A stretch of 64,000 bases of DNA, taken from Asparagopsis taxiformis (taxonomy: Eukaryota; Rhodophyta; Florideophyceae; Bonnemaisoniales; Bonnemaisoniaceae). The notes below the pieces were generated by a model, which was not told the DNA's origin, did not search any database, and saw only the letters and a list, made by a program, of their open reading frames with translations. Position 1 is the stretch's first letter. Every line of letters begins with the position of its first letter. The stretch is from contig JALQPE010000697.1 in NCBI GenBank assembly GCA_030407315.1, forward strand, positions 1 to 64,000, read 5' to 3'. The position numbers and the translations under genes are program-made. This document shows, piece after piece, positions 1 through 64,000 of this stretch.

Positions 1-409
1 CGCAAGCAAGGGAAGAAAACGGACGTGTCGAGAGCGGAACAGCGGACTAATGGCACAGTCACGGCATGTGGTTTGCAAGCCGTCCTGTGACGAGAGAGGC
101 TGTTTGAATGTGGCAAAGCGGAGAGGGGTCTGGAATTGTCATGTCGTTGATGTAAACCGCTGTGCTCATCACTTGTTCTAGTGTCCGAGGATTGGATTCA
201 ATCGCATATTTATTCAAACCTCGGTGCTGTAATGGATTGTGTGATTGCGCAAGGACTAATTGGCGCAGAACTTTTCGTCGTTGACCCATATGCTGGACAC
301 CTGACTGCAAACCTGATGTCGAAATCAATGCCCCACAGTATGGGGGCATGGAGCGGCGCCATGCAGCCACTGCTGATAACGGTTTTGGCGTAATGGAGGA
401 TGGTTGAAA

Positions 410-3240
410 TTAGTGCAGTAAATGTGACGTGACTAGAAGGTTATCATGTAGTACATTATCAATAGAGTGCTGCGATTTAGATTTATTCTTCTTCATTATC
501 ATCTGTGAATTGGTAATCAGTGTTGGTGTAGAAGCGGTGAGATAGAACGGTGGTCCGACCAGTGCATTTTGTTTCGTAAATGGCTTGACTGGAAAGTTAC
601 TTCGTACGATGTGCACGGTGCCAGATATAGTAGATGCAGGAATGAGGTCAAACCAAGGACCACCTGCACTGTGGGATGCAGTGTCATTGCTGTCAACGGA
701 TCCGTTGTCCGGGTCCCATGTGGACCACTTTAAACAAATGCACCCAAGTGATTTTTCCACAGCGGTTTTTTGGGCAAAGCAGGTCATATACTGAACGAAA
801 GCGAGTTCTACAGGTTGAAACAGGTTTGGAGACTCAGGCGTACCAGTGCCAGGACGCGCGCCTACCCTATGGTTCTGTAGTCATCGGCAGTTCCGGAGAT
901 GACGACAAAGGAGTACTGCGCTATCTCTTTGCGGGCCGAACGATGAAGTTGCAAAGACGCGCTGCTGCTTGTGCCTCGACACGTTTGTGGGGCGAAGCAT
1001 GCCACTGTGCGGGTCAAAGTCGTCGGCATCTGGGACGTACCCTCCCATGACGTAGGCGGACTTTACCACGGTGACGGAAATGTCATGTCATGTATTGGAG
1101 GGCCTTCTGCCGTGGCGCGCAGTCTAGCGAGGGGTGAGAACGCTTGTGCAGCTGTGTCACCGAGTTGCTGGAATAGCGTATGGTGCCAGACGTGTGAACG
1201 GAAGCGAGTTGTGCAGCTGCGGAGCAAAAAGTGGCAGGATCGGGCTGTCCGTCGATATCTGCAACGAGGAGGGTTGCATCGGGCAGCAGGGGGCAAAGTC
1301 GTGCAGTGCAACGGTGAATCGTCGCGAACGAGTACTGCACCGTCTGTGGGCGATATCATGCGTGCGTTTCCCAATGTGTCGATGGGGTATGACCAGTTGG
1401 AGTGGCCAAGGAGAATTCCATGTGGCGAATAGTCTCTTCCATGGCTGTGGAGCGCCTTCGAGAGGTTTTCCTATACTCTGTTTGAACAGAAGATGCGAGT
1501 GTTCGTAGGGGCCTGCATCAATGTGTTCCAGGGCGCCATATCTCTGCAAGTCACCGGGAAGATGGTCTAGAAGATGGAACTTGAAAGTTTTTGAGACCTG
1601 TGGTGTGGAATGGGCCGAGGGTGGAGAGCATGATTGTTTGAAATAGGAAATGGAGTTCTGGAGGCTTCTAGTTCGGCGGCAGTCCAGTGCTTGATGCGAC
1701 CGCGTTTCATGACCCATGCGACGAGGTCAGAGTATTGCGTGCAGATGGAAGTGAGGGGGGCTGTATCTACTTCGTCACAGCATGTGTCAATGAATGCTGC
1801 GATGAAAGGGAACACCATGTCGACATGGTGATAGTCTTTGGCTGCGAGCATGCCGCGTATGCCGTCCTCCGTGAAGAGGCCGTTCAAATGGTGCCCTTCT
1901 CACCCTTGGAGAAGTCGACATGAAGACCGTGATGTAGTAGTCGCGTTCGATAGCGGACAGAATGCTGTTTGAGCGGCGAGGATGGATTTTTTCACCTTCT
2001 GAAGGTGCGAGGTGTCCGGAATGGAGGCAGTGGTGGTGAGGTCTGGGGAGCTGAGGCGGTGGACAATGCACTGTTTGATGAGCTTTGAGATGCCGAGGTG
2101 GAGATTGTGCAGAGGCTCGAAGGAGAAAATGTTGTAGGGGTCTAGGGGACTGTTGGTGGGTAAAAGAGCGGTCGATTCGAGGACAGAGTGTTGTTCGAGG
2201 AGGGAGAGAGCTTCGAGCGGAGCAGTTGTATGCTCCTGAGCGCTCTCTTGGCGTGCAGAGCGTGTATCATCGAGGGAGCGGGGCTGGTGTGGCGCGGTGG
2301 ATTCAAGTTGACAGTGGCGGGGATGTAGCAGCGGTGGCAGGGGATGTGTGGTGGTAGTGCTGTTGCGAGTGCATGACACTCTTTGGCCTCTGGAAAAGTC
2401 GCAGCAATAATTGGCTAGGATGGGAAAGCATTGGCGGGCAGTTGCAGTGGAGTCTGTGCAGGGGAACCCGGAAGGAGAACGCGGTGGATAGGGACGAAAA
2501 CACTTTTTCGAGTGCTTTATGAAGAATATCAATTTGCGAGCGCGACTAGCAGAACTAGAGGTTGTCGGCATTTCATCACCGAACAGGCGTTGGACGAAGG
2601 GTTAACAATGTACGGAAGATACCCGACGATGGTGAGGCCGTACGGATGCAGTGGCGACGGAGGGGGGCGGAGAAGTTGAGCAGTGTGACGTGTATGGGGT
2701 ATGCGACGATTGCGGAGCTCTGAGGCTTGTGCTGCTTCTTGTCGGAGTACACTTGGAGGAGGCCGGCAAAGGAGGAAGCGGTGGGATCATTTTCCTCTGC
2801 CCATACGACCTGTGGATCTTCCGAGAGCTGCACGCGCTGTCTAGTAACCTGGTGCAGCGTTTTCGCGAATTCTGTGTGTAGGGGATGAGAAAATTATTGC
2901 GGTGCCGTCTGGGCGGTCTGTGGGGAGGGGTGGAAGAGAGTATTTTGGTCGTTAGCCAGTGCTAACTGCCTGCGGAGCATGTCGACTGGGTCGCGGAGGT
3001 ACAGCTGTGCCGAGTACTTCCAGTTTTGTCTGGAATGATGTGGCTCTTGTAACCTTCGGTGCGGAAATGTGTTTCGACCATGGAAGCGGTAACGTGGCGA
3101 CATTCTTCTACGGTGCGAACGGCGCTGTTGAACTTTTCTAGGGAGAATGCGGGGTCTTGTAGGATGGTGATGACTTCGCTCACGCGGCCAGCGCCGGCCT
3201 TGTACTCGAGGGTTGTGAGACTGGCGGCGAGGGATTGCAC
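410..3240 (-). pseudogene. Degenerate Plavaka/KDZ-like DDE transposase
   Basis: On the minus strand, fragments of one large protein follow each other in several frames. In order: about 3240-2894 (YLRDPVDMLRRQLALA), 2833-2576 (VYSDKKQ then YPIHVTLLNFS), 2571-1900 (NIFSFEPLHNLHLGISK), 1887-1567 (YHHVDMVFPFIAAF, TQYSDLVAWVMKR), 1717-1157 (KFHLLDHLPGDLQRYG) and 787-410 (LIPASTISGTVHIVRS). The order YSDK..YPI, then a D/E-H block, then a K-H-L..H block and a terminal VIP.D.I...H-like block is what I know from Plavaka/KDZ-type cut-and-paste transposases. The family name rests on motif memory, not a search. At least five frame changes make it non-functional. Terminal repeats were not identified. Confidence 0.5.
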
Positions 3241-3476
3241 GAGGAGGTCTGCGCGGGAGGGGGTTGAGGTTGGTGGCAGTGAAGCGTCACAGGGTGAGTC
3301 GCTGGAGGAAGCACGACCAGATTCTGGGTCTGGGGAGCTGGGTTGCGGGGAATCATGGTCGCCGTTTCGAGCAGGCTCATGGGTGACGGCAGGGACACGA
3401 GCGTTGTTGAAATGTTGGGGAGAGGGGGTTGAAACGTAGCGACACGTTCGCTCATGCAGCGCGAGCGCATAAGCAT

Positions 3477-4200
3477 CTACGCAGTAGTAGAAGCCCCTTC
3501 ATACTTGCATTCCATGTCGAGTTTTGACGCAAAAGGGAGGATTGCGAGCTGAACAGGGGAGACTGTGCCGTCCAGATGCGACAATTTTATTTTTGTGGTG
3601 CTTTCGAGACTTGGAATGTAACGTGTTCGTAGTTTTTTGGGTAGTAGTTTTGTGCTCACTCCAGCTGACATCCCAACGGTGGAATTTAACCGAGAGTTCA
3701 ATCATTTCCAACTGTTACATCACATTGCGTGCTGGCAACGTGTGCATGGAAGACGAACGACTGCCCTGGGAGATGAATTTTCAATTAATTCATTTGTAAT
3801 AATAAACTTTTTTATTTCCAAACTTCGTGGAATCTGAATGTGCTTTACAGCGGATATGCCACAGATCATGTAAGGAAAGCAAATGGATTCTCATATATAT
3901 GATTATATGTTTATATTCGTTGTTCTCGATCCGGATCTCTTTGTTCGGGGAATCAGAGACCATGGCTTGGGCCATACTCAATCTCACTGCCGGCGATGAT
4001 TTCGAGTATGCACAGCAAGACTTAAGCGGACGCAGAAAGCTGTCCGGTCGACGCCGCAGGCTCCACTCCGCCCTCATCACCGACTGATCTTCTTTGACCG
4101 ACTTTGCTTTGTACGTGCGCGAATCTTGATCAAGATTCGCGCACGTACCTTCGTTCCATCCTCTACCCTCGAGGGTATGCGTTGAGGGAAGCGTGGGTTT
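3477..4200. other. No gene recognised; holds a 38-bp perfect palindrome
   Basis: Short open frames on both strands resemble nothing I recognise. The stretch lies between the transposase relic and the tandem repeat array, and its only clear structure is the palindrome at 4111-4148. Confidence 0.4.
4111..4148. repeat. Perfect 38-bp palindrome
   Basis: The left 19 bases are the exact reverse complement of the right 19, with no spacer; the centre is TGATCA and the outer ends are GTAC. The next bases outward (t and c) no longer pair, so the symmetry ends sharply. Confidence 0.95.
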
Positions 4201-4202
4201 TT

Positions 4203-5390
4203 GAGTCTGACTATTTCCGTTGATGCGATATTTTTCATGGGAAGCCTGTTGACTGATGGTGTGTATTGAGCGGAGGATGGAAGAGAGGTACGTGAAGTTT
4301 TGAAAGTATGCTGTGAGGGAAGGTTGATTTTGAGTCTGACTGTTGTGGTTGATTCCGATGTTGTGTAGATGATGCAGGAATGTTGATGACGGAAGGTAAG
4401 TTTCATTGAGTGCCAAGATGTGCTTTGCGAAGATATGGACTGCTGACTATGATTATTGTTAATTGCAAGGTTTTTGGATCATGGTTTGTATTGTGTGTAG
4501 GATGGATGAGAGGTACATTTGCGAGTTCTCAGGGTATGTAGCGAGGGAAACGTTGGTTTTCAATCTGACTGTTGCGATTGAATCCGATGTTGCGTAGGTG
4601 ATGGAGGAATAGTGATGACGGAAGGTAAGTCACATTGGGCGCCCAGACCGGTTGTGCGAAGATGCGGAATGCTGACTACTTTTCTTGGCTACACGATTAC
4701 GTGATTTATGGTTTTTATTGTGTGCAGGATGGAACGGGTAAGGTAAGTGTGCGAGTTTTGAAAGTAAGCAGCGAGGGAAGGTTGGTTTTGAGTCTGACTA
4801 TTTCCGTTGATGCGATATTTTTCATTGGAAGCCTATTGAGTCATGGTGTGTATTGTGTGGAGCGAAGGTAAGTGTGCGAGTTTTGAAAGTATGCTGTGAT
4901 GGAAGGTTGGTTTTGAGTCTGACTGTTGTGGTTGATTCCGATGTTGTGTAGATGATGCAGGAATGTTGATGACAGAAGGTAAGTTTTACTGAGCACCAAG
5001 ACTTGTTTTGCGAAGATATGGACTGCTGACTTTGATTATTCATTGCAAGGTTTTTGGATCATGGTTTGTATTTTGTGTAGGATGGATGATTCAGTCATCC
5101 TCTCGGAGAGGTAAGTAAGGGAGTTTCTAGGATATCTGTCGTGGTAAGCGTTGCTTTGAGTCTGACTGTTGTGGTTGATTCTGATGTTGTGTATGTGATG
5201 CAGGAGTGGTGAAGCAGGAACGGCAGGACTGAAGGAGAGTGAAGAAGGGATGTAGGAAGATGGGGAATGAAGCTGTGAGGTGTTTCTGGTATGTGTATAT
5301 TTTGGGCATACGATAGAAGTGAGAGTGGGTTTCAAGTGGTGTAAGATTTTGCTGACCATGTTCGTGTTTGATGTCTTGATGATTTAATGG
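4203..5390. repeat. Higher-order tandem repeat (short-long-long)
   Basis: The phrase GAGTCTGAC, or a one-base variant, recurs at 4203, 4332, 4561, 4790, 4915 and 5159. Spacings are 129, 229, 229, 125 and 244 bases. Two unit types alternate: short units (4203, 4790) continue with TATTTCCGTTGATGCG, long units (4332, 4561, 4915, 5159) continue with TGTTGTGGTTGATTC or close variants. This gives a short-long-long pattern twice. Units repeatedly contain AGGTAAG and TGTGTAGGATGG, which look like 5' and 3' splice sites. The last unit decays after about 5240. No coding potential is evident. Confidence 0.7.
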
Positions 5391-5562
5391 GCTGGGGTGG
5401 TGTCGAGGAAAGCGGGGATGGTATTGGGAAGGAGCGTATTTTTTGTAATCTAGGTCGTGAGGGTTCTTGCAGTATGTGCGGTGGTGGTGCATGGCGTTCG
5501 GATGGTAGGGAGAACGCGATAGTGAGGGAGATGGGTGATCGACGATATGCTGACAGGTATTT

Positions 5563-5670
5563 TGTATTCTGGCTGGATACGTATTTCCTATTCTAACCGG
5601 GTATTTATTTCCTATTCTAACCGGGTATTTATTTCCTATTCTGACCAGATATGTATTCCCTATTCTAGAG
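5563..5670 (-). repeat. 24-bp minisatellite
   Basis: Three to four copies of a unit of about 24 bases (TATTTATTTCCTATTCTAAC core). Read on the minus strand inside an open frame (5744-5127) they encode repeats of RIGNKYPV. The 205-codon frame starts with ATG but resembles nothing I know; since 24 is divisible by three the repeat alone would keep it open, so I do not call it a gene. Confidence 0.7.
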
Positions 5671-5789
5671 AGACGTATTGTATACGAGCAGTTTCCTAAA
5701 TGAGAGAATAAAATACGGTCCGATATGGGCCCTGAATTTACCATCCGCTGTAATTTCTTCCCTCCCGGTTTTCGCTGATATATTGTATA

Positions 5790-6219
5790 CTGGATGTCGG
5801 GTCCTAGTATTCCGCCATATGTACTAGAGAAAGTGGATGTCGGGTCCTAGTATTCCGCCATATGTACTAGAGAAAGTGGATGTCGGGTCCTAGTATTCCG
5901 CCATATGTACTAGAGAAAGTGGATGTCGGGTCCTAGTATTCCGCCATATGTACTAGAGAAAGTGGATGTCGGGTCCTAGTATTCCGCCATATGTACTAGA
6001 GAAAGTGGATGTCGGGCCCTAGTATTCCGCCATATGTACTAGAGAAAGTGGATGTCGGGTCCTAGTATTCCGCCATATGTACTAGAGAAAGTGGATGTCG
6101 GGTCCTAGTATTCCGCCAAACGTACTAGAGAAAGTGGATGTCGGGTCCTAGTATTCCGCCATATGTACTAGAGAAAGTGGATGTCGGGCCCTAGTATTCC
6201 GCCATATGTACTAGAGAAA
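5790..6219. repeat. 43-bp satellite, ten tandem copies
   Basis: Ten nearly identical 43-base units start at 5790, 5833, 5876, 5919, 5962, 6005, 6048, 6091, 6134 and 6177. Each begins with GTGGATGTCGGG (the first has CTGG) and contains CCTAGTATTCCGCC and GTACTAGAGAAA. Variation is limited to a few single bases, for example GGGCCC for GGGTCC. An eleventh, diverged start at 6220 leads into the hairpin at 6222-6270. Confidence 0.95.
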
Positions 6220-6221
6220 GT

Positions 6222-6270
6222 GGACGTCCGCATCCAAAAAATTTTTATTTTTTTTTGGACGCGGACGTTC
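6222..6270. repeat. Long hairpin at the edge of the satellite
   Basis: A 20-base arm at 6222-6241 pairs with 6251-6270 at 18 of 20 positions around an AT-only 9-base loop. The arm sequence GGACGTCCGC recurs at about 6313, so it may be part of a larger decayed repeat. Confidence 0.8.
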
Positions 6271-6279
6271 ATTTGTTCT

Positions 6280-6950
6280 AGTAAATCTCGGGGCCGACTA
6301 GGACCCGTACTAGAGAGACTGGACGTCCGCGTCCACTTCCGAAAACACAGACGTTCCCTTTCCCCGATACCACGCGTCACCGGTGGTGCGCGAGCCCTTC
6401 TATCAGGTATCTTCGGGTGCCTGGTGCCCGGCTCTTGAGCCACTGCTCTTCTCCCGCTGTACAAGCGTATCGCTGTATGCATCGCTGTACCAGCGCCCGC
6501 CCTATTCTATAGGGCTCCCCTTTCTTCTTCCCTTTTTGATTATTATGCAAGGCACTCATCCCAGTTGTGCCTGGTATCCTTCCTTCCTCCCTATTAGGGT
6601 TGGTGAACCACCATCCTTTTGGTGCACCACCATGACTCACCATGTGACCACAGGATTCTAGACGGATCGTCTGAGTGGCCTTACAACCCACACTAAGGCA
6701 GGCGATTCCCCTTTCCTCTACCACACTCCACCTGAGCCTGACTACCGAGACAGGAGGGCTCGAACACCTCGCGGTGGCTCGCCGATTCGGCTTACAGCCA
6801 AGGCTGCCCGTTGTCGAATCGACCAAGCCATTGCACTACAGAAACACCTAAAACAACACATTCTACGAATAAACGATCTCTCTACCCTCCGTGTGATGGA
6901 CATAACCATGGATAAATCACCAGAATACTTCAGCACTGAACTAGTGCAGT
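6280..6950. other. No gene recognised
   Basis: A decayed half-copy of the 43-bp unit is present near 6285-6340. The rest, up to the Copia integrase fragment, has only short overlapping frames on both strands. A tRNA-like B box on the minus strand near 6750 was considered and rejected. Confidence 0.3.
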
Positions 6951-6954
6951 TCTA

Positions 6955-9740
6955 AAATTCGAACCACATCTCCACACACCCCACGGTACCCTACAAACCC
7001 CAAGAAAACACGGTAAGTGAAAGGGTTAACCGCTCACTAATGGAAATCAGTCGAGCTCTCCTCCTCTCATCCGACCTTCCCCCCAACTTTGGGAATATGC
7101 TGTTCGCTCAGCGGCAGATTACATAAATCACTCTCCCCTTACATCACATCAACAAATAACCCTCACACTGTGGAACTGCACCATCCCAAACCTTATTACA
7201 TTCCGCAAATTAGGCGAGCCAGGCTACGTACATGACCGCAAACCTTGTCACAAACTGCTTCCCAAGGTCACCCTTCTAAACTACATTGGCAGAGTTGATC
7301 CCCGGCATTACTTTGTCTACGACAAAATCAGAAACACCGTACATCGCTGCCGGGCGGCAGATTTTCGCCCATACGACCCAAACGAAGATCCGGTAGCCAC
7401 TGCATCTCTCTTCCCATAATTACACGCAGCAAACCAGGCAGAAACTCCTTCCACACGCGTACCAGCGATGACTATCTTCACTGACCCCAAAAAACTCAAA
7501 CAAGCCCGCCAGGCACCTGATGCACCAGAATAGGAAAAATCATGGAACTCTGAACTCGCCAACTTGGAAAAAAGGGAACCATGACATACATACTACAATG
7601 CGAAGTGCCCCCTGGAACTATCCTGCTTCCCATCAAGACGGTACTACAAAAAAAGAGATTCAGAGGGCCGCCTCAATGTCGTACCGCCTGGCGGTCCTCT
7701 CATACTGAGCCGTGTCGCCTCCCTATTGGGTACCCATTTAAGGGACGTGCCAATCATAAGACACCAGCCCACTGGGCGTGTTTCCGGTAATTGGGACAAG
7801 CTCAAGGCCGTAAGTACCCCACTGGAGCCCATCGGCCCCGGCCAGGACCCTAAAAGGGGCAAATTCTAACTTCAAGTAGATCGGCTGAAGATTAAAATTT
7901 AAGCCTAACTGGCAATGACCTCGCGGGTAGGCGAGCGCCGTTAACTGGGTTCAAATTTGTCAACTACCTGGATATTTATTCCTAACCACTAACCCTAGCT
8001 TACAGTAGACTTAGTATAAATTCGCCACTGGATTAGCCAGTAGGCTCGGTTTCTAGAGTGACGTAAACTCAAGTGGAATTACGACCCATTGGAACAGTGT
8101 TCGCATACCTAACGTGTAACCCTCTCAGGGACAACCTTAGGGTTAGCCAACAGCTCGACGGATTACGTCACTCGCTCTATTCATACGCACCTGGCGTGAG
8201 CACTTCGATCGCACGACCCCATCCGGGAAGCGATACCATCTCTCATACGAGACTACCCGCTGGATACCCCACAAGGTTCATCTGCTCTACCACTTCCTCC
8301 ACCGAGGCTCGGGACATCTGTCGGGTGGATTTGTCGCATCAGCGTATTTTCTACCTGCTACACTCATCGCTCGAAAAACGCGATGAAACATCAGAGGCGA
8401 TTCACAGAAGCCCCACGAACACTACGATCCCGGCAATATTTCATCACCAGTTGCCGACAGGGATGCTGTACGATTAGCCCTGGCCCTCTCCGCGGCTCAT
8501 AACTACGAGGTCCATCACTGGGACTTCGACTCCGCCTTCCTTCACGAAGCATTTGGTGACGACAAGACCCTATACATATACCAACCCAAACGATTTGACG
8601 GCACTTATAAATATCCTGGATGCGTCGGCAAAAACACAGGCAACATGTACGGAGCCAAACAGGCCGGTCAGATATTCACGAAAGGTCTTTCGGACCATCT
8701 CTAGCGAAAGTTTCACTTTCATGCTAACATCCCCGCATGACCTTACCCAATTTGTACTCCTTATCATCACAATCGATGACTTTATGGTTGTCTCCAACAA
8801 CCCAGAACTGCGCGAACACACAAATCGTCACCTACAGACCAAATACCTCCGAAAAGACCTTGGACCAGTCTCCCACATTTTAGGATGGAAGGTACAACGT
8901 TCCACACAGGGTATCAAAAATTCACAACCCACGTACATAAAACAGCTGCTCTCCAAGTATAACCTAACAGACGCAAAGCCCGCCAAGTCTACCATCGCGT
9001 CGGGCTTGCTGAACACGACGGAAAAACTTATTCAACCCCTTGACATCAAGAAGCACAACTACATGGTTCTCATCGGAAGCCTCAGATACCTCGCTGACTC
9101 AACGCGTCCCGATATAGCATTCATAACAGGATACCTCGGCCGCTTCTCCCGAAAGCCTAAAGTGCTCCACTGGCATGCCGCATTACACATACTTCGCTAT
9201 CTCAAAACGGACCCCAACGTAGAGATAACATACCCCGCCACACTCACCACTACGCTACAAGCATACTTCGATAGCTACTTCGCATCCTCCACAAAAACGA
9301 GACGTTCCACGTCCGGTACAGTAATCTTATACAACAATGCGTCCATTGCATGGCAATCAAATCGCCAGGGCTTTGTAGCTACCAGCACATAGCATGCTGA
9401 ATATGTCGTGGCCTTTCAAATATCACAACATCTAAGCTTCTTACGCAATCTACCGAAGGACCTTAACCACGGGGAAACCATACCGACCACAGTCCGAATG
9501 GACAATGCAGGCGCCATAACCACAGCAAACACAGAGCACCCCACTCCAAAATCTAAACACATAGACTTCAAGTACCACTACCTGAACGAACAAGTCCAGT
9601 GCCGCCACATCCCTCTACACCACACACCAACTGAAAGTAATGCTGCAGATATCATGACAAAAGCCTTCAAACCAGCGCAATACGTACAGAAACTACCACT
9701 TCTCCGCCTCAGCGCACACCACGCGGCGACAGTCGTATGA
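6955..9740 (+). pseudogene. pol: Copia element 1: broken integrase-RT-RNase H polyprotein
   Basis: Ty1/Copia-type pol, truncated at its 5' side (no gag or protease seen). Integrase C-terminal part at 6955-7420: PYKPQENTVSERVNRSL, carrying the catalytic-region Glu, then, after a frameshift near 7090, YAVRSAADYINHSPL and FRKLGEPGYVHDRK. RT starts near 7540 (ELANLEKREP, YYKKRDSEGRLN). About 0.7 kb of unrelated sequence follows before RT resumes near 8380 (SSPVADRDAVRLALALSAA, DFDSAFLHEAF). After another frameshift, 8700-9392 gives LLIITIDDFMVVS, where the usual YVDD is IDD, and GSLRYLADSTRPDI. An in-frame TAG at 9390 splits RNase H, which continues to 9740 (SKHIDFKYHYLNE, ADIMTKAFK). Non-functional. 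Confidence 0.85.
7690..8380. mobile_element. Unidentified insertion inside Copia element 1 RT
   Basis: The two sides of this stretch read as adjacent parts of a Copia reverse transcriptase, while the interior reads as neither RT nor any other protein I recognise. Its ends are approximate, and no terminal repeats or target duplication were found. Confidence 0.4.
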
Positions 9741-10095
9741 TCAAAACTAATATTCCGCGTCGTGCCCAAAGCGCGACTACATGTCGTATGGTCATACCTC
9801 CTCTGTCAATGTAAGCACCTTAGTAGATACTTAAGCACCGTCGGCCGATCCAACCTTGAAACGTAGAGCTATGTCTCAGTCGACTCGACAACAGACGCGA
9901 CGCCATAAACCTCTCAAGAGACAGAAAGTATCTGCTCATCTTCAATATTTTCTGATACTGTAGTATAATTCTTTATTGTCATCTCAAACCTACCTCCTAT
10001 TTATCTTCCAGCCGCGCGCTTCCGCCGCCGTCCTTCTATTGACAGGTTTTCATACCTTCATCTGTTGTGCTGCTGGCGCAGCAAGCGTAGTAGCA
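9741..10095. other. Non-coding gap between convergent Copia relics
   Basis: This is where the 3' ends of Copia element 1 (plus) and Copia element 2 (minus) face each other. It presumably holds LTR remnants, but I could not find a repeated copy to define one. Confidence 0.3.
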
Positions 10096-10630
10096 ATAGT
10101 TAGCATGCCGTAGCGCAGTTCGCTCGGAGTGGAGCACTGCTTCGCTGAGCGGCTGGCTCCTTTCTTGGCGGTGTAGTGGCAGTCCCTTGCTTCATGGAGG
10201 GCGGTTTGTGTTTATTTGGAGGTGGTTGTGGAGCGTCACAGATATTCAGGAGCTGCTTTAGTCGCGTGTAGTTTAGGACTTTTAGCGGTTTCGTTAATAT
10301 GTCTGCGAGCAATTCTTGTGACGGGACGTATCGGAGGGAAATGTTTTTGCGCTATATGTGTTCGTGGGGATAGCAGTGGCGGAGATCTATGAAATTCCGT
10401 TTTTTGTGGGTACGGTATTGTTAGCAATTGCAATTGCGGCTTGGTTGTCAATGTACAAATTGTACATATTGAAAACATTGAATGTGGTTGTCTCTGCCGG
10501 TAGTGCCTGTAGTTTATATAGTATGCGTCGGAGCCATTGTGTATACTGGACTGCGAGGGCTGCTGCTATGTATTCTGCTTTGCATGTGGAGAGGGCTTGA
10601 ATGGATTGCTAGATCAATAGCTATGCTGTT

Positions 10631-11233
10631 TGTAAGGGATCAGTCCTCTAGACTTCATGGTAAAACACTAGATTCCTGTTCTTACAGCACAATACCCGAC
10701 CAACCAATAAGATAATAACATTCCACAGAGACCAAAGCTCCCAACTACATGGGAAGCTTACAGTAACCACTGCTACGAGGCTACTTACATGTTATGATAC
10801 ACTTACAGCACCTGTCATGTGACTGCCACGGTTACTTACAAGATTACATGACTTTTTCAGCCACTTTCACCCCACTTACAGGGTTACTTACACCCATACG
10901 TCCGTATGACAGGTAACTTACAACTGTAACTGACGGAAACCTCGGGTTCCTGCCTGCCCCGTACACGTGTGACATTACTGGACTTTTACACGTGGCCCTC
11001 CGTGTCACACTCTCCTCATGACCGTTTCCAGATCCGCCACCACCAACAATATCTCCCGTTCTCCTCTCCTATTGGTTGATCTCCCGCTATCCGCTCCTCG
11101 TGGTTACCCTTCATTTTACCCGCCCTAGAGCTACCTCCTAGTCTATATAAACTACCCTCCGCTCCCCACTTCAGGGATTCGGAGGCACCTTCGACCGGAA
11201 CACCTTCTCCCAAGTTGTGCCTTAACCCCCACA
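10631..11233 (+). mobile_element. Solo LTR with TSD CTGTT
   Basis: 603 bases starting TGTAAGGG and ending CCCCCACA, so it has the TG..CA ends of an LTR. It is flanked by a 5-base direct repeat CTGTT at 10626-10630 and 11234-11238. It interrupts the RNase H of Copia element 2, whose reading continues on both sides. A TATATAA box at 11144-11150 in plus orientation fits the U3/R boundary. No matching internal region is in the window, so it is the product of LTR-LTR recombination of an otherwise absent element. Confidence 0.9.
11144..11150 (+). promoter_or_regulatory. TATA box of the solo LTR
   Basis: TATATAA, 83 bases before the LTR end, within a C-rich context typical of a U3/R boundary. Confidence 0.6.
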
Positions 11234-12610
11234 CTGTTGGGGAGCCTTTTATGGTGTGGATTAAACCATTTGTGGATATGGAGTCTATTTTGTCTCCTGC
11301 ATAGTCAGCGTTTGTGTAGGATTGGAGTGGTATGGATTTGGTGGTTGATGGCTTGTATAGGATGCCTGTAGTAATAGTTCCTTTTAGGTAGCGAACAGGG
11401 TGCTTGAGGTGTCCCCAGTGGCGTTTGGTGGGGCAGTGTCTAGCCGCTGCCAGTTAGATTATTACACAGCAGATTTCTGGCCTTGTGGAGTCAGCGACGT
11501 AGCGGACTGCTCCGATGACTGCTTTTATTTCTCTGCAATTTCGGAGCGTCGCTCATCTGTGTTGTCCGGGGCGTGTGGCGGAACACCGTCGGTGTACGGT
11601 TTAGGACTCGGGTTGGTCGTGGTTTGTCTTGTATCGGCTGGTGCTTGTTAGAAGTACTGTGGGGTGGAAATGTGGATGCCCTCGGTGCTGTACATGACTG
11701 TCCTTCCTAGGTATTTTGTTGGCTTGCCTAAGTTTTTGATTTTGTATCGCATGGAGAGGGTGGAGTGTATTTGGTCGATAAGTTTTTGTTGAGAAGCGAC
11801 AATTAGGAAGTCGTTGCAGCTGGCCGCTATGAGGGTGAAGTTTGATTGGTTGTTGATCTTGTAGAACAAAAATGGGTCTTGTTGGCTTTGCGTGAATCCG
11901 TGAGATTTAAGGAACTTGGTTACACATTGTGAATAGTAATGAACGCCGGATGGGTTGCCGTATAGGTTTCGGATTAGGATGCCATATTTGCTTTTGCGTT
12001 TTAGGGTGCCATCAAATTGCGGGTGTTGGCGGACGTATACGGGTTTCTCGTAGTGGTAATGTTCGTGCAGGAAAGCGGATGTCATGTCGAAGTGACCAAT
12101 GGCGTGTTTGCCGGCTGCTTCCACGGCAAATAGAAGGCGTATTGTTGCTTTGTCGGCCATTATCGCTGTAGTTATGGGGGGTGCAGTGTATGCCGGGTTT
12201 CATTAGATCGCCCGCGAGGAGCATCATGCTTTCCTCTCGACTATGGTGCCATCTGCCGTGCGTTTGTATCTATATTCCATTATTAGTGGGATCGTCCTGG
12301 TGTTTGATGGGACATCACTGTCCGGTATCCACTTGATTGTTTAGTTTGATACAGTTTGGTTAATTCTTCGTTGTGAACCTTTGCCCAATCAGTAGCGTCT
12401 GGATATCGATTGGCTTGTTTCAGTGACGCTGGGGTAGTGGGTTCAATATGGGTTGGGTTGAGTCGGGGTGTGGGATTTCCGTGCGGTGGTTATAGTTCTG
12501 ACAGGACCTTGTTCGGAGTAGTATGGGTTGAAATCGACTGTGGGAACGCGGTGGTATTCGGAGGCATTTATGGTACGAACCATGATGTATGTTGCGGATT
12601 CGACATACAA

Positions 12611-12659
12611 GTTTTGTATACAAAACCAAGGGAATCGCAGTATACTGCGATTCCCTTGG
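12611..12659. repeat. Two abutting perfect palindromes (16 and 34 bp)
   Basis: 12611-12626 is a perfect 16-base palindrome centred on GTATAC; 12626-12659 is a perfect 34-base palindrome also centred on GTATAC. They share base 12626. They lie upstream of the RT region of Copia element 2. Confidence 0.95.
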
Positions 12660-12770
12660 AGTCTAGGTTTCTTCCGTGCGTGCGTGATGGGATGGACCAT
12701 ATTGCGCCGAATGGGAATAGGCGGGAAATGCGGAAATGGATGGTGCCTGCCCGTGCGTACTGGTGTATAG

Positions 12771-13000
12771 TGTGGCGCAATTTATTTCGCGGACGAGTGC
12801 GCGTTTGTAGCTACATAGCGATTCCGTCGAGCTAAGTCCGCATGCACTGCGATGGCATCCGCGATTAGTTAGCTAGTAAGCGATCGTACGCAGCGAAGCG
12901 CGAGGCCGAGTTTCGCGTTTCTGACGCACACGCCACGCTGCCCGCGAAGTTACCGAGCTTGGTTCGACAAGTATTGGACGACCCGAAGTTCCACAATGCA
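12771..13000 (+). repeat. LTR-like start of Gypsy family D
   Basis: Begins TGTGGCGCAA. The next 100 or so bases are similar to the reverse complement of 52,177-52,274 (shared CGAGCT.AGTCCGCATGCA and CGATTAGTTAG), so this is a repeated LTR-type sequence. The right end is approximate. It precedes the gag fragment as a 5' LTR would. Confidence 0.55.
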
Positions 13001-13021
13001 TGCTCCAGGCTGAAGTGAAGT

Positions 13022-14825
13022 ATGGGCTGCGGTGGACCGCGCCATCAAGGGCCAATCGCGTGCATTGACAGCTCAGATGAGGGCAAAAGTCCACAACCTA
13101 ATCGTAACTACGATGGACTCCCGCGAGGAGCACAATATCTACCGCGCGAACTTCGTTACGCGCGAAAACCAAACGCGAACCGCGGCGCGCACAACTCCGA
13201 CGAATTACGTGCGACAATGCGGACCCCAAACGCTGGATGGAGCTGGCGCGCCAGGATCTGCCATTCAACAATCAAACGCGTTCGAACAGTGATGACGGAC
13301 CCGCGCACCCCGGGCTGGAAGAGATCCAGTTGCTGAACGAGCTTTTCACGCGCGCGCTTTTGTATCGCACGTATCGCTTGCGTAATACAGACCGCGCGTT
13401 TATCCGAGTAATTGCGAGCGAATTGGCTAACACCGCGAAAACGGTGCGCCATTCGATGCAAGGAGAGAATTTCACGGGCGCTGACGGAATCGCTGTGCTA
13501 TCGTTTCTGAAGTACTTCAAGAGCGCATGCAAAGACACCGGCGTATCCGAAGGCGCAGCGCTACCTATTCTCAAGTATTACCTCGCCGGCGAGGCATGCA
13601 ACACGTTCCAAACGTTCGGAACTTTTCGAGGAGCGCACGCGGGCGTCGACTAGATGATGTGCTACGCGGAAGCCGTTCAGTGGCTCTTGCTAACATATGC
13701 ACGCGAAGGCGACATCGCACAAGTATACCGTGAAGTAGCGCAACAAACGCAAGACCCGAAGGAAACCGAAATCCAGTTAGCTACGAGATTATGACGTCAA
13801 GCGCTGCGCTGCGGCGATGCGTTTAACGAGCGAACGCTTGTTTATATTTTTGTTGATAGTCTACGCCCCTAAGCATAAAATCTTGTACGGAACGCTTTGT
13901 ATCCTGAACCGCGCCGATACACCTTTCGAGAGCTATTCTCGATGGCGCAGAGCCACAGGGACACGCACCGAGCGATGAAGGCGACGACGAGCGCCCGACC
14001 ACTGCTGCGACAAACTCCTGCGCTCTTCGTGGAAGAGGAAGAGTCACCGACGCTGTAAGCGCTGACGCTGGGGAATCCTGCCTTCAGGCTTCTCATCGCC
14101 AAACGTCTCCACCTCGGCGACACCACACGCACCGCGCGAACGGAAGTTCTCGACCCCGAGCCCCATGCGAAGTCCAACCTCGCTTGGCACCCCCTCGTCG
14201 AATTATCGCACGCCACGCTCTCGCGACGCGTCGCCCGCCAACCACTCGCGACGCTTTGGGCATAACGACGACCGGGACCGCGAGCGCGTAGGACCGTACA
14301 CAGCGCACATACCTCGTGCTACGTACCCACCGCCGATCGTGAGACAAACGGCTCCGGCAGATACGTCCCGCATGGCACGGCTCCTTTCCAATGCCTGATA
14401 TGCAGAAAGTTCAGGCACCGCATGGTGAATTTCCCGCTACTCTTGTCCGAACAGCAAACCGCGATCCGCAAACTGCATAGACACGCGGGCCTAACACCTG
14501 AAGAACTGAACCTGAAACGCAACTTTCAGGTCTACGAGTTGTCAACGGACGATGACGCACGCGAACGTGAGTGCGAGCGCAAATTCAAGCGCGGTAGCGG
14601 GGCTCCCGACGGCGAATAGCTCACCCCCACTCGTTTCGCTTCATAGAAGACCCGGGAGACGCCTACGAGGAGTCGTAGCGGGTGTGCCGGCCCCTCCTCA
14701 CCCAACGGACACGCGACGCGCGACGAAGCAACCGCCGCGCGAAACATCGCCTCTATTACCACCCGAAACAGTGGTCCTGTTTCAGACCCCCACAGCAACT
14801 ACAAACTCAAGGTCCGCGTCGTGCA
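13022..14825 (+). pseudogene. gag: Degenerate gag of Gypsy family D
   Basis: Best frame 13237-13653 contains LSFLKYFKSACKDTGVSE and ALPILKYYLAGEACNTF, a retrotransposon Gag capsid core comparable to LLGFLAQIRDGFSTLGVCEG in element A. It continues in another frame with AVQWLLLTYAREGDIAQV and QTQDPKETEIQLATRL. Near 14390 there is a zinc knuckle missing its last ligand (CLIC....H....F). At least three frameshifts; sequence resembling the family stops at about 14,825 where AT-rich DNA begins. No pol follows. Confidence 0.65.
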
Positions 14826-15032
14826 TAATAATCGAACTTATCCTCCGGACCCACAGATTAAAATGATAGAATATTATCATATGTTGCTGCAAGGGGTATG
14901 GTCACGCATTGTAGTTATAACTTCAACTATAGTTGACGTGACGGGTGCTGTTGGTGACAATCTGGCAATCGGGATCAGACCGGCGGTGGTGTATTTTAAT
15001 ATTAGTCGGAAAGATGAGTTCCATGTAAAAAT

Positions 15033-15377
15033 ATGGAATGCTGCGACGTGCTCCGCGTTGTCAAGCATCAAAAACTGTCAGAGACCACACCCAAAACCTG
15101 CTCTTATTGCATAGCCACTGCTTGCATTGTCTGTTCCCATTTCGTCCCCATGCCGCAACCAACGTGCCCTCTGACTGCACGAGCTGCATCCTGTTGCGTG
15201 TGCACTAGTCAAACCAAAATCCACAACCCCTGCGGTGTGTGCAATACTCGAACCAAGACTCAAACCTCCTGTTGTGCGCGTATTGCTCACTTTGTTGGCT
15301 CGAGCAAGGCAACCTGCACCTCTTTTGGTGCATGCAATAATCACTGTTTGGAACCCTCTGTGTCCATAAGTTGCTAG
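15033..15377 (+). CDS. Small cysteine-rich open frame, unrecognised
   Basis: An ATG-started frame of 114 codons with about 17 cysteines arranged in short repeats such as CCVCTSQTK and CGVCNTRTKT. The underlying DNA is itself a loose repeat, so the cysteines may just reflect repeated TGC/TGT. No signal peptide is evident. It may be a zinc-binding scrap of a transposon or chance. Confidence 0.2.
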   Translation: MECCDVLRVVKHQKLSETTPKTCSYCIATACIVCSHFVPMPQPTCPLTARAASCCVCTSQTKIHNPCGVCNTRTKTQTSCCARIAHFVGSSKATCTSFGACNNHCLEPSVSISC

Positions 15378-15428
15378 TATGACTTGTATTAACGTTTTTC
15401 ACGGACTACTTTCGCGTTTCAGACATTG

Positions 15429-15453
15429 GCTGAAGGACTGGCAGTCCTTCAGC
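15429..15453. repeat. 12-bp perfect hairpin, 1-base centre
   Basis: 12-base arm GCTGAAGGACTG at 15429-15440 and its exact reverse complement at 15442-15453, separated by one G. Confidence 0.95.
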
Positions 15454-17310
15454 TCACCATACAGTCATTGGACGCAGTAGCCGCGGAATACCATAATATT
15501 GTTCATGCAAAGTGTCTGTTCCAGTGTATACATTGTGTATATTAATGTGACTGCATTGTCGCTGCTTATGGACCTCTTCTAAGAGTGTATGGTATTACAA
15601 TAGTGCATTCGTACATATTAGAGACCTTTTGCGAGTTCGGCTGCATCAAATATCCATTTCCTAGGTGTCATCTAGAAATCTGAGGAATAACTGGTACATA
15701 TTTGGGTGTCATGGACATAGAAGGAGGCAGAGATGGGTGCTCAAAGAGTAATGGAAGTGCTGTGCGTAATTCAAAAATCTTGTACCACGAAATGTTCGCT
15801 GGCGATTTCCCCAGCCTCAAGGAAGTTACTCTCTTCATCACTGAGTCTTATGAAATACCGTTGGATACGTTCCATGAGAGGATAGAGGACCTGTTTTGTG
15901 GGGAATGTGTGTCATAGATGATAATTTCTTTCATGCAATCATGAAATATGCTGTAGAAAGCGAAAAAAACTTCATCCTATGCTAGGCATTTGTTCCTAGG
16001 GACTTGCTCTAAGTGTCTAAAATCGAAGCAAAGTTTGTTGATCTTAACTGCTGAGTTTTCGCCTGGTACGAACTGCAATGAATGTCGAAAACAAAGAATG
16101 ATAGAGAAAATACCAGAAAAGTTTATTTCTGTGCTGATATTGGTGCTTATGAATGTCACCAGAAGTCCGCGCAAAGGTAATTGAGATGTCCGAGGCAAAG
16201 TATTAAAATATGTTTGACTAATCCGAGCAAGCAGAAATGCATGGGATCATAAGGGAATGACTTGAGAAAGACAAATTTGAGCTTGGATATTATGAGGTTT
16301 CGTTTGATACCAGTTGACCCTGAAATGCTCTGAGAGGAAGGACAGAACTTAATAACTTCTTTGCTCGATAGCTCGAGATATTCCCATGTATCTTTCTTTT
16401 CAAGACTTGTGCGAGGTCTTGGACATTCATTTTTCATCCACTGATTGCAATAGAACTCAGAGGCACAACGCAGAATAGAATTCCTAAGCTCCAAAGTTCC
16501 CTCTGGAATCGCTCTCAGACTCCTAGACACAGAACCATATCGGGCTTCTTTCTTAAAATGACGACAGAAAAACTTGGCGTTGTGACCTGAGAATACAATT
16601 ATCTTACTCCCGGCTAGAAAATCTGTGGTAATAGATATGACATGTGCTTTCAGTTTCCTCTTCTTATCGTAGCACTCAATCATAATTCTGTCCTGTAAAC
16701 AGCGTAAGTCCTCGACAACGGGGTGTAGAAATGAATCGAAATATGCAGAACTATGCAAACTAGGAATGAAGGCCCAAACAAGAGAGTTAAAAGCCTGTAA
16801 TCTATGTTTCACATCGAAATTGAGAGCAGAGAAAGCTACTGGCCATGTCTGATGTGCAGTTACCTGCCCTTGAAAAAGCTCAAATACGTTGATGAAAACG
16901 AGAGAAATACATTGACTTCGTTCCCATCATCCCATTCCAGAGCTCAATGACCATGAAGTCTTCGGAAGAGAGCTCCGTCATAATAATCAGCGAAAAGTTC
17001 ACCATGAGGGAGTGATGCAGCTTGCTTAGCTCTCTTACAGCCTTCTATTATTTCTAAGAAAGATGTCTCAGAGGCGCAAAGAGCCTTCAGCTGATCTGAT
17101 AAAAGCGAGTACCATTACCGCCTGGACAAGTCAACTTTCTTTGCGCAAGAGGGTAGAGGACAACGTGTTACATTTGAAAGGGTACCAGTAGCGGCCATGT
17201 GACCCTCTCGACACATTGAAACGAATCTACGCGGGACATTACCACGCCTTCTCAGTTTCGACACCAATGACTTGTACGACATTCCAGTATCGTCAAATTT
17301 TGTATGAAGG

Positions 17311-17330
17311 GCAGAAATTTAAATTTCTGC
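17311..17330. repeat. Perfect 20-bp palindrome
   Basis: GCAGAAATTT followed immediately by its reverse complement. Confidence 0.95.
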
Positions 17331-17418
17331 TAAATTTAGAATGGGACATTTTAGATCGCCCAGTTGTTCTCAGAATCTAGGATAGCTACATTATCTCCTT
17401 GCCTCAGAATCGTGGGAG

Positions 17419-17446
17419 GAAGCTGAAAGAATATTCTTTCAGCTTC
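17419..17446. repeat. Perfect 28-bp palindrome
   Basis: GAAGCTGAAAGAAT followed immediately by its exact reverse complement, no spacer. Confidence 0.95.
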
Positions 17447-18482
17447 AGAATATACTAGAAGAGTCCGAGCTCAGAAAAGATTCTCTATCAGAGAAAACCT
17501 TACCTGGAGGACCAACCAGTTCAAGTACATCCTCAGAAACTACAGGAAGAAGCTGGGATTCGCCAAGTTTCCATCGTCTTATAAATGCGTTCCGCTCCTC
17601 CGATATATCGGAAAAATTGTTTGAGAGTTGCTCTCATTGCTCTCCGTTGAACTGCGCGAGGAGTCATCCTCTTCATCAGGGCACCGTAAAAATTCTTGCC
17701 GAAGCCAGGAAGCTCTCCGACCACGCGTTCTTTCTTGATATAACTGTTCTGAAACATTGCTTGCCTGGTCGAGTTCCATTGATGAGCTAATGATACCCTT
17801 TTGGCTGCCCATCGTGCTAGAAGAGCTTTCCATTCTGTTATCTTACTTCGCTCATGATAATCGGAAAAAAGGAAGCCAATTTTTTTGCTTCTCTTGAGCT
17901 CTTCGATGGGTTCACAAACTTCCCGGATAAGTATTGGATCAGTTCTGTTTCCTGTGCGTTGACTCTATTCTGCCAAGATAGTTCAAGGCGTTTTTGTATT
18001 GGGTTACTCTCTAGAATTACAATTAAAAGAGAACATTTTTCGTCCTGATTGAAAATGGTCAATCAGACGTATCAGGATCCAGCGTAGAAAAGAGAAAATG
18101 GAATCCCTGTTTCCCTAGAGACAAGAGCGTATTCATGAAATAGAAAACCTACATCAATTGATAGGCTTCACGACGTAAATTTTCGGGTCAGGAAGATATC
18201 TTGGAACAGGAATAGAACGGGCCCTCACATGAAGTCCTTTTTCCGCTTCCAAGTTTTGGAGGCTTGAAAAGCCACCGTAGGAATTCCTATTAATAAGATC
18301 CTTTGGATAGACCATTTTTCCCATGTAATTGAATCATCTCCTTTCCCAGTTGCCTCCCATTGCCTCCCGATGCCATACTATCTTTCACAGCCAAGCGAGG
18401 AAATTTAGGATCATGAAGATTGTACGAGGAATGGAGATAGCAATTTAGATGTTTGTGGAGACTTTTTAGGAATAGAGCTTCA

Positions 18483-18500
18483 ATACATCTATAGATGTAT
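18483..18500. repeat. Perfect 18-bp palindrome
   Basis: ATACATCTA followed by its reverse complement. Confidence 0.9.
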
Positions 18501-18766
18501 ACCACTGCCGCCTAGCAGTGTATCCAGATTTCCAGGCCGGGGTGGTACACTAGGATCTGGTAGTCAAAGGACAACAAGAGAGGTGTACAACAGGATGTAC
18601 GTGCAGTTTGTCGGTGTTGAATACTACGAGAATCACCCAATATCGAGAGAAATGGTAACTGAACGTGCGTAGCTTCGAAGCTTCTTATACCTAGAGAAAG
18701 CCATCGAATTAGGGATGTATTACTTGGAAAGGGTTTCGTACATCTCATAGTCAAGCACTATTCGAG

Positions 18767-19303
18767 TTGAGAAGAATATTGGAGAGAAAATTAAAGGAAT
18801 TTGCCCTTGCGAAAGGATACTGGACAGCAAATCACTTCATAAAAGCAATTCTAGGTCGTGAAAAGAGACGTTTACGAGTTCCAGCCGTTGACCAGTCTAC
18901 TTCAAACGAACCAATACCTGATGGAAATGCAACAAATATAGAAATGGCGAATAGGAATGATGGACAAGAGATACAGGCTGCTGCAAGGAATCCAGTGGGA
19001 CAAAATAACACTGTGGAACCGCCCAATTCTAACCTAAGGACAGCAATTACTCAAGAAGGGCGCACGTCGAATAACAATTCATCATCCCACACAGGAAGAC
19101 GCTCTACAGTCTTTATAAAAGTACCGCGAAGATCTTCTAGACGTCTTGGGCAAAGGAACTCAGCCATACGAAAAAGCACATCTGATCTTGTGAACAGTGC
19201 ACCAATCAGTAGAGTGAGAACAAGTACAGTGAATGAAGGGGCAGTCCGTCATGGTGTACTACGTCAAAACAGGCAGGTTAGAAATATTCGGAGAGGACCT
19301 TGA
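18767..19303 (+). other. Open frame rich in Arg/Asn/Ser, unrecognised
   Basis: 178 codons open, opening with TTG rather than ATG (first internal ATG near 18921). The product would be basic and low in complexity (VPRRSSRRLGQRNS). No domain is recognised. It could be the DNA-binding tail of a lost transposase or chance. Confidence 0.2.
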
Positions 19304-20800
19304 CGCATAATTCGACGTTGGTACAATGTGATCGGAGACAGGATAAAATCTCGACAGGCCTGTTTTGGAAAAGAGAAGAAACAGAGTATTATGTATGTAA
19401 TACCTGGATCCACTAATTTTGACGGGTGAAGCGTTAGTTTGTTCGCTCTTTCACTTCTCGCACATTTTTCTTTGATACCGCAGAACATACGCAAGTACAA
19501 GCTGAGAAGTAAGTCGCACGAAAGCCCATCGACCCGTCGAATGCCCTCTCCCGTCGTACACTACACACTACAAGCTACTGCTTGTCAAATTCTCTTTGGC
19601 CCCGAAATAATCAATCCTGCGCCAGAAGGTGATGAGCTTCTCGCGATTCATTGTCCTGTTGGTCTCCAGTTGGATCTGAACTTCCTTGAAATCTAGTTCA
19701 GTTTGCAGCTGCAAAATATGATTATTTTGAAAATATATTCTGTTTTTCTTAGTATGGTTTCGCAGTGCGACTAGTTTGAATAAGTGGACCAATAACATGT
19801 GATTTACAAGGGGACGAATTTATGAACTCGGACAAAACAGCTTTGCTGTAATGAGAGAGTAATTGTTCTAGAACATACACAACATACATGTACGAGGAAA
19901 ACTTATGATGCACCAATGTCGAAATTGTGTGAAAGGGTTCGGATTTTAAACAGAAAGTAGAATGAAATATTGTTCTCTAAAATTTCCGTTAATTATCTGC
20001 AGTTAGTATTCCATGTGCCAGAAACCGGACTGATCATCAAGTTATCTAAAATGTAGCGAACAAAAATAGAGGTCACTATCGTATCTGTGGATCTCTGGTT
20101 CATCAACAGTATATCATGCGTATAGGACTTGAATAGGGATTTTTAACGGTATGAAATATCACTCCTATTCAGGCATCGTTAATCTATCCTACATCTTGCG
20201 CCCATATTCTCCTTTTTGAGGTATCCGAGGGCAGTCTTTGGCTCATCATTATGGGAAACGGGAGAAAGCATGAGATTTGAGTTCACATCCGCCGTTCATC
20301 GGGAGGACTTCGTAGGTTCATATTTACAGAATTTAAGTCTATCACGAAGCCATCTTATGCTCATCATTTCATCTCACTGGGTTCGCTGTTCATGCAGAGT
20401 CGAATTTTCGGTAGTATTTTTATGGATTTAACTTCAGCCTCATTGATGTAAACTAGTAGTGAAGCGATCTTGTCGAGCAGTACCAAAACTTAATCTTCAG
20501 CTTTTGATGTGCGACACATGTTGTGTCCCTCATCCAGACGCTGAAAAATGCGCCTTCGAATGCGCAGCCTTTGGTGTGGTGCACATCAGCTGGGAGCGAT
20601 GATGTGTTAGCGTTCTATTGTATTTGAGGTGACTGTGAGCCAAGTTATGGCATGATGTTTTCTATATGTGTGTGTGTGCAATGGAGGCTCTAGAACATCA
20701 CATGGCAACAAAGAAAAAACGATATTTGCAGCATGCGGAGCTGCAGCCCAACTGTATTCGTCATGTAGTCAACCATATATGTTCTTCTTGCGTATGTTAA
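19304..20800. other. AT-rich, no gene recognised
   Basis: Only short frames on both strands; no repeats or motifs that I can support. Confidence 0.35.
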
Positions 20801-20807
20801 TCAGGGG

Positions 20808-20891
20808 TTCATCGTGTTTTTGGGGTGCGTAATTACGCATCCCAAAAAAACACTGATGAAAGATTTTCCCTCAAGTGAAAATCTTTCATCA
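20808..20891. repeat. Two overlapping hairpins
   Basis: 20808-20860 is a quasi-palindrome centred on GCGTAATTACGC, with one wobble and small bulges. 20854-20868 pairs perfectly (15 of 15) with 20877-20891 around an 8-base loop. The two structures share TGATGAA, so only one can form at a time. Confidence 0.9.
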
Positions 20892-21568
20892 GCGCCGGTT
20901 TCCGTATGTTTTCTCCCTGTTGCCACCACTCCTAGTAATTAATTTCTTCATCATAGCAAGCTACTCCCCGTTTTAGCCTTGCGCGCGGCTGACGAGAGCT
21001 GTGGCTAGGAGCTCATCTCCCTTCATATCCGTTCGTGATAAAACAGCTCTTTTCCACACGATACAACACGCAATACACCTATTCCTACTTATCGTTTACA
21101 CTAATCCGTCGGGTGAATACACCCATTAATGATATGATTGCCTCCATACTGTACTGTGTATCACACACTAGATTTCAAGCGTGCACTCAAAATCAAGATT
21201 TCTCGTTCATTCCATTACACCATGCACTCAATTCATGAGAAAAACTATTCCCGAAAATGAAATCACAAGTGTTAGATTTGGATTGGCGCAGACGCTTCGG
21301 GGCCAAAGCAATTCGCCATTTTATTCTAGTTCTAGCTTCTACATTGTACAACATCTACAATTCTAGGTGGCTAATAAATTCAAATCGTAGGTAGCTTAGT
21401 GTTGACGTTTCCGTCTGAGTGACTAAAACAGAAATTAGTGTTTCCTATAAATTGATTCATATTGTAGCCTACCATTCAGGTAGATTGAATAGTGGGGGCT
21501 ACGAAGTGTAGCCCACGAACACTTCCCTCTCTGTAATTCCGAAGACAGTTCGACTCGATTACATACTG
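20892..21568 (-). other. Probable 3' LTR region of Copia element 4, ends not resolved
   Basis: On the minus strand, after the RNase H stop, there is a purine-rich run (complement of 21522-21534) followed by TGTTCGTGGGC from 21521 leftwards, a reasonable polypurine tract and LTR start. I found no second copy in the window, so the other end is unknown. Confidence 0.3.
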
Positions 21569-24450
21569 TTACACGGGTTGAGAAATCTTATGAGCTTCCA
21601 CAAGATGATTTAGAGATTCATTGCATGCAAGTTTGGTCAGAACATCGGCCGGGTTAAACTCGGATTTGATAAAGGCAATGTTATTGATTTCTTTCTCGTT
21701 GTAGGCCTGACGTGCAGCTGCAATGTCTATCATTAAAATTTTCTCCGTAGAGTATTTAGATCTCGTAATTACGTCAAAGAGAGCCTTAGAATCAGTTAAC
21801 ATCGGGAGAGGAATATTTTTGTTTAAAACTTTCTCAAGATCAAACATGATTGCATATGCGGCGTCGAATGCGTCAGCAAAATCGAATGTTTCAGCATCCA
21901 TAGAAGATCTGGCCATGCGTCTAGATTTGTACGAAGAGTTCCTCAGAATAGCACAATTGTTCATGGCATCGGAGAGTAATATTATGAATCCGATTTGGGA
22001 CGATTTATAATCGTTATTGGATAAAGAAGCTTTAGAGTACGTTGTAATTCGCAATTATTCTTGATGAAGTTCGGAAAGCGAAAAAAGCGGGATATTGTTT
22101 TCTTCAATTTTTTATCACGCGGTTAATGTCACGTATATGAATTGACTGGAATGTATTCGAGATGACGGCGGAAGATCTGGAAACAGCGAAGCTATGTCAG
22201 GACGGGTGTTCGTTAACCAGTTTAACTTTGCTCTCATGGATCAGAAATCTTCGAAAGAGCAATCGGATTTCAGTAATTCAAGTCTTCCGATGTATTCTGA
22301 TTGAGATAAGGATTTTGAGTATTTATCGTCTCCATCCTGTAGTCCAGTAAAGGTAAAGGACCCTTTCTCGGGATTTTTGGTGTCAAAGGTAGAAGCAGTG
22401 ATGTACTGGGATGACTGTTCGAATTTCTTCGTGTCGCAACGAATTGTGTCGTCAACGTAAGAACCAGATATTCCTAAGAGTCTGTTTCCGATATGTTTGA
22501 AAAATAATGAGAAATTTCCTGTATTTTGCTTCATTCGTAAGTCCTTGACATGGTGGGAGTGCAATGTTTCACCCCAATATTCACCAGCATCTGTGAGTCC
22601 ATAAAGAGGATTTATGACTTGTAAAAGTTCTCCGTGATTCAACTCCATGATGTTTGGCTTAATGAACACTTCACGCTGTAATTTAGATGCAGACTGTAGG
22701 TAAGCTTGTTTGATGTCGGTGGACCATATTTTGAAGCCAAATATGCTTCCCAAGGCGAGGAGAGTTATGATTGCTGATTATTTCAGAGTCGTCGAATTAT
22801 GAACAATTGTTCTCTTTTCTTTGTCTCTATGTCCTCCAAGGACGAATCGAACTTTCAGCGCTTCTTTTCTTCTCCATTCTTGATCGCGAGTACAAAACGA
22901 GAGGGTATTATATTTGCGTTTTCGGGTAAGACTTTTTGGAGTACAATTTTGAAAGTTCCGCGATCAATGAGACCTTCAATTTCCTTTACTTTTACATCGT
23001 CGAAAGCTTTTCGCGGGGGTCCCCTTTGGTTTCTATTCCAGTGAAGAAGACCTTCGACGATTCGAAGTGATTCAAGGAAGGGAATAGTGCTGGTTTGACA
23101 CTTGAAACATTGTAGTGTCGGGATCCTTGCATTTCCCCGAGGTCAACCAGCACCTGTTCCTTTTCGATGCTAATGGCAATATGAGGACCTGTCCATTGTT
23201 CATAGCGTTCTCATTATACGTAAACCGTATTTCCAGGACTGATGTCGTAGTCTGTAGATGGAGGAGGGTTTTTGCGTAAGGCTCGATTCAATTTTTGAGA
23301 GGAGATGATTCTCGCAAATTCATTCCTTGCCGTTTTCATTTCTGTAAGGCGTTCCTGTTGTGACTTTGACTATATTTTGATATGCGGTAGGTTCGGTAAG
23401 GCACAGAATACTAGAAGGGTTGGCACGAGTCCATTGGGACCCGCAGTATCGTTCATTGCTTTTGTTGATAGTGATGGCAAGAGTTTGGGAGAGAAATCTG
23501 GGTTTTCAAGTCTGACTTTGTTGTAAATGCGTCGCAGCATAGCATGGTAAGTTTCTCCGTTCCCTAGTGGGATGTGGGATTCTGTCCCAGTGTGACGAAG
23601 GTCTATGTTTGATGAATGACACGAGGATGTCCACTCTTTGGATACGAAAACGGATCCTTGGCCCGTGAGCATGATTTCTGGGAAGCCAATGTAACATTTA
23701 TTCCATGCTTGTAGAAAATTATTCCAAACTGTGGTTTTGTCTTGTTTCGGGATGAACCTCGCCGCGCTGAAATTGGTTGCTGAGTCTATTATGTGTAATA
23801 CGGCCTTGCTGTCGAGAAACATTAGATCTAATTCGATTTCCTGGTTAAATCTGACATTTTCATTGTCTCTGATTTGAAAAGTGACGGCTTTCGGTGCGAA
23901 CGATTGACAAGGGTGGGAACTTTTCGTAATATCCTCGATGAGCGATTTTGTTTCGGTCGCCATTTGTTCTGGAGATGCCTTGTTTAGCAATTTATATAGC
24001 TTCTTGGTGCTGGGGTGGTACATGTGTCTATGAATTCGTTTCAACTGGGCTTTGGAGAAAACAAATTCTTAAACTGTATTTTCTGATTCAGGTAGATGTG
24101 TCTGAGTATACGCGAGAGGTATATTCCAACCTTCAGGGACGGATTGGAGGGAGTATTCGACGTTAAGAGCGTTCCATTTGTTCTTTTCCTGTGAATCAAG
24201 GCCTATTAAAAGTTGTATATCTCGAGGGATGATGTCAGTTCTAGTAGTACTGAAGACAGACGGCGTGGGAATTATAATGTTCATCTATCCGATGGATGAA
24301 GTGGAGTACTTCCGATAAGAGAACTTTGAATTTGATTTGAAGGGTTCAAAGGGTATTCCTGCTTCATTACAGTAGGCGCGGGCCTGGTTTAGACCAATGA
24401 CTGTCTTTTCTGCTCCATTATCGAACAATGCTCCCTTAAATGCATGAATA
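21569..24450 (-). pseudogene. pol: Copia element 4: broken protease-integrase-RT-RNase H
   Basis: Domain order on the minus strand is Copia-type. Protease near 24450-24069 has FKGALFDNGAEKTVIG, where the usual DTGA is DNGA, then IQLLIGLD. Integrase 24044-23370: YHPSTKKLYKLL, LDLMFLDSKAVLHIID, and FPEIMLTGQGSVF where the second catalytic Asp region reads TGQG. RT from about 23040, with a frameshift near 22850, to 22241: WSTDIKQAYLQSAS, INPLYGLTDAGEYWGETL and an intact SYVDDTI box. RNase H 22054-21569: MLTDSKALFDVITR and FNPADVLTKLA. It belongs to a lineage different from Copia 1-3 (GLTDAGEYW, YVDD in GSYVDD). No gag was seen. Its right end is lost beside family D fragments. Confidence 0.85.
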
Positions 24451-24549
24451 GAATTTTTGTCAACTTACTTTTGTTTGATTATTTGCAGCATGTGAAAATA
24501 TGCCGCAGTATACAAGAATTTTGAAAATTCAGGGGAAAAATCTCCAAAA

Positions 24550-24984
24550 AGTGATATTATCCGCTTTGCGGCGCAGTTCGACGGTCGGTATACGCGGCGA
24601 GCGCTCACTTACGTCGGCGATCGTGAGCAAACCGCACGCAACATCTTAGCGCAATCGGTCCTCGCGATGCGCTACACGCTTAACTCGTAGCTGCGAAAGT
24701 GCTGACTGTTAATTGGTAGGGTGCGAAGCAGCGCGACCATTACTAGCTAACTAATCAGGACAGTCTGTCCCTGCGCGGCCGGTCGGCAGCGGCCGCCGCA
24801 CGCTCTCATGCAAAAGTGAAATATTTAGGAAAAAGACTTTCGTCATAAAAATCCCAAAAGGAGAAATAAAGGGAAATTCGTAAAAAGGGGTACACGTGGC
24901 GCTAGACTCGCGGTTTGGTGGCAACTTTCGCGCGCATGCGTTCGTGCAGACGCACTGTGACACGTAATCGAATCGCTATGCGTG
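24550..24984. other. GC-rich repeat fragments flanking element A
   Basis: Around 24,740-24,760 the reverse complement carries GATTAGTTAGCTAGTAA, shared with the family D LTR at about 12,863. No gene. The last five bases (24980-24984, GCGTG) are the left copy of the target duplication of element A. Confidence 0.4.
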
Positions 24985-25648
24985 TGTAGTATACGTGGCA
25001 ATTCCGAAATTGCAAATATTTACGTTTTCCGCGGAATTCGAATTTCGGCGGACACGACCGGCGACAGCAATGCACGAACATTGCTGGCGCATGCGCGCGC
25101 GCAACCGGCACACGTGTGCAACGAACGTACTGGCAACGGCCAACGGACCAACGGGTCCCTACGTGTGACCCACAAGGTCCTTTCCCATTCGGGGACGTTA
25201 CGAACAGTGTTTACACTGTAAAGCGATGCCATCGTGGCCACATAGGTATTAGCATCGTGCCGGGAGGGAAAGGGGACAATACATCGAACGAGCAACGGCT
25301 CTAGTCTACGACTGACTTCTACGTTTTACGTTTACGTTTTGCCTAGCGAGGCTTCGTCTCCGTCGAGCTGCGTACTCCCTACCCATCGCCGCACGTAAGG
25401 CTGATTGCGTGTAGTGCCTCCGGGCTTGGTTGAGAGCGCCTCCGGTGACGTACCACCTCGTTTGCTAACGTAATCCTCGCGTGGATTGTTGCGTCGTGAC
25501 GCTCGTGTCTACTCGCTAACCACTCTACCTTCTACCGTTCTAACAATACAGTCAAACACCAGCGGGTGGACTGCTCGTTTCGTTTCGTAAGGACAGCGTG
25601 TCCACTGGCTCGTACCAGCTACTACGTCTAACGAACTATCGTTCCACA
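24985..25648 (+). repeat. 5' LTR of element A
   Basis: 664 bases from TGTAGTATAC to CGTTCCACA. There is no canonical TATA box; an AAATATTT sits near the start, and an ACGTTT-rich stretch lies near 25,322. Confidence 0.95.
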
Positions 25649-25649
25649 C

Positions 25650-25662
25650 TGGTCTCTCGACC
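25650..25662 (+). promoter_or_regulatory. Candidate primer binding site, element A
   Basis: TGGTCTCTCGACC begins one base after the 5' LTR, where the minus-strand primer site is expected, and starts with the TGG that complements a tRNA CCA end. It is identical in element B. I cannot assign the tRNA. Confidence 0.6.
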
Positions 25663-25747
25663 TAGAAGTTGCTACGAGCATAACGACAACCAACGAGGTT
25701 GAGCTCTTTTACGTTAACGAAAAGCTACGTGCTACAGACGACGGTCT

Positions 25748-28153
25748 ATGAATTACGCTGTGTCGAATTCCAGCGCGTCGCCCAGGCAACCGTTGCCAAC
25801 GTCAGCGGACGCCGAAGCCGACGTGGCCTTGTCAGCAGAAGCGATCTTCGCGACTGATCGATCTATCCCGCCGGATATCGAGGCGATCGGCCAGCTACCA
25901 CGTACGGTAAGCCCGTTTGAGTCCGTGAGCATGGACCCCGCAACGCGCGGTCAGCTCAACGAAGGGAACGTGACTCCCACGGCACTACGTGTAGTGTACG
26001 AAGACCTTCGAGGTCACATGGAAAGGGCGAGCGACGCGGCCGTCGACGAAGCCGTAAGGCAGAGACTCGGAGTCTCGGAGCGCGAAGCTCGTGCGTTACG
26101 TGAACGCTCAGCGACCCTCGAACGGGAAAACGAAGATTTACGAAACCGCCTCTCCGCCGTGGAGGGAAGACTCGACTCGTTTGTCGTAGTATTCAACGAA
26201 ATCGTCGCCGGACATTCCGCTCCGCCGAGCGGAAGCGATCCGAATTACGAAGACGGCTCGCGCGCCTATAACTCGCAATCCTCCCCGGCCGTTCCGGGAG
26301 GATACCCACCAACACCCGGTCCGACGACCCCGACAACGTACGGAAGGGGGGCGACAGTGCAGCGAGCCATCGCCAACCCCAACGAGACGCCACGAAGGCA
26401 ATTACGTTTTAACGACACGCCAGACCACGCGCGGTCGGCGGACGCAGCACGAGCTGCACAACTCGATACGAGAGCTCCCCCGCCACGTGAGACGTACATT
26501 CCGTGGCTGGGTACGTTCGGCACGACGGACACGCGAGTCCACGAAAACGAACGTGCCGACGCGGTACGCCTACCAGGGAACGCCCTCGGACCCGTTTGCC
26601 ACGCGTTGGCAGAGCACACAACAATGCTCGACGCATTTGCGAACGTGGTGTCGTACCGCATGTACCGACTTAACGATGTACGTGAACATCTCTACGTGAA
26701 CGAGAGTCAAAGCGTACATAAGCTCAAACGTGAGCTGGAGGGACTTTTCCCTACGTTGAAGCCGTTCTCCGGCCGGAATCCGATTACGTTACTCGGATTC
26801 CTCGCCCAAATACGTGATGGGTTCAGCACACTCGGAGTGTGCGAGGGAGTGGCAGTACGTGCGCTGCACTTCTTCCTCGAAGGGGACGCCCGACGGTTCT
26901 ACGATTCCCAGTGTACGACTGGCGTGATCACGACTGATCCGACGAAGAGGTTCTCGTGGCCTCACGTAATCAACGCGTTGATTAAACGATACCTGCAAGA
27001 CGACGTGCTGCAGGAGGCCTACGAAAGGGTCACGATGATCACGCAGAGTCCTAACGAGGACGAGAATCAGTACGCTGATAGACTCGACACCGCCACGCGG
27101 GCGTGCAACTACGTGTTTACGGATCGACTCCTCGTTCACCACTACGTACGTGGTTTGCTGCCCTCGACGCGGGCAGCCGTGACGGAACGACTCCGGTCAC
27201 TTCCCGAGCGAGAGAGGAACGACCTCACCGTTGTGAGACGATTGGCGACGGCCGAAGGAACGACCTTCCGTGCACGTACGGCAGCTGTCGCGTCAGCCGC
27301 GAAACCGAAAGTGCGGTTTCCGGTGAAGCCTACGTTGGCTATTTCCGACCACGAGTCGAGGAAGTTCGCGGACTACGATGAGTCCGCGTACTTACGTAAT
27401 GAACGGGCTAGCGAGCCCAGTTACCACGATGGTAACCCGAACATCCCCGCGAGGGATGATGACGACGTGTCGCTCGCTGCGGCTCACGTTGCCGAGAATT
27501 TGGAGGCGATCCTCTTCACGAACGGGCCGCCGCCCAACGATACGAAAACGGCAAACGAAAAGCCGGACGAGCTCGAAGCTCGATTGAACCGTCCATGCGA
27601 GGACGTGCCGAAGCTCACGTGCGAGCAGACGCAATTGGCGCATTCCATAATCCCGAATGATTACTGGACGCTGTCGTGTTGGTCATGCCGCGAAGATGGC
27701 CACTCGACGTTTACGTGTCCGCGTCTGACGCCAGATCAACGGATCTTTTTCGCGTACAAGTACTACCTCTTCCACGTGAAGAGCAACCCACGTCAGGCTG
27801 AGTACTTCCGCCAACGAATGGCTAAACGTAACCAGGAACGACCTGGCGAGCGAGGGAACGTGAACCCGCGGAGGTACGGCACGCCGCCTACGATACTCCG
27901 AAGCCCCAATCGTGACGGGGGGAGGCCCTTCGACCGGCGCCGCGGCGACTTTCGTAATGACCGACGTGACCCCCGCCCGTGGGCGAACGAACGAAATGGC
28001 CAGCGTAATGGCCGCAGCGGAGTCTACGTGACGACCTCCGCTGACGAGACACCACTCGAGGTGGAAACGAGTCACGATGACGAACGAGCTTCGTGGGCTC
28101 ACGACGACGACGTGTCGAACGGCCTCGCGCCGGGAAACGAGCAGGCGATGTAG
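25748..28153 (+). CDS. gag: Gag of element A
   Basis: 801 codons from an ATG about 100 bases after the LTR. It packages element RNA into particles, as known for Ty3/Gypsy Gag. A heptad-rich helical segment lies at about residues 95-145 (EREARALRERSATLEREN). The capsid core is at about 335-500 (FSGRNPITLLGFLAQIRDGF, NEDENQYADRLDTATRACN). A complete CCHC zinc knuckle is at residue 644 (CWSCREDGHSTFTC), followed by an Arg/Gly/Asn-rich tail. The stop TAG lies 13 bases after a GGGAAAC slip site; pol continues in the -1 frame. It differs from Gag of B at roughly a dozen residues. The ATG context is weak (T at -3). Confidence 0.95.
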   Translation: MNYAVSNSSASPRQPLPTSADAEADVALSAEAIFATDRSIPPDIEAIGQLPRTVSPFESVSMDPATRGQLNEGNVTPTALRVVYEDLRGHMERASDAAVDEAVRQRLGVSEREARALRERSATLERENEDLRNRLSAVEGRLDSFVVVFNEIVAGHSAPPSGSDPNYEDGSRAYNSQSSPAVPGGYPPTPGPTTPTTYGRGATVQRAIANPNETPRRQLRFNDTPDHARSADAARAAQLDTRAPPPRETYIPWLGTFGTTDTRVHENERADAVRLPGNALGPVCHALAEHTTMLDAFANVVSYRMYRLNDVREHLYVNESQSVHKLKRELEGLFPTLKPFSGRNPITLLGFLAQIRDGFSTLGVCEGVAVRALHFFLEGDARRFYDSQCTTGVITTDPTKRFSWPHVINALIKRYLQDDVLQEAYERVTMITQSPNEDENQYADRLDTATRACNYVFTDRLLVHHYVRGLLPSTRAAVTERLRSLPERERNDLTVVRRLATAEGTTFRARTAAVASAAKPKVRFPVKPTLAISDHESRKFADYDESAYLRNERASEPSYHDGNPNIPARDDDDVSLAAAHVAENLEAILFTNGPPPNDTKTANEKPDELEARLNRPCEDVPKLTCEQTQLAHSIIPNDYWTLSCWSCREDGHSTFTCPRLTPDQRIFFAYKYYLFHVKSNPRQAEYFRQRMAKRNQERPGERGNVNPRRYGTPPTILRSPNRDGGRPFDRRRGDFRNDRRDPRPWANERNGQRNGRSGVYVTTSADETPLEVETSHDDERASWAHDDDVSNGLAPGNEQAM

Positions 28154-28177
28154 GTCACGAGCCACCCACATCGCCTG
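28132..28177 (+). promoter_or_regulatory. -1 ribosomal frameshift signal, gag-pol junction (A)
   Basis: GGGAAAC at 28132-28138 is read in the gag frame as G GGA AAC, the canonical X XXY YYZ arrangement. Three bases later, 28142-28151 pairs perfectly (10 of 10) with 28168-28177 around a 16-base loop; the gag stop lies at the end of the left arm. After a one-base backward slip, reading enters the pol frame at 28138. The spacer is shorter than the usual 5-9 bases, so the lowest pairs may be opened by the ribosome. Both parts are conserved in element B. Confidence 0.8.
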
Positions 28178-31100
28178 AACCCTTACGTAAAAGGGGGACG
28201 ACCGACGTCGATGATTGGTCCTCCGCAGGCTCACCGATGAACGAGAGTTACGTAAAGCTCACGGCCGCGAAGGCCAACTCGAGTCACACGACACCCGACG
28301 TGGGGGAAGACACGAAGTCCGACGGGACAAGCGAACCTCACACGAAGAGGAAGTCTCGCAGACGAGCGAGGCGCGCTACCCGGAAGCACGACGCTTCCGA
28401 GCGCGAGAAAGCCAAGCACGCGGCTTATACGAAGCGTGCAGACGCAAAAGAATCCATACGGGCTTATACGGTGAAGCGACGAACCGCCAACGAAGACGTA
28501 GACCGCGCGCCGGTCAGGACCGAACCACTGGTTCTCGACGGGCATACGTGCCTACTTTCTTCGAAGCATTATATCGTGTCCGGAACGATAGGACTAGACC
28601 TCAACGTGATGAGGGCGATTACCATCGCGATGGATACGTGCAGCGGCTACAACTTGATACGAACAAGTTTACTACCCTACGACTGGGTCGACCGCTGTCT
28701 ACGTGACGAAGAGCTACCGAAGCTCGGAGACGCCAACGGGCGACGTTTGCCTATCGAAGGCGCCATCCTGCTTCGTGTCAGGCTGGGGAACTCGCTGTTC
28801 CGCGTAAAATTCTTCGTAGCCAACACGCTGGCTGTTCCCATCATAATGGGCACGTCATTCATGTCGAAGCATGTCGATGCTATACGCTGTCGAGCGCAGA
28901 CAATCGAACTCCATCGGGGAGATACGATACCCATTATCGCGGAAGGCGATACGACGACTCCGTACGAGGAGGGGGAAGAGATGAATCCAAACGTGGAACA
29001 CCCGAAGCGCCGCGAGCGTAACGCGGCCTCGAATAGGCCGAGCCGAACGTTCTCGGTTCGCCTGACGAAGTACACGCGTGTACCGGCGATGTCGCAACGG
29101 ACCGTCAACGTGACAACGGACGCGACCGGACTCGTGTTCCTCGAACCAAAAGCGTCGGTGCAATTCCGGCATGGGCTGCGCATAGCCAACGGAGTGGTCG
29201 ACGTAGGACCGAGAGAGACGTTCTCTATCATCGTGTCGAACTCCACGAAGAAGGATCGCGAATTGCCGAAAGGCGCGACGATTGCGTACGCGGTACGCTC
29301 CCCGTTGGGAATCGTCCCACTCAAGCGTGAGGGCGGCGAAGCCCTCTCGAAGGTTTTGAACCTACCGCTAGTCGACGCGACGACGCGGACAAATACGAAC
29401 GGGTTGGGCGACGAAACGCCAGACCCGTTGGTCAACGAAAAGGGGAACGACCCCGCCACGAATTGGCAGTCGACAATCGATTTGTCGCACCTCGACGACG
29501 AGAATTTACGAAAGCGCATCAACGAGATGCTAGCTACACATTCGTCAATGTGGACGAGCGGACGCCTTGGCGAAATCAATGCTACGGAGCATCGAATCGA
29601 ACTCGAACCGGGCACGCGGCCCATACGTTCAATGCCCTATCGACAGGGTCCGGCTCTACGTACGATAGCCGAGGAGCAGATAACGAAGATGCTCAACGAG
29701 GGGGTTATCGAACCCGCGTCCAGCGAATGGGCGTCACCAATCGTGTTGGTGCCGAAGAAGAACGGATCCTTACGTTTCTGTGTCGACTACAGGCGTTTGA
29801 ACGCGAAAACGATCGCTGATTCGTACCCGCTTCCTCGTATGGAAGACTGCCTCGATTCGTTGGGCGACGCCGCCATCTTCACGACACTCGATTGTAACGC
29901 CGGTTACTGGCAAGTGCCCGTCTCCGCCGAGGACCGTGATAAGACAACGTTTACGTCTTTCATGGGAACGTATCGCTACGTGCGAATGCCATTCGGGCTA
30001 CGAAATGCCCCCGCTACGTTTCAGCGGACGTTGGACATCATCCTCTCCGGAGTACGTTGGCAATCGTGCCTGGTCTACTTAGACGACGTAATCGTCTTTT
30101 CGAAAGACCTCGAGTCTCACCTGGGTCACGTTGACCAGGTGCTTTCCCTGCTACGCGCAGCAGGAGTAACGTTAAAGCTCACGAAGTGCTCGTTCTTTCA
30201 ACCACGAGTTGACTACCTGGGGCACGTGATCACCCCAGGGAAGCTGCACGTCGCAGCTCGGAACAAGGAAGCCTTTCGTACGGCTACGTTCCCACGAGAC
30301 AAGACGCAATGTCGATCGTTTTTGGGCGCGGCCAACGTTTACCGCCGTTTCGTAAAGGCGTATGCCGAGATCGCTCGGCCACTCAACACGATGTTGAAGA
30401 AGGACGCTTCCCCCGATTGGACGAACCCAACGGACGCGCAAACGAATGCGTTCGAAACGTTGAAGACAATACTGGTGTCGCCACCAGTATTGCACCTTCC
30501 GAAGGCGGGACGTCCGTTCATGATCGATACCGACGCGTCGGCGTATCAGCTGGGAGCTACGTTGCTCCAGCAGCAGAACGAGGACAAGCCCAACGAATGG
30601 GTGCCGATTGGGTACTGGTCGAAGACCCTCAACGAAACCGAACGCGGTTACTCGGCGACCGAGCGCGAGTGCTACTCCGTCGTCTGGACGATAACGTCGC
30701 TCCGACCCTACGTAGAGGGTCAGCGGTTCACCGTACGTACGGACCACGAAGCCTTACGTTTGCTGATGACGTTGACGGACGCGTCCGGACGACTACTACG
30801 ATGGAGGCTACGCGTTGCCGAATTCGATTTCGAAGTTACGTACAGGCCTGGGCGCGTGCACCAGGTACCTGACGCTTTATCACGTGTGATATCTACGTAT
30901 GACAACGGTCGACCCGTCGACGATGACGTACCATCGTACGGGGACGCAGTCCTCGTGACGACTCGCAGTCGGCGACAACCCACACGAAATGGGCAAGGAC
31001 GAACGACGTCCGTACGTAAAAAGGCAACGAATGCCAGGGGTCACGACGACCCGTCGAACGAGACTCGTGATGAACGAACATCAGCCACGACGGCTGGCCA

Positions 31101-32682
31101 CGATGGCCTCGAGTTCAACCGCGACGCGTCGCTCGATGACATTCTTGACGAGGAACCGGATTTCCTCGACGAACAGCGCGCTGCTGAAGACGATTCGGCA
31201 CGCGTGCCACCAGCTGACGTTCAGCTTCCCATTACGAGGGACGAGCTTATCGAAGCTCAACGCGAGGATGCGTTCTGTCAAACGATACTGACACGACAGT
31301 CCGACACGCAGGACGCCGCATTCTTCGAAGGCCACGATGGCTTACTCCGACGCCGGAACCCTCACGACGAGGAACGTACACAAATCGTTGTGCCGGCTTC
31401 GTTACGGCCGCGGCTGCTGGAGTTAACGCACCACCACGTCCTCGCTGGACATCCCGGACAAACGCGTATGTACTATACCCTACGGAGGACGTACTACTGG
31501 CCCGCGATGGCCGCCGACATCCACGCAACGGTACGAAACTGCGTTGGATGTGCGAAGAACCGCGTGAAGCTTCGCAAACGGACGAACCCGTTACGTTTAT
31601 TCCCGGCTACGGAGCCGCTGCGAGACCTATGTATCGACATACTAGGTCCGCTGACGAAGACCACGCGTGGCAACCGATTTATTCTCGTGATAACGGACCG
31701 CTTCACGAAGCTGACTAGAGTCGTACCTCTACGAAATATCGATTCCGCCAACGTGGCGAGCGCGTTCGTCAACGCGTGGGTCTTCTCGTATGGACTCCCA
31801 TGGACGCTCATAAGCGACAACGGAAAGCAGTTCGCTGCTAAGTTCTTCCAGCGCGTTTGCAACGAGATTGGCGTAACGAACGTCTTTACGTCGACGTACC
31901 ACCCCCAAACGAACGGGCAGGTGGAGCGTTACAACAGGACGATCCTGGCCATGCTGCGTAATTACGTGAACGAAAACCAGAACGACTGGGATCGATACGC
32001 ATCGGCGTTAACGTTTGCGTACAACACGCATGTGCATTCGAGCACGGGCACGACGCCCTTCGACTTGATTCTCACGAATCCACCGCCACCGTTGGCGCTA
32101 CACACGTCGGTAACGAACCGCGAACTACCCGACGGGGGAGGGCGAGCCACTTACGTGCGTGAGCTCGCCACAACGATGGATAACGCGTATCGAACGCTGA
32201 CGGCCGCGCAGGCACGTTATAAACGAAATTTCGACAAACGAGTCCGTGTCTCGAATCGAAACATCCGCGCGGGAGAATACGTATTCATCGACCCGACGGA
32301 CGGGACCACGAAGGGCACGAAGCTCGGCAACCACGCGTTGGGACCGTTTCGCGTACTACGTAACGACGTACGAACGTTCGTCATCCAACGAGGAGACGTA
32401 GTTGAACGTGTCAACTCGGACCGCGTTGCGTACGCGCCAACGCCGGCGAACGCGCCCCCGCCGGAGCCATACGATGCCACCGAGGCAGACCTCGACAAGA
32501 ACCGCGACGGTCCGGCGTATGTAGTAGACGACCTACTCAACCATCGCGTAAACGATGACGGCACCCTAGACTTCCTCGTGAAGTGGGTCGGGTATCGTAA
32601 CCCTACGTGGGAGCCCCGCCGGAACGTATCTGAAGAGAGCGTCTCTCGATACTTCGCACGCGTGCGACGAGCAACAACGTGA
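28138..32682 (+). CDS. pol: Pol of element A (protease-RT-RNase H-integrase-chromodomain)
   Basis: 1514 codons in the -1 frame relative to gag, uninterrupted; the first ATG in this frame is at 28237 if reinitiation is used instead. Basic N-terminal linker (KRKSRRRARRATRK). Aspartic protease with the unusual active-site string MDTCSGYN at about residue 166, where DTGA or DSGA is usual. RT: RFCVDYRRLN, TTLDCNAGYWQVP and YLDD at 647. RNase H from about 795 (DTDASAYQLG, TDHEALRLL; B has the usual RWL). Integrase: HHCC finger from about 1097 (HHVLAGHPG...CVGC) and a D-D-35-E triad at about 1167, 1226 and 1262 (DILGP, SDNGKQF, QVERYN). C-terminal chromodomain about 1460-1510 (DFLVKWVGYRNPTWEP), known in chromoviruses to guide integration to modified histones. 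Confidence 0.95.
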   Translation, partial: RAGDVGHEPPTSPEPLRKRGTTDVDDWSSAGSPMNESYVKLTAAKANSSHTTPDVGEDTKSDGTSEPHTKRKSRRRARRATRKHDASEREKAKHAAYTKRADAKESIRAYTVKRRTANEDVDRAPVRTEPLVLDGHTCLLSSKHYIVSGTIGLDLNVMRAITIAMDTCSGYNLIRTSLLPYDWVDRCLRDEELPKLGDANGRRLPIEGAILLRVRLGNSLFRVKFFVANTLAVPIIMGTSFMSKHVDAIRCRAQTIELHRGDTIPIIAEGDTTTPYEEGEEMNPNVEHPKRRERNAASNRPSRTFSVRLTKYTRVPAMSQRTVNVTTDATGLVFLEPKASVQFRHGLRIANGVVDVGPRETFSIIVSNSTKKDRELPKGATIAYAVRSPLGIVPLKREGGEALSKVLNLPLVDATTRTNTNGLGDETPDPLVNEKGNDPATNWQSTIDLSHLDDENLRKRINEMLATHSSMWTSGRLGEINATEHRIELEPGTRPIRSMPYRQGPALRTIAEEQITKMLNEGVIEPASSEWASPIVLVPKKNGSLRFCVDYRRLNAKTIADSYPLPRMEDCLDSLGDAAIFTTLDCNAGYWQVPVSAEDRDKTTFTSFMGTYRYVRMPFGLRNAPATFQRTLDIILSGVRWQSCLVYLDDVIVFSKDLESHLGHVDQVLSLLRAAGVTLKLTKCSFFQPRVDYLGHVITPGKLHVAARNKEAFRTATFPRDKTQCRSFLGAANVYRRFVKAYAEIARPLNTMLKKDASPDWTNPTDAQTNAFETLKTILVSPPVLHLPKAGRPFMIDTDASAYQLGATLLQQQNEDKPNEWVPIGYWSKTLNETERGYSATERECYSVVWTITSLRPYVEGQRFTVRTDHEALRLLMTLTDASGRLLRWRLRVAEFDFEVTYRPGRVHQVPDALSRVISTYDNGRPVDDDVPSYGDAVLVTTRSRRQPTRNGQGRTTSVRKKATNARGHDDPSNETRDERTSATTAGHDGLEFNRDASLDDILDEEPDFLDEQRAAEDDSARVPPADVQLPITRDELIEAQREDAFCQTILTRQSDTQDAAFFEGHDGLLRRRNPHDEERTQIVVPASLRPRLLELTHHHVLAGHPGQTRMYYTLRRTYYWPAMAADIHATVRNCVGCAKNRVKLRKRTNPLRLFPATEPLRDLCIDILGPLTKTTRGNRFILVITDRFTKLTRVVPLRNIDSANVASAFVNAWVFSYGLPWTLISDNGKQFAAKFFQRVCNEIGVTNVFTSTYHPQTNGQVERYNRTILAMLRNYVNENQNDWDRYASALTFAYNTHVHSSTGTTPFDLILTNPPPPLALHTSVTNRELPDGGGRATYVRELATTMDNAYRTLTAAQARYKRNFDKRVRVSNRNIRAGEYVFIDPTDGTTKGTKLGNHALGPFRVLRNDVRTFVIQRGDVVERVNSDRVAYAPTPANAPPPEPYDATEADLDKNRDGPAYVVDDLLNHRVNDDGTLDFLVKWVGYRNPTWEPRRNVSEESVSRYFARVRRATT

Positions 32683-33393
32683 AAGGCCACGACGGCCCCC
32701 GAAAACGCACACGAGCGTCGGGTTAAGCGCACGCGTGCGCGACGTTGCACGATGCAACAAACGAAGGCGACGAGCCGCACGAACGAGAAGCGAAGGCACA
32801 ACGAGTGGCCAGGACGTCCACCCTTGCGTTGGGGGGGCGCGATGCGTGCTAGAGCCGTCGCTCTTTTCGTTTTCGACACCATACGTTGGTGGAGGCACGA
32901 GCGCCAACGAAAGATTGGACGACGAGTCCACGCGCGGACGATTCACACGATGTGAAGAGCCACGACTGGCTCGACAGTGTTGACCGCCCCACGGGCAAAG
33001 GTGACGACACCACGGGCCACGGACGGACAACACGTCAGATTTTTCGCGCGAAAAATTATGCTTGGGCCAGCGGGCCATGGACGCACGGTACGAAAAATCG
33101 GGCCGATTACAGTGCGCTAATCCGGCCAAATCTCGGGACACGCGTGCTCCGAAAATTTCGTAATTTTGGCATGTCACGTGAGCCATCGTACGCCCCCGTG
33201 GACAGCCGCTGACAACGAGTCGCATCGACCAACGAGGTCAACGCCAACAGCTCGCGAGCTAACGGCAACGTGACGCCGGAAGGCGGAGAAACTACGTAGG
33301 ACGGACGCGTCCCCAACGAAGATGGCAACGGCCTCATTACGAAACTTCCCGCACGAAGCGGAACGAAGCTATACGTTAGCCGACGAATTAGAC
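32683..33393. other. Spacer of element A, part 1
   Basis: Non-coding stretch after pol, matching in inverted orientation about 38,455-39,185 of element B. Element B inserted at its right end; 33389-33393 is the TAGAC target copy. It contains short inverted repeats such as GCGCGAAAAATT and strong enrichment for AACG. Confidence 0.8.
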
Positions 33394-34056
33394 TGTGGAA
33401 CGATAGTTCGTTAGACGTAGTAGCTGGTACGAGCCAGTGGACACGCTGTCCTTACGAAACGAAACGAGCAGTCCACCCGCTGGTGTTTGACTGTATTGTT
33501 AGAACGGTAGAAGGTAGAGTGGTTAGCGAGTAGACACGAGCGTCACGACGCAACAATCCACGCGAGGATTACGTTAGCACACGAGGTGGTACGTCACCGG
33601 AGGCGCTCTCGACCAAGCCCGGAGGCACTACACGCAATCAGCCTTACGTGCGGCGATGGGTAGGGAGTACGCAGCTCGACGGAGACGAAGCCTCGTTAGG
33701 CCAAACGTAAACGTAAACGTAGAAGTCAGTCGTAGACTAGAGCCGTTGCTCGATCGTTGTCTTGTCCCCTTTCCCTCCCGGCACGATGCCAATACCTATA
33801 TGGCCACGATGGCATCGCTTTACAGTGTAAACACTGCTCGTAACGTCCCCGAATGGGAAGGGACCTTGTGGGTCACACGTAGGGACCCGTTGGTCCGTTG
33901 GCCGTTGCCAATACGTTCGTTGCACACGTGTGCAGGTTGCGCGCGCGCATGCGCCAGCAATGTTCGTTCATTGCTGTCGCCGGTCGTATCCGGCGAAATT
34001 CGAATTCCGCGGAAAACGTAAATATTTGCAATTTCGGAATTGCCACGTATACTACA
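33394..34056 (-). repeat. 3' LTR of element B
   Basis: 663 bases; TGTGGAACG to ATACTACA as written on the plus strand, which is the reverse of the LTR of A. Nearly identical to the LTR of C at 58967-59629. Confidence 0.95.
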
Positions 34057-34072
34057 CAGCCCCACCCCCACA
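34057..34072 (-). promoter_or_regulatory. Candidate polypurine tract (B)
   Basis: On the element sense (minus) strand GTGTGGGGGTGGGG plus CTG runs directly into the 3' LTR. The same G-rich run precedes the 3' LTRs of A (ending 51512) and C (from 59630). Confidence 0.6.
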
Positions 34073-34134
34073 CGTGGACGTCCCGGCCACGCGAGGCCCG
34101 TCAGGACGCGCCTGAGACACGGGGCCGTGGCGCC

Positions 34135-34175
34135 TTTTCGGGTACAACTGCGGACGTGGCAGTTGTCCCAAAAAA
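34135..34175 (+). repeat. Conserved hairpin inside the 3' LTR (B)
   Basis: TTTTCGGG(T)ACAACTGC pairs with GCAGTTGTCCC.AAAA around a 7-base loop with one bulged T. In A (51402-51442, minus strand) the single mismatch of B is a G-C pair. Also present in C (59708-59748). It lies between the LTR and the promoter-like box of the antisense gene. Confidence 0.6.
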
Positions 34176-34437
34176 TCTCGTTGAAACGTACATGGCCCGG
34201 TTGGCTGATCGAATCGCCACGGCGCCGGAGCGCGCGCGTGCGCTCCGGCTCTTTCGTAATCATCGCGGCCCGCCCGTTGGCGTCGTACGTCAATGCCTCG
34301 CTTAGGCGTTTTCCTGCAACGGATGCAGTGTCCAATTCCACCACGCGGGTGTGCTTCAATTCAGCGCGATACGAGCGCAGGCCGCGGCCTTTTCGTGAAT
34401 CTGCCAGCGGGCATGTCGACAACGGTCGTCCGAAGGA

Positions 34438-34445
34438 TATTTAAG
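34438..34445 (+). promoter_or_regulatory. TATA-like box of the antisense gene (B)
   Basis: TATTTAAG, about 214 bases before the ATG at 34652, followed by pyrimidine-rich DNA. The same eight bases are conserved in A (51124-51131, minus strand) and C (60011-60018). Inferred promoter; no transcript evidence. Confidence 0.5.
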
Positions 34446-34651
34446 CGGCGGCTTAACGTGATAGCGATCGTCGCTCACCCTTCCTCTCACCATCGTCATC
34501 CAGGCCGTTGCCTTTCGTTCTCCCTTATCCTCTTCCCCCGCTGGGTACTACTACCTCCGTTCCTTTCGTTCTCTTGTTCCGTTTAGCCCGCGTGGCTCTC
34601 GTCGTCGTGCTCGTTGCACTCGTCGTAATTATCGTGTACAGCGTAACCACG

Positions 34652-36892
34652 ATGGTTACGACTCGCAGTACCGATGCTAACACCCCGCGGCCCGCCGGCT
34701 CTGCTGGAGGTGGAGCGAGAACCCCTTCGCAGGGCGCTCCCTCCCTCGTCGGGGCCGGTGCGCCGCCAGCGACGGAAGCGTCCGTCGCGCCCGCCCCATC
34801 CGTGAGGGCGGGTGAAGCCGTTGCTCCCCAGGCCGTCGCCTCTTCGTCTCGCCCCATGGCTCCGTCTCGCCTGGTGGCTTCCGTGACGCCTGCCGAGGCT
34901 GCTAGGGCCGTCGCCCCACGTGATGATGACGCAACGGCGTCCGACTCGGGGAATTCGTCACCCGTCATTCCGGATGCCGCGGCCCCGTCGACGGGTGTAG
35001 CCGCGATGGCAGCGGCCGCTCGTTCGCGTCGTGCTGTGGCGGCGGCCCGCACGGGCGTGCCTCGTCGTGATGGCTCGCCGCGTTCTCCTCGCCAGGACCC
35101 CTCGCCGGAGGGTGGTGACCCCGTTGGGACGGTCGGCACCGCCTCACGTGGCGGTGCGGCGCTAAACGTAGGCGTCCTGACCCACGCGTGGGCTGCGTTG
35201 CCCCGCGTGGGTATCACGGATGACGATCTCGCCACGTTGGCCAGAGATCGTCTGGACGCCCGCGCGGTCGTCGACTATCATGTCGACTATATGCGTTCCG
35301 CCGAAGATACGTGGGGGCGAGCAGCCGGGCGTCGTTTCGCCAACGGGCCGCCGGGATCGGAACGTTACCAGATCCCGGCGTCGATACGTTGCGACCGCTC
35401 GTGGTTGCGTGACGTCAACGACGCGATCTACGTCGACCGTATGGACGCATACTTATGGAAGGGGACGCCCGAGGAACCGCCGTTCATCTCGGTGGCGTCC
35501 GTATTCGTATGTCCGCGGACACTTTCCGAAAGGCAACGTGCCGAATGGAAGACTGCTCTTTCGTTGAGCGTCATCTCCAAAAGCGTCGTGTCGTACGATG
35601 ACCACTTCGCTCTCCGCCACGTGAACGCGGACGACTATCGTGTGTCGCACGCGTCAGCTCCGTGGGTCGTCCCGAGCGAGCTCTACTTCCCGCCGTTGCC
35701 GGAAGTAGTCGAGGAGTTTCCGTACCCCCGTGGGTCGTCCACGTTATTACCACGCGTGGTACATTATTTCACCGATGCCGTGAAGGACGCGCCTGCCCCC
35801 GTGAAGGAACGTTTCCTTATGGCCGTGGACATCGAACACGCAGCGATGCTCGCGTGCTCGCTATTCGTGGAACGTCGTGTGTTCGGGCGCGCGTGCCTAC
35901 TGCCGGAGTCCACGTTGGACTTCCTGGCCGATTACGAGATGCTTCGTGCAATCCCGGTTGACGGTTCCGACACGTTTGTCTCCGTCACCAGCGCGTTGGC
36001 TGAGGTTCGCGGCGCCCTTGCGTTGGGGCCGGAGTATCGGGTTATACGTCCCGATTACGCAAGCGGCGATAACCAGGAGTTCGTCTCCGTTCGTAGCGAT
36101 GGGGCTTACGTGCCGCGGGTCGCTTCCCGTTCCGAACGCCGTCGTGGCAATCGTGCCGGTTATTTCGGCGGCCTCGGGGGCAACGAGCGCCCCCGAGGGA
36201 CACGTTCTGGCCGTCGTGGCCATCAAAACGAAGCGCCGCGTGCGCCGGATCCTCGAGAGGTCGTGCCACGCGAGGCTACGGAAGGGGGCAACGTTGCCCA
36301 GGTCGTTCGTCCGAATGTGGCCACGCCGGCCGAACGCGCGCCACGCTTCGTGAGCCTGGACGACCGCGTCTCCGATGAGGATGCCCGTCGGCTTCTCGGT
36401 ACGTCGATGTCCGCTCCGCCTCGTGCGGACGGCTGGGTTATTCGTTCCCTCATCTCGTCCGTGGCTCGCGCAGCCGAAGAGTTCAGGGCCCAGACGTTGG
36501 ACCTGACTGCCCGCTTGGCAACGGAACGCGCGATTTCGGAGCGTCTCGCCGCGGCGACTCGTAGTTACGCGCCGCCCGTTGGCGTTCGTAATGAACCGTA
36601 CGGTTACGCGAGTGGCGGCGGCTTCGGCGACCCCGTCGGGTATGGTCACGCAGCGGCGTACCTGCCACGCGACCCCGCTCCGGCGCGCCCTTCGGATACG
36701 CGCAGTCACGGGACTGCGGATCCTTACGCTAGGGATCCCGCGTCTCGTCGCGAGCGAGCCCCCGTGGTCACGCAGACCGTCGATCCGTACGCGCCGGGCT
36801 TCGTTCAGCCCAGTCGCAGCCGCAGCCACGATAGCCGCGGCGAAGGCCCTGGTCCGTATGACCCTGCGGGCAAGCGTTCTCGTCGCTACTAG
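34652..36892 (+). CDS. Antisense gene of element B (746 aa), function unknown
   Basis: Runs opposite to gag-pol between pol and the 3' LTR. The ATG at 34652 has A at -3 and G at +4; the open frame extends further upstream to a TTG at 34508, but this extension lacks an ATG. The protein starts MVTTRSTDANT. Residues 1-165 are Pro/Ala/Ser-rich and probably disordered. About 170-480 is a compact block (LNVGVLTHAWAALPRVGI, DVNDAIYVDRMDAYLWKG, VDIEHAAMLACSLFVERRV) with no domain I recognise. About 495-525 is an Arg/Gly-rich stretch (YFGGLGGNERPRGTRSGRRG). About 600-640 is a heptad helix (LTARLATERAISERLAAA). The tail has SRSRSHDSR and ends KRSRRY, NLS-like. The same gene, broken, is in A and C. Antisense ORFs at this place are known in plant Tat-lineage Gypsy elements, but I see no similarity I can claim. 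Confidence 0.8.
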   Translation: MVTTRSTDANTPRPAGSAGGGARTPSQGAPSLVGAGAPPATEASVAPAPSVRAGEAVAPQAVASSSRPMAPSRLVASVTPAEAARAVAPRDDDATASDSGNSSPVIPDAAAPSTGVAAMAAAARSRRAVAAARTGVPRRDGSPRSPRQDPSPEGGDPVGTVGTASRGGAALNVGVLTHAWAALPRVGITDDDLATLARDRLDARAVVDYHVDYMRSAEDTWGRAAGRRFANGPPGSERYQIPASIRCDRSWLRDVNDAIYVDRMDAYLWKGTPEEPPFISVASVFVCPRTLSERQRAEWKTALSLSVISKSVVSYDDHFALRHVNADDYRVSHASAPWVVPSELYFPPLPEVVEEFPYPRGSSTLLPRVVHYFTDAVKDAPAPVKERFLMAVDIEHAAMLACSLFVERRVFGRACLLPESTLDFLADYEMLRAIPVDGSDTFVSVTSALAEVRGALALGPEYRVIRPDYASGDNQEFVSVRSDGAYVPRVASRSERRRGNRAGYFGGLGGNERPRGTRSGRRGHQNEAPRAPDPREVVPREATEGGNVAQVVRPNVATPAERAPRFVSLDDRVSDEDARRLLGTSMSAPPRADGWVIRSLISSVARAAEEFRAQTLDLTARLATERAISERLAAATRSYAPPVGVRNEPYGYASGGGFGDPVGYGHAAAYLPRDPAPARPSDTRSHGTADPYARDPASRRERAPVVTQTVDPYAPGFVQPSRSRSHDSRGEGPGPYDPAGKRSRRY

Positions 36893-37031
36893 GTCGTTCC
36901 TAGGTTAGTTCGTAGGCCACGTCGGCTCTAGCATCGTATTATTGCTTCGTAAACTTCGTCTTGTTTCTTTGCGTAATCGCATGGCTCCGTTGAGCTTCGT
37001 AATTTGCGTTTGGCAGGTCGTCTGCAGCAGA

Positions 37032-37077
37032 GGAGGGGTTTAGCGTTAAGCCCCTCCCCACAATTTTTTTGTTGTGG
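37032..37077 (+). terminator. Double hairpin 140 bases after the antisense gene stop
   Basis: First stem 37032-37038 with 37051-37057 (GGAGGGG/CCCCTCC, extendable inward). Second stem 37058-37063 with 72-77 (CCACAA/TTGTGG) around T7. Present in A (about 48,505-48,550, minus) and C (about 62,614-62,659). It could protect or define the 3' end of the antisense transcript; this is inference. Confidence 0.45.
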
Positions 37078-37239
37078 CGTCTACCCCGTCGGGTGTCGTA
37101 TGGCTTACGTAGCCCGTGCTTCGAGTTCGCGGCGGCGCGTGCCCGTTGGCAGGTTCGTAACACACGCAATTATTCGGCAAAGCGGCGGCGCGTAGCGGCG
37201 GCTTTTCACTGCGAGTGGTACGTTAACCTCGATCTTAGA

Positions 37240-37926
37240 GCCCGTTGGCGTGCGTATCATTTAGTAACTAACTCGAAAATCGTTTCCGCCGTCGTTTCTC
37301 GTTCGGATAACCCCGTCGGGTGTCGAATTTCGTTGAGCATTCGAGCTCCTTAGCGCGTAGCACATCGGTGCCAATTTTAATTTTGCTCCGATGAGCTTGG
37401 CGGAAAATTCGTCGAACGTCAGACCGACGCGCACGTGAGTCGGTTTGACGTTCTACGCCGTGGCGTGTACGCAGTAATTCGTCGCAGTACGTTGCGGTTT
37501 CGTTGACGACGTGGTGGCCGGCGGGCTTGGCTTTTCGTATAGCCGTTGACGTCATTAGCGCCGTCGCGCTTCGCGTTGCCGCGGCTTCACGTTGGCCAGT
37601 GGCGTTATCATTTTGTAACTATCTCGGAATTCGTTTCCGCCGTCGTTCCTCGTGCGGATAACCCCGTCGGGTGTCGAATTCCGTTGAGCATTCGAGCTCT
37701 CTGGCACGTAGCACGTCGGTGCCAATTTAATTCGCTCCGGTGAGCTGGACGAAAAATTCGCTAAGCGTCAGGCCGACTCGCGCGTGAGTTGGCTTGACGT
37801 TTCACGCCGTTGCGTGTACGCGGCAGTGCGTCGTGGTTCCCTAGACAACGTTTTTGCCGGCGGGCTTGGCTTTTCGTATAGCCGTTAACGTTATTAGCGC
37901 CGTCGCGCTTCACGTTCCCGCGGCTT
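37240..37926. repeat. Two diverged tandem units of about 345 bp (B)
   Basis: Both units share TCGTTTCCGCCGTCGTT, GATAACCCCGTCGGGTGTCG, GTTGAGCATTCGAGCTC and GGCGGGCTTGGCTTTTCGTA in the same order. Each has a 14-bp hairpin (37415-37428 with 37439-37452; 37766-37779 with 37786-37799) whose only non-Watson-Crick positions are G.U pairs on the plus strand. Confidence 0.8.
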
Positions 37927-39185
37927 CACGTTAGCCGGTGGCGCAATCGTTGCGCTAGTCCGCTTCGCGTGGTAGCGTCGTTCGCCGCGGCGTCCGAGGA
38001 GCGTTTCGTTAGCTCATTCGTTATGTGGTGCGACGTGCACCTGGGCATACGTAATGCTCGCCCTCTACGCCGTTGCGTAATTTCGTTTATTCGACTTGCG
38101 AACCCGACGGGGACGCGATTGACGGGGTCGTTTCGCATGCCCGCGGGCGTTTGAGGCTGTTACTCGTGAGCCAAGTTCGTCGGCAGACGTTGCCTTCAGC
38201 TGTGCCGTTTACGTTGGCTACCGCTTGGACGCCGTTGCGTATTCGTGTTTCGTTACGTGCGTTCGACTGGCCGGCGGGCTTTTCGCTTCCGCGCGTCGTT
38301 CGTTATGCCCGCGTGGCAGGACACCGTTGTGTCGTTCCGTGGTTGCCGTACGTGGCTACCGCGTTCGGCGTCGTGCCTCACGATGGCGATACGGTTCGCC
38401 GTCCGTCGTCGCGGCCTCGTTGGCTCGTCGTTCGCACGCTTTACTCGCGCGCTTCGTGCGCTGAGACCCGTTGGTCTAATTCGTCGGCTAACGTATAGCT
38501 TCGTTCCGCTTCGTGCGGGGAGTTTCGTAATGAGGCCGTTGCCATCTTCGTTGGGGACGCGTCCGTCCTACGTCGTTTCTCCGCCTTCCGGCGTCACGTT
38601 GCCGTTAGCTCGCGAGCTGTTTGGCGTTGACCTCGTTGGTCGATGCGACTCGTTGTCAGCGGTTGTCCACGGGGACGTACGATGGCTCACGTGACATGCC
38701 GAAATTACGAAATTTTCGGGGCACGCGTGTCCCGAGATTTGGCCGGATTAGCGCACTGTAATCGGCCCGATTTTTCGTACCGTGCGTCCATGGCCCGCTG
38801 GCCCACGTATAATTTTTCGCGCGAAAAATCTGACGTGTTGTCCGTCCGTGGCCCGTGGTGTCGTCACCTTTGCCCGTGGGACGGTCAACACTGTCGAGCC
38901 AGTCGTGGCTCTTCACATCGTGTGAATCGTCCGCGCGTGGACTCGTCGTCCAATCTTTCGTTGGCGCTCGTGCCTCCACCAACGTATGGTGTCGAAAACG
39001 AAAAGAGCGACGGCTCTAGCACGCATCGCGCCCCCCCAACGCAAGGGTGGACGTCCCGGCCACTCGTTGTGCCTTCGCTTCTCGTTCGTGCGGCTCGTCG
39101 CCTTCGTTTGTTGCATCGTGCAACGTCGCGCACGCGTGCGCTTAACCCGACGCTCGTGTGCGTTTTCGGGGGCCGTCGTGGCCTT

Positions 39186-42100
39186 TCACGTTGTTGCTCG
39201 TCGCACGCGTGCGAAGTATCGAGAGACGCTCTCTTCAGATACGTTCCGGCGGGGCTCCCACGTAGGGTTACGATACCCGACCCACTTCACGAGGAAGTCT
39301 AGGGTGCCGTCATCGTTTACGCGATGGTTGAGTAGGTCGTCTACTACATACGCCGGACCGTCGCGGTTCTTGTCGAGGTCTGCCTCGGTGGCATCGTATG
39401 GCTCCGGCGGGGGCGCGTTCGCCGGCGTTGGCGCGTACGCAACGCGGTCCGAGTTGACACGTTCAACTACGTCTCCTCGTTGGATGACGAACGTTCGTAC
39501 GTCGTTACGTAGTACGCGGAACGGTCCCAACGCGTGGTTGCCGAGCTTCGTGCCCTTCGTGGTCCCGTCCGTCGGGTCGATGAATACGTATTCTCCCGCG
39601 CGGATGTTTCGATTCGAGACACGGACTCGTTTGTCGAAATTTCGTTTATAACGTGCCTGCGCGGCCTTCAGCGTTCGATACGCGTTATCCATCGTTGTGG
39701 CGAGCTCACGAACGTAAGTGGCTCGCCCTCCCCCGTCGGGTAGTTCGCGGTTCGTTACCGACGTGTGTAGCGCCAACGGTGGCGGTGGATTCGTGAGAAT
39801 CAAATCGAAGGGCGTCGTGCCCGTGCTCGAATGCACATGCGTGTTGTACGCAAACGTTAACGCCGATGCGTATCGATCCCAGTCGTTCTGGTTTTCGTTC
39901 ACGTAATTGCGCAGCATCGCCAGGATCGTCCTGTTGTAGCGCTCCACCTGCCCGTTCGTTTGGGGGTGGTACGTCGACGTAAAGACGTTCGTCACGCCGA
40001 TTTCGTTGCAGACGCGCTGGAAAAACTTAGCAGCGAACTGCTTTCCGTTATCGCTTATGAGCGTCCGTGGGGGTCCATACGAGAAGACCCACGCGTTGAC
40101 GAACGCGCTCGCCACGTTGGCGGAATCGATATTTCGTAGAGGTACGACTCTAGTCAGCTTCGTGAAGCGGTCCGTTATCACGAGGATAAATCGGTTACCA
40201 CGCGTGGTCTTCGTAAGCGGACCTAGTATGTCGATACATAGGTCTCGCAGCGGCTCCGTAGCCGGAAATAAACGTAACGGGTTCGTCCGTTTGCGAAGCT
40301 TCACGCGGTTCTTCGCACATCCAACGCAGTTTCGTACCGTTGCGTGGATGTCGGCGGCCATCGCGGGCCAGTAGTACGTCCTCCGTAGGGTATAGTACAT
40401 ACGCGTTTGCCCGGGATGTCCAGCGAGGACGTGGTGGTGCGTTAACTCCAGCAGCCGCGGCCGTAACGAAGCCGGCACAACGATTTGTGTACGTTCCTCA
40501 TCGTGAGGGTTCCGGCGTCGGAGTAGGCCATCGTGGCCTTCGAAGAATGCAGCGTCCTGCGTCTCGGACTGTCGTGTCAGTATCGTTTGACAGAACGCGT
40601 CCTCGCGTTGAGCTTCGATAAGCTCGTCCCTCGTAATGGGAAGCTGAACGTCAGCTGGTGGCACGCGTGCCGAATCGTCTTCGGCAGCGCGCTGTTCGTC
40701 GAGGAAATCCGGTTCCTCGTCGAGAACGTCATCGAGCGTCGCGTCGCGGTTGAACTCGAGGCCATCGTGGCCAGCCGTCGTGGCCGATGTTCGTTCATCA
40801 CGAGTCTCGTTCGACGGGTCGTCGTGACCCCTGGCATTCGTTGCCTTTTTACGTACGGACGTCGTTCGTCCTTGCCCATTTCGTGTGGGTTGTCGCCGAC
40901 TGCGAGTCGTCACGAGGACCGCGTCCCCGTACGATGGTACGTCATCGTCGACGGGTCGACCGTCGTCATACGTAGATATCACACGTGATAAAGCGTCAGG
41001 TACCTGGTGCACGCGCCCAGGCCTGTACGTAACTTCGAAATCGAATTCGGCAACGCGTAGCCTCCATCGTAGTAGTCGTCCGGACGCGTCCGTTAACGTC
41101 ATCAGCCAACGTAAGGCTTCGTGATCCGTACGTACGGTAAATCGCTGACCCTCTACGTAGGGTCGGAGCGACGTTATCGCCCAGACGACGGAGTAACACT
41201 CGCGCTCCGTTGCCGAGTAACCGCGTTCGGTTTCGTTGAGGGTCTTCGACCAGTACCCAATCGGCACCCATTCGTTGGGCTTATCTTCGTTCTGCTGCTG
41301 GAGCAACGTAGCTCCCAGCTGATACGCCGACGCGTCGGTATCGATCATGAACGGACGTCCCGCCTTCGGAAGGTGCAATACTGGTGGCGACACCAGTATT
41401 GTCTTCAACGTTTCGAACGCATTCGTTTGCGCGTTAGTTGGGTTCGTCCAATCGGGGGAAGCGTCCTTCTTCAACATCGTGTTGAGTGGCCGAGCGATCT
41501 CGGCATACGCCTTTACGAAACGGCGGTAAACGTTGGCCGCGCCCAAAAACGATCGACATTGCGTCTTGTCGCGTGGGAACGTAGCCGTACGAAAGGCTTC
41601 CTTGTTCCGTGCTGCGACGTGCAGCTTCCCTGGGGTAATCACGTGCCCCAGGTAGTCAACTCGTGGTTGAAAGAACGAGCACTTCGTGAGCTTTAACGTT
41701 ACTCCCGCTGCGCGTAGCAGGGAAAGCACCTGGTCAACGTGACCCAGGTGAGACTCGAGGTCTTTCGAAAAGACGATTACGTCGTCTAAGTAGACCAGGC
41801 ACGATTGCCAACGTACTCCGGAGAGGATGATGTCCAACGTCCGCTGAAACGTAGCGGGGGCATTTCGTAGCCCGAATGGCATTCGCACGTAGCGATACGT
41901 TCCCATGAAAGACGTAAACGTTGTCTTATCACGGTCCTCGGCGGAGACGGGCACTTGCCAGTAACCGGCGTTACAATCGAGTGTCGTGAAGATGGCGGCG
42001 TCGCCCAACGAATCGAGGCAGTCTTCCATACGAGGAAGCGGGTACGAATCAGCGATCGTTTTCGCGTTCAAACGCCTGTAGTCGACACAGAAACGTAAGG

Positions 42101-43729
42101 ATCCGTCCTTCTTCGGCACCAACACGATTGGTGACGCCCATTCGCTGGACGCGGGTTCGATAACCCCTTCGTTGAGCATCTTCGTGATCTGCTCCTCGGC
42201 TATCGTACGTAGAGCCGGACCCTGACGATAGGGCATTGAACGTATGGGCCGCGTGCCCGGTTCGAGTTCGATTCGATGCTCCGTAGCATTGATTTCGCCG
42301 AGGCGTCCGCTCGTCCACATTGACGAATGTGTAGCTAGCATCTCGTTGATGCGCTTTCGTAAATCCTCGTCGTCGAGGTGCGACAAATCGATTGTCGACT
42401 GCCAATCCGTGGCGGGGTCGTTCCCCTTTTCGTTGACCAACGGGTCTGGCGTTTCGTCGCCCAACCCGTTCGTAGTTGTCCGCGTCGTCGCGTCGACTAG
42501 CGGTAGGTTCAAAACCTTCGCGAGGGCTTCGCCGCCCTCACGCTTGAGTGGGACGATTCCCAACGGGGAGCGTACCGCGTACGCAATCGTCGCGCCTTTC
42601 GGCAATTCGCGGTCCTTCTTCGTGAAGTTCGACACGATAATAGAGAACGTCTCTCTCGGTCCTACGTCGACCACTCCGTTGGCTATGCGCAGCCCATGCC
42701 GGAATTGCACCGACGCTTTCGGTTCGAGGAACACGAGTCCGGTCGCATCCGTCGTCACGTTGACGGTCCGTTGCGACATCGCCGGTACACGCGTGTACTT
42801 CGTCAGGCGAACCGAGAACGTTCGGCTCGGCCTATTCGAGGCCGCGTTACGCTCGCGGCGTTTCGGGTGTTCCACGTTTGGATTCGTCTCTTCCCCCTCC
42901 TCGTACGGAGTCGTCGTATCGCCCTCCGCGATAATGGGTATCGTATCCCCCCGATGGAGGTCGATTGTCTGCGCTCGACAGCGTATAGCATCGACATGCT
43001 TCGACATGAACGACGTACCCATTATAACGGGAACAGCCAGCGTGTTGGCTACGAAGAATTTTACGCGGAACAGCGAGTTCCCCAACCTGACACGAAGCAG
43101 GATGGCGCCTTCGATAGGCAAACGTCGCCCGTTGGCGTCTCCGAGCTTCGGTAGCTCTTCGTCACGTAGACAGCGGTCGACCCAGTCGTAGGGTAGTAAA
43201 CTTGTTCGTATCAAGTTGTAGCCGCTGCACGTATCCATCGCGATGGTAATCGCCCTCATCACGTTGAGGTCTAGTCCGATCGTTCCGGACACGATATAAT
43301 GCTTCGACGCAAGTAGGCACGTATGCCCGTCGAGGACCAACGGTTCGGTCCTGACCGGCGCGCGGTCTACGTCTTCGCTAGCGGTTCGTCGCTTCGTCGT
43401 GTGAGCCCGTATGGCTTCTTTTGCGTCGACACGCTTCGTATAAGCCGCGTGTTGGCTTTCTCGCGCTCGGAAGCGTCGTGCTTCCGGGTAGCGCGTCTCG
43501 CTCGTCTGCGAGGCTTCCTCTTCGTGTGAGGTTCGTTCGTCCCGTCGGACTTCGTTTCTTCCCCCACGTCGGGTGTCGTGTGACTCGAGTTGGCCTTCGC
43601 GGCCGTGAGCTTTACGTAACTCTCGTTCATCGGTGAGCCTGCGGAGGACCAATCATCGACGTCGGTCGTCCCCCTTTTACGTAAGGGTTCAGGCGATGTG
43701 GGTGGCTCGTGACCTACATCGCCTGGTCG
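39186..43729 (-). pseudogene. pol: Pol of element B, frameshifted
   Basis: Same architecture as Pol of A: MDTCSGYN protease, YLDD RT, RNase H with the canonical LRWLM, HHCC finger, D-D-35-E integrase and chromodomain, ending at the same residue. Near 43,451 one base is missing relative to A (plus strand GTGTTGGC against GTGCTTGGC in the A equivalent). The frame entered from gag by -1 slippage therefore runs off into an unrelated tail, while the protease-to-chromodomain part is open in another frame. Only an additional shift, or help from an intact copy, would give enzyme. The rest is well conserved, so the deletion is recent. Confidence 0.85.
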
Positions 43730-43735
43730 TTTCCC
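43690..43735 (-). promoter_or_regulatory. -1 frameshift signal, gag-pol junction (B)
   Basis: GGGAAAC (complement of 43729-43735) in the gag frame and the same perfect 10-bp stem (43716-43725 with 43690-43699) as in A. Only the base change in the spacer (GAC for GAG) differs. Confidence 0.8.
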
Positions 43736-46119
43736 GGCGCGGGGCCGTTCGACACGTCGTCGTCGTGAGCCCACGAAGCTCGTTCGTCATCGTGACTCGT
43801 TTCCACCTCGAGTGGTGTTTCGTCAGCGGAGGTCGTCACGTAGACTCCGCTGCGGCCATTACGCTGGCCATTTCGTTCGTTCGCCCACGGGCGGGGGTCA
43901 CGTCGGTCATTACGAAAGTCGCCGCGGCGCCTGTCGAAGGGCCTTCCCCCGTCACGATTGGGGTTTCGGAGTATCGTAGGCGGCGTGCCGTACCTCCGCG
44001 GGGTCACGTTCCCTCGCTCATCAGGTCGTTCCTGGTGACGCTTGGCCATTCGTTGGCGGAAGTACTCAGCCTGACGTGGGTTGCTCTTCACGTGGAAGAG
44101 GTAGTACTTGTACGCGAAAAAGATCCGTTGATCTGGCGTCAGACGCGGACACGTAAACGTCGAGTGGCCATCTTCGCGGCATGACCAACACGACAGCGTC
44201 CAGTAATCATTCGGGATTACGGAGTGCGCCAATTGCGTCTGCTCGCTCGTGAGCTTCGGCACGTCCTCGCATGGACGGTTCAATCGAGCTTCGAGCTCGT
44301 CCGGCTTTTCGTTTGCCGTTTTCGTATCGTTGGGCGGCGGCCCGTTCGTGAAGAGGATCGCCTCCAAATTCTCGGCAACGTGAACCGCAGCGAGCGACAC
44401 GTCGTCGTCGTCCCTCGCGGGGATGTTCGGGTTACCATCGTGGTAACTGGGCTCGCTAGCCCGTTCATTACGTAAGTACGCGGACTCATCGTAGTCCGCG
44501 AACTTCCTCGACTCGTGGTCGGAAATAGCCAACGTAGGCTTCACCGGAAACCGCACTTTCGGTTTCGCGGCTGACGCGACAGCTGCCGTACGTGCACGGA
44601 AGGTCGTTCCTTCGGCCGTCGCCAATCGTCTCACAACGGTGAGGTCGTTCCTCTCTCGTTCGGGGAGTGACCGGAGTCGTTCCGTCACGGCTGCCCGCGT
44701 CGAGGGCAGCAAACCACGTACGTAGTGGTGAACGAGGAGTCGATCCGTAAACACGTAGTTACACGCCCGCGTGGCGGTGTCGAGTCTATCAGCGTACTGA
44801 TTCTCGTCCTCGTTAGGACTCTGCGTGATCATCGTGACCTTTTCGTAGGCCTCCTGCAGCACGTCGTCTTGCAGGTATCGTTTGATCAACGCGTTGATTA
44901 CGTGAGGCCACGAGAACCTCTTCGTCGGATCAGTCGTGATCACGCCAGTCGTACACTGGGAATCGTAGAACCGTCGGGCGTCCCCTTCGAGGAAGAAGTG
45001 CAGCGCACGTACTGCCACTCCCTCGCACACTCCGAGTGTGCTGAACCCATCACGTATTTGGGCGAGGAATCCGAGTAACGTAATCGGATTCCGGCCGGAG
45101 AACGGCTTTAACGTAGGGAAAAGTCCCTCCAGCTCACGTTTGAGCTTATGTACGCTTTGACTCTCGTTCACGTAGAGATGTTCACGTACATCGTTAAGTC
45201 GGTACATGCGGTACGACACCACGTTCGCAAATGCGTCGAGCATTGTCGTGTGCTCTGCCAACGCGTGGCAAACGGGTCCGAGGGCGTTCCCTGGTAAGCG
45301 TACCGCGTCGGCACGTTCGTTTTCGTGGACTCGCGTGTCCGTCGTGCCGAACGTACCCAGCCACGGAATGTACGTCTCACGTGGCGGGGGAGCTCTCGTA
45401 TCGAATTGCGCAGCTCGTGCTGCGTCCGCCGACCGCGCGTGGTCTGGCGTATCGTTAAAACGTAATTGCCTTCGTGGCGTCTCGTTGGGGTTGGCGATGG
45501 CTCGTTGCACTGTCGCCCCCCTTCCGTACGTTGTCGGGGTCGTCGGACCGGGTGTTGGTGGGTATCCTCCCGGAACGGCCGGGGAGGATTGCGAGTTATA
45601 GGCGCGCGAGCCTTGTTCGTAATTCGGATCGCTTCCGCTCGGCGGAGCGGAACGTCCGGCGACGATTTCGTTGAATACTACGACAAACGAGTCGAGTCTT
45701 CCCTCCACGGCGGAGAGGCGGTTTCGTAAATCTTCGTTTTCCCGTTCGAGGGTCGCTGAGCGTTCACGTAACGCACGAGCTTCGCGCTCCGAGACTCCGA
45801 GTCTCTGCCTTACGGCTTCGTCGACGGCCGCGTCGCTCGCCCTTTCGATGTGACCTCGAAGGTCTTCGTACACTACACGTAGTGCCGTGGGAGTCACGTT
45901 CCCTTCGTTGAGCTGACCGCGCGTTGCGGGGTCCATACTCACGGACTCAAACGGGCTTACCGTACGTGGTAGCTGGCCGATCGCCTCGATATCCGGCGGG
46001 ATAGATCGATCAGTCGCGAAGATCGCTTCTGCTGACAAGGCCACGTCGGCTTCGGCGTCCGCTGACGTTGGCAACGGTTGCCTGGGCGACGCGCTGGAAT
46101 TCGACACAGCGTAATTCAT
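43714..46119 (-). CDS. gag: Gag of element B
   Basis: 801 codons from the ATG at 46119; the frame is open 18 codons further upstream but without ATG, and A starts at the equivalent ATG. Same heptad segment, capsid core, CCHC knuckle and Arg-rich tail as Gag of A. It differs at about a dozen scattered residues, for example YEKVT for YERVT and RHQERPDERG for RNQERPGERG. No stop or frameshift. Confidence 0.95.
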   Translation of the reverse strand: MNYAVSNSSASPRQPLPTSADAEADVALSAEAIFATDRSIPPDIEAIGQLPRTVSPFESVSMDPATRGQLNEGNVTPTALRVVYEDLRGHIERASDAAVDEAVRQRLGVSEREARALRERSATLERENEDLRNRLSAVEGRLDSFVVVFNEIVAGRSAPPSGSDPNYEQGSRAYNSQSSPAVPGGYPPTPGPTTPTTYGRGATVQRAIANPNETPRRQLRFNDTPDHARSADAARAAQFDTRAPPPRETYIPWLGTFGTTDTRVHENERADAVRLPGNALGPVCHALAEHTTMLDAFANVVSYRMYRLNDVREHLYVNESQSVHKLKRELEGLFPTLKPFSGRNPITLLGFLAQIRDGFSTLGVCEGVAVRALHFFLEGDARRFYDSQCTTGVITTDPTKRFSWPHVINALIKRYLQDDVLQEAYEKVTMITQSPNEDENQYADRLDTATRACNYVFTDRLLVHHYVRGLLPSTRAAVTERLRSLPERERNDLTVVRRLATAEGTTFRARTAAVASAAKPKVRFPVKPTLAISDHESRKFADYDESAYLRNERASEPSYHDGNPNIPARDDDDVSLAAVHVAENLEAILFTNGPPPNDTKTANEKPDELEARLNRPCEDVPKLTSEQTQLAHSVIPNDYWTLSCWSCREDGHSTFTCPRLTPDQRIFFAYKYYLFHVKSNPRQAEYFRQRMAKRHQERPDERGNVTPRRYGTPPTILRNPNRDGGRPFDRRRGDFRNDRRDPRPWANERNGQRNGRSGVYVTTSADETPLEVETSHDDERASWAHDDDVSNGPAPGNDQAM

Positions 46120-46209
46120 AGACCGTCGTCTGTAGCGTAGCACGTAGCTTTTCGTTAACGTAAAAGAGCTCAACCTCGTTGGTTGTCGTTATGCTCGTAG
46201 CAACTTCTA

Positions 46210-46222
46210 GGTCGAGAGACCA
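46210..46222 (-). promoter_or_regulatory. Candidate primer binding site, element B
   Basis: Same 13 bases as in A, one base inside the 5' LTR in element orientation. Confidence 0.6.
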
Positions 46223-46223
46223 G

Positions 46224-46885
46224 TGTGGAACGATAGTTCGTTAGACGTAGTAGCTGGTACGAGCCACGGACACGCTGTCCTTACGAAACGAAACGAGCAG
46301 TCCACCCGCTGGTGTTTGACTGTATTGTTAGAACGGTAGAAGGTAGAGTGGTTAGCGAGTAGACACGAGCGTCACGACGCAACAATCCACGCGAGGATTA
46401 CGTTAGCACACGAGGTGGTACGTCACCGGAGGCGCTCTCGACCAAGCCCGGAGGCACTACACGCAATCAGCCTTACGTGCGGCGATGGGTAGGGAGTACG
46501 CAGCTCGACGGAGACGAAGCCTCGTTAGGCAAAACGTAAACGTAAACGTAGAAGTCAGTCGTAGACTAGAGCCGTTGCTCGATCGTTGTCTTGTCCCCTT
46601 TCCCTCCCGGCACGATGCCAATACCTATATGGCCACGATGGCATCGCTTTACAGTGTAAACACTGCTCGTAACGTCCCCGAATGGGAAGGGACCTTGTGG
46701 GTCACACGTAGGGACCCGTTGGTCCGTTGGCCGTTGCCAATACGTTCGTTGCACACGTGTGCAGGTTGCGCGCGCGCATGCGCCAGCAATGTTCGTTCAT
46801 TGCTGTCGCCGGTCGTATCCGGCGAAATTCGAATTCCGCGGAAAACGTAAATATTTGCAATTTCGGAATTGCCACGTATACTACA
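46224..46885 (-). repeat. 5' LTR of element B
   Basis: 662 bases. Compared with the 3' LTR there is one deletion plus substitution near 46,266 and one substitution near 46,530. Confidence 0.95.
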
Positions 46886-46890
46886 TAGAC

Positions 46891-48689
46891 CAACGGGTCT
46901 CAGCGCACGAAGCGCGCGAGTAAAGCGTGCGAACGACGAGCCAACGAGGCCGCGACGACGGACGGCGAACCGAATCGCCATCGTAAGGCACGACGCCGAA
47001 CACGGTAGCCACGTACGGCAACCACGGAACGACACAACGGTGTCCTGCCACGCGGGCATAACGAATGACGCGCGAAAGCGAAAAGCCCGCCGGCTAGTCG
47101 AAACGCACGAGCAAACCCGAAAGGGGTTGACCACGTACGGTCACGAAGACTAAGACGCGCACGTCCGCGTCGCAACCGTAAAAGCTAACGAAGCTTCAAC
47201 CTCGTACGCATTCGAAGGCGCACGCGCCACCGGCCACGTCGGCCAGGAGACTAGCGAGGTACGCGGACGTCGCTAACGATAACGACGTACACTACGGGTC
47301 GAACGCACGAAACGAAATACGAATACGCGACGGCGTACAAGCTGGTAGCCAACGTAAACGGCACAGCTGAAGGCAACGAGCCGACGAAAAGTTGGCTCAC
47401 GTAGCAGCCTCAACCGCCCGCGGGCATGCGAAACGACTCCGTCAATCGCGTCCCGTCGGGTTCGCAAGGCGAATAAACGAAATTACGCAACGGCGTAGAG
47501 GGCGAGCATTACGTATGCCCAGGTGCACGTCGCACCACATAACGGATGAGCTAACGAAACGCTCCTCGGACGCCGCGGCGAACGACGCCGCCACGCAAAG
47601 CGGACTAGCGCAACGATTGCGCCACCGGCTAACGTGAAGCCGCGGGAACGTGAAGCGCGACGGCGCTAACGATGTTCGCTAACGGTGTTAACGGCTATAC
47701 GAAAAGCCAAGCCCGCCGGCAAAGACGTTGTCAACGGAACCGCGACGCACCACGACGCACTGCCGCGTACACGCAACGGCGTGAAACGTCAAGCCAACTC
47801 ACGCGCGAGTCGGCCTGACGTTTGGCGAATTTTCCGTCCAGCTCATCGGAGCAAAATTAAAATTGGCACCGACGTGCTACGTGCCAAAGAGCTCGAATGC
47901 TCAACGGAATTCGACACCCGACGGGGTTATCCGCACGAGAAACGACAGCGGAAACGAATTCCGAGGTAGTTACAAAATGATAACGCCAGTGGCCAACGTG
48001 AAGCCGCGGGAACGTGAAGCGCGACGGCGCTAATGACTTCAACGGCTATACGAAAAGCCAAGCCCGCCGGCAACCACGTCGTCAGCGAAATCGCAACGTA
48101 CTGCGACGAATTGCTGCGTACCCGCCACGGCGTAGAACGTCAAACCGACTCACGCGCGCGTCGGTCTGACGTTCGACGAATTTGTCGCCCAGCTCATCGG
48201 AGCAAATTAAAATTAGCACCGACGTGCTACGCGCTTAAGAGCTCGAACGCTCAACGGAAATAGACACCCGACGGGGTTATCCGAACGAGAAACGACGGCG
48301 GAAACGATTTTCGAGTTAGTTACTAAATGATACGCACGCCAACGGGCTCTACGATCGAGGTTAACGTACCACTCGCAGTGAAAAGCCGCCGCTACGCGCC
48401 GCCGCTTTGCCGAATAGTTGCGTTTGTTACGAACCTGCCAACGGGCACGCGCCGCCGCGAACTCGAAGCACGGGCTACGTAAGCCATACGACACCCGACG
48501 GGGTAGACGCCACAACAAAAAATTGTGGGGAGGGGCTTGACGCTAACCCCTCCCCCGCTGCAGACGACCTGCCAAACGCGAATTACGAAGCTCAACGGAG
48601 CCATGCGATTACGCAAAGAAACAAAACAAAGTTTACGAAGTAGCACGATGCTAGAGCCGACGTGGCCTACGAACTAACCTAGGAACGAC
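46891..48689. other. Spacer of element A, part 2
   Basis: Continues the spacer interrupted by B. It holds the same two tandem units as B in inverted order (about 47,620-48,330) with both hairpins, and about 200 bases near 47,140-47,350 that are absent from B and C. Strong AACG enrichment on the plus strand, for example 47281-47340. Confidence 0.75.
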
Positions 48690-50917
48690 CTAGTAGCGAC
48701 GAGAACGCTTGCCCGCAGGGTCATACGGACCAGGGCCTTCGCCGCGGCTATCGTGGCTGCGGCTGCGACTGGGCTGAACGAAGCCCGGCGCGTACGGATC
48801 GACGGTCTGCGTGACCACGGGGGCTCGCTCCCGACGCGACGCGGGATCCCTAGCGTAAGGATCCGCAGTCCCGTGACTGCGCGTATCCGAAGGGCGCGCC
48901 GAAGCTGGGTCGCGTGGCAGGTACGCCGCTGCGTGACCATACCCGACGGGGTCGCCGAAGCCGCCGCCACTCGCATAACCGTAAGGTTCATTACGAACGC
49001 CAACGGGCAGCGCGTAACTACGAGTCGCCGCGGCGAGACGCTCGGAAATCGCGCGCTCCGTTGCCAAGCGGGCAGTCAGGTCCAACGTCTGGGCCCTGAA
49101 CTCTTCGGCTGCGCGAGCCACGGACGTGATAAGGGAACGAATAACGCAGCCGTCTGCACGAGGCGGAGCGGCCATCGACGTACCGAGAAGCCAACGGGCA
49201 TCCTCATCGGAGACGCGGTCGTCCAGGCTCACGAAGCGTGGCGCGCGCTCGGCCGGTGTGGCCACATCCGAACGACCGACGCGGGCAACGCTGCCCCCTC
49301 CCGTACCCTCGCGTGGCACGATCTCTCGAGGATCCGGCGCACGGGGCGCTTCGTTTTGATGGCCACGACGGCCAGAACGCGTCCCGCGGGGGCGCTCGTT
49401 GCCCCCGAGGCCGCCGAAATAACCGGTACGATTGCCACGACGGCGCTCGGAACGGGAAGCGACCCGCGGCACGTAAGCCCCATCGCTACGCACGGAGACG
49501 AACTCCTGGTTATCGCCGCTTGCATAATCGGGACGGATAACCCGATACTCCGGCCCCAACGCAAGGGCGCCGCGAGCCTCAGCCAACGCGCTGGTAACGG
49601 AGACGAACGTGTCAGAACCGACCACCGGGATTGCACGAAGCATCTCGTAGTCGGCCAGGAAGTCCAACGTGGACTCCGGCAGTAGGCACGCGCGCCCGAA
49701 CACACGACGTTCCACGAACAGCGAGCATGCGAGCATCGCTGCGTGTTCGATATCCACGGCCATGAGGAAATGTTCCTTCACGGGGGCAGGCGCGTCCTTC
49801 ACGGCATCGGTAAAGTAGTGCACCACGCGTGGTAGCAACGTGGACGACCCACGGGGGTACGGAAACTCCTCTACTACTTCCGGCAACGGCGGGAAGTAGA
49901 GCTCGCTCGGGACGACCCACGGAGCCGACGCGTGCGACACGCGGTAGTCGTCCGCGTTCACGTGACGGAGCGCGAAATGGTCGTCGTACGACACCACGCT
50001 CTTGGAGATAACGCTCAACGAAAGAGCAGTCTTCCATTCGGCACGTTGCCTTTCGGAAAGTGTCCGCGGACATACGAAGACGGACGCCACCGAGATGAAC
50101 GGCGGTTCCTCGGGCGTCCCCTTCCACAGGAACGCGTCCATACGATCGACGTAGATCGCGTCGTTGACGTCACGCAACCACGAGCGGTCGCAACGTATCG
50201 ACGCCGGGATCTGGTAACGTTCCGATCCCGGTGGCCCGTTGGCGAAACGACGCCCGGTTGCCCGCCCCACGTATCCTCGGCGGAACGCATATAGTCGACA
50301 ACCGCGCGGGCGTCTAGACGATCTCTTGCCAACGTGGCGAGATCGTCATCCGTGATACCCACGCGGGGCAACGCAGCCCACGCGTGGGTCAGGACGCCTA
50401 CGTTTAGCGCCGCACCGCCACGTGAGGCGGTGCCGACTGTCCCAACGGGGTCACCACCCTCCGGCGAGGGATCCTGGCGAGGGGAACGCGGCGAGCCATC
50501 ACGACGAGGCACGCCCGTGCGGGCCGCCGCCACAGCACGACGCGAACGAGCGGCCGCTGCCATCGCGGCTACACCCATCGACGGGGCCGCGGCATCCGGA
50601 ATGATGGGTGACGAATTCCCCGAGTCGGACGCCGTTGCGTCATCATCACGTGGGGCAGCGGCCCTAGCAGCCTCGGCAGGCGTCACGGAAGCCACCAGGC
50701 GAGACGGAGCCATCGGGCGAGACGAAGAGGCGACGGCCTGAGGAGCAACGGCTTCTCCCGCCCTAACGGATGGGGCGGGGGCGACGGACGCTTCCGTCGC
50801 TGGCGCCGCACCGACTCCGACGAGGGAGGGAGCGCCCTGCGAAGGGTTCCTCGCTCCACCTCCAGCAGAGCCGGCGGGCCGCGGAGTGTTACCATCGGTA
50901 CTACGAGTCGTAACCAT
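48690..50917 (-). pseudogene. Antisense gene of element A, frameshifted
   Basis: Homologous to 34652-36892 along its whole length, about 25 residue differences, concentrated in linkers (REIVPREGTGGGSVARVGRS against REVVPREATEGGNVAQVVRP) while the central block is nearly unchanged. It lacks the four residues HVDY present in B. One base is missing after DTWG near 50,265, so a product starting at the ATG (50917) ends in unrelated sequence near 50,015, and the rest is open in another frame from about 50,270 to 48,690. Confidence 0.85.
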
Positions 50918-51123
50918 CGTGGTTACGCTGTACACGATAATTACGACGAGTGCAACGAGCACGACGACAAGAGCCACGCGGGCTAGACGAAACAAGAGAA
51001 CGGAAGGAACGGAGGTAGTAGTACCCAGCGGGGGAAAGAGGTAAGGGAGAACGAAAGGCAACGGCCTGGATGACGATGGTGAGAGGAAGGGTGAGCGACG
51101 ATCGCTATCACGTTAAGCCGCGG

Positions 51124-51131
51124 CTTAAATA
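51124..51131 (-). promoter_or_regulatory. TATA-like box of the antisense gene (A)
   Basis: TATTTAAG on the minus strand, about 207 bases before the ATG; here it overlaps a perfect 16-base palindrome TTAAGCCG plus its reverse complement. Confidence 0.45.
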
Positions 51132-51512
51132 ACCTTCGGAAGACCGTTGTCGTAATGCCCGCTGGCAGATTCACGAAAAGGCCGCGGCCTGCGCACGTAT
51201 CGCGCTGAATTGAAGCACACCCGCGTGGTGGAATTGGACACTGCATTCGTTGCAGGGAAACGCCTAAGCGAGGCATTGACGTACGATGCCAACGGGCGGG
51301 CCTCGATGATTACGAAAGAGCCGGAGCGCACGCGCGCGCTCCGGCGCCGTGGCGATTCGATCAGCCAACCGGGCCATGTACGTTTCAACGAGATTTTTCG
51401 GGACAACTGCCACGTCCGCAGTTGTACCCGAAAAGGCGCCACGGCCCCGTGTCTCAGGCGCGTCCTGACGGACCTCGCGTGGCCGGGACGTCCACGTGTG
51501 GGGGTGGGGCTG

Positions 51513-52176
51513 TGTAGTATACGTGGCAATTCCGAAATTGCAAATATTTACGTTTTCCGCGGAATTCGAATTTCGGCGGACACGACCGGCGACAGCAATG
51601 CACGAACATTGCTGGCGCATGCGCGCGCGCAACCGGCACACGTGTGCAACGAACGTACTGGCAACGGCCAACGGACCAACGGGTCCCTACGTGTGACCCA
51701 CAAGGTCCTTTCCCATTCGGGGACGTTACGAACAGTGTTTACACTGTAAAGCGATGCCATCGTGGCCACATAGGTATTGGCATCGTGCCGGGAGGGAAAG
51801 GGGACAATACATCGAACGAGCAACGGCTCTAGTCTACGACTGACTTCTACGTTTTACGTTTACGTTTTGCCTAGCGAGGCTTCGTCTCCGTCGAGCTGCG
51901 TACTCCCTACCCATCGCCGCACGTAAGGCTGATTGCGTGTAGTGCCTCCGGGCTTGGTTGAGAGCGCCTCCGGTGACGTACCACCTCGTTTGCTAACGTA
52001 ATCCTCGCGTGGATTGTTGCGTCGTGACGCTCGTGTCTACTCGCTAACCACTCTACCTTCTACCGTTCTAACAATACAGTCAAACACCAGCGGGTGGACT
52101 GCTCGTTTCGTTTCGTAAGGACAGCGTGTCCACTGGCTCGTACCAGCTACTACGTCTAGCGAACTATCGTTCCACA
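51513..52176 (+). repeat. 3' LTR of element A
   Basis: 664 bases, two differences from the 5' LTR at 24985-25648, followed by the right copy of GCGTG (52177-52181). Confidence 0.95.
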
Positions 52177-52274
52177 GCGTGCTCACGCTTACTAACTAAT
52201 CGTGGATGCATGCGGACTCAGCTCGAAGCAATCGCTACGAATGCACACGCGTCGTTAGAATAATTTGCGCCACA
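52177..52274 (-). repeat. Family D LTR fragment
   Basis: The reverse complement begins TGTGGCGCAA and resembles 12771-12890. Element A inserted into or beside it. Confidence 0.55.
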
Positions 52275-52339
52275 GCGAGGAGGGCCCTTAAGAGATGGAA
52301 AAAATGGAATCCATCCTATTCCACCCTTCCCCTCCCCCA

Positions 52340-53130
52340 TCAAACCATGCATACCTTCGTCCATTTTCTACGAGCTATAAACGAGCCAATCGTAGCCGGG
52401 GCAATCCTCAAAGCCTGAGTAGGATACTTGAGAGCTTCAGAGGTACTTAAATTGGATTTGACGGCCGTTTCATTAAGAGGAGACACACGTACAAGGCAGC
52501 TCTCAAAGTCAATTATTAGTGTGGATACCAGGGAGGCGAAAACAGGACCTCTGCAGCTTTCAGCCATCCGCGAAAAGTCAGTTATAGACCTCCCACCTCG
52601 CTACGCAAATACCAGTTCAAAAACCGGCCGTGCATTTCCAATTCCGTACTCTAGGTACCTTTCCAAGATTAGTGAGGCGACTGTTTTCTTCGGCCTTCCG
52701 GACACCCTCACCCTCATTCTGCTCGAATTGGCGGTGTGTTGTACGAATATTGTAATGGAACAGAAGCAGCTACGATTTCCATACATGGAGGATAGGAAAG
52801 CATAAAATATCTCCGACATTATCTTTCAAAAGTCTGCGCGATCATCCAGAAACTTCAGCTCACTACCGTACAAGCAGAAATTATCTCTAGCTACCCGAAA
52901 GCCTCCTATGATTTCCTTGCAGAGAATCAGTCATTCCACACCATCACCCGACCTCCGGGAGCTTTCGGCATTCCTTCCTTCACCTCGACACTTCATCCTC
53001 GCACAAAAGGTCGAATTCCGGTCCCTTCGCAACATACCCGTTACTATTTTAAGAACAACCGCATAGAAAACAAAAAAATTCTCATAGACGCCTATGACAC
53101 CCGGTACGACCCTGCAGCCAGATATCATTA
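52340..53130 (+). pseudogene. Tyrosine recombinase (DIRS/Crypton-type) pseudogene
   Basis: First frame: FVHFLRAINEPIVAGAILKA, then a TGA, then VGYLRASEVLKLDL, carrying the catalytic Arg, and EAKTGPLQL, a KTG block. Around 52,690 reading shifts frame to HPHPHSARIGG (the H-x-x-R box), SIHGG followed by TAG where the H/W position expects Trp, and SIKYLRHYL with a candidate catalytic Tyr. Order R, K, HxxR, H/W, Y is that of tyrosine recombinases. Two of the stops fall exactly where Trp would be expected. I see no RT beside it, so it could be a Crypton, a DIRS/Ngaro remnant or another integrase. Confidence 0.65.
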
Positions 53131-53864
53131 ATCAGGGAGTCAACTCTGTGAGTACATCTCATTCACATGGGAAGCGTGACTGGACTATGGTTTATCGCTT
53201 GTCAAATGTCAAGCTGCCAACTGTCGTCAACAAAACCTCCTTAATTGCATTGGACGATAATCGGAATACCGTCTTCTCATCATGCCGTCCTGGGAAATAG
53301 AGGAAATGGGATCAAACTTTCCGATAACGACAGAACTATTGTACTCCTCATATCCAAATAATTTCGGATTTATCAGCTGTAGCCATCATTTCATTGACCT
53401 CTCCTCACTACCCCCTCAGTTTAGACTGGTTCGATATCCAGCAGACCTGGCAGCCCTGCTGCGTTCTCTAAACTAAACATATTCGATTTCGATCGAGTTC
53501 TGTGCATATTACGACAGTGGGCCGATGCTAAAGTCTATATGTGCCATGGGTCACTTTTAACACGCGATTCGGTAGTCAAGGGGCAGAAAAGTAGCTTGAT
53601 TTGTTCCGACTTACATGCTTACATAAATTGCGGACTCGAGTGTTCTCGGAGAAAGTGATGCCGCTGGAAAGCTCTGAACGTCTATATTTCAGATGTGCAT
53701 ACGGAATTAAGTATCTCTTTCTAGTTTAGAAGGAAGCTGATGATGAATTTGTACACATTTAGCGGTAGTCCCGTCGATAAAGGCATCGAAAAATATCATT
53801 TGTAAAGACATCTTTTCACTAGCTCATACTCAGTATTTGAATCATACCACTCTCATACCCCAAC
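53131..53864. other. AT-rich, no gene recognised
   Basis: Short plus-strand frames (53282-53476) may be the 3' tail of the recombinase element. Nothing else is supported. Confidence 0.3.
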
Positions 53865-56015
53865 TTAGGATAGCTTTCCCGCGACAATTTGCTTTCTCCG
53901 CGATTTCAGTGCTGCAAATTTGGTCTTAATGCTTGACTCGGAAGGAGAGTCTTCTGGTAAACTGTCTTCTGAAATAGCCAGAAACTCGATTAGTTTCCCA
54001 CAGACAAAACGAGGCATGAACGAAGGGCACAGATCTAAAATAGAGTTCAATGCGTTGATGTACTTCGCATGAATTCCCTTTTTCTGTCTTTTCTGAGGAA
54101 ATTCGCCAGCGCAACTGGCAACGTTAAATGTCCTCCTTGACAGATTAGATATGTAGCTCATATAATGGTATGCTAAGCAGGAATGTCGTAACTATTAGGA
54201 TATCTCAGCCGCAATAATTGCCTCATTCTTCCAGCACTCATCTTCTTACCTTGATCTTTTTCACCTGCTTCGAACCATTCTTCGATGTCTTTGGCGTACA
54301 AGGGAACAGAATTAGCACCAAGATAGTGATCATAAGCAGGTCTCTTTGCCCATCCGTGTCGCAGCAATATTCCCAGATGGAATCCATCCTCAACTTGAAC
54401 ATCGCACAGCTTGAAATTGAGTCTTTTGTGGTATAGATAGGCGCATCAGGAGTGCCCAACATCCCAAAGGCAATTTTTCCAGCTCTGTTTAGAACTGTTT
54501 TTACACCTTGCGGACCAGCACATTACAATATGTGTACATGCATTGCCGTCTCATTACGATACAGCCTCCCGCATTTAGAGTATTTTGCCATGATTAAATC
54601 ATCTGATTCATCTTTTATCTCTTCCTGATCCTCTTCGAGTATGCGCTCTGCGTGTTCATTTGATCATCTAGATTTCAAGCCTCTCCTTCGGGCTTGCAAT
54701 GTAAGCCGTCCACGAGCCCAAACTGTAACACCAGTAATGTCACCCTAATAGGCCACATGGCGCAGAATGAACAAGTTGAGGTCAGTGAATTCCTCCGTAC
54801 TATATGTTTGACGCTGGGTATCCTCAGGAGAAACGGTTATAGGTTCATTCGCTGGTTCAGAACCTGTAGAGCGCACTTCCCTGGCGAAATATTTCCCTAT
54901 CTCGTACTGAAAATAATCACTCTCAGAAAGTCTGAAACAATTTACAATGAAATTATTGCCCTTGAATTCAGCGTAATCAAACTCAGTAAACCGTTCCATT
55001 TTGCAAATCTTCTTGGTTTCATGTGCATCTATCCATGATTGCAATGCCGGGAAATTCCGGCGCACATGCAGCATTTCAGCAGTGCAATTGACCACGCCGC
55101 CCATGCTGTTGAGCGCTTCAAAAGTATCAGAGAGAGTCGTAACATCCTTTCTGGTACTATTGCAATATCGATTAACATGCATCATTGCAATGGCATATTG
55201 ACCATCTACCGGACTCTTTCCCCGCTGCGTCTCAGAATGTAGGAAGAACTGCAGGCGTAATCCGTGATGTCCGGCAAAACATGGCGCGATAGTACGAAGG
55301 AAATTTTTTTGATAGCAGCGGGCATTGTCGGAGAAGAGATTGGTTACCGAAATCCATGGGAGTTCTATCCTCAGTCGGGCGAGAATGGCATCCAAAATAG
55401 AGCTCACTGCAATGTTATCCTGTTTCATGTCATTACTGATCAAATGGTCGAAGAAAATGGTTCGCAGTTGAGTTTCATCGGATGCCTCCACATCATATGA
55501 GCAAATCCTTCTGTACAAGATGATCTGGTACAGAAGAATTTGCTCGAAAGAATATCACAGCACCATGCTGTGAGATTCCTTTCTTCCCAAAAAAACTCCA
55601 TGGTTTTCTCCCAGAACCTTATCGGCTCAAACATCATCAAGTAGTACATAAGAATGATTCATTCGTCATTTTCCTCTTTCCCTTTCACATATTCGAATAG
55701 ATCTGTTATGCGGCTTTCTTGAATTTTACATCGTTGCTGGTGACCCATACAGAGAGTTAACCGTTCCGTCACGCTTTGTAGTGCAGTTGAAATATCATTT
55801 CGTAGAGGCACAATAGATGTCTGAATGTTTTTCAGAACTTGAAATGGAGCTAAGCATTGTGTGCACTGATTGGTCACAGGAGATTCATTCTTTCCGGGAA
55901 GTGAGAAGAGCGCAAACTGCTTGCAGTGCAGTGGGTCTTTATCTCTCTCAATATGTTCCAAATATACGAATTTCATGAACTCTTCAATTCCACTCAGTTG
56001 TGACAAGAACTGTTG

Positions 56016-56077
56016 ATGAAGATGGGGATCAGCAATCTCTTTTTCATGAAAAAGAGATTGCTGATCCCCATCTTCAT
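56016..56077. repeat. Perfect 62-bp palindrome
   Basis: Thirty-one bases on each side of the centre (between 56046 and 56047) pair without a mismatch or spacer; the next pair fails. It lies inside the transposase relic and breaks its frame. Confidence 0.95.
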
Positions 56078-56090
56078 TGCAATGATTTCG

Positions 56091-56111
56091 CGCACGGTTC
56101 CGAACCGTGCG
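56091..56111. repeat. 10-bp perfect hairpin, 1-base centre
   Basis: CGCACGGTTC, one C, then the exact reverse complement; only 13 bases from the 62-bp palindrome. Confidence 0.95.
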
Positions 56112-57060
56112 AGTCGCAGGTTATTGTAAATAAGAGTTCCTAGAACATAATACACAGCATATTTACGGTTTTGCTTTCCTTTCGTGAATGTTCTGGCCAC
56201 TTCCAGAAAACTTGTTCGCTGGAATGAAGCATGACTTTCTGAGGTTGACGTTTCTAGTTGATAACTTTTTGATCGGAGAAACTTCACATAGTCTCTGTAA
56301 ATATGTTCCCATGGAGCTCTCCGTATTACTGCGGGAAATTCTACCCATTTCTTATCGGTTTGCACACGCTTTGTACCCCAGGACAACAGTTTGACTTTTT
56401 CTGCTTTGAATAAAACTTTCAAGGCTTCCCTGATCTTATCATCACTAACGCACTGAAATGTACTAATTTTGTCACCAACAGAACCAAAAAAAGTAACAGG
56501 TCCCAATCTTTCCAGGATTGTTGGAACGTGCGACATAAAGAGCCACTGAGCAGTTTCCTCCTTTTCATACCACTTCCGTTCTCCTACTTTTGTATGTATT
56601 CATCCCTTCCCCTTTCCATATGGCGATCTGAACTTTGTTTCTCGCCAGCAGTAATTTCGGGCTGCTTGTTACGGAAACATCTAGAGCAATAGAGCGGGTC
56701 TTGGTTGTCGTTAACCGTCATTCTGAGCACACGCTGGCAATGAATCAAGTGAACTGCTGTATTGCAAAGGTCACAATTGTGCCCTCTAACTGTACGAGAT
56801 TTCGGAACAACGCATCCCTCAACACCACATTCATTTCGTGTTTCATTTAATACACCGTTCTCATTTGCTTGATTCAGTTCATTGTTGATGATTTCAACTT
56901 GTTCGATAGGTCCAGAAAGTATCTGAGAAAATGACGCATTCTCACTATCATTGTGCGAATCTGTACTACCACACGAGGATTAATCTCTATTTTCCCCTCT
57001 CAGAAGTCGATGCAATTCAGATTCATTTGATGTTGCACATAGTAGTCCTCAAAGCACTCT

Positions 57061-58214
57061 ACTCTCAGTAATTCCTTTATAAGAAGCAAGAACAACATCA
57101 ACTATAGCCCTTCGCGTAATTTTTCCACTCGATTCAGGTGGAATTCAAGGATGCTTGGTCCATCGTTTGGAAAAAAAATCATACAAATGTGTTGCATGCA
57201 GATGTTGACGAGGACCTGCAAGTCTTTTTTTATTCTTCGCGAAGATTTTCCAAAGTATGTTCGCGGCGTTCTGGACTTTGCAATCGTCTCTGGTTCCATA
57301 TGGGGATTCGAAGAAAATAAAACAAAGGATACTTCCTTAGTAGTGTCTCGCCACTTGGAGACCTGCTTTGCAGTCCATTTCTCGAGGTGCCATCAACTCC
57401 TTTCTGAACATCGCTCTTGTTGATTCTGGACTTGGCTATGTGCGCTGCTTGTCTTTGCATTGCTGCGCTTGCTTTAGGGGGTGTCCCACACCCCCTTTTA
57501 GGACCATTACAAAGGCACTGCGGACATCTAGGACATGTACCTCGCTCAATACTCTCCTTTTGTTTGTGGTCGCATGCTGGAATTTTTGAGTGAGAATTTG
57601 TTCGTAGGATGAGAGCGGGATGACGGGCGCTTCAGATTACAGTACTTTCACTTCGTTACAGAAGTAATGGAAACCCAGAGCTTTGAGATGAGATTCTTGT
57701 ATTGAGAGCGAAATTTCGTCCGTAACTTTTTTTCTTTATTTGTATCGACGGGACATTTCTGCCGTTACGATCAGACTTACGCGAATCGGACGAGCTTACG
57801 CTCATCGTTTCCCTCACTTCTCGTCCTCGAAGCGACTTGAAACTTTGCAGGTTGCTCCGAAAGACGTCCGTCTTGAAGTACAAGAAGACAGAATCCGAAT
57901 TGGTTTGTGATTCCCGTAACTCTTTTTATTTTCTTTCTCGCTTGATCACTGAACTTGGTTATTATAGTCTTGCGCCGCTCTCCGTGTACGGCGGCGTGCG
58001 TGCGACAGTCTGTCTCTATTTGTCTTACTGTTTGTATTTGGTTTAGCGGGTTCAGTGTGCGTAGTGTCTGTAGTGGCTGTAAGAGCGCCGTGATGGGCAG
58101 TGTCCGTGTTGGAGCAAAAAATCCGCTTCGCCGAATAGTCTTTGGCGTAGTGGCAGTCCCCCTGCTTCAATGCGGGGAATGACCGAGTCGGCGCATTGTG
58201 TTTGGTTAGTGTAG
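57061..58214. other. No gene recognised; small hairpin at 57476-57496
   Basis: Short frames on both strands. The hairpin AGGGGGTGT, ccc and reverse complement is the only clear structure. The right part probably holds the decayed LTR of Copia element 3. Confidence 0.3.
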
Positions 58215-58966
58215 TTATTTTGAGCATGTCTTTGAGGTTGTTGAATGTGTGGACTTCAGCGTTTTGGTTAAGATTTCCGCGAGCATTGATTTAGACGGAA
58301 CGTGCTCTAGGCGGATGTGGCCCTTTTGGATATGTTCCCGAATGTAGTGTCTTCTGAGGTCTATGAATTTGCGCTTCTTGGTGGGCGCTGTGTTCGTGGC
58401 GACTGCGATTGCAGCTTGGTTGTCAACCGTTGACACGTGACGCGTACCGTAGTTGGTGTGTTTGGCAGAGCACTGATTTCGTCCAGGATGCGGCGGAGCC
58501 ATTGCGTGGTCTGTACTGCTTGGGAGGCAGAGATATATTCTGCGGCGCATGTAGATAATGCTTGCATAGTTTGCTTGGTGGATGACCATGCAATTGGCGT
58601 ACCGTTTATCGTGTGTACAGCGCCGCTAGTGGATTTTGAGTCAGTTTGGTCGCCGGCGTAGTCTGCGTCTGCATGGTGTTGTTCCAAGTGGATGCCGTCG
58701 GTTAGGGTGCCTTTAAGGTAGCGAACTAGTCGCTTGAGATGCAGCCAGTGTCGCTTAGTGGGCATACTGTTTGCGGATGCCAATTTGCTGACGTAGAATG
58801 CTATGTCTGGTCTAGTGGTGTCTGCAATGTATCGCAGGGTGCCTATAGCGGCGCGATATGTTGTTGTGAGTAGCGGTCATTTGTGGTCGTCCGCTGTTGG
58901 TTTGTGAAGAGGGAGGCCGTCCGAGTATGGTTTGGGACTGGGGTTGGCGTTGGATTGCTTTGTTTG
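58215..58966 (-). pseudogene. pol: Copia element 3: RNase H end, truncated by element C
   Basis: On the minus strand: RYLKGTLTDGIHLEQHHA, ADADYAGDQTDSKSTSG, INGTPIAWSSTKQTMQALST and AAEYISASQAVQTTQWLRR. After a frameshift near 58,437: VDNQAAIAVATN, KRKFIDLRRHYIREHI and AEILTKTLK. This is the RNase H and tail of a Copia polyprotein closely related to Copia element 2. The upstream part is cut off at 58,966 by insertion of Gypsy element C. Confidence 0.85.
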
Positions 58967-59629
58967 TGTGGAACGATAGTTCGTTAGACGTAGTAGCTGG
59001 TACGAGCCAGTGGACACGCTGTCCTTACGAAACGAAACGAGCAGTCCACCCGCTGGTGTTTGACTGTATTGTTAGAACGGTAGAAGGTAGAGTGGTTAGC
59101 GAGTAGACACGAGCGTCACGACGCAACAATCCACGCGAGGATTACGTTAGCACACGAGGTGGTACGTCACCGGAGGCGCTCTCGACCAAGCCCGGAGGCA
59201 CTACACGCAATCAGCCTTACGTGCGGCGATGGGTAGGGAGTACGCAGCTCGACGGAGACGAAGCCTCGTTAGGCCAAACGTAAACGTAAACGTAGAAGTC
59301 AGTCGTAGACTAGAGCCGTTGCTCGATCGTTGTCTTGTCCCCTTTCCCTCCCGGCACGATGCCAATACCTATATGGCCACGATGGCATCGCTTTACAGTG
59401 TAAACACTGCTCGTAACGTCCCCGAATGGGAAGGGACCTTGTGGGTCACACGTAGGGACCCGTTGGTCCGTTGGCCGTTGCCAATACGTTCGTTGCACAC
59501 GTGTGCAGGTTGCGCGCGCGCATGCGCCAGCAATGTTCGTTCATTGCTGTCGCCGGTCGTATCCGGCGAAATTCGAATTCCGCGGAAAACGTAAATATTT
59601 GCAATTTCGGAATTGCCACGTATACTACA
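58967..59629 (-). repeat. 3' LTR of element C
   Basis: 663 bases with the same ends as the B LTR, and the B 3' LTR version at the two places where the B LTRs differ. Confidence 0.95.
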
Positions 59630-60010
59630 CAGCCCCACCCCCACACGTGGACGTCCCGGCCACGCGAGGCCCGTCAGGACGCGCCTGAGACACGGGGCCG
59701 TGGCGCCTTTTCGGGTACAACTGCGGACGTGGCAGTTGTCCCAAAAAATCTCGTTGAAACGTACATGGCCCGGTTGGCTGATCGGATCGCCACGGCGCCG
59801 GAGCGCGCGCGTGCGCTCCGGCTCTTTCGTAATCATCGCGGCCCGCCCGTTGGCGTCGTACGTCAATGCCTCGCTTAGGCGTTTTCCTGCAACGGATGCA
59901 GTGTCCAATTCCACCACGCGGGTGTGCGTCAATTCAGCGCGATACGAGCGCAGGCCGCGGCCTTTTCGTGAATCTGCCAGCGGGCATGTCGACAACGGTC
60001 GTCCGAAGGA

Positions 60011-60018
60011 TATTTAAG
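60011..60018 (+). promoter_or_regulatory. TATA-like box of the antisense gene (C)
   Basis: TATTTAAG at the same distance from the ATG (60226) as in B, within a few bases. Confidence 0.45.
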
Positions 60019-60225
60019 CGGCGGCTTAACGTGATAGCGATCGTCGCTCACCCTTCCTCTCACCATCGTCATCCAGGCCGTTGCCTTCTTCGTTCTCCCT
60101 TATCCTCTTCCCCGCTGGGTACTACTACCTCCGTTCCTTTCGTTCTCTTGTTCCGTTTTGCCCGCGTGGCTCTCGTCGTCGTGCTCGTTGCACTCGTCGT
60201 AATTATCGTGTACAGCGTAACCACG

Positions 60226-62477
60226 ATGGTTACGACTCGCAGTACCGATGCCAACACCCCGCGGCCCGCCGGCTCTGCTGGAGGTGGAGCGAGAACCCCT
60301 TCGCAGGGCGCTCCCTCCCTCGTCGGGGCCGGTGCGCCGCCAGCGACGGAAGCGTCCGTCGCGCCCGCCCCATCCGTGAGGGCGGGTGAAGCCGTTGCTC
60401 CCCAGGCCGTCGCCTCTTCGTCTCGCCCCATGGCTCCGTCTCGCCTGGTGGCTTCCGTGACGCCTGCCGAGGCTGCTAGGGCCGTCGCCCCACGTGATGA
60501 TGACGCAACGGCGTCCGACTCGGGGAATTCGTCACCCGTCATTCCGGATGCCGCGGCCCCGTCGACGGGTGTAGCCGCGATGGCAGCGGCCGCTCGTTCG
60601 CGTCGTGCTGTGGCGGCGGCCCGCACGGGCGTGCCTCGTCGTGATAGCTCGCCGCGTTCTCCTCGCCAGGACCCCTCGCCGGAGGGTGGTGACCCCGTTG
60701 GGACGGTCGGCACCGCCTCACGTGGCGGTGCGGCGCTAAACGTAGGCGTCCTGACCCACGCGTGGGCTGCGTTGCCCCGCGTGGGTATCACGGATGACGA
60801 TCTCGCCACGTTGGCCAGAGATCGTCTGGACGCCCGCGCGGTCGTCGACTATCATAGTCGACGACCGCATATTATATGCGTTCCGCCGAAGATACGTGGG
60901 GGCGAGCAGCCGGGCGTCGTTTCGCCAACGGGCCGCCGGGATCGGAACGTTACCAGATCCCGGCGTCGATACGTTGCGACCGCTCGTGGTTGCGTGACGT
61001 CAACGACGCGATCTACGTCGACCGTATGGACGCATACTTATGGAAGGGGACGCCCGAGGAACCGCCGTTCATCTCGGTGGCGTCCGTATTCGTATGTCCG
61101 CGGACACTTTCCGAAAGGCAACGTGCCGAATGGAAGACTGCTCTTTCGTTGAGCGTCATCTCCAAAAGCGTCGTGTCGTACGATGACCACTTCGCTCTCC
61201 GCCACGTGAACGCGGACGACTATCGTGTGTCGCACGCGTCAGCTCCGTGGGTCGTCCCGAGCGAGCTCTACTTCCCGCCGTTGCCGGAAGTAGTCGAGGA
61301 GTTTCCGTACCCCCGTGGGTCGTCCACGTTATTACCACGCGTGGTACATTATTTCACCGATGCCGTGAAGGACGCGCCTGCCCCCGTGAAGGAACGTTTC
61401 CTTATGGCCGTGGACATCGAACACGCAGCGATGCTCGCGTGCTCGCTATTCGTGGAACGTCGTGTGTTCGGGCGCGCGTGCCTACTGCCGGAGTCCACGT
61501 TGGACTTCCTGGCCGATTACGAGATGCTTCGTGCAATCCCGGTTGACGGTTCCGACACGTTTGTCTCCGTCACCAGCGCGTTGGCTGAGGTTCGCGGCGC
61601 CCTTGCGTTGGGGCCGGAGTATCGGGTTATACGTCCCGATTACGCAAGCGGCGATAACCAGGAGTTCGTCTCCGTTCGTAGCGATGGGGCTTACGTGCCG
61701 CGGGTCGCTTCCCGTTCCGAACGCCGTCGTGGCAATCGTGCCGGTTATTTCGGCGGCCTCGGGGGCAACGAGCGCCCCCGAGGGACACGTTCTGGCCGTC
61801 GTGGCCATCAAAACGAAGCGCCGCGTGCGCCGGATCCTCGAGAGGTCGTGCCACGCGAGGCTACGGAAGGGGGCAACGTTGCCCAGGTCGTTCGTCCGAA
61901 TGTGGCCACGCCGGCCGAACGCGCGCCACGCTTCGTGAGCCTGGACGACCGCGTCTCCGATGAGGATGCCCGTCGGCTTCTCGGTACGTCGATGTCCGCT
62001 CCGCCTCGTGCGGACGGCTGGGTTATTCGTTCCCTCATCTCGTCCGTGGCTCGCGCAGCCGAAGAGTTCAGGGCCCAGACGTTGGACCTGACTGCCCGCT
62101 TGGCAACGGAACGCGCGATTTCGGAGCGTCTCGCCGCGGCGACTCGTAGTTACGCGCCGCCCGTTGGCGTTCGTAATGAACCGTACGGTTACGCGAGTGG
62201 CGGCGGCTTCGGCGACCCCGTCGGGTATGGTCACGCAGCGGCGTACCTGCCACGCGACCCCGCTCCGGCGCGCCCTTCGGATACGCGCAGTCACGGGACT
62301 GCGGATCCTTACGCTAGGGATCCCGCGTCTCGTCGCGAGCGAGCCCCCGTGGTCACGCAGACCGTCGATCCGTACGCGCCGGGCTTCGTTCAGCCCAGTC
62401 GCAGCCGCAGCCACGATAGCCGCGGCGAAGGCCCTGGTCCGTATGACCCTGCGGGCAAGCGTTCTCGTCGCTACTAG
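60226..62477 (+). pseudogene. Antisense gene of element C, frameshifted by a palindromic insertion
   Basis: Almost identical to the intact gene of B; I noted one substitution (SSPRS for GSPRS) besides the indel. At 60,853-60,875 an insertion that is not a multiple of three replaces the HVDY-coding segment of B and creates a 31-base palindrome, so the product from the ATG changes frame at residue 209 and ends near 61,152. The remaining 533 codons are open from 60,876 in the original frame. Confidence 0.85.
60838..60868. repeat. 31-base palindrome in the antisense gene of C
   Basis: 15-base arms, perfect, around a single C; followed by a second small palindrome CGCATAT-t-ATATGCG. Absent in A and B at the same site. 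Confidence 0.95.
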
Positions 62478-64000
62478 GTCGTTCCTAGGTTAGTTCGTAG
62501 GCCACGTCGGCTCTAGCATCGTATTGCTTCGTAAACTTCGTCTTGTTTCTTTGCGTAATCGCATGGCTCCGTTGAGCTTCGTAATTTGCGTTTGGCAGGT
62601 CGTCTGCAGAAGAGGAGGGGTTTAGCGTTAAGCCCCTCCCCACAATTTTTTTGTTGTGGCGTCTACCCCGTCGGGTGTCGTATGGCTTACGTAGCCCGTG
62701 CTTCGAGTTCGCGGCGGCGCGTGCCCGTTGGCAGGTTCGTAGCACACGCAATTATTCGGCAAAGCGGCGGCGCGTAGCGGCGGCTTTTCACTGCGAGTGG
62801 TACGTTAACCTCGATCATAGAGCCCGTTGGCGTGCGTATCATTTAGTAACTAACTCGAAAATCGTTTCCGCCGTCGTTTCTCGTTCGGATAACCCCGTCG
62901 GGTGTCGAATTTCGTTGAGCATTCGAGCTCCTTAGCGCGTAGCACATCGGTGCCAATTTTAATTTTGCTCCGATGAGCTTGGCGGAAAATTCGTCGAACG
63001 TCAGACCGACGCGCACGTGAGTCGGTTTGACGTTCTACGCCGTGGCGTGTACGCAGTAATTCGTCGCAGTACGTTGCGGTTTCGTTGACAACGTGGTGGC
63101 CGGCGGGCTTGGCTTTTCGTATAGCCGTTGACGTCATTAGCGCCGTCGCGCTTCGCGTTGCCGCGGCTTCACGTTGGCCAGTGGCGTTATCATTTTGTAA
63201 CTATCTCGGAGTTCGTTTCCGCCGTCGTCCCTCGTGCGGATAACCCCGTCGGGTGTCGAATTCCGTTGAGCATTCGAGCTCTCTGGCACGTAGCACGTCG
63301 GTGCCAATTTTAATTCGCTCCGGTGAGCCGGACGAAAAATTCGCTAAGCGTCAGGCCGACTCGCGCGTGAGTTGGCTTGACGTTTCACGCCGTTGCGTGT
63401 ACGCGGCAGTGCGTCGTGGTTCCCTAGACAACGTTTTTGCCGGCGGGCTTGGCTTTTCGTATAGCCGTTAACGTTATTAGCGCCGTCGCGCTTCGCGTTG
63501 CCGCGGCTTCACGTTAGCCGGTGGCGCAATCGTTGCGATAGTCCACTTCGCGTGGTAGCGACGTTCGCTGCGGCGTCCGAGGAGCGTTTCGTTAGCTCAT
63601 TCGTTATGTGGTGCGACGTGCACCTGGGCATACGTAATGCTCGCCCTCTACGCCGTTGCGTAATTTCGTTTATTCGCCTTGCGAACCCGACGGGGACGCG
63701 ATTGACGGGGTCGTTTCGCATGCCCGCGGGCGTTTGAGGCTGCCTCGTGAGCCAAGTTCGTCGGCAGACGTTGCCTTCAGCTGTGCCGTTTACGTTGGCT
63801 ACCGCTTGGACGCCGTTGCGTATTCGTGTTTCGTTACGTGCGTTCGACTGGCCGGCGGGCTTTTCGCTTCCGCGCGTCGTTCGTTATGCCCGCGTGGCAG
63901 GACACCGTTGTGTCGTTCCGTGGTTGCCGTACGTGGCTACCGCGTTCGGCGTCGTGCCTCACGGTGGCGATACGGTTCGCCGTCCGTCGTCGCGGCCTCG
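62478..64000. other. Spacer of element C
   Basis: Same sequence as 36893-38430 of B with scattered differences, including the double hairpin and both tandem units. No gene. Confidence 0.8.

What the first reader, a model, noticed from the sequence alone, without database searches (positions are those of the whole stretch)
34652..36892. Large antisense gene conserved in a chromodomain Gypsy family
Three copies (B intact; A 48690-50917 and C 60226-62477 each with one frameshift) carry a 740-odd codon gene between pol and the 3' LTR, on the strand opposite to gag-pol. The central block (about residues 170-480) is almost unchanged between A and B, while differences concentrate in low-complexity linkers, as expected for a selected protein. 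Antisense ORFs at this position are established for plant Tat-lineage elements (Grande, RIRE2, Retand). I know of none described in a chromodomain family, but that is memory, not a search. Arg/Gly and Ser/Arg tails suggest nucleic-acid binding or nuclear location; this is inference.
Basis: partly seen in the sequence, partly recalled or inferred. Interest (0 to 1): 0.88.

Follow-up and report, generated by a model that had tools for sequence, protein, structure and literature searches.

The report
Red-alga chromovirus with selected antisense gene
A family of jumping genes in what is probably a red alga carries, backwards between its enzyme genes and its end repeat, an extra 746-codon gene whose protein sequence has been kept under strong natural selection; the protein matches no known family in our searches and is likely a nuclear helper that regulates the element.

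Summary
Three nested or neighbouring chromodomain Gypsy elements carry a ~746-codon frame on the strand opposite gag-pol, between pol and the 3' LTR. It is a protein gene under selection. Between copies A and B, residues 222-490 have 36 silent and 5 replacement changes (dN/dS 0.03-0.05; gag 0.21, pol core 0.08). Among 29 further genomic copies pN/pS is 0.18 overall, 0.06 in the core. All 60 scored genomic matches, the best of 2,432 candidates, are uninterrupted. Opposite-strand frames lack the pattern.
A second family in the genome (RT 65% identical) carries a homologous antisense gene. A third has a 1,114-codon antisense frame, homology unproven. The three pols lie in one supported clade. The host is probably a red alga. 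No Pfam family or database protein matches; structure models are unusable.
Best reading: an accessory protein with its own predicted promoter, likely nuclear, working like plant Grande/Retand antisense genes but unrelated by domain. Antisense extra ORFs are a known kind; one shared within a chromodomain clade of an alga is a new variant. Function is inferred.

The parts
34652..36892 (+). Antisense gene B of element II, 746 codons
   Evidence: selection
35150..36139 (+). Conserved core of the protein (residues 167-496)
   Evidence: dN/dS 0.034-0.045 over residues 222-490; homologous to the C1601-family gene
34436..34445 (+). Predicted TATA-type box (GATATTTAAG) about 216 bp before the ATG
   Evidence: present in 28 of 30 copies; TATTTAA occurs once in the whole element, both strands; function untested
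36440..36565 (+). Heptad-like stretch (residues 597-638), coiled-coil candidate
   Evidence: simple heptad score only
48690..50917 (-). Antisense gene A of element I, frameshifted
60226..62477 (+). Antisense gene C of element III, frameshifted
33394..34058 (-). 3' LTR of element II (inner edge uncertain by 2 bases)
46224..46885 (-). 5' LTR of element II; 2 mismatches and 3 gap positions against the 3' LTR
43714..46188 (-). gag frame of element II (stop to stop)
   Evidence: Retrotrans_gag E 2e-6
39186..43652 (-). pol frame of element II: RT, RNase H, integrase, chromodomain (stop to stop)
24985..25648 (+). 5' LTR of element I
25718..28153 (+). gag frame of element I
28081..32682 (+). pol frame of element I with chromodomain
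51513..52176 (+). 3' LTR of element I (start read, +/- 2)
   Evidence: 2 mismatches to its 5' LTR
58967..59631 (-). 3' LTR of element III

Best explanation
The frame is a real third gene of a chromodomain Gypsy retrotransposon, lying opposite to gag-pol and kept by selection on its protein, and that protein likely acts in the nucleus on the element's own nucleic acid to regulate its transcription or integration. Shown: position, orientation, codon-level selection, many uninterrupted copies, and a homologous antisense gene after the pol of a second family. Predicted: its own TATA-type promoter just inside the 3' LTR, transcribing towards pol. Inferred from the architecture (low-complexity ends, one conserved core, a heptad-like stretch, a basic tail) and from the plant Grande/Retand genes: nuclear location, nucleic-acid binding and a regulatory role.
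For: Selection: A/B core dN/dS 0.034 and 0.045, gag 0.21, pol core 0.08; 29 copies 99 silent, 43 replacement variants, pooled pN/pS 0.18, core 0.057; third-position excess (99 of 137 variable sites) is absent upstream of the ATG (32 of 81 in that phase, summed). Uninterrupted in 60 of 60 scored matches. Opposite to pol and on its 3' side, 3.7-4.2 kb from the RT piece, in 20 of 20 gene-pol pairs found among 60 genes and 97 pols. Homologue in family C1601: blastp 3e-6 and 2e-4; hhalign 43.1 against a maximum of 24.7 in 30 shuffles, itself constrained (dN/dS 0.14 and 0.16 in two of four comparisons). TATA-like box in 28 of 30 copies. Start context ACCACGATGG in 30 of 30. No gag/pol similarity at E <= 1; strongest 19-residue hydrophobic mean 1.71, inside the core.
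Against: No transcript or protein was seen. Nuclear role rests on analogy; no NLS predictor, binding test or usable model (pLDDT 34.3 and 36.3). TATA-like boxes of the types sought are missing within 600 bp upstream of the C1601 and C3 genes. A and C in the window are frameshifted. The related family C158 has no room for the gene in the copies seen. phmmer, unlike blastp and hhalign, gives the B/C1601 pair only i-Evalue 0.0043 in a set of nine sequences, with a negative whole-sequence score. In C1601, 3 of 4 listed gene-RT pairs have the gene 5' of the RT. Copies with open frames are favoured by the ranking. Whole-frame estimates for gag and pol are less constrained (0.31 each, ends perhaps misaligned).
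Confidence: 0.5

Rival explanations
1. The antisense gene encodes a structural or replication partner, such as a second RNA-binding particle protein, that works in the cytoplasm and is not a nuclear regulator.
For: Low-complexity ends with Arg/Gly and basic tail and a heptad-like stretch would also suit an RNA-binding assembly protein; selection shows it matters to the element.
Against: No similarity to gag or pol at E <= 1 or to any Pfam gag family; a separate antisense transcript is an odd way to make a particle protein.
Confidence: 0.22
2. The antisense RNA, not the protein, is what matters: convergent transcription makes double-stranded RNA that dampens the element.
For: The predicted promoter points towards pol; such a role is discussed for plant elements (PMC7264820).
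Against: RNA-level function does not explain 36 silent against 5 replacement changes in the core. It could act in addition.
Confidence: 0.06
3. A captured host gene under selection for a host-derived activity, spreading with the element.
For: Large insert, own predicted promoter, opposite orientation; no homology to other element genes.
Against: No relative in 5.8 billion proteins at the tool's sensitivity; a diverged homologue sits after pol in a second element family, so any capture would be old. A single-copy host relative below the scored list cannot be excluded (one search scores 60).
Confidence: 0.12
4. An envelope-like protein for transfer between cells.
For: Location between pol and the 3' LTR.
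Against: Antisense orientation, and no transmembrane-like stretch (highest 19-residue mean 1.71, in the conserved core).
Confidence: 0.03
5. A chance open frame in GC-rich DNA.
For: GC is 61-63% here and other long frames overlap it, among them a 335-codon one on the other strand in all three copies.
Against: No shuffle of 500 reached 811 codons; the 335-codon frame shows 10 silent against 31 replacement changes, the 182-codon one 4 against 27, the gene 67 against 28.
Confidence: 0.01

Closest known systems
Antisense extra ORFs of plant Tat-lineage Gypsy elements (Grande gene23, RIRE2, Retand with Transposase_28)
   Same: Large ORF between pol and the 3' LTR, antisense to gag-pol, in many copies; Grande gene23 has its own promoter and a nuclear product; Retand also has an enlarged pol-3' LTR region (PMC7264820 parts 1-2; PMC11963269).
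   Different: Host element is a chromodomain Gypsy; no Transposase_28 or plant mobile domain match in Pfam; Pfam shows one RNase H-type region and no added RNase H; no tandem array called by TRF; host is probably a red alga.
Boty, Gypsy element of the fungi Botrytis cinerea and Sclerotinia sclerotiorum
   Same: Reported to carry an antisense extra ORF between pol and the 3' LTR (PMC7264820).
   Different: Fungal; its sequence was not compared and its chromodomain status was not checked.
Chromoviruses of algae and plants
   Same: gag, then RT-RNase H-integrase-chromodomain; 5-bp TSD. Chromoviruses in red algae are mentioned in the abstract of PMC3605345 (search listing).
   Different: 13.5 kb with an added antisense gene; the plant survey says lineages without extra ORFs are shortest and its largest elements, many with extra ORFs, are non-chromoviruses (PMC6317226, passages).
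Antisense genes of deltaretroviruses (HTLV HBZ, APH-2)
   Same: Antisense gene near the 3' LTR whose product is nuclear (PMC11963269 passage).
   Different: No sequence relation tested; HBZ transcription starts in the 3' LTR (PMC7264820, for HTLV), here the predicted box lies in internal DNA about 380 bp inside.

Membership tests
Chromovirus (chromodomain Ty3/Gypsy) | Gypsy order RT-RNase H-integrase with a C-terminal chromodomain | tested here: met
   Pfam scan of both pol frames, all above cut-off: RVT_1, RT_RNaseH, Integrase_H2C2, rve, Chromo
Chromovirus (chromodomain Ty3/Gypsy) | LTRs and 4-6-bp target duplication | tested here: met
   TAGAC and GCGTG, read from the flanks
Chromovirus (chromodomain Ty3/Gypsy) | RT groups with reference chromovirus clades | tested here: inconclusive
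   Tree holds mostly unnamed database proteins, no curated chromovirus references
[quoted passage not shown]
Plant Tat-type antisense aORF (Retand/Grande) | Transposase_28 (PF04195) domain in the product | tested here: not met
   No Pfam match at E <= 1 or for the core at E <= 5 (filters drop most matches above 0.1)
Plant Tat-type antisense aORF (Retand/Grande) | Element lacks a chromodomain and carries an additional RNase H domain | tested here: not met
   Chromo present; no additional RNase H family listed
Plant Tat-type antisense aORF (Retand/Grande) | Own promoter and nuclear product (Grande gene23) | not testable with these tools
   Only a TATA-like box in 28 of 30 copies
Envelope-like ORF | Sense orientation and transmembrane helix | tested here: not met
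   Antisense; highest 19-residue mean hydropathy 1.71

The most novel reading that the evidence does not exclude
A whole clade of algal chromoviruses has an ancestral third gene, antisense and under selection tighter than gag, encoding a new protein family (core pattern IPxxxxxDRxxLxxxxDAxYVxRM ... AxDYRV ... DAP) unlike any described accessory protein. It arose independently of the plant Tat antisense genes and converged on the same place and orientation, so antisense regulators are a recurrent solution of large LTR retrotransposons.
Probability: 0.45. Interest if true: 0.75.

Novelty: new variant of a known kind. Interest (0 to 1): 0.62.

Why it matters
Antisense extra ORFs of retrotransposons are puzzling because in plants they are heterogeneous, which made the authors of the plant survey ask whether they have any function (PMC6317226). 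Here a chromodomain lineage in a host that is probably a red alga shows one whose core is more constrained than gag, with at least 60 uninterrupted near-identical copies and a diverged homologue in a second family. That gives a system in which the function, the age and the repeated origin of such proteins can be tested directly.

Tried and rejected
Protein database: gene B whole, none at E <= 0.001 among 7,984 scored; residues 165-495, none at E <= 10 among 7,992. Pol as yardstick: 7,866 of 7,953 scored match, best 72% identical, so the collection holds this lineage. Viral contigs with pol, B and two alignments: no relative. Solved structures with the B/C1601 profile: three chains, best E 0.088, taken as chance. 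AlphaFold alone and with the homologue: mean pLDDT 34.3 and 36.3, so no fold search was run. Homology of the C3 gene: BLAST best E 0.12 in low-complexity sequence; hhalign 13.6 and 15.0, below shuffle maxima; profile score 18.8, reached by 4 of 40 shuffles; not claimed, although the best-aligned piece falls on the same motif. A Retand-like tandem array: TRF finds only an 18-bp unit inside the gene and none in L042 or L048, though BLAST shows two diverged ~360-bp copies at 37246-37951. Opposite-strand coding as the source of the codon pattern: rejected. Literature: ten searches listed no antisense gene in a chromodomain family; the library lacks most subscription papers. I recall, from no call, that Steinbauerova 2011 (only its citation seen) reports extra ORFs of plant chromoviruses only in 5' regions.

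Results against: in family C1601, 4 of 42 genes have one of 22 RT rows that I picked from the 150 within 9 kb; 1 lies 3' of the RT and 3 lie 5' of another RT at an identical 3,555 bp, probably one repeated nested arrangement. For C3 I used 17 of those 150 rows. Of four C1601-family comparisons two gave dN/dS 0.14 and 0.16, L044 gave 0.52 (its end may be misaligned) and L039 0.39 on four changes. Two further loci have long frames opposite their RT (L040, 434 codons; L049, 601 codons); L049 has no blastp match to B, L040 was not compared, neither was followed. L050 proved to hold gag and part of pol of the window's own family instead of the intended stretch. The tree used 69 of 131 gathered RT rows.

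Full report
What is there. The window holds three copies of one chromodomain Gypsy family, two of them nested. Element II (sense minus, 33394-46885, 13,492 bp, TSD TAGAC) sits inside element I (sense plus; parts 24985-33393 and 46886-52176, TSD GCGTG); element III starts with its 3' LTR at 58967 and runs off the window. The LTR pairs of I and II differ by 2 mismatches each (II also by 3 gap positions), so both insertions look young. gag matches Retrotrans_gag; pol matches RT, RNase H, integrase and Chromo. Between pol and the 3' LTR, on the other strand, lies the frame 34652-36892: 746 codons from ATG and 811 stop to stop, against a maximum of 531 in 500 dinucleotide shuffles of the region.

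It is a gene under selection. Copy A against B gives 67 silent and 28 replacement differences in the gene frame; in 35201-36100, 37 of 44 differences are at third positions. The 335-codon frame on the opposite strand gives 10 against 31, the overlapping 182-codon frame 4 against 27. In two separate break-free pieces of A, dN/dS is 0.19 (residues 1-205) and 0.13 (222-746); within the latter 0.034 (222-330), 0.045 (331-490), 0.59 (491-620) and 0.10 (621-746). The same two elements give gag 0.21 and pol core 0.08 on unbroken pieces; over whole stop-to-stop frames both give 0.31, perhaps through misaligned ends. Of 30 fetched open copies, B has 12 bp more; the other 29 (28 different) show 99 silent and 43 replacement variants, 20 of the 43 at residues 496-559. 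Pooled pN/pS is 0.18, for residues 170-486 0.057. Third positions hold 99 of 137 variable sites in the gene but that phase holds only 32 of 81 in the 1,100 bp upstream (summed). The context ACCACGATGG is in 30 of 30. These copies are the best-scoring ones, which favours open frames, but that choice alone would not make silent changes outnumber replacements.

Copy number and place. A genome search scored 60 matches of 2,432 candidates; all 60 are full-length without stops, 98-100% identical. A 433-residue RT piece scored 97 near-identical pol copies. Both are lower bounds. Of the 60 genes, 20 have one of those 97 pols within 9 kb on the same contig, and in 20 of 20 the gene is opposite and on the 3' side at 3,663-4,221 bp.

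Other families. Downstream DNA was fetched for twelve RT places. Two further families with a chromodomain-type pol end have a long antisense frame there. C1601 has 1,150 codons (L048:957-4406 minus; 42 scored copies, all 98-100% identical, 5 with stops), with pieces of the same gene in L039, L043, L044 and L046. C3 has 1,114 codons (L042:2872-6213 minus; 41 copies scored, many partial or with stops); 10 of its 41 genes pair with one of 17 listed RTs, 10 of 10 opposite and 3' at 5,005-5,182 bp. That these pols end in a chromodomain was read by eye from the frames in L042 and L048, not by a Pfam scan. B and the C1601 protein are homologous over about 200 residues: blastp E 3e-6 and 2e-4 by direction; hhalign 43.1 against a maximum of 24.7 in 30 shuffles, spanning the motifs IPxxxxxDRxxLxxxxDAxYVxRM (B's own letters differ in places), AxDYRV and DAP; phmmer alone is weak (i-Evalue 0.0043). 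The C1601 gene looks selected too: dN/dS 0.14 (core 0.065) against L046 and 0.16 against L043, but 0.52 against L044 and 0.39, on four changes, against L039. The C3 protein is not significantly similar (4 of 40 shuffles reach its score), though its best piece is the same motif and its layout of low-complexity ends, heptad-like stretch and basic tail is alike. By RT, C1601 is 65% and C3 60% identical to the window's family. All three fall in one 55-row clade (100/100), the window's family with P0004 and P0008, C1601 apart, C3 with C158 and C2451; the other rows are mostly proteins without a given name. In the C158 family the repeat shared by two loci ends 426 bp after the pol frame, leaving no room for the gene. 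So the gene predates the split of the window and C1601 families or moved between them, and it is missing in at least one relative.

Host. The genome (141.5 Mb) has ten light-harvesting-protein matches, and contig C469 holds 11 of 13 phycobiliprotein matches, in three adjacent pairs, single genes and an 892-codon frame. Reading the pairs as phycoerythrin, phycocyanin and allophycocyanin of a red-algal plastid is my recall. A red alga is the likely host; the species was not identified.

What it does. No Pfam family or database protein matches (C3), the best solved-structure match has E 0.088, while pol has relatives at 72% identity in the same database: the antisense protein evolves faster than pol, or is more confined. 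Structure models are unusable. GATATTTAAG stands 210-218 bp before the ATG in 28 of 30 copies, and TATTTAA occurs only there in element II, both strands; no box of the types sought stands within 600 bp upstream of the C1601 or C3 genes. There is no envelope-like helix and no similarity to gag or pol. I favour a protein that likely works in the nucleus on the element's own nucleic acid, transcribed from its own promoter against gag-pol, by analogy with Grande gene23, whose own promoter and nuclear product are described in PMC7264820 (parts 1 and 2 of 3 read). That step is inference.

Against the literature. Antisense ORFs between pol and the 3' LTR are an established kind in plant Tat elements (PMC11963269, passages and Discussion; PMC7264820) and in fungal Boty (PMC7264820). 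In plants they are heterogeneous, and the largest elements with extra ORFs are non-chromoviruses (PMC6317226, passages). Passages of the Ectocarpus survey mention chromodomain Gypsy lineages and accessory genes of red-algal DNA transposons, not this (PMC12477816); passages of PMC9289625 add nothing on it. The ten searches listed in Tried and rejected showed no case in a chromodomain family. Verdict: new variant of a known kind.

Noticed in passing
34652-36889 against 48690-50917: The antisense gene of elements I and II differs far more at silent sites (dS 0.14, core 0.19-0.24) than gag (0.036) or pol core (0.06) of the same two elements; A is 75-102 mismatches from all 30 fetched copies. Element I may have received its gene block by recombination with a diverged subfamily.
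   Followed up: partly
about 35150-35300 (residues 200-210 of gene B): B carries a 12-bp in-frame tandem duplication (VDYHVDY) that the other 29 fetched copies lack.
   Followed up: no
window pol frames 28081-32682 and 39186-43652: A weak dUTPase-like stretch between protease and RT (E 0.03-0.04, below Pfam's cut-off).
   Followed up: no
C2713, C2714, C2298 of G000: A C1601-type antisense gene lies 3,555 bp on the 5' side of another RT in all three, an identical arrangement, probably one repeated nested unit.
   Followed up: no
L041:1161-3523: Frames matching RRP5 OB-fold/S1 domains start right after a C158-family element ends.
   Followed up: no
L041:4157-4954 and L046:3870-4667: Two copies (93% identical) of a frame that looks, by eye, like bacterial-type elongation factor G near two different C158-family elements.
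   Followed up: no
5705-6306: A 43-bp tandem repeat, about ten or more units.
   Followed up: no
36893-39185: Two diverged (82%) ~360-bp units in tandem at 37246-37951 between the ends of the antisense gene and pol, recalling the repeats of plant Retand elements.
   Followed up: partly
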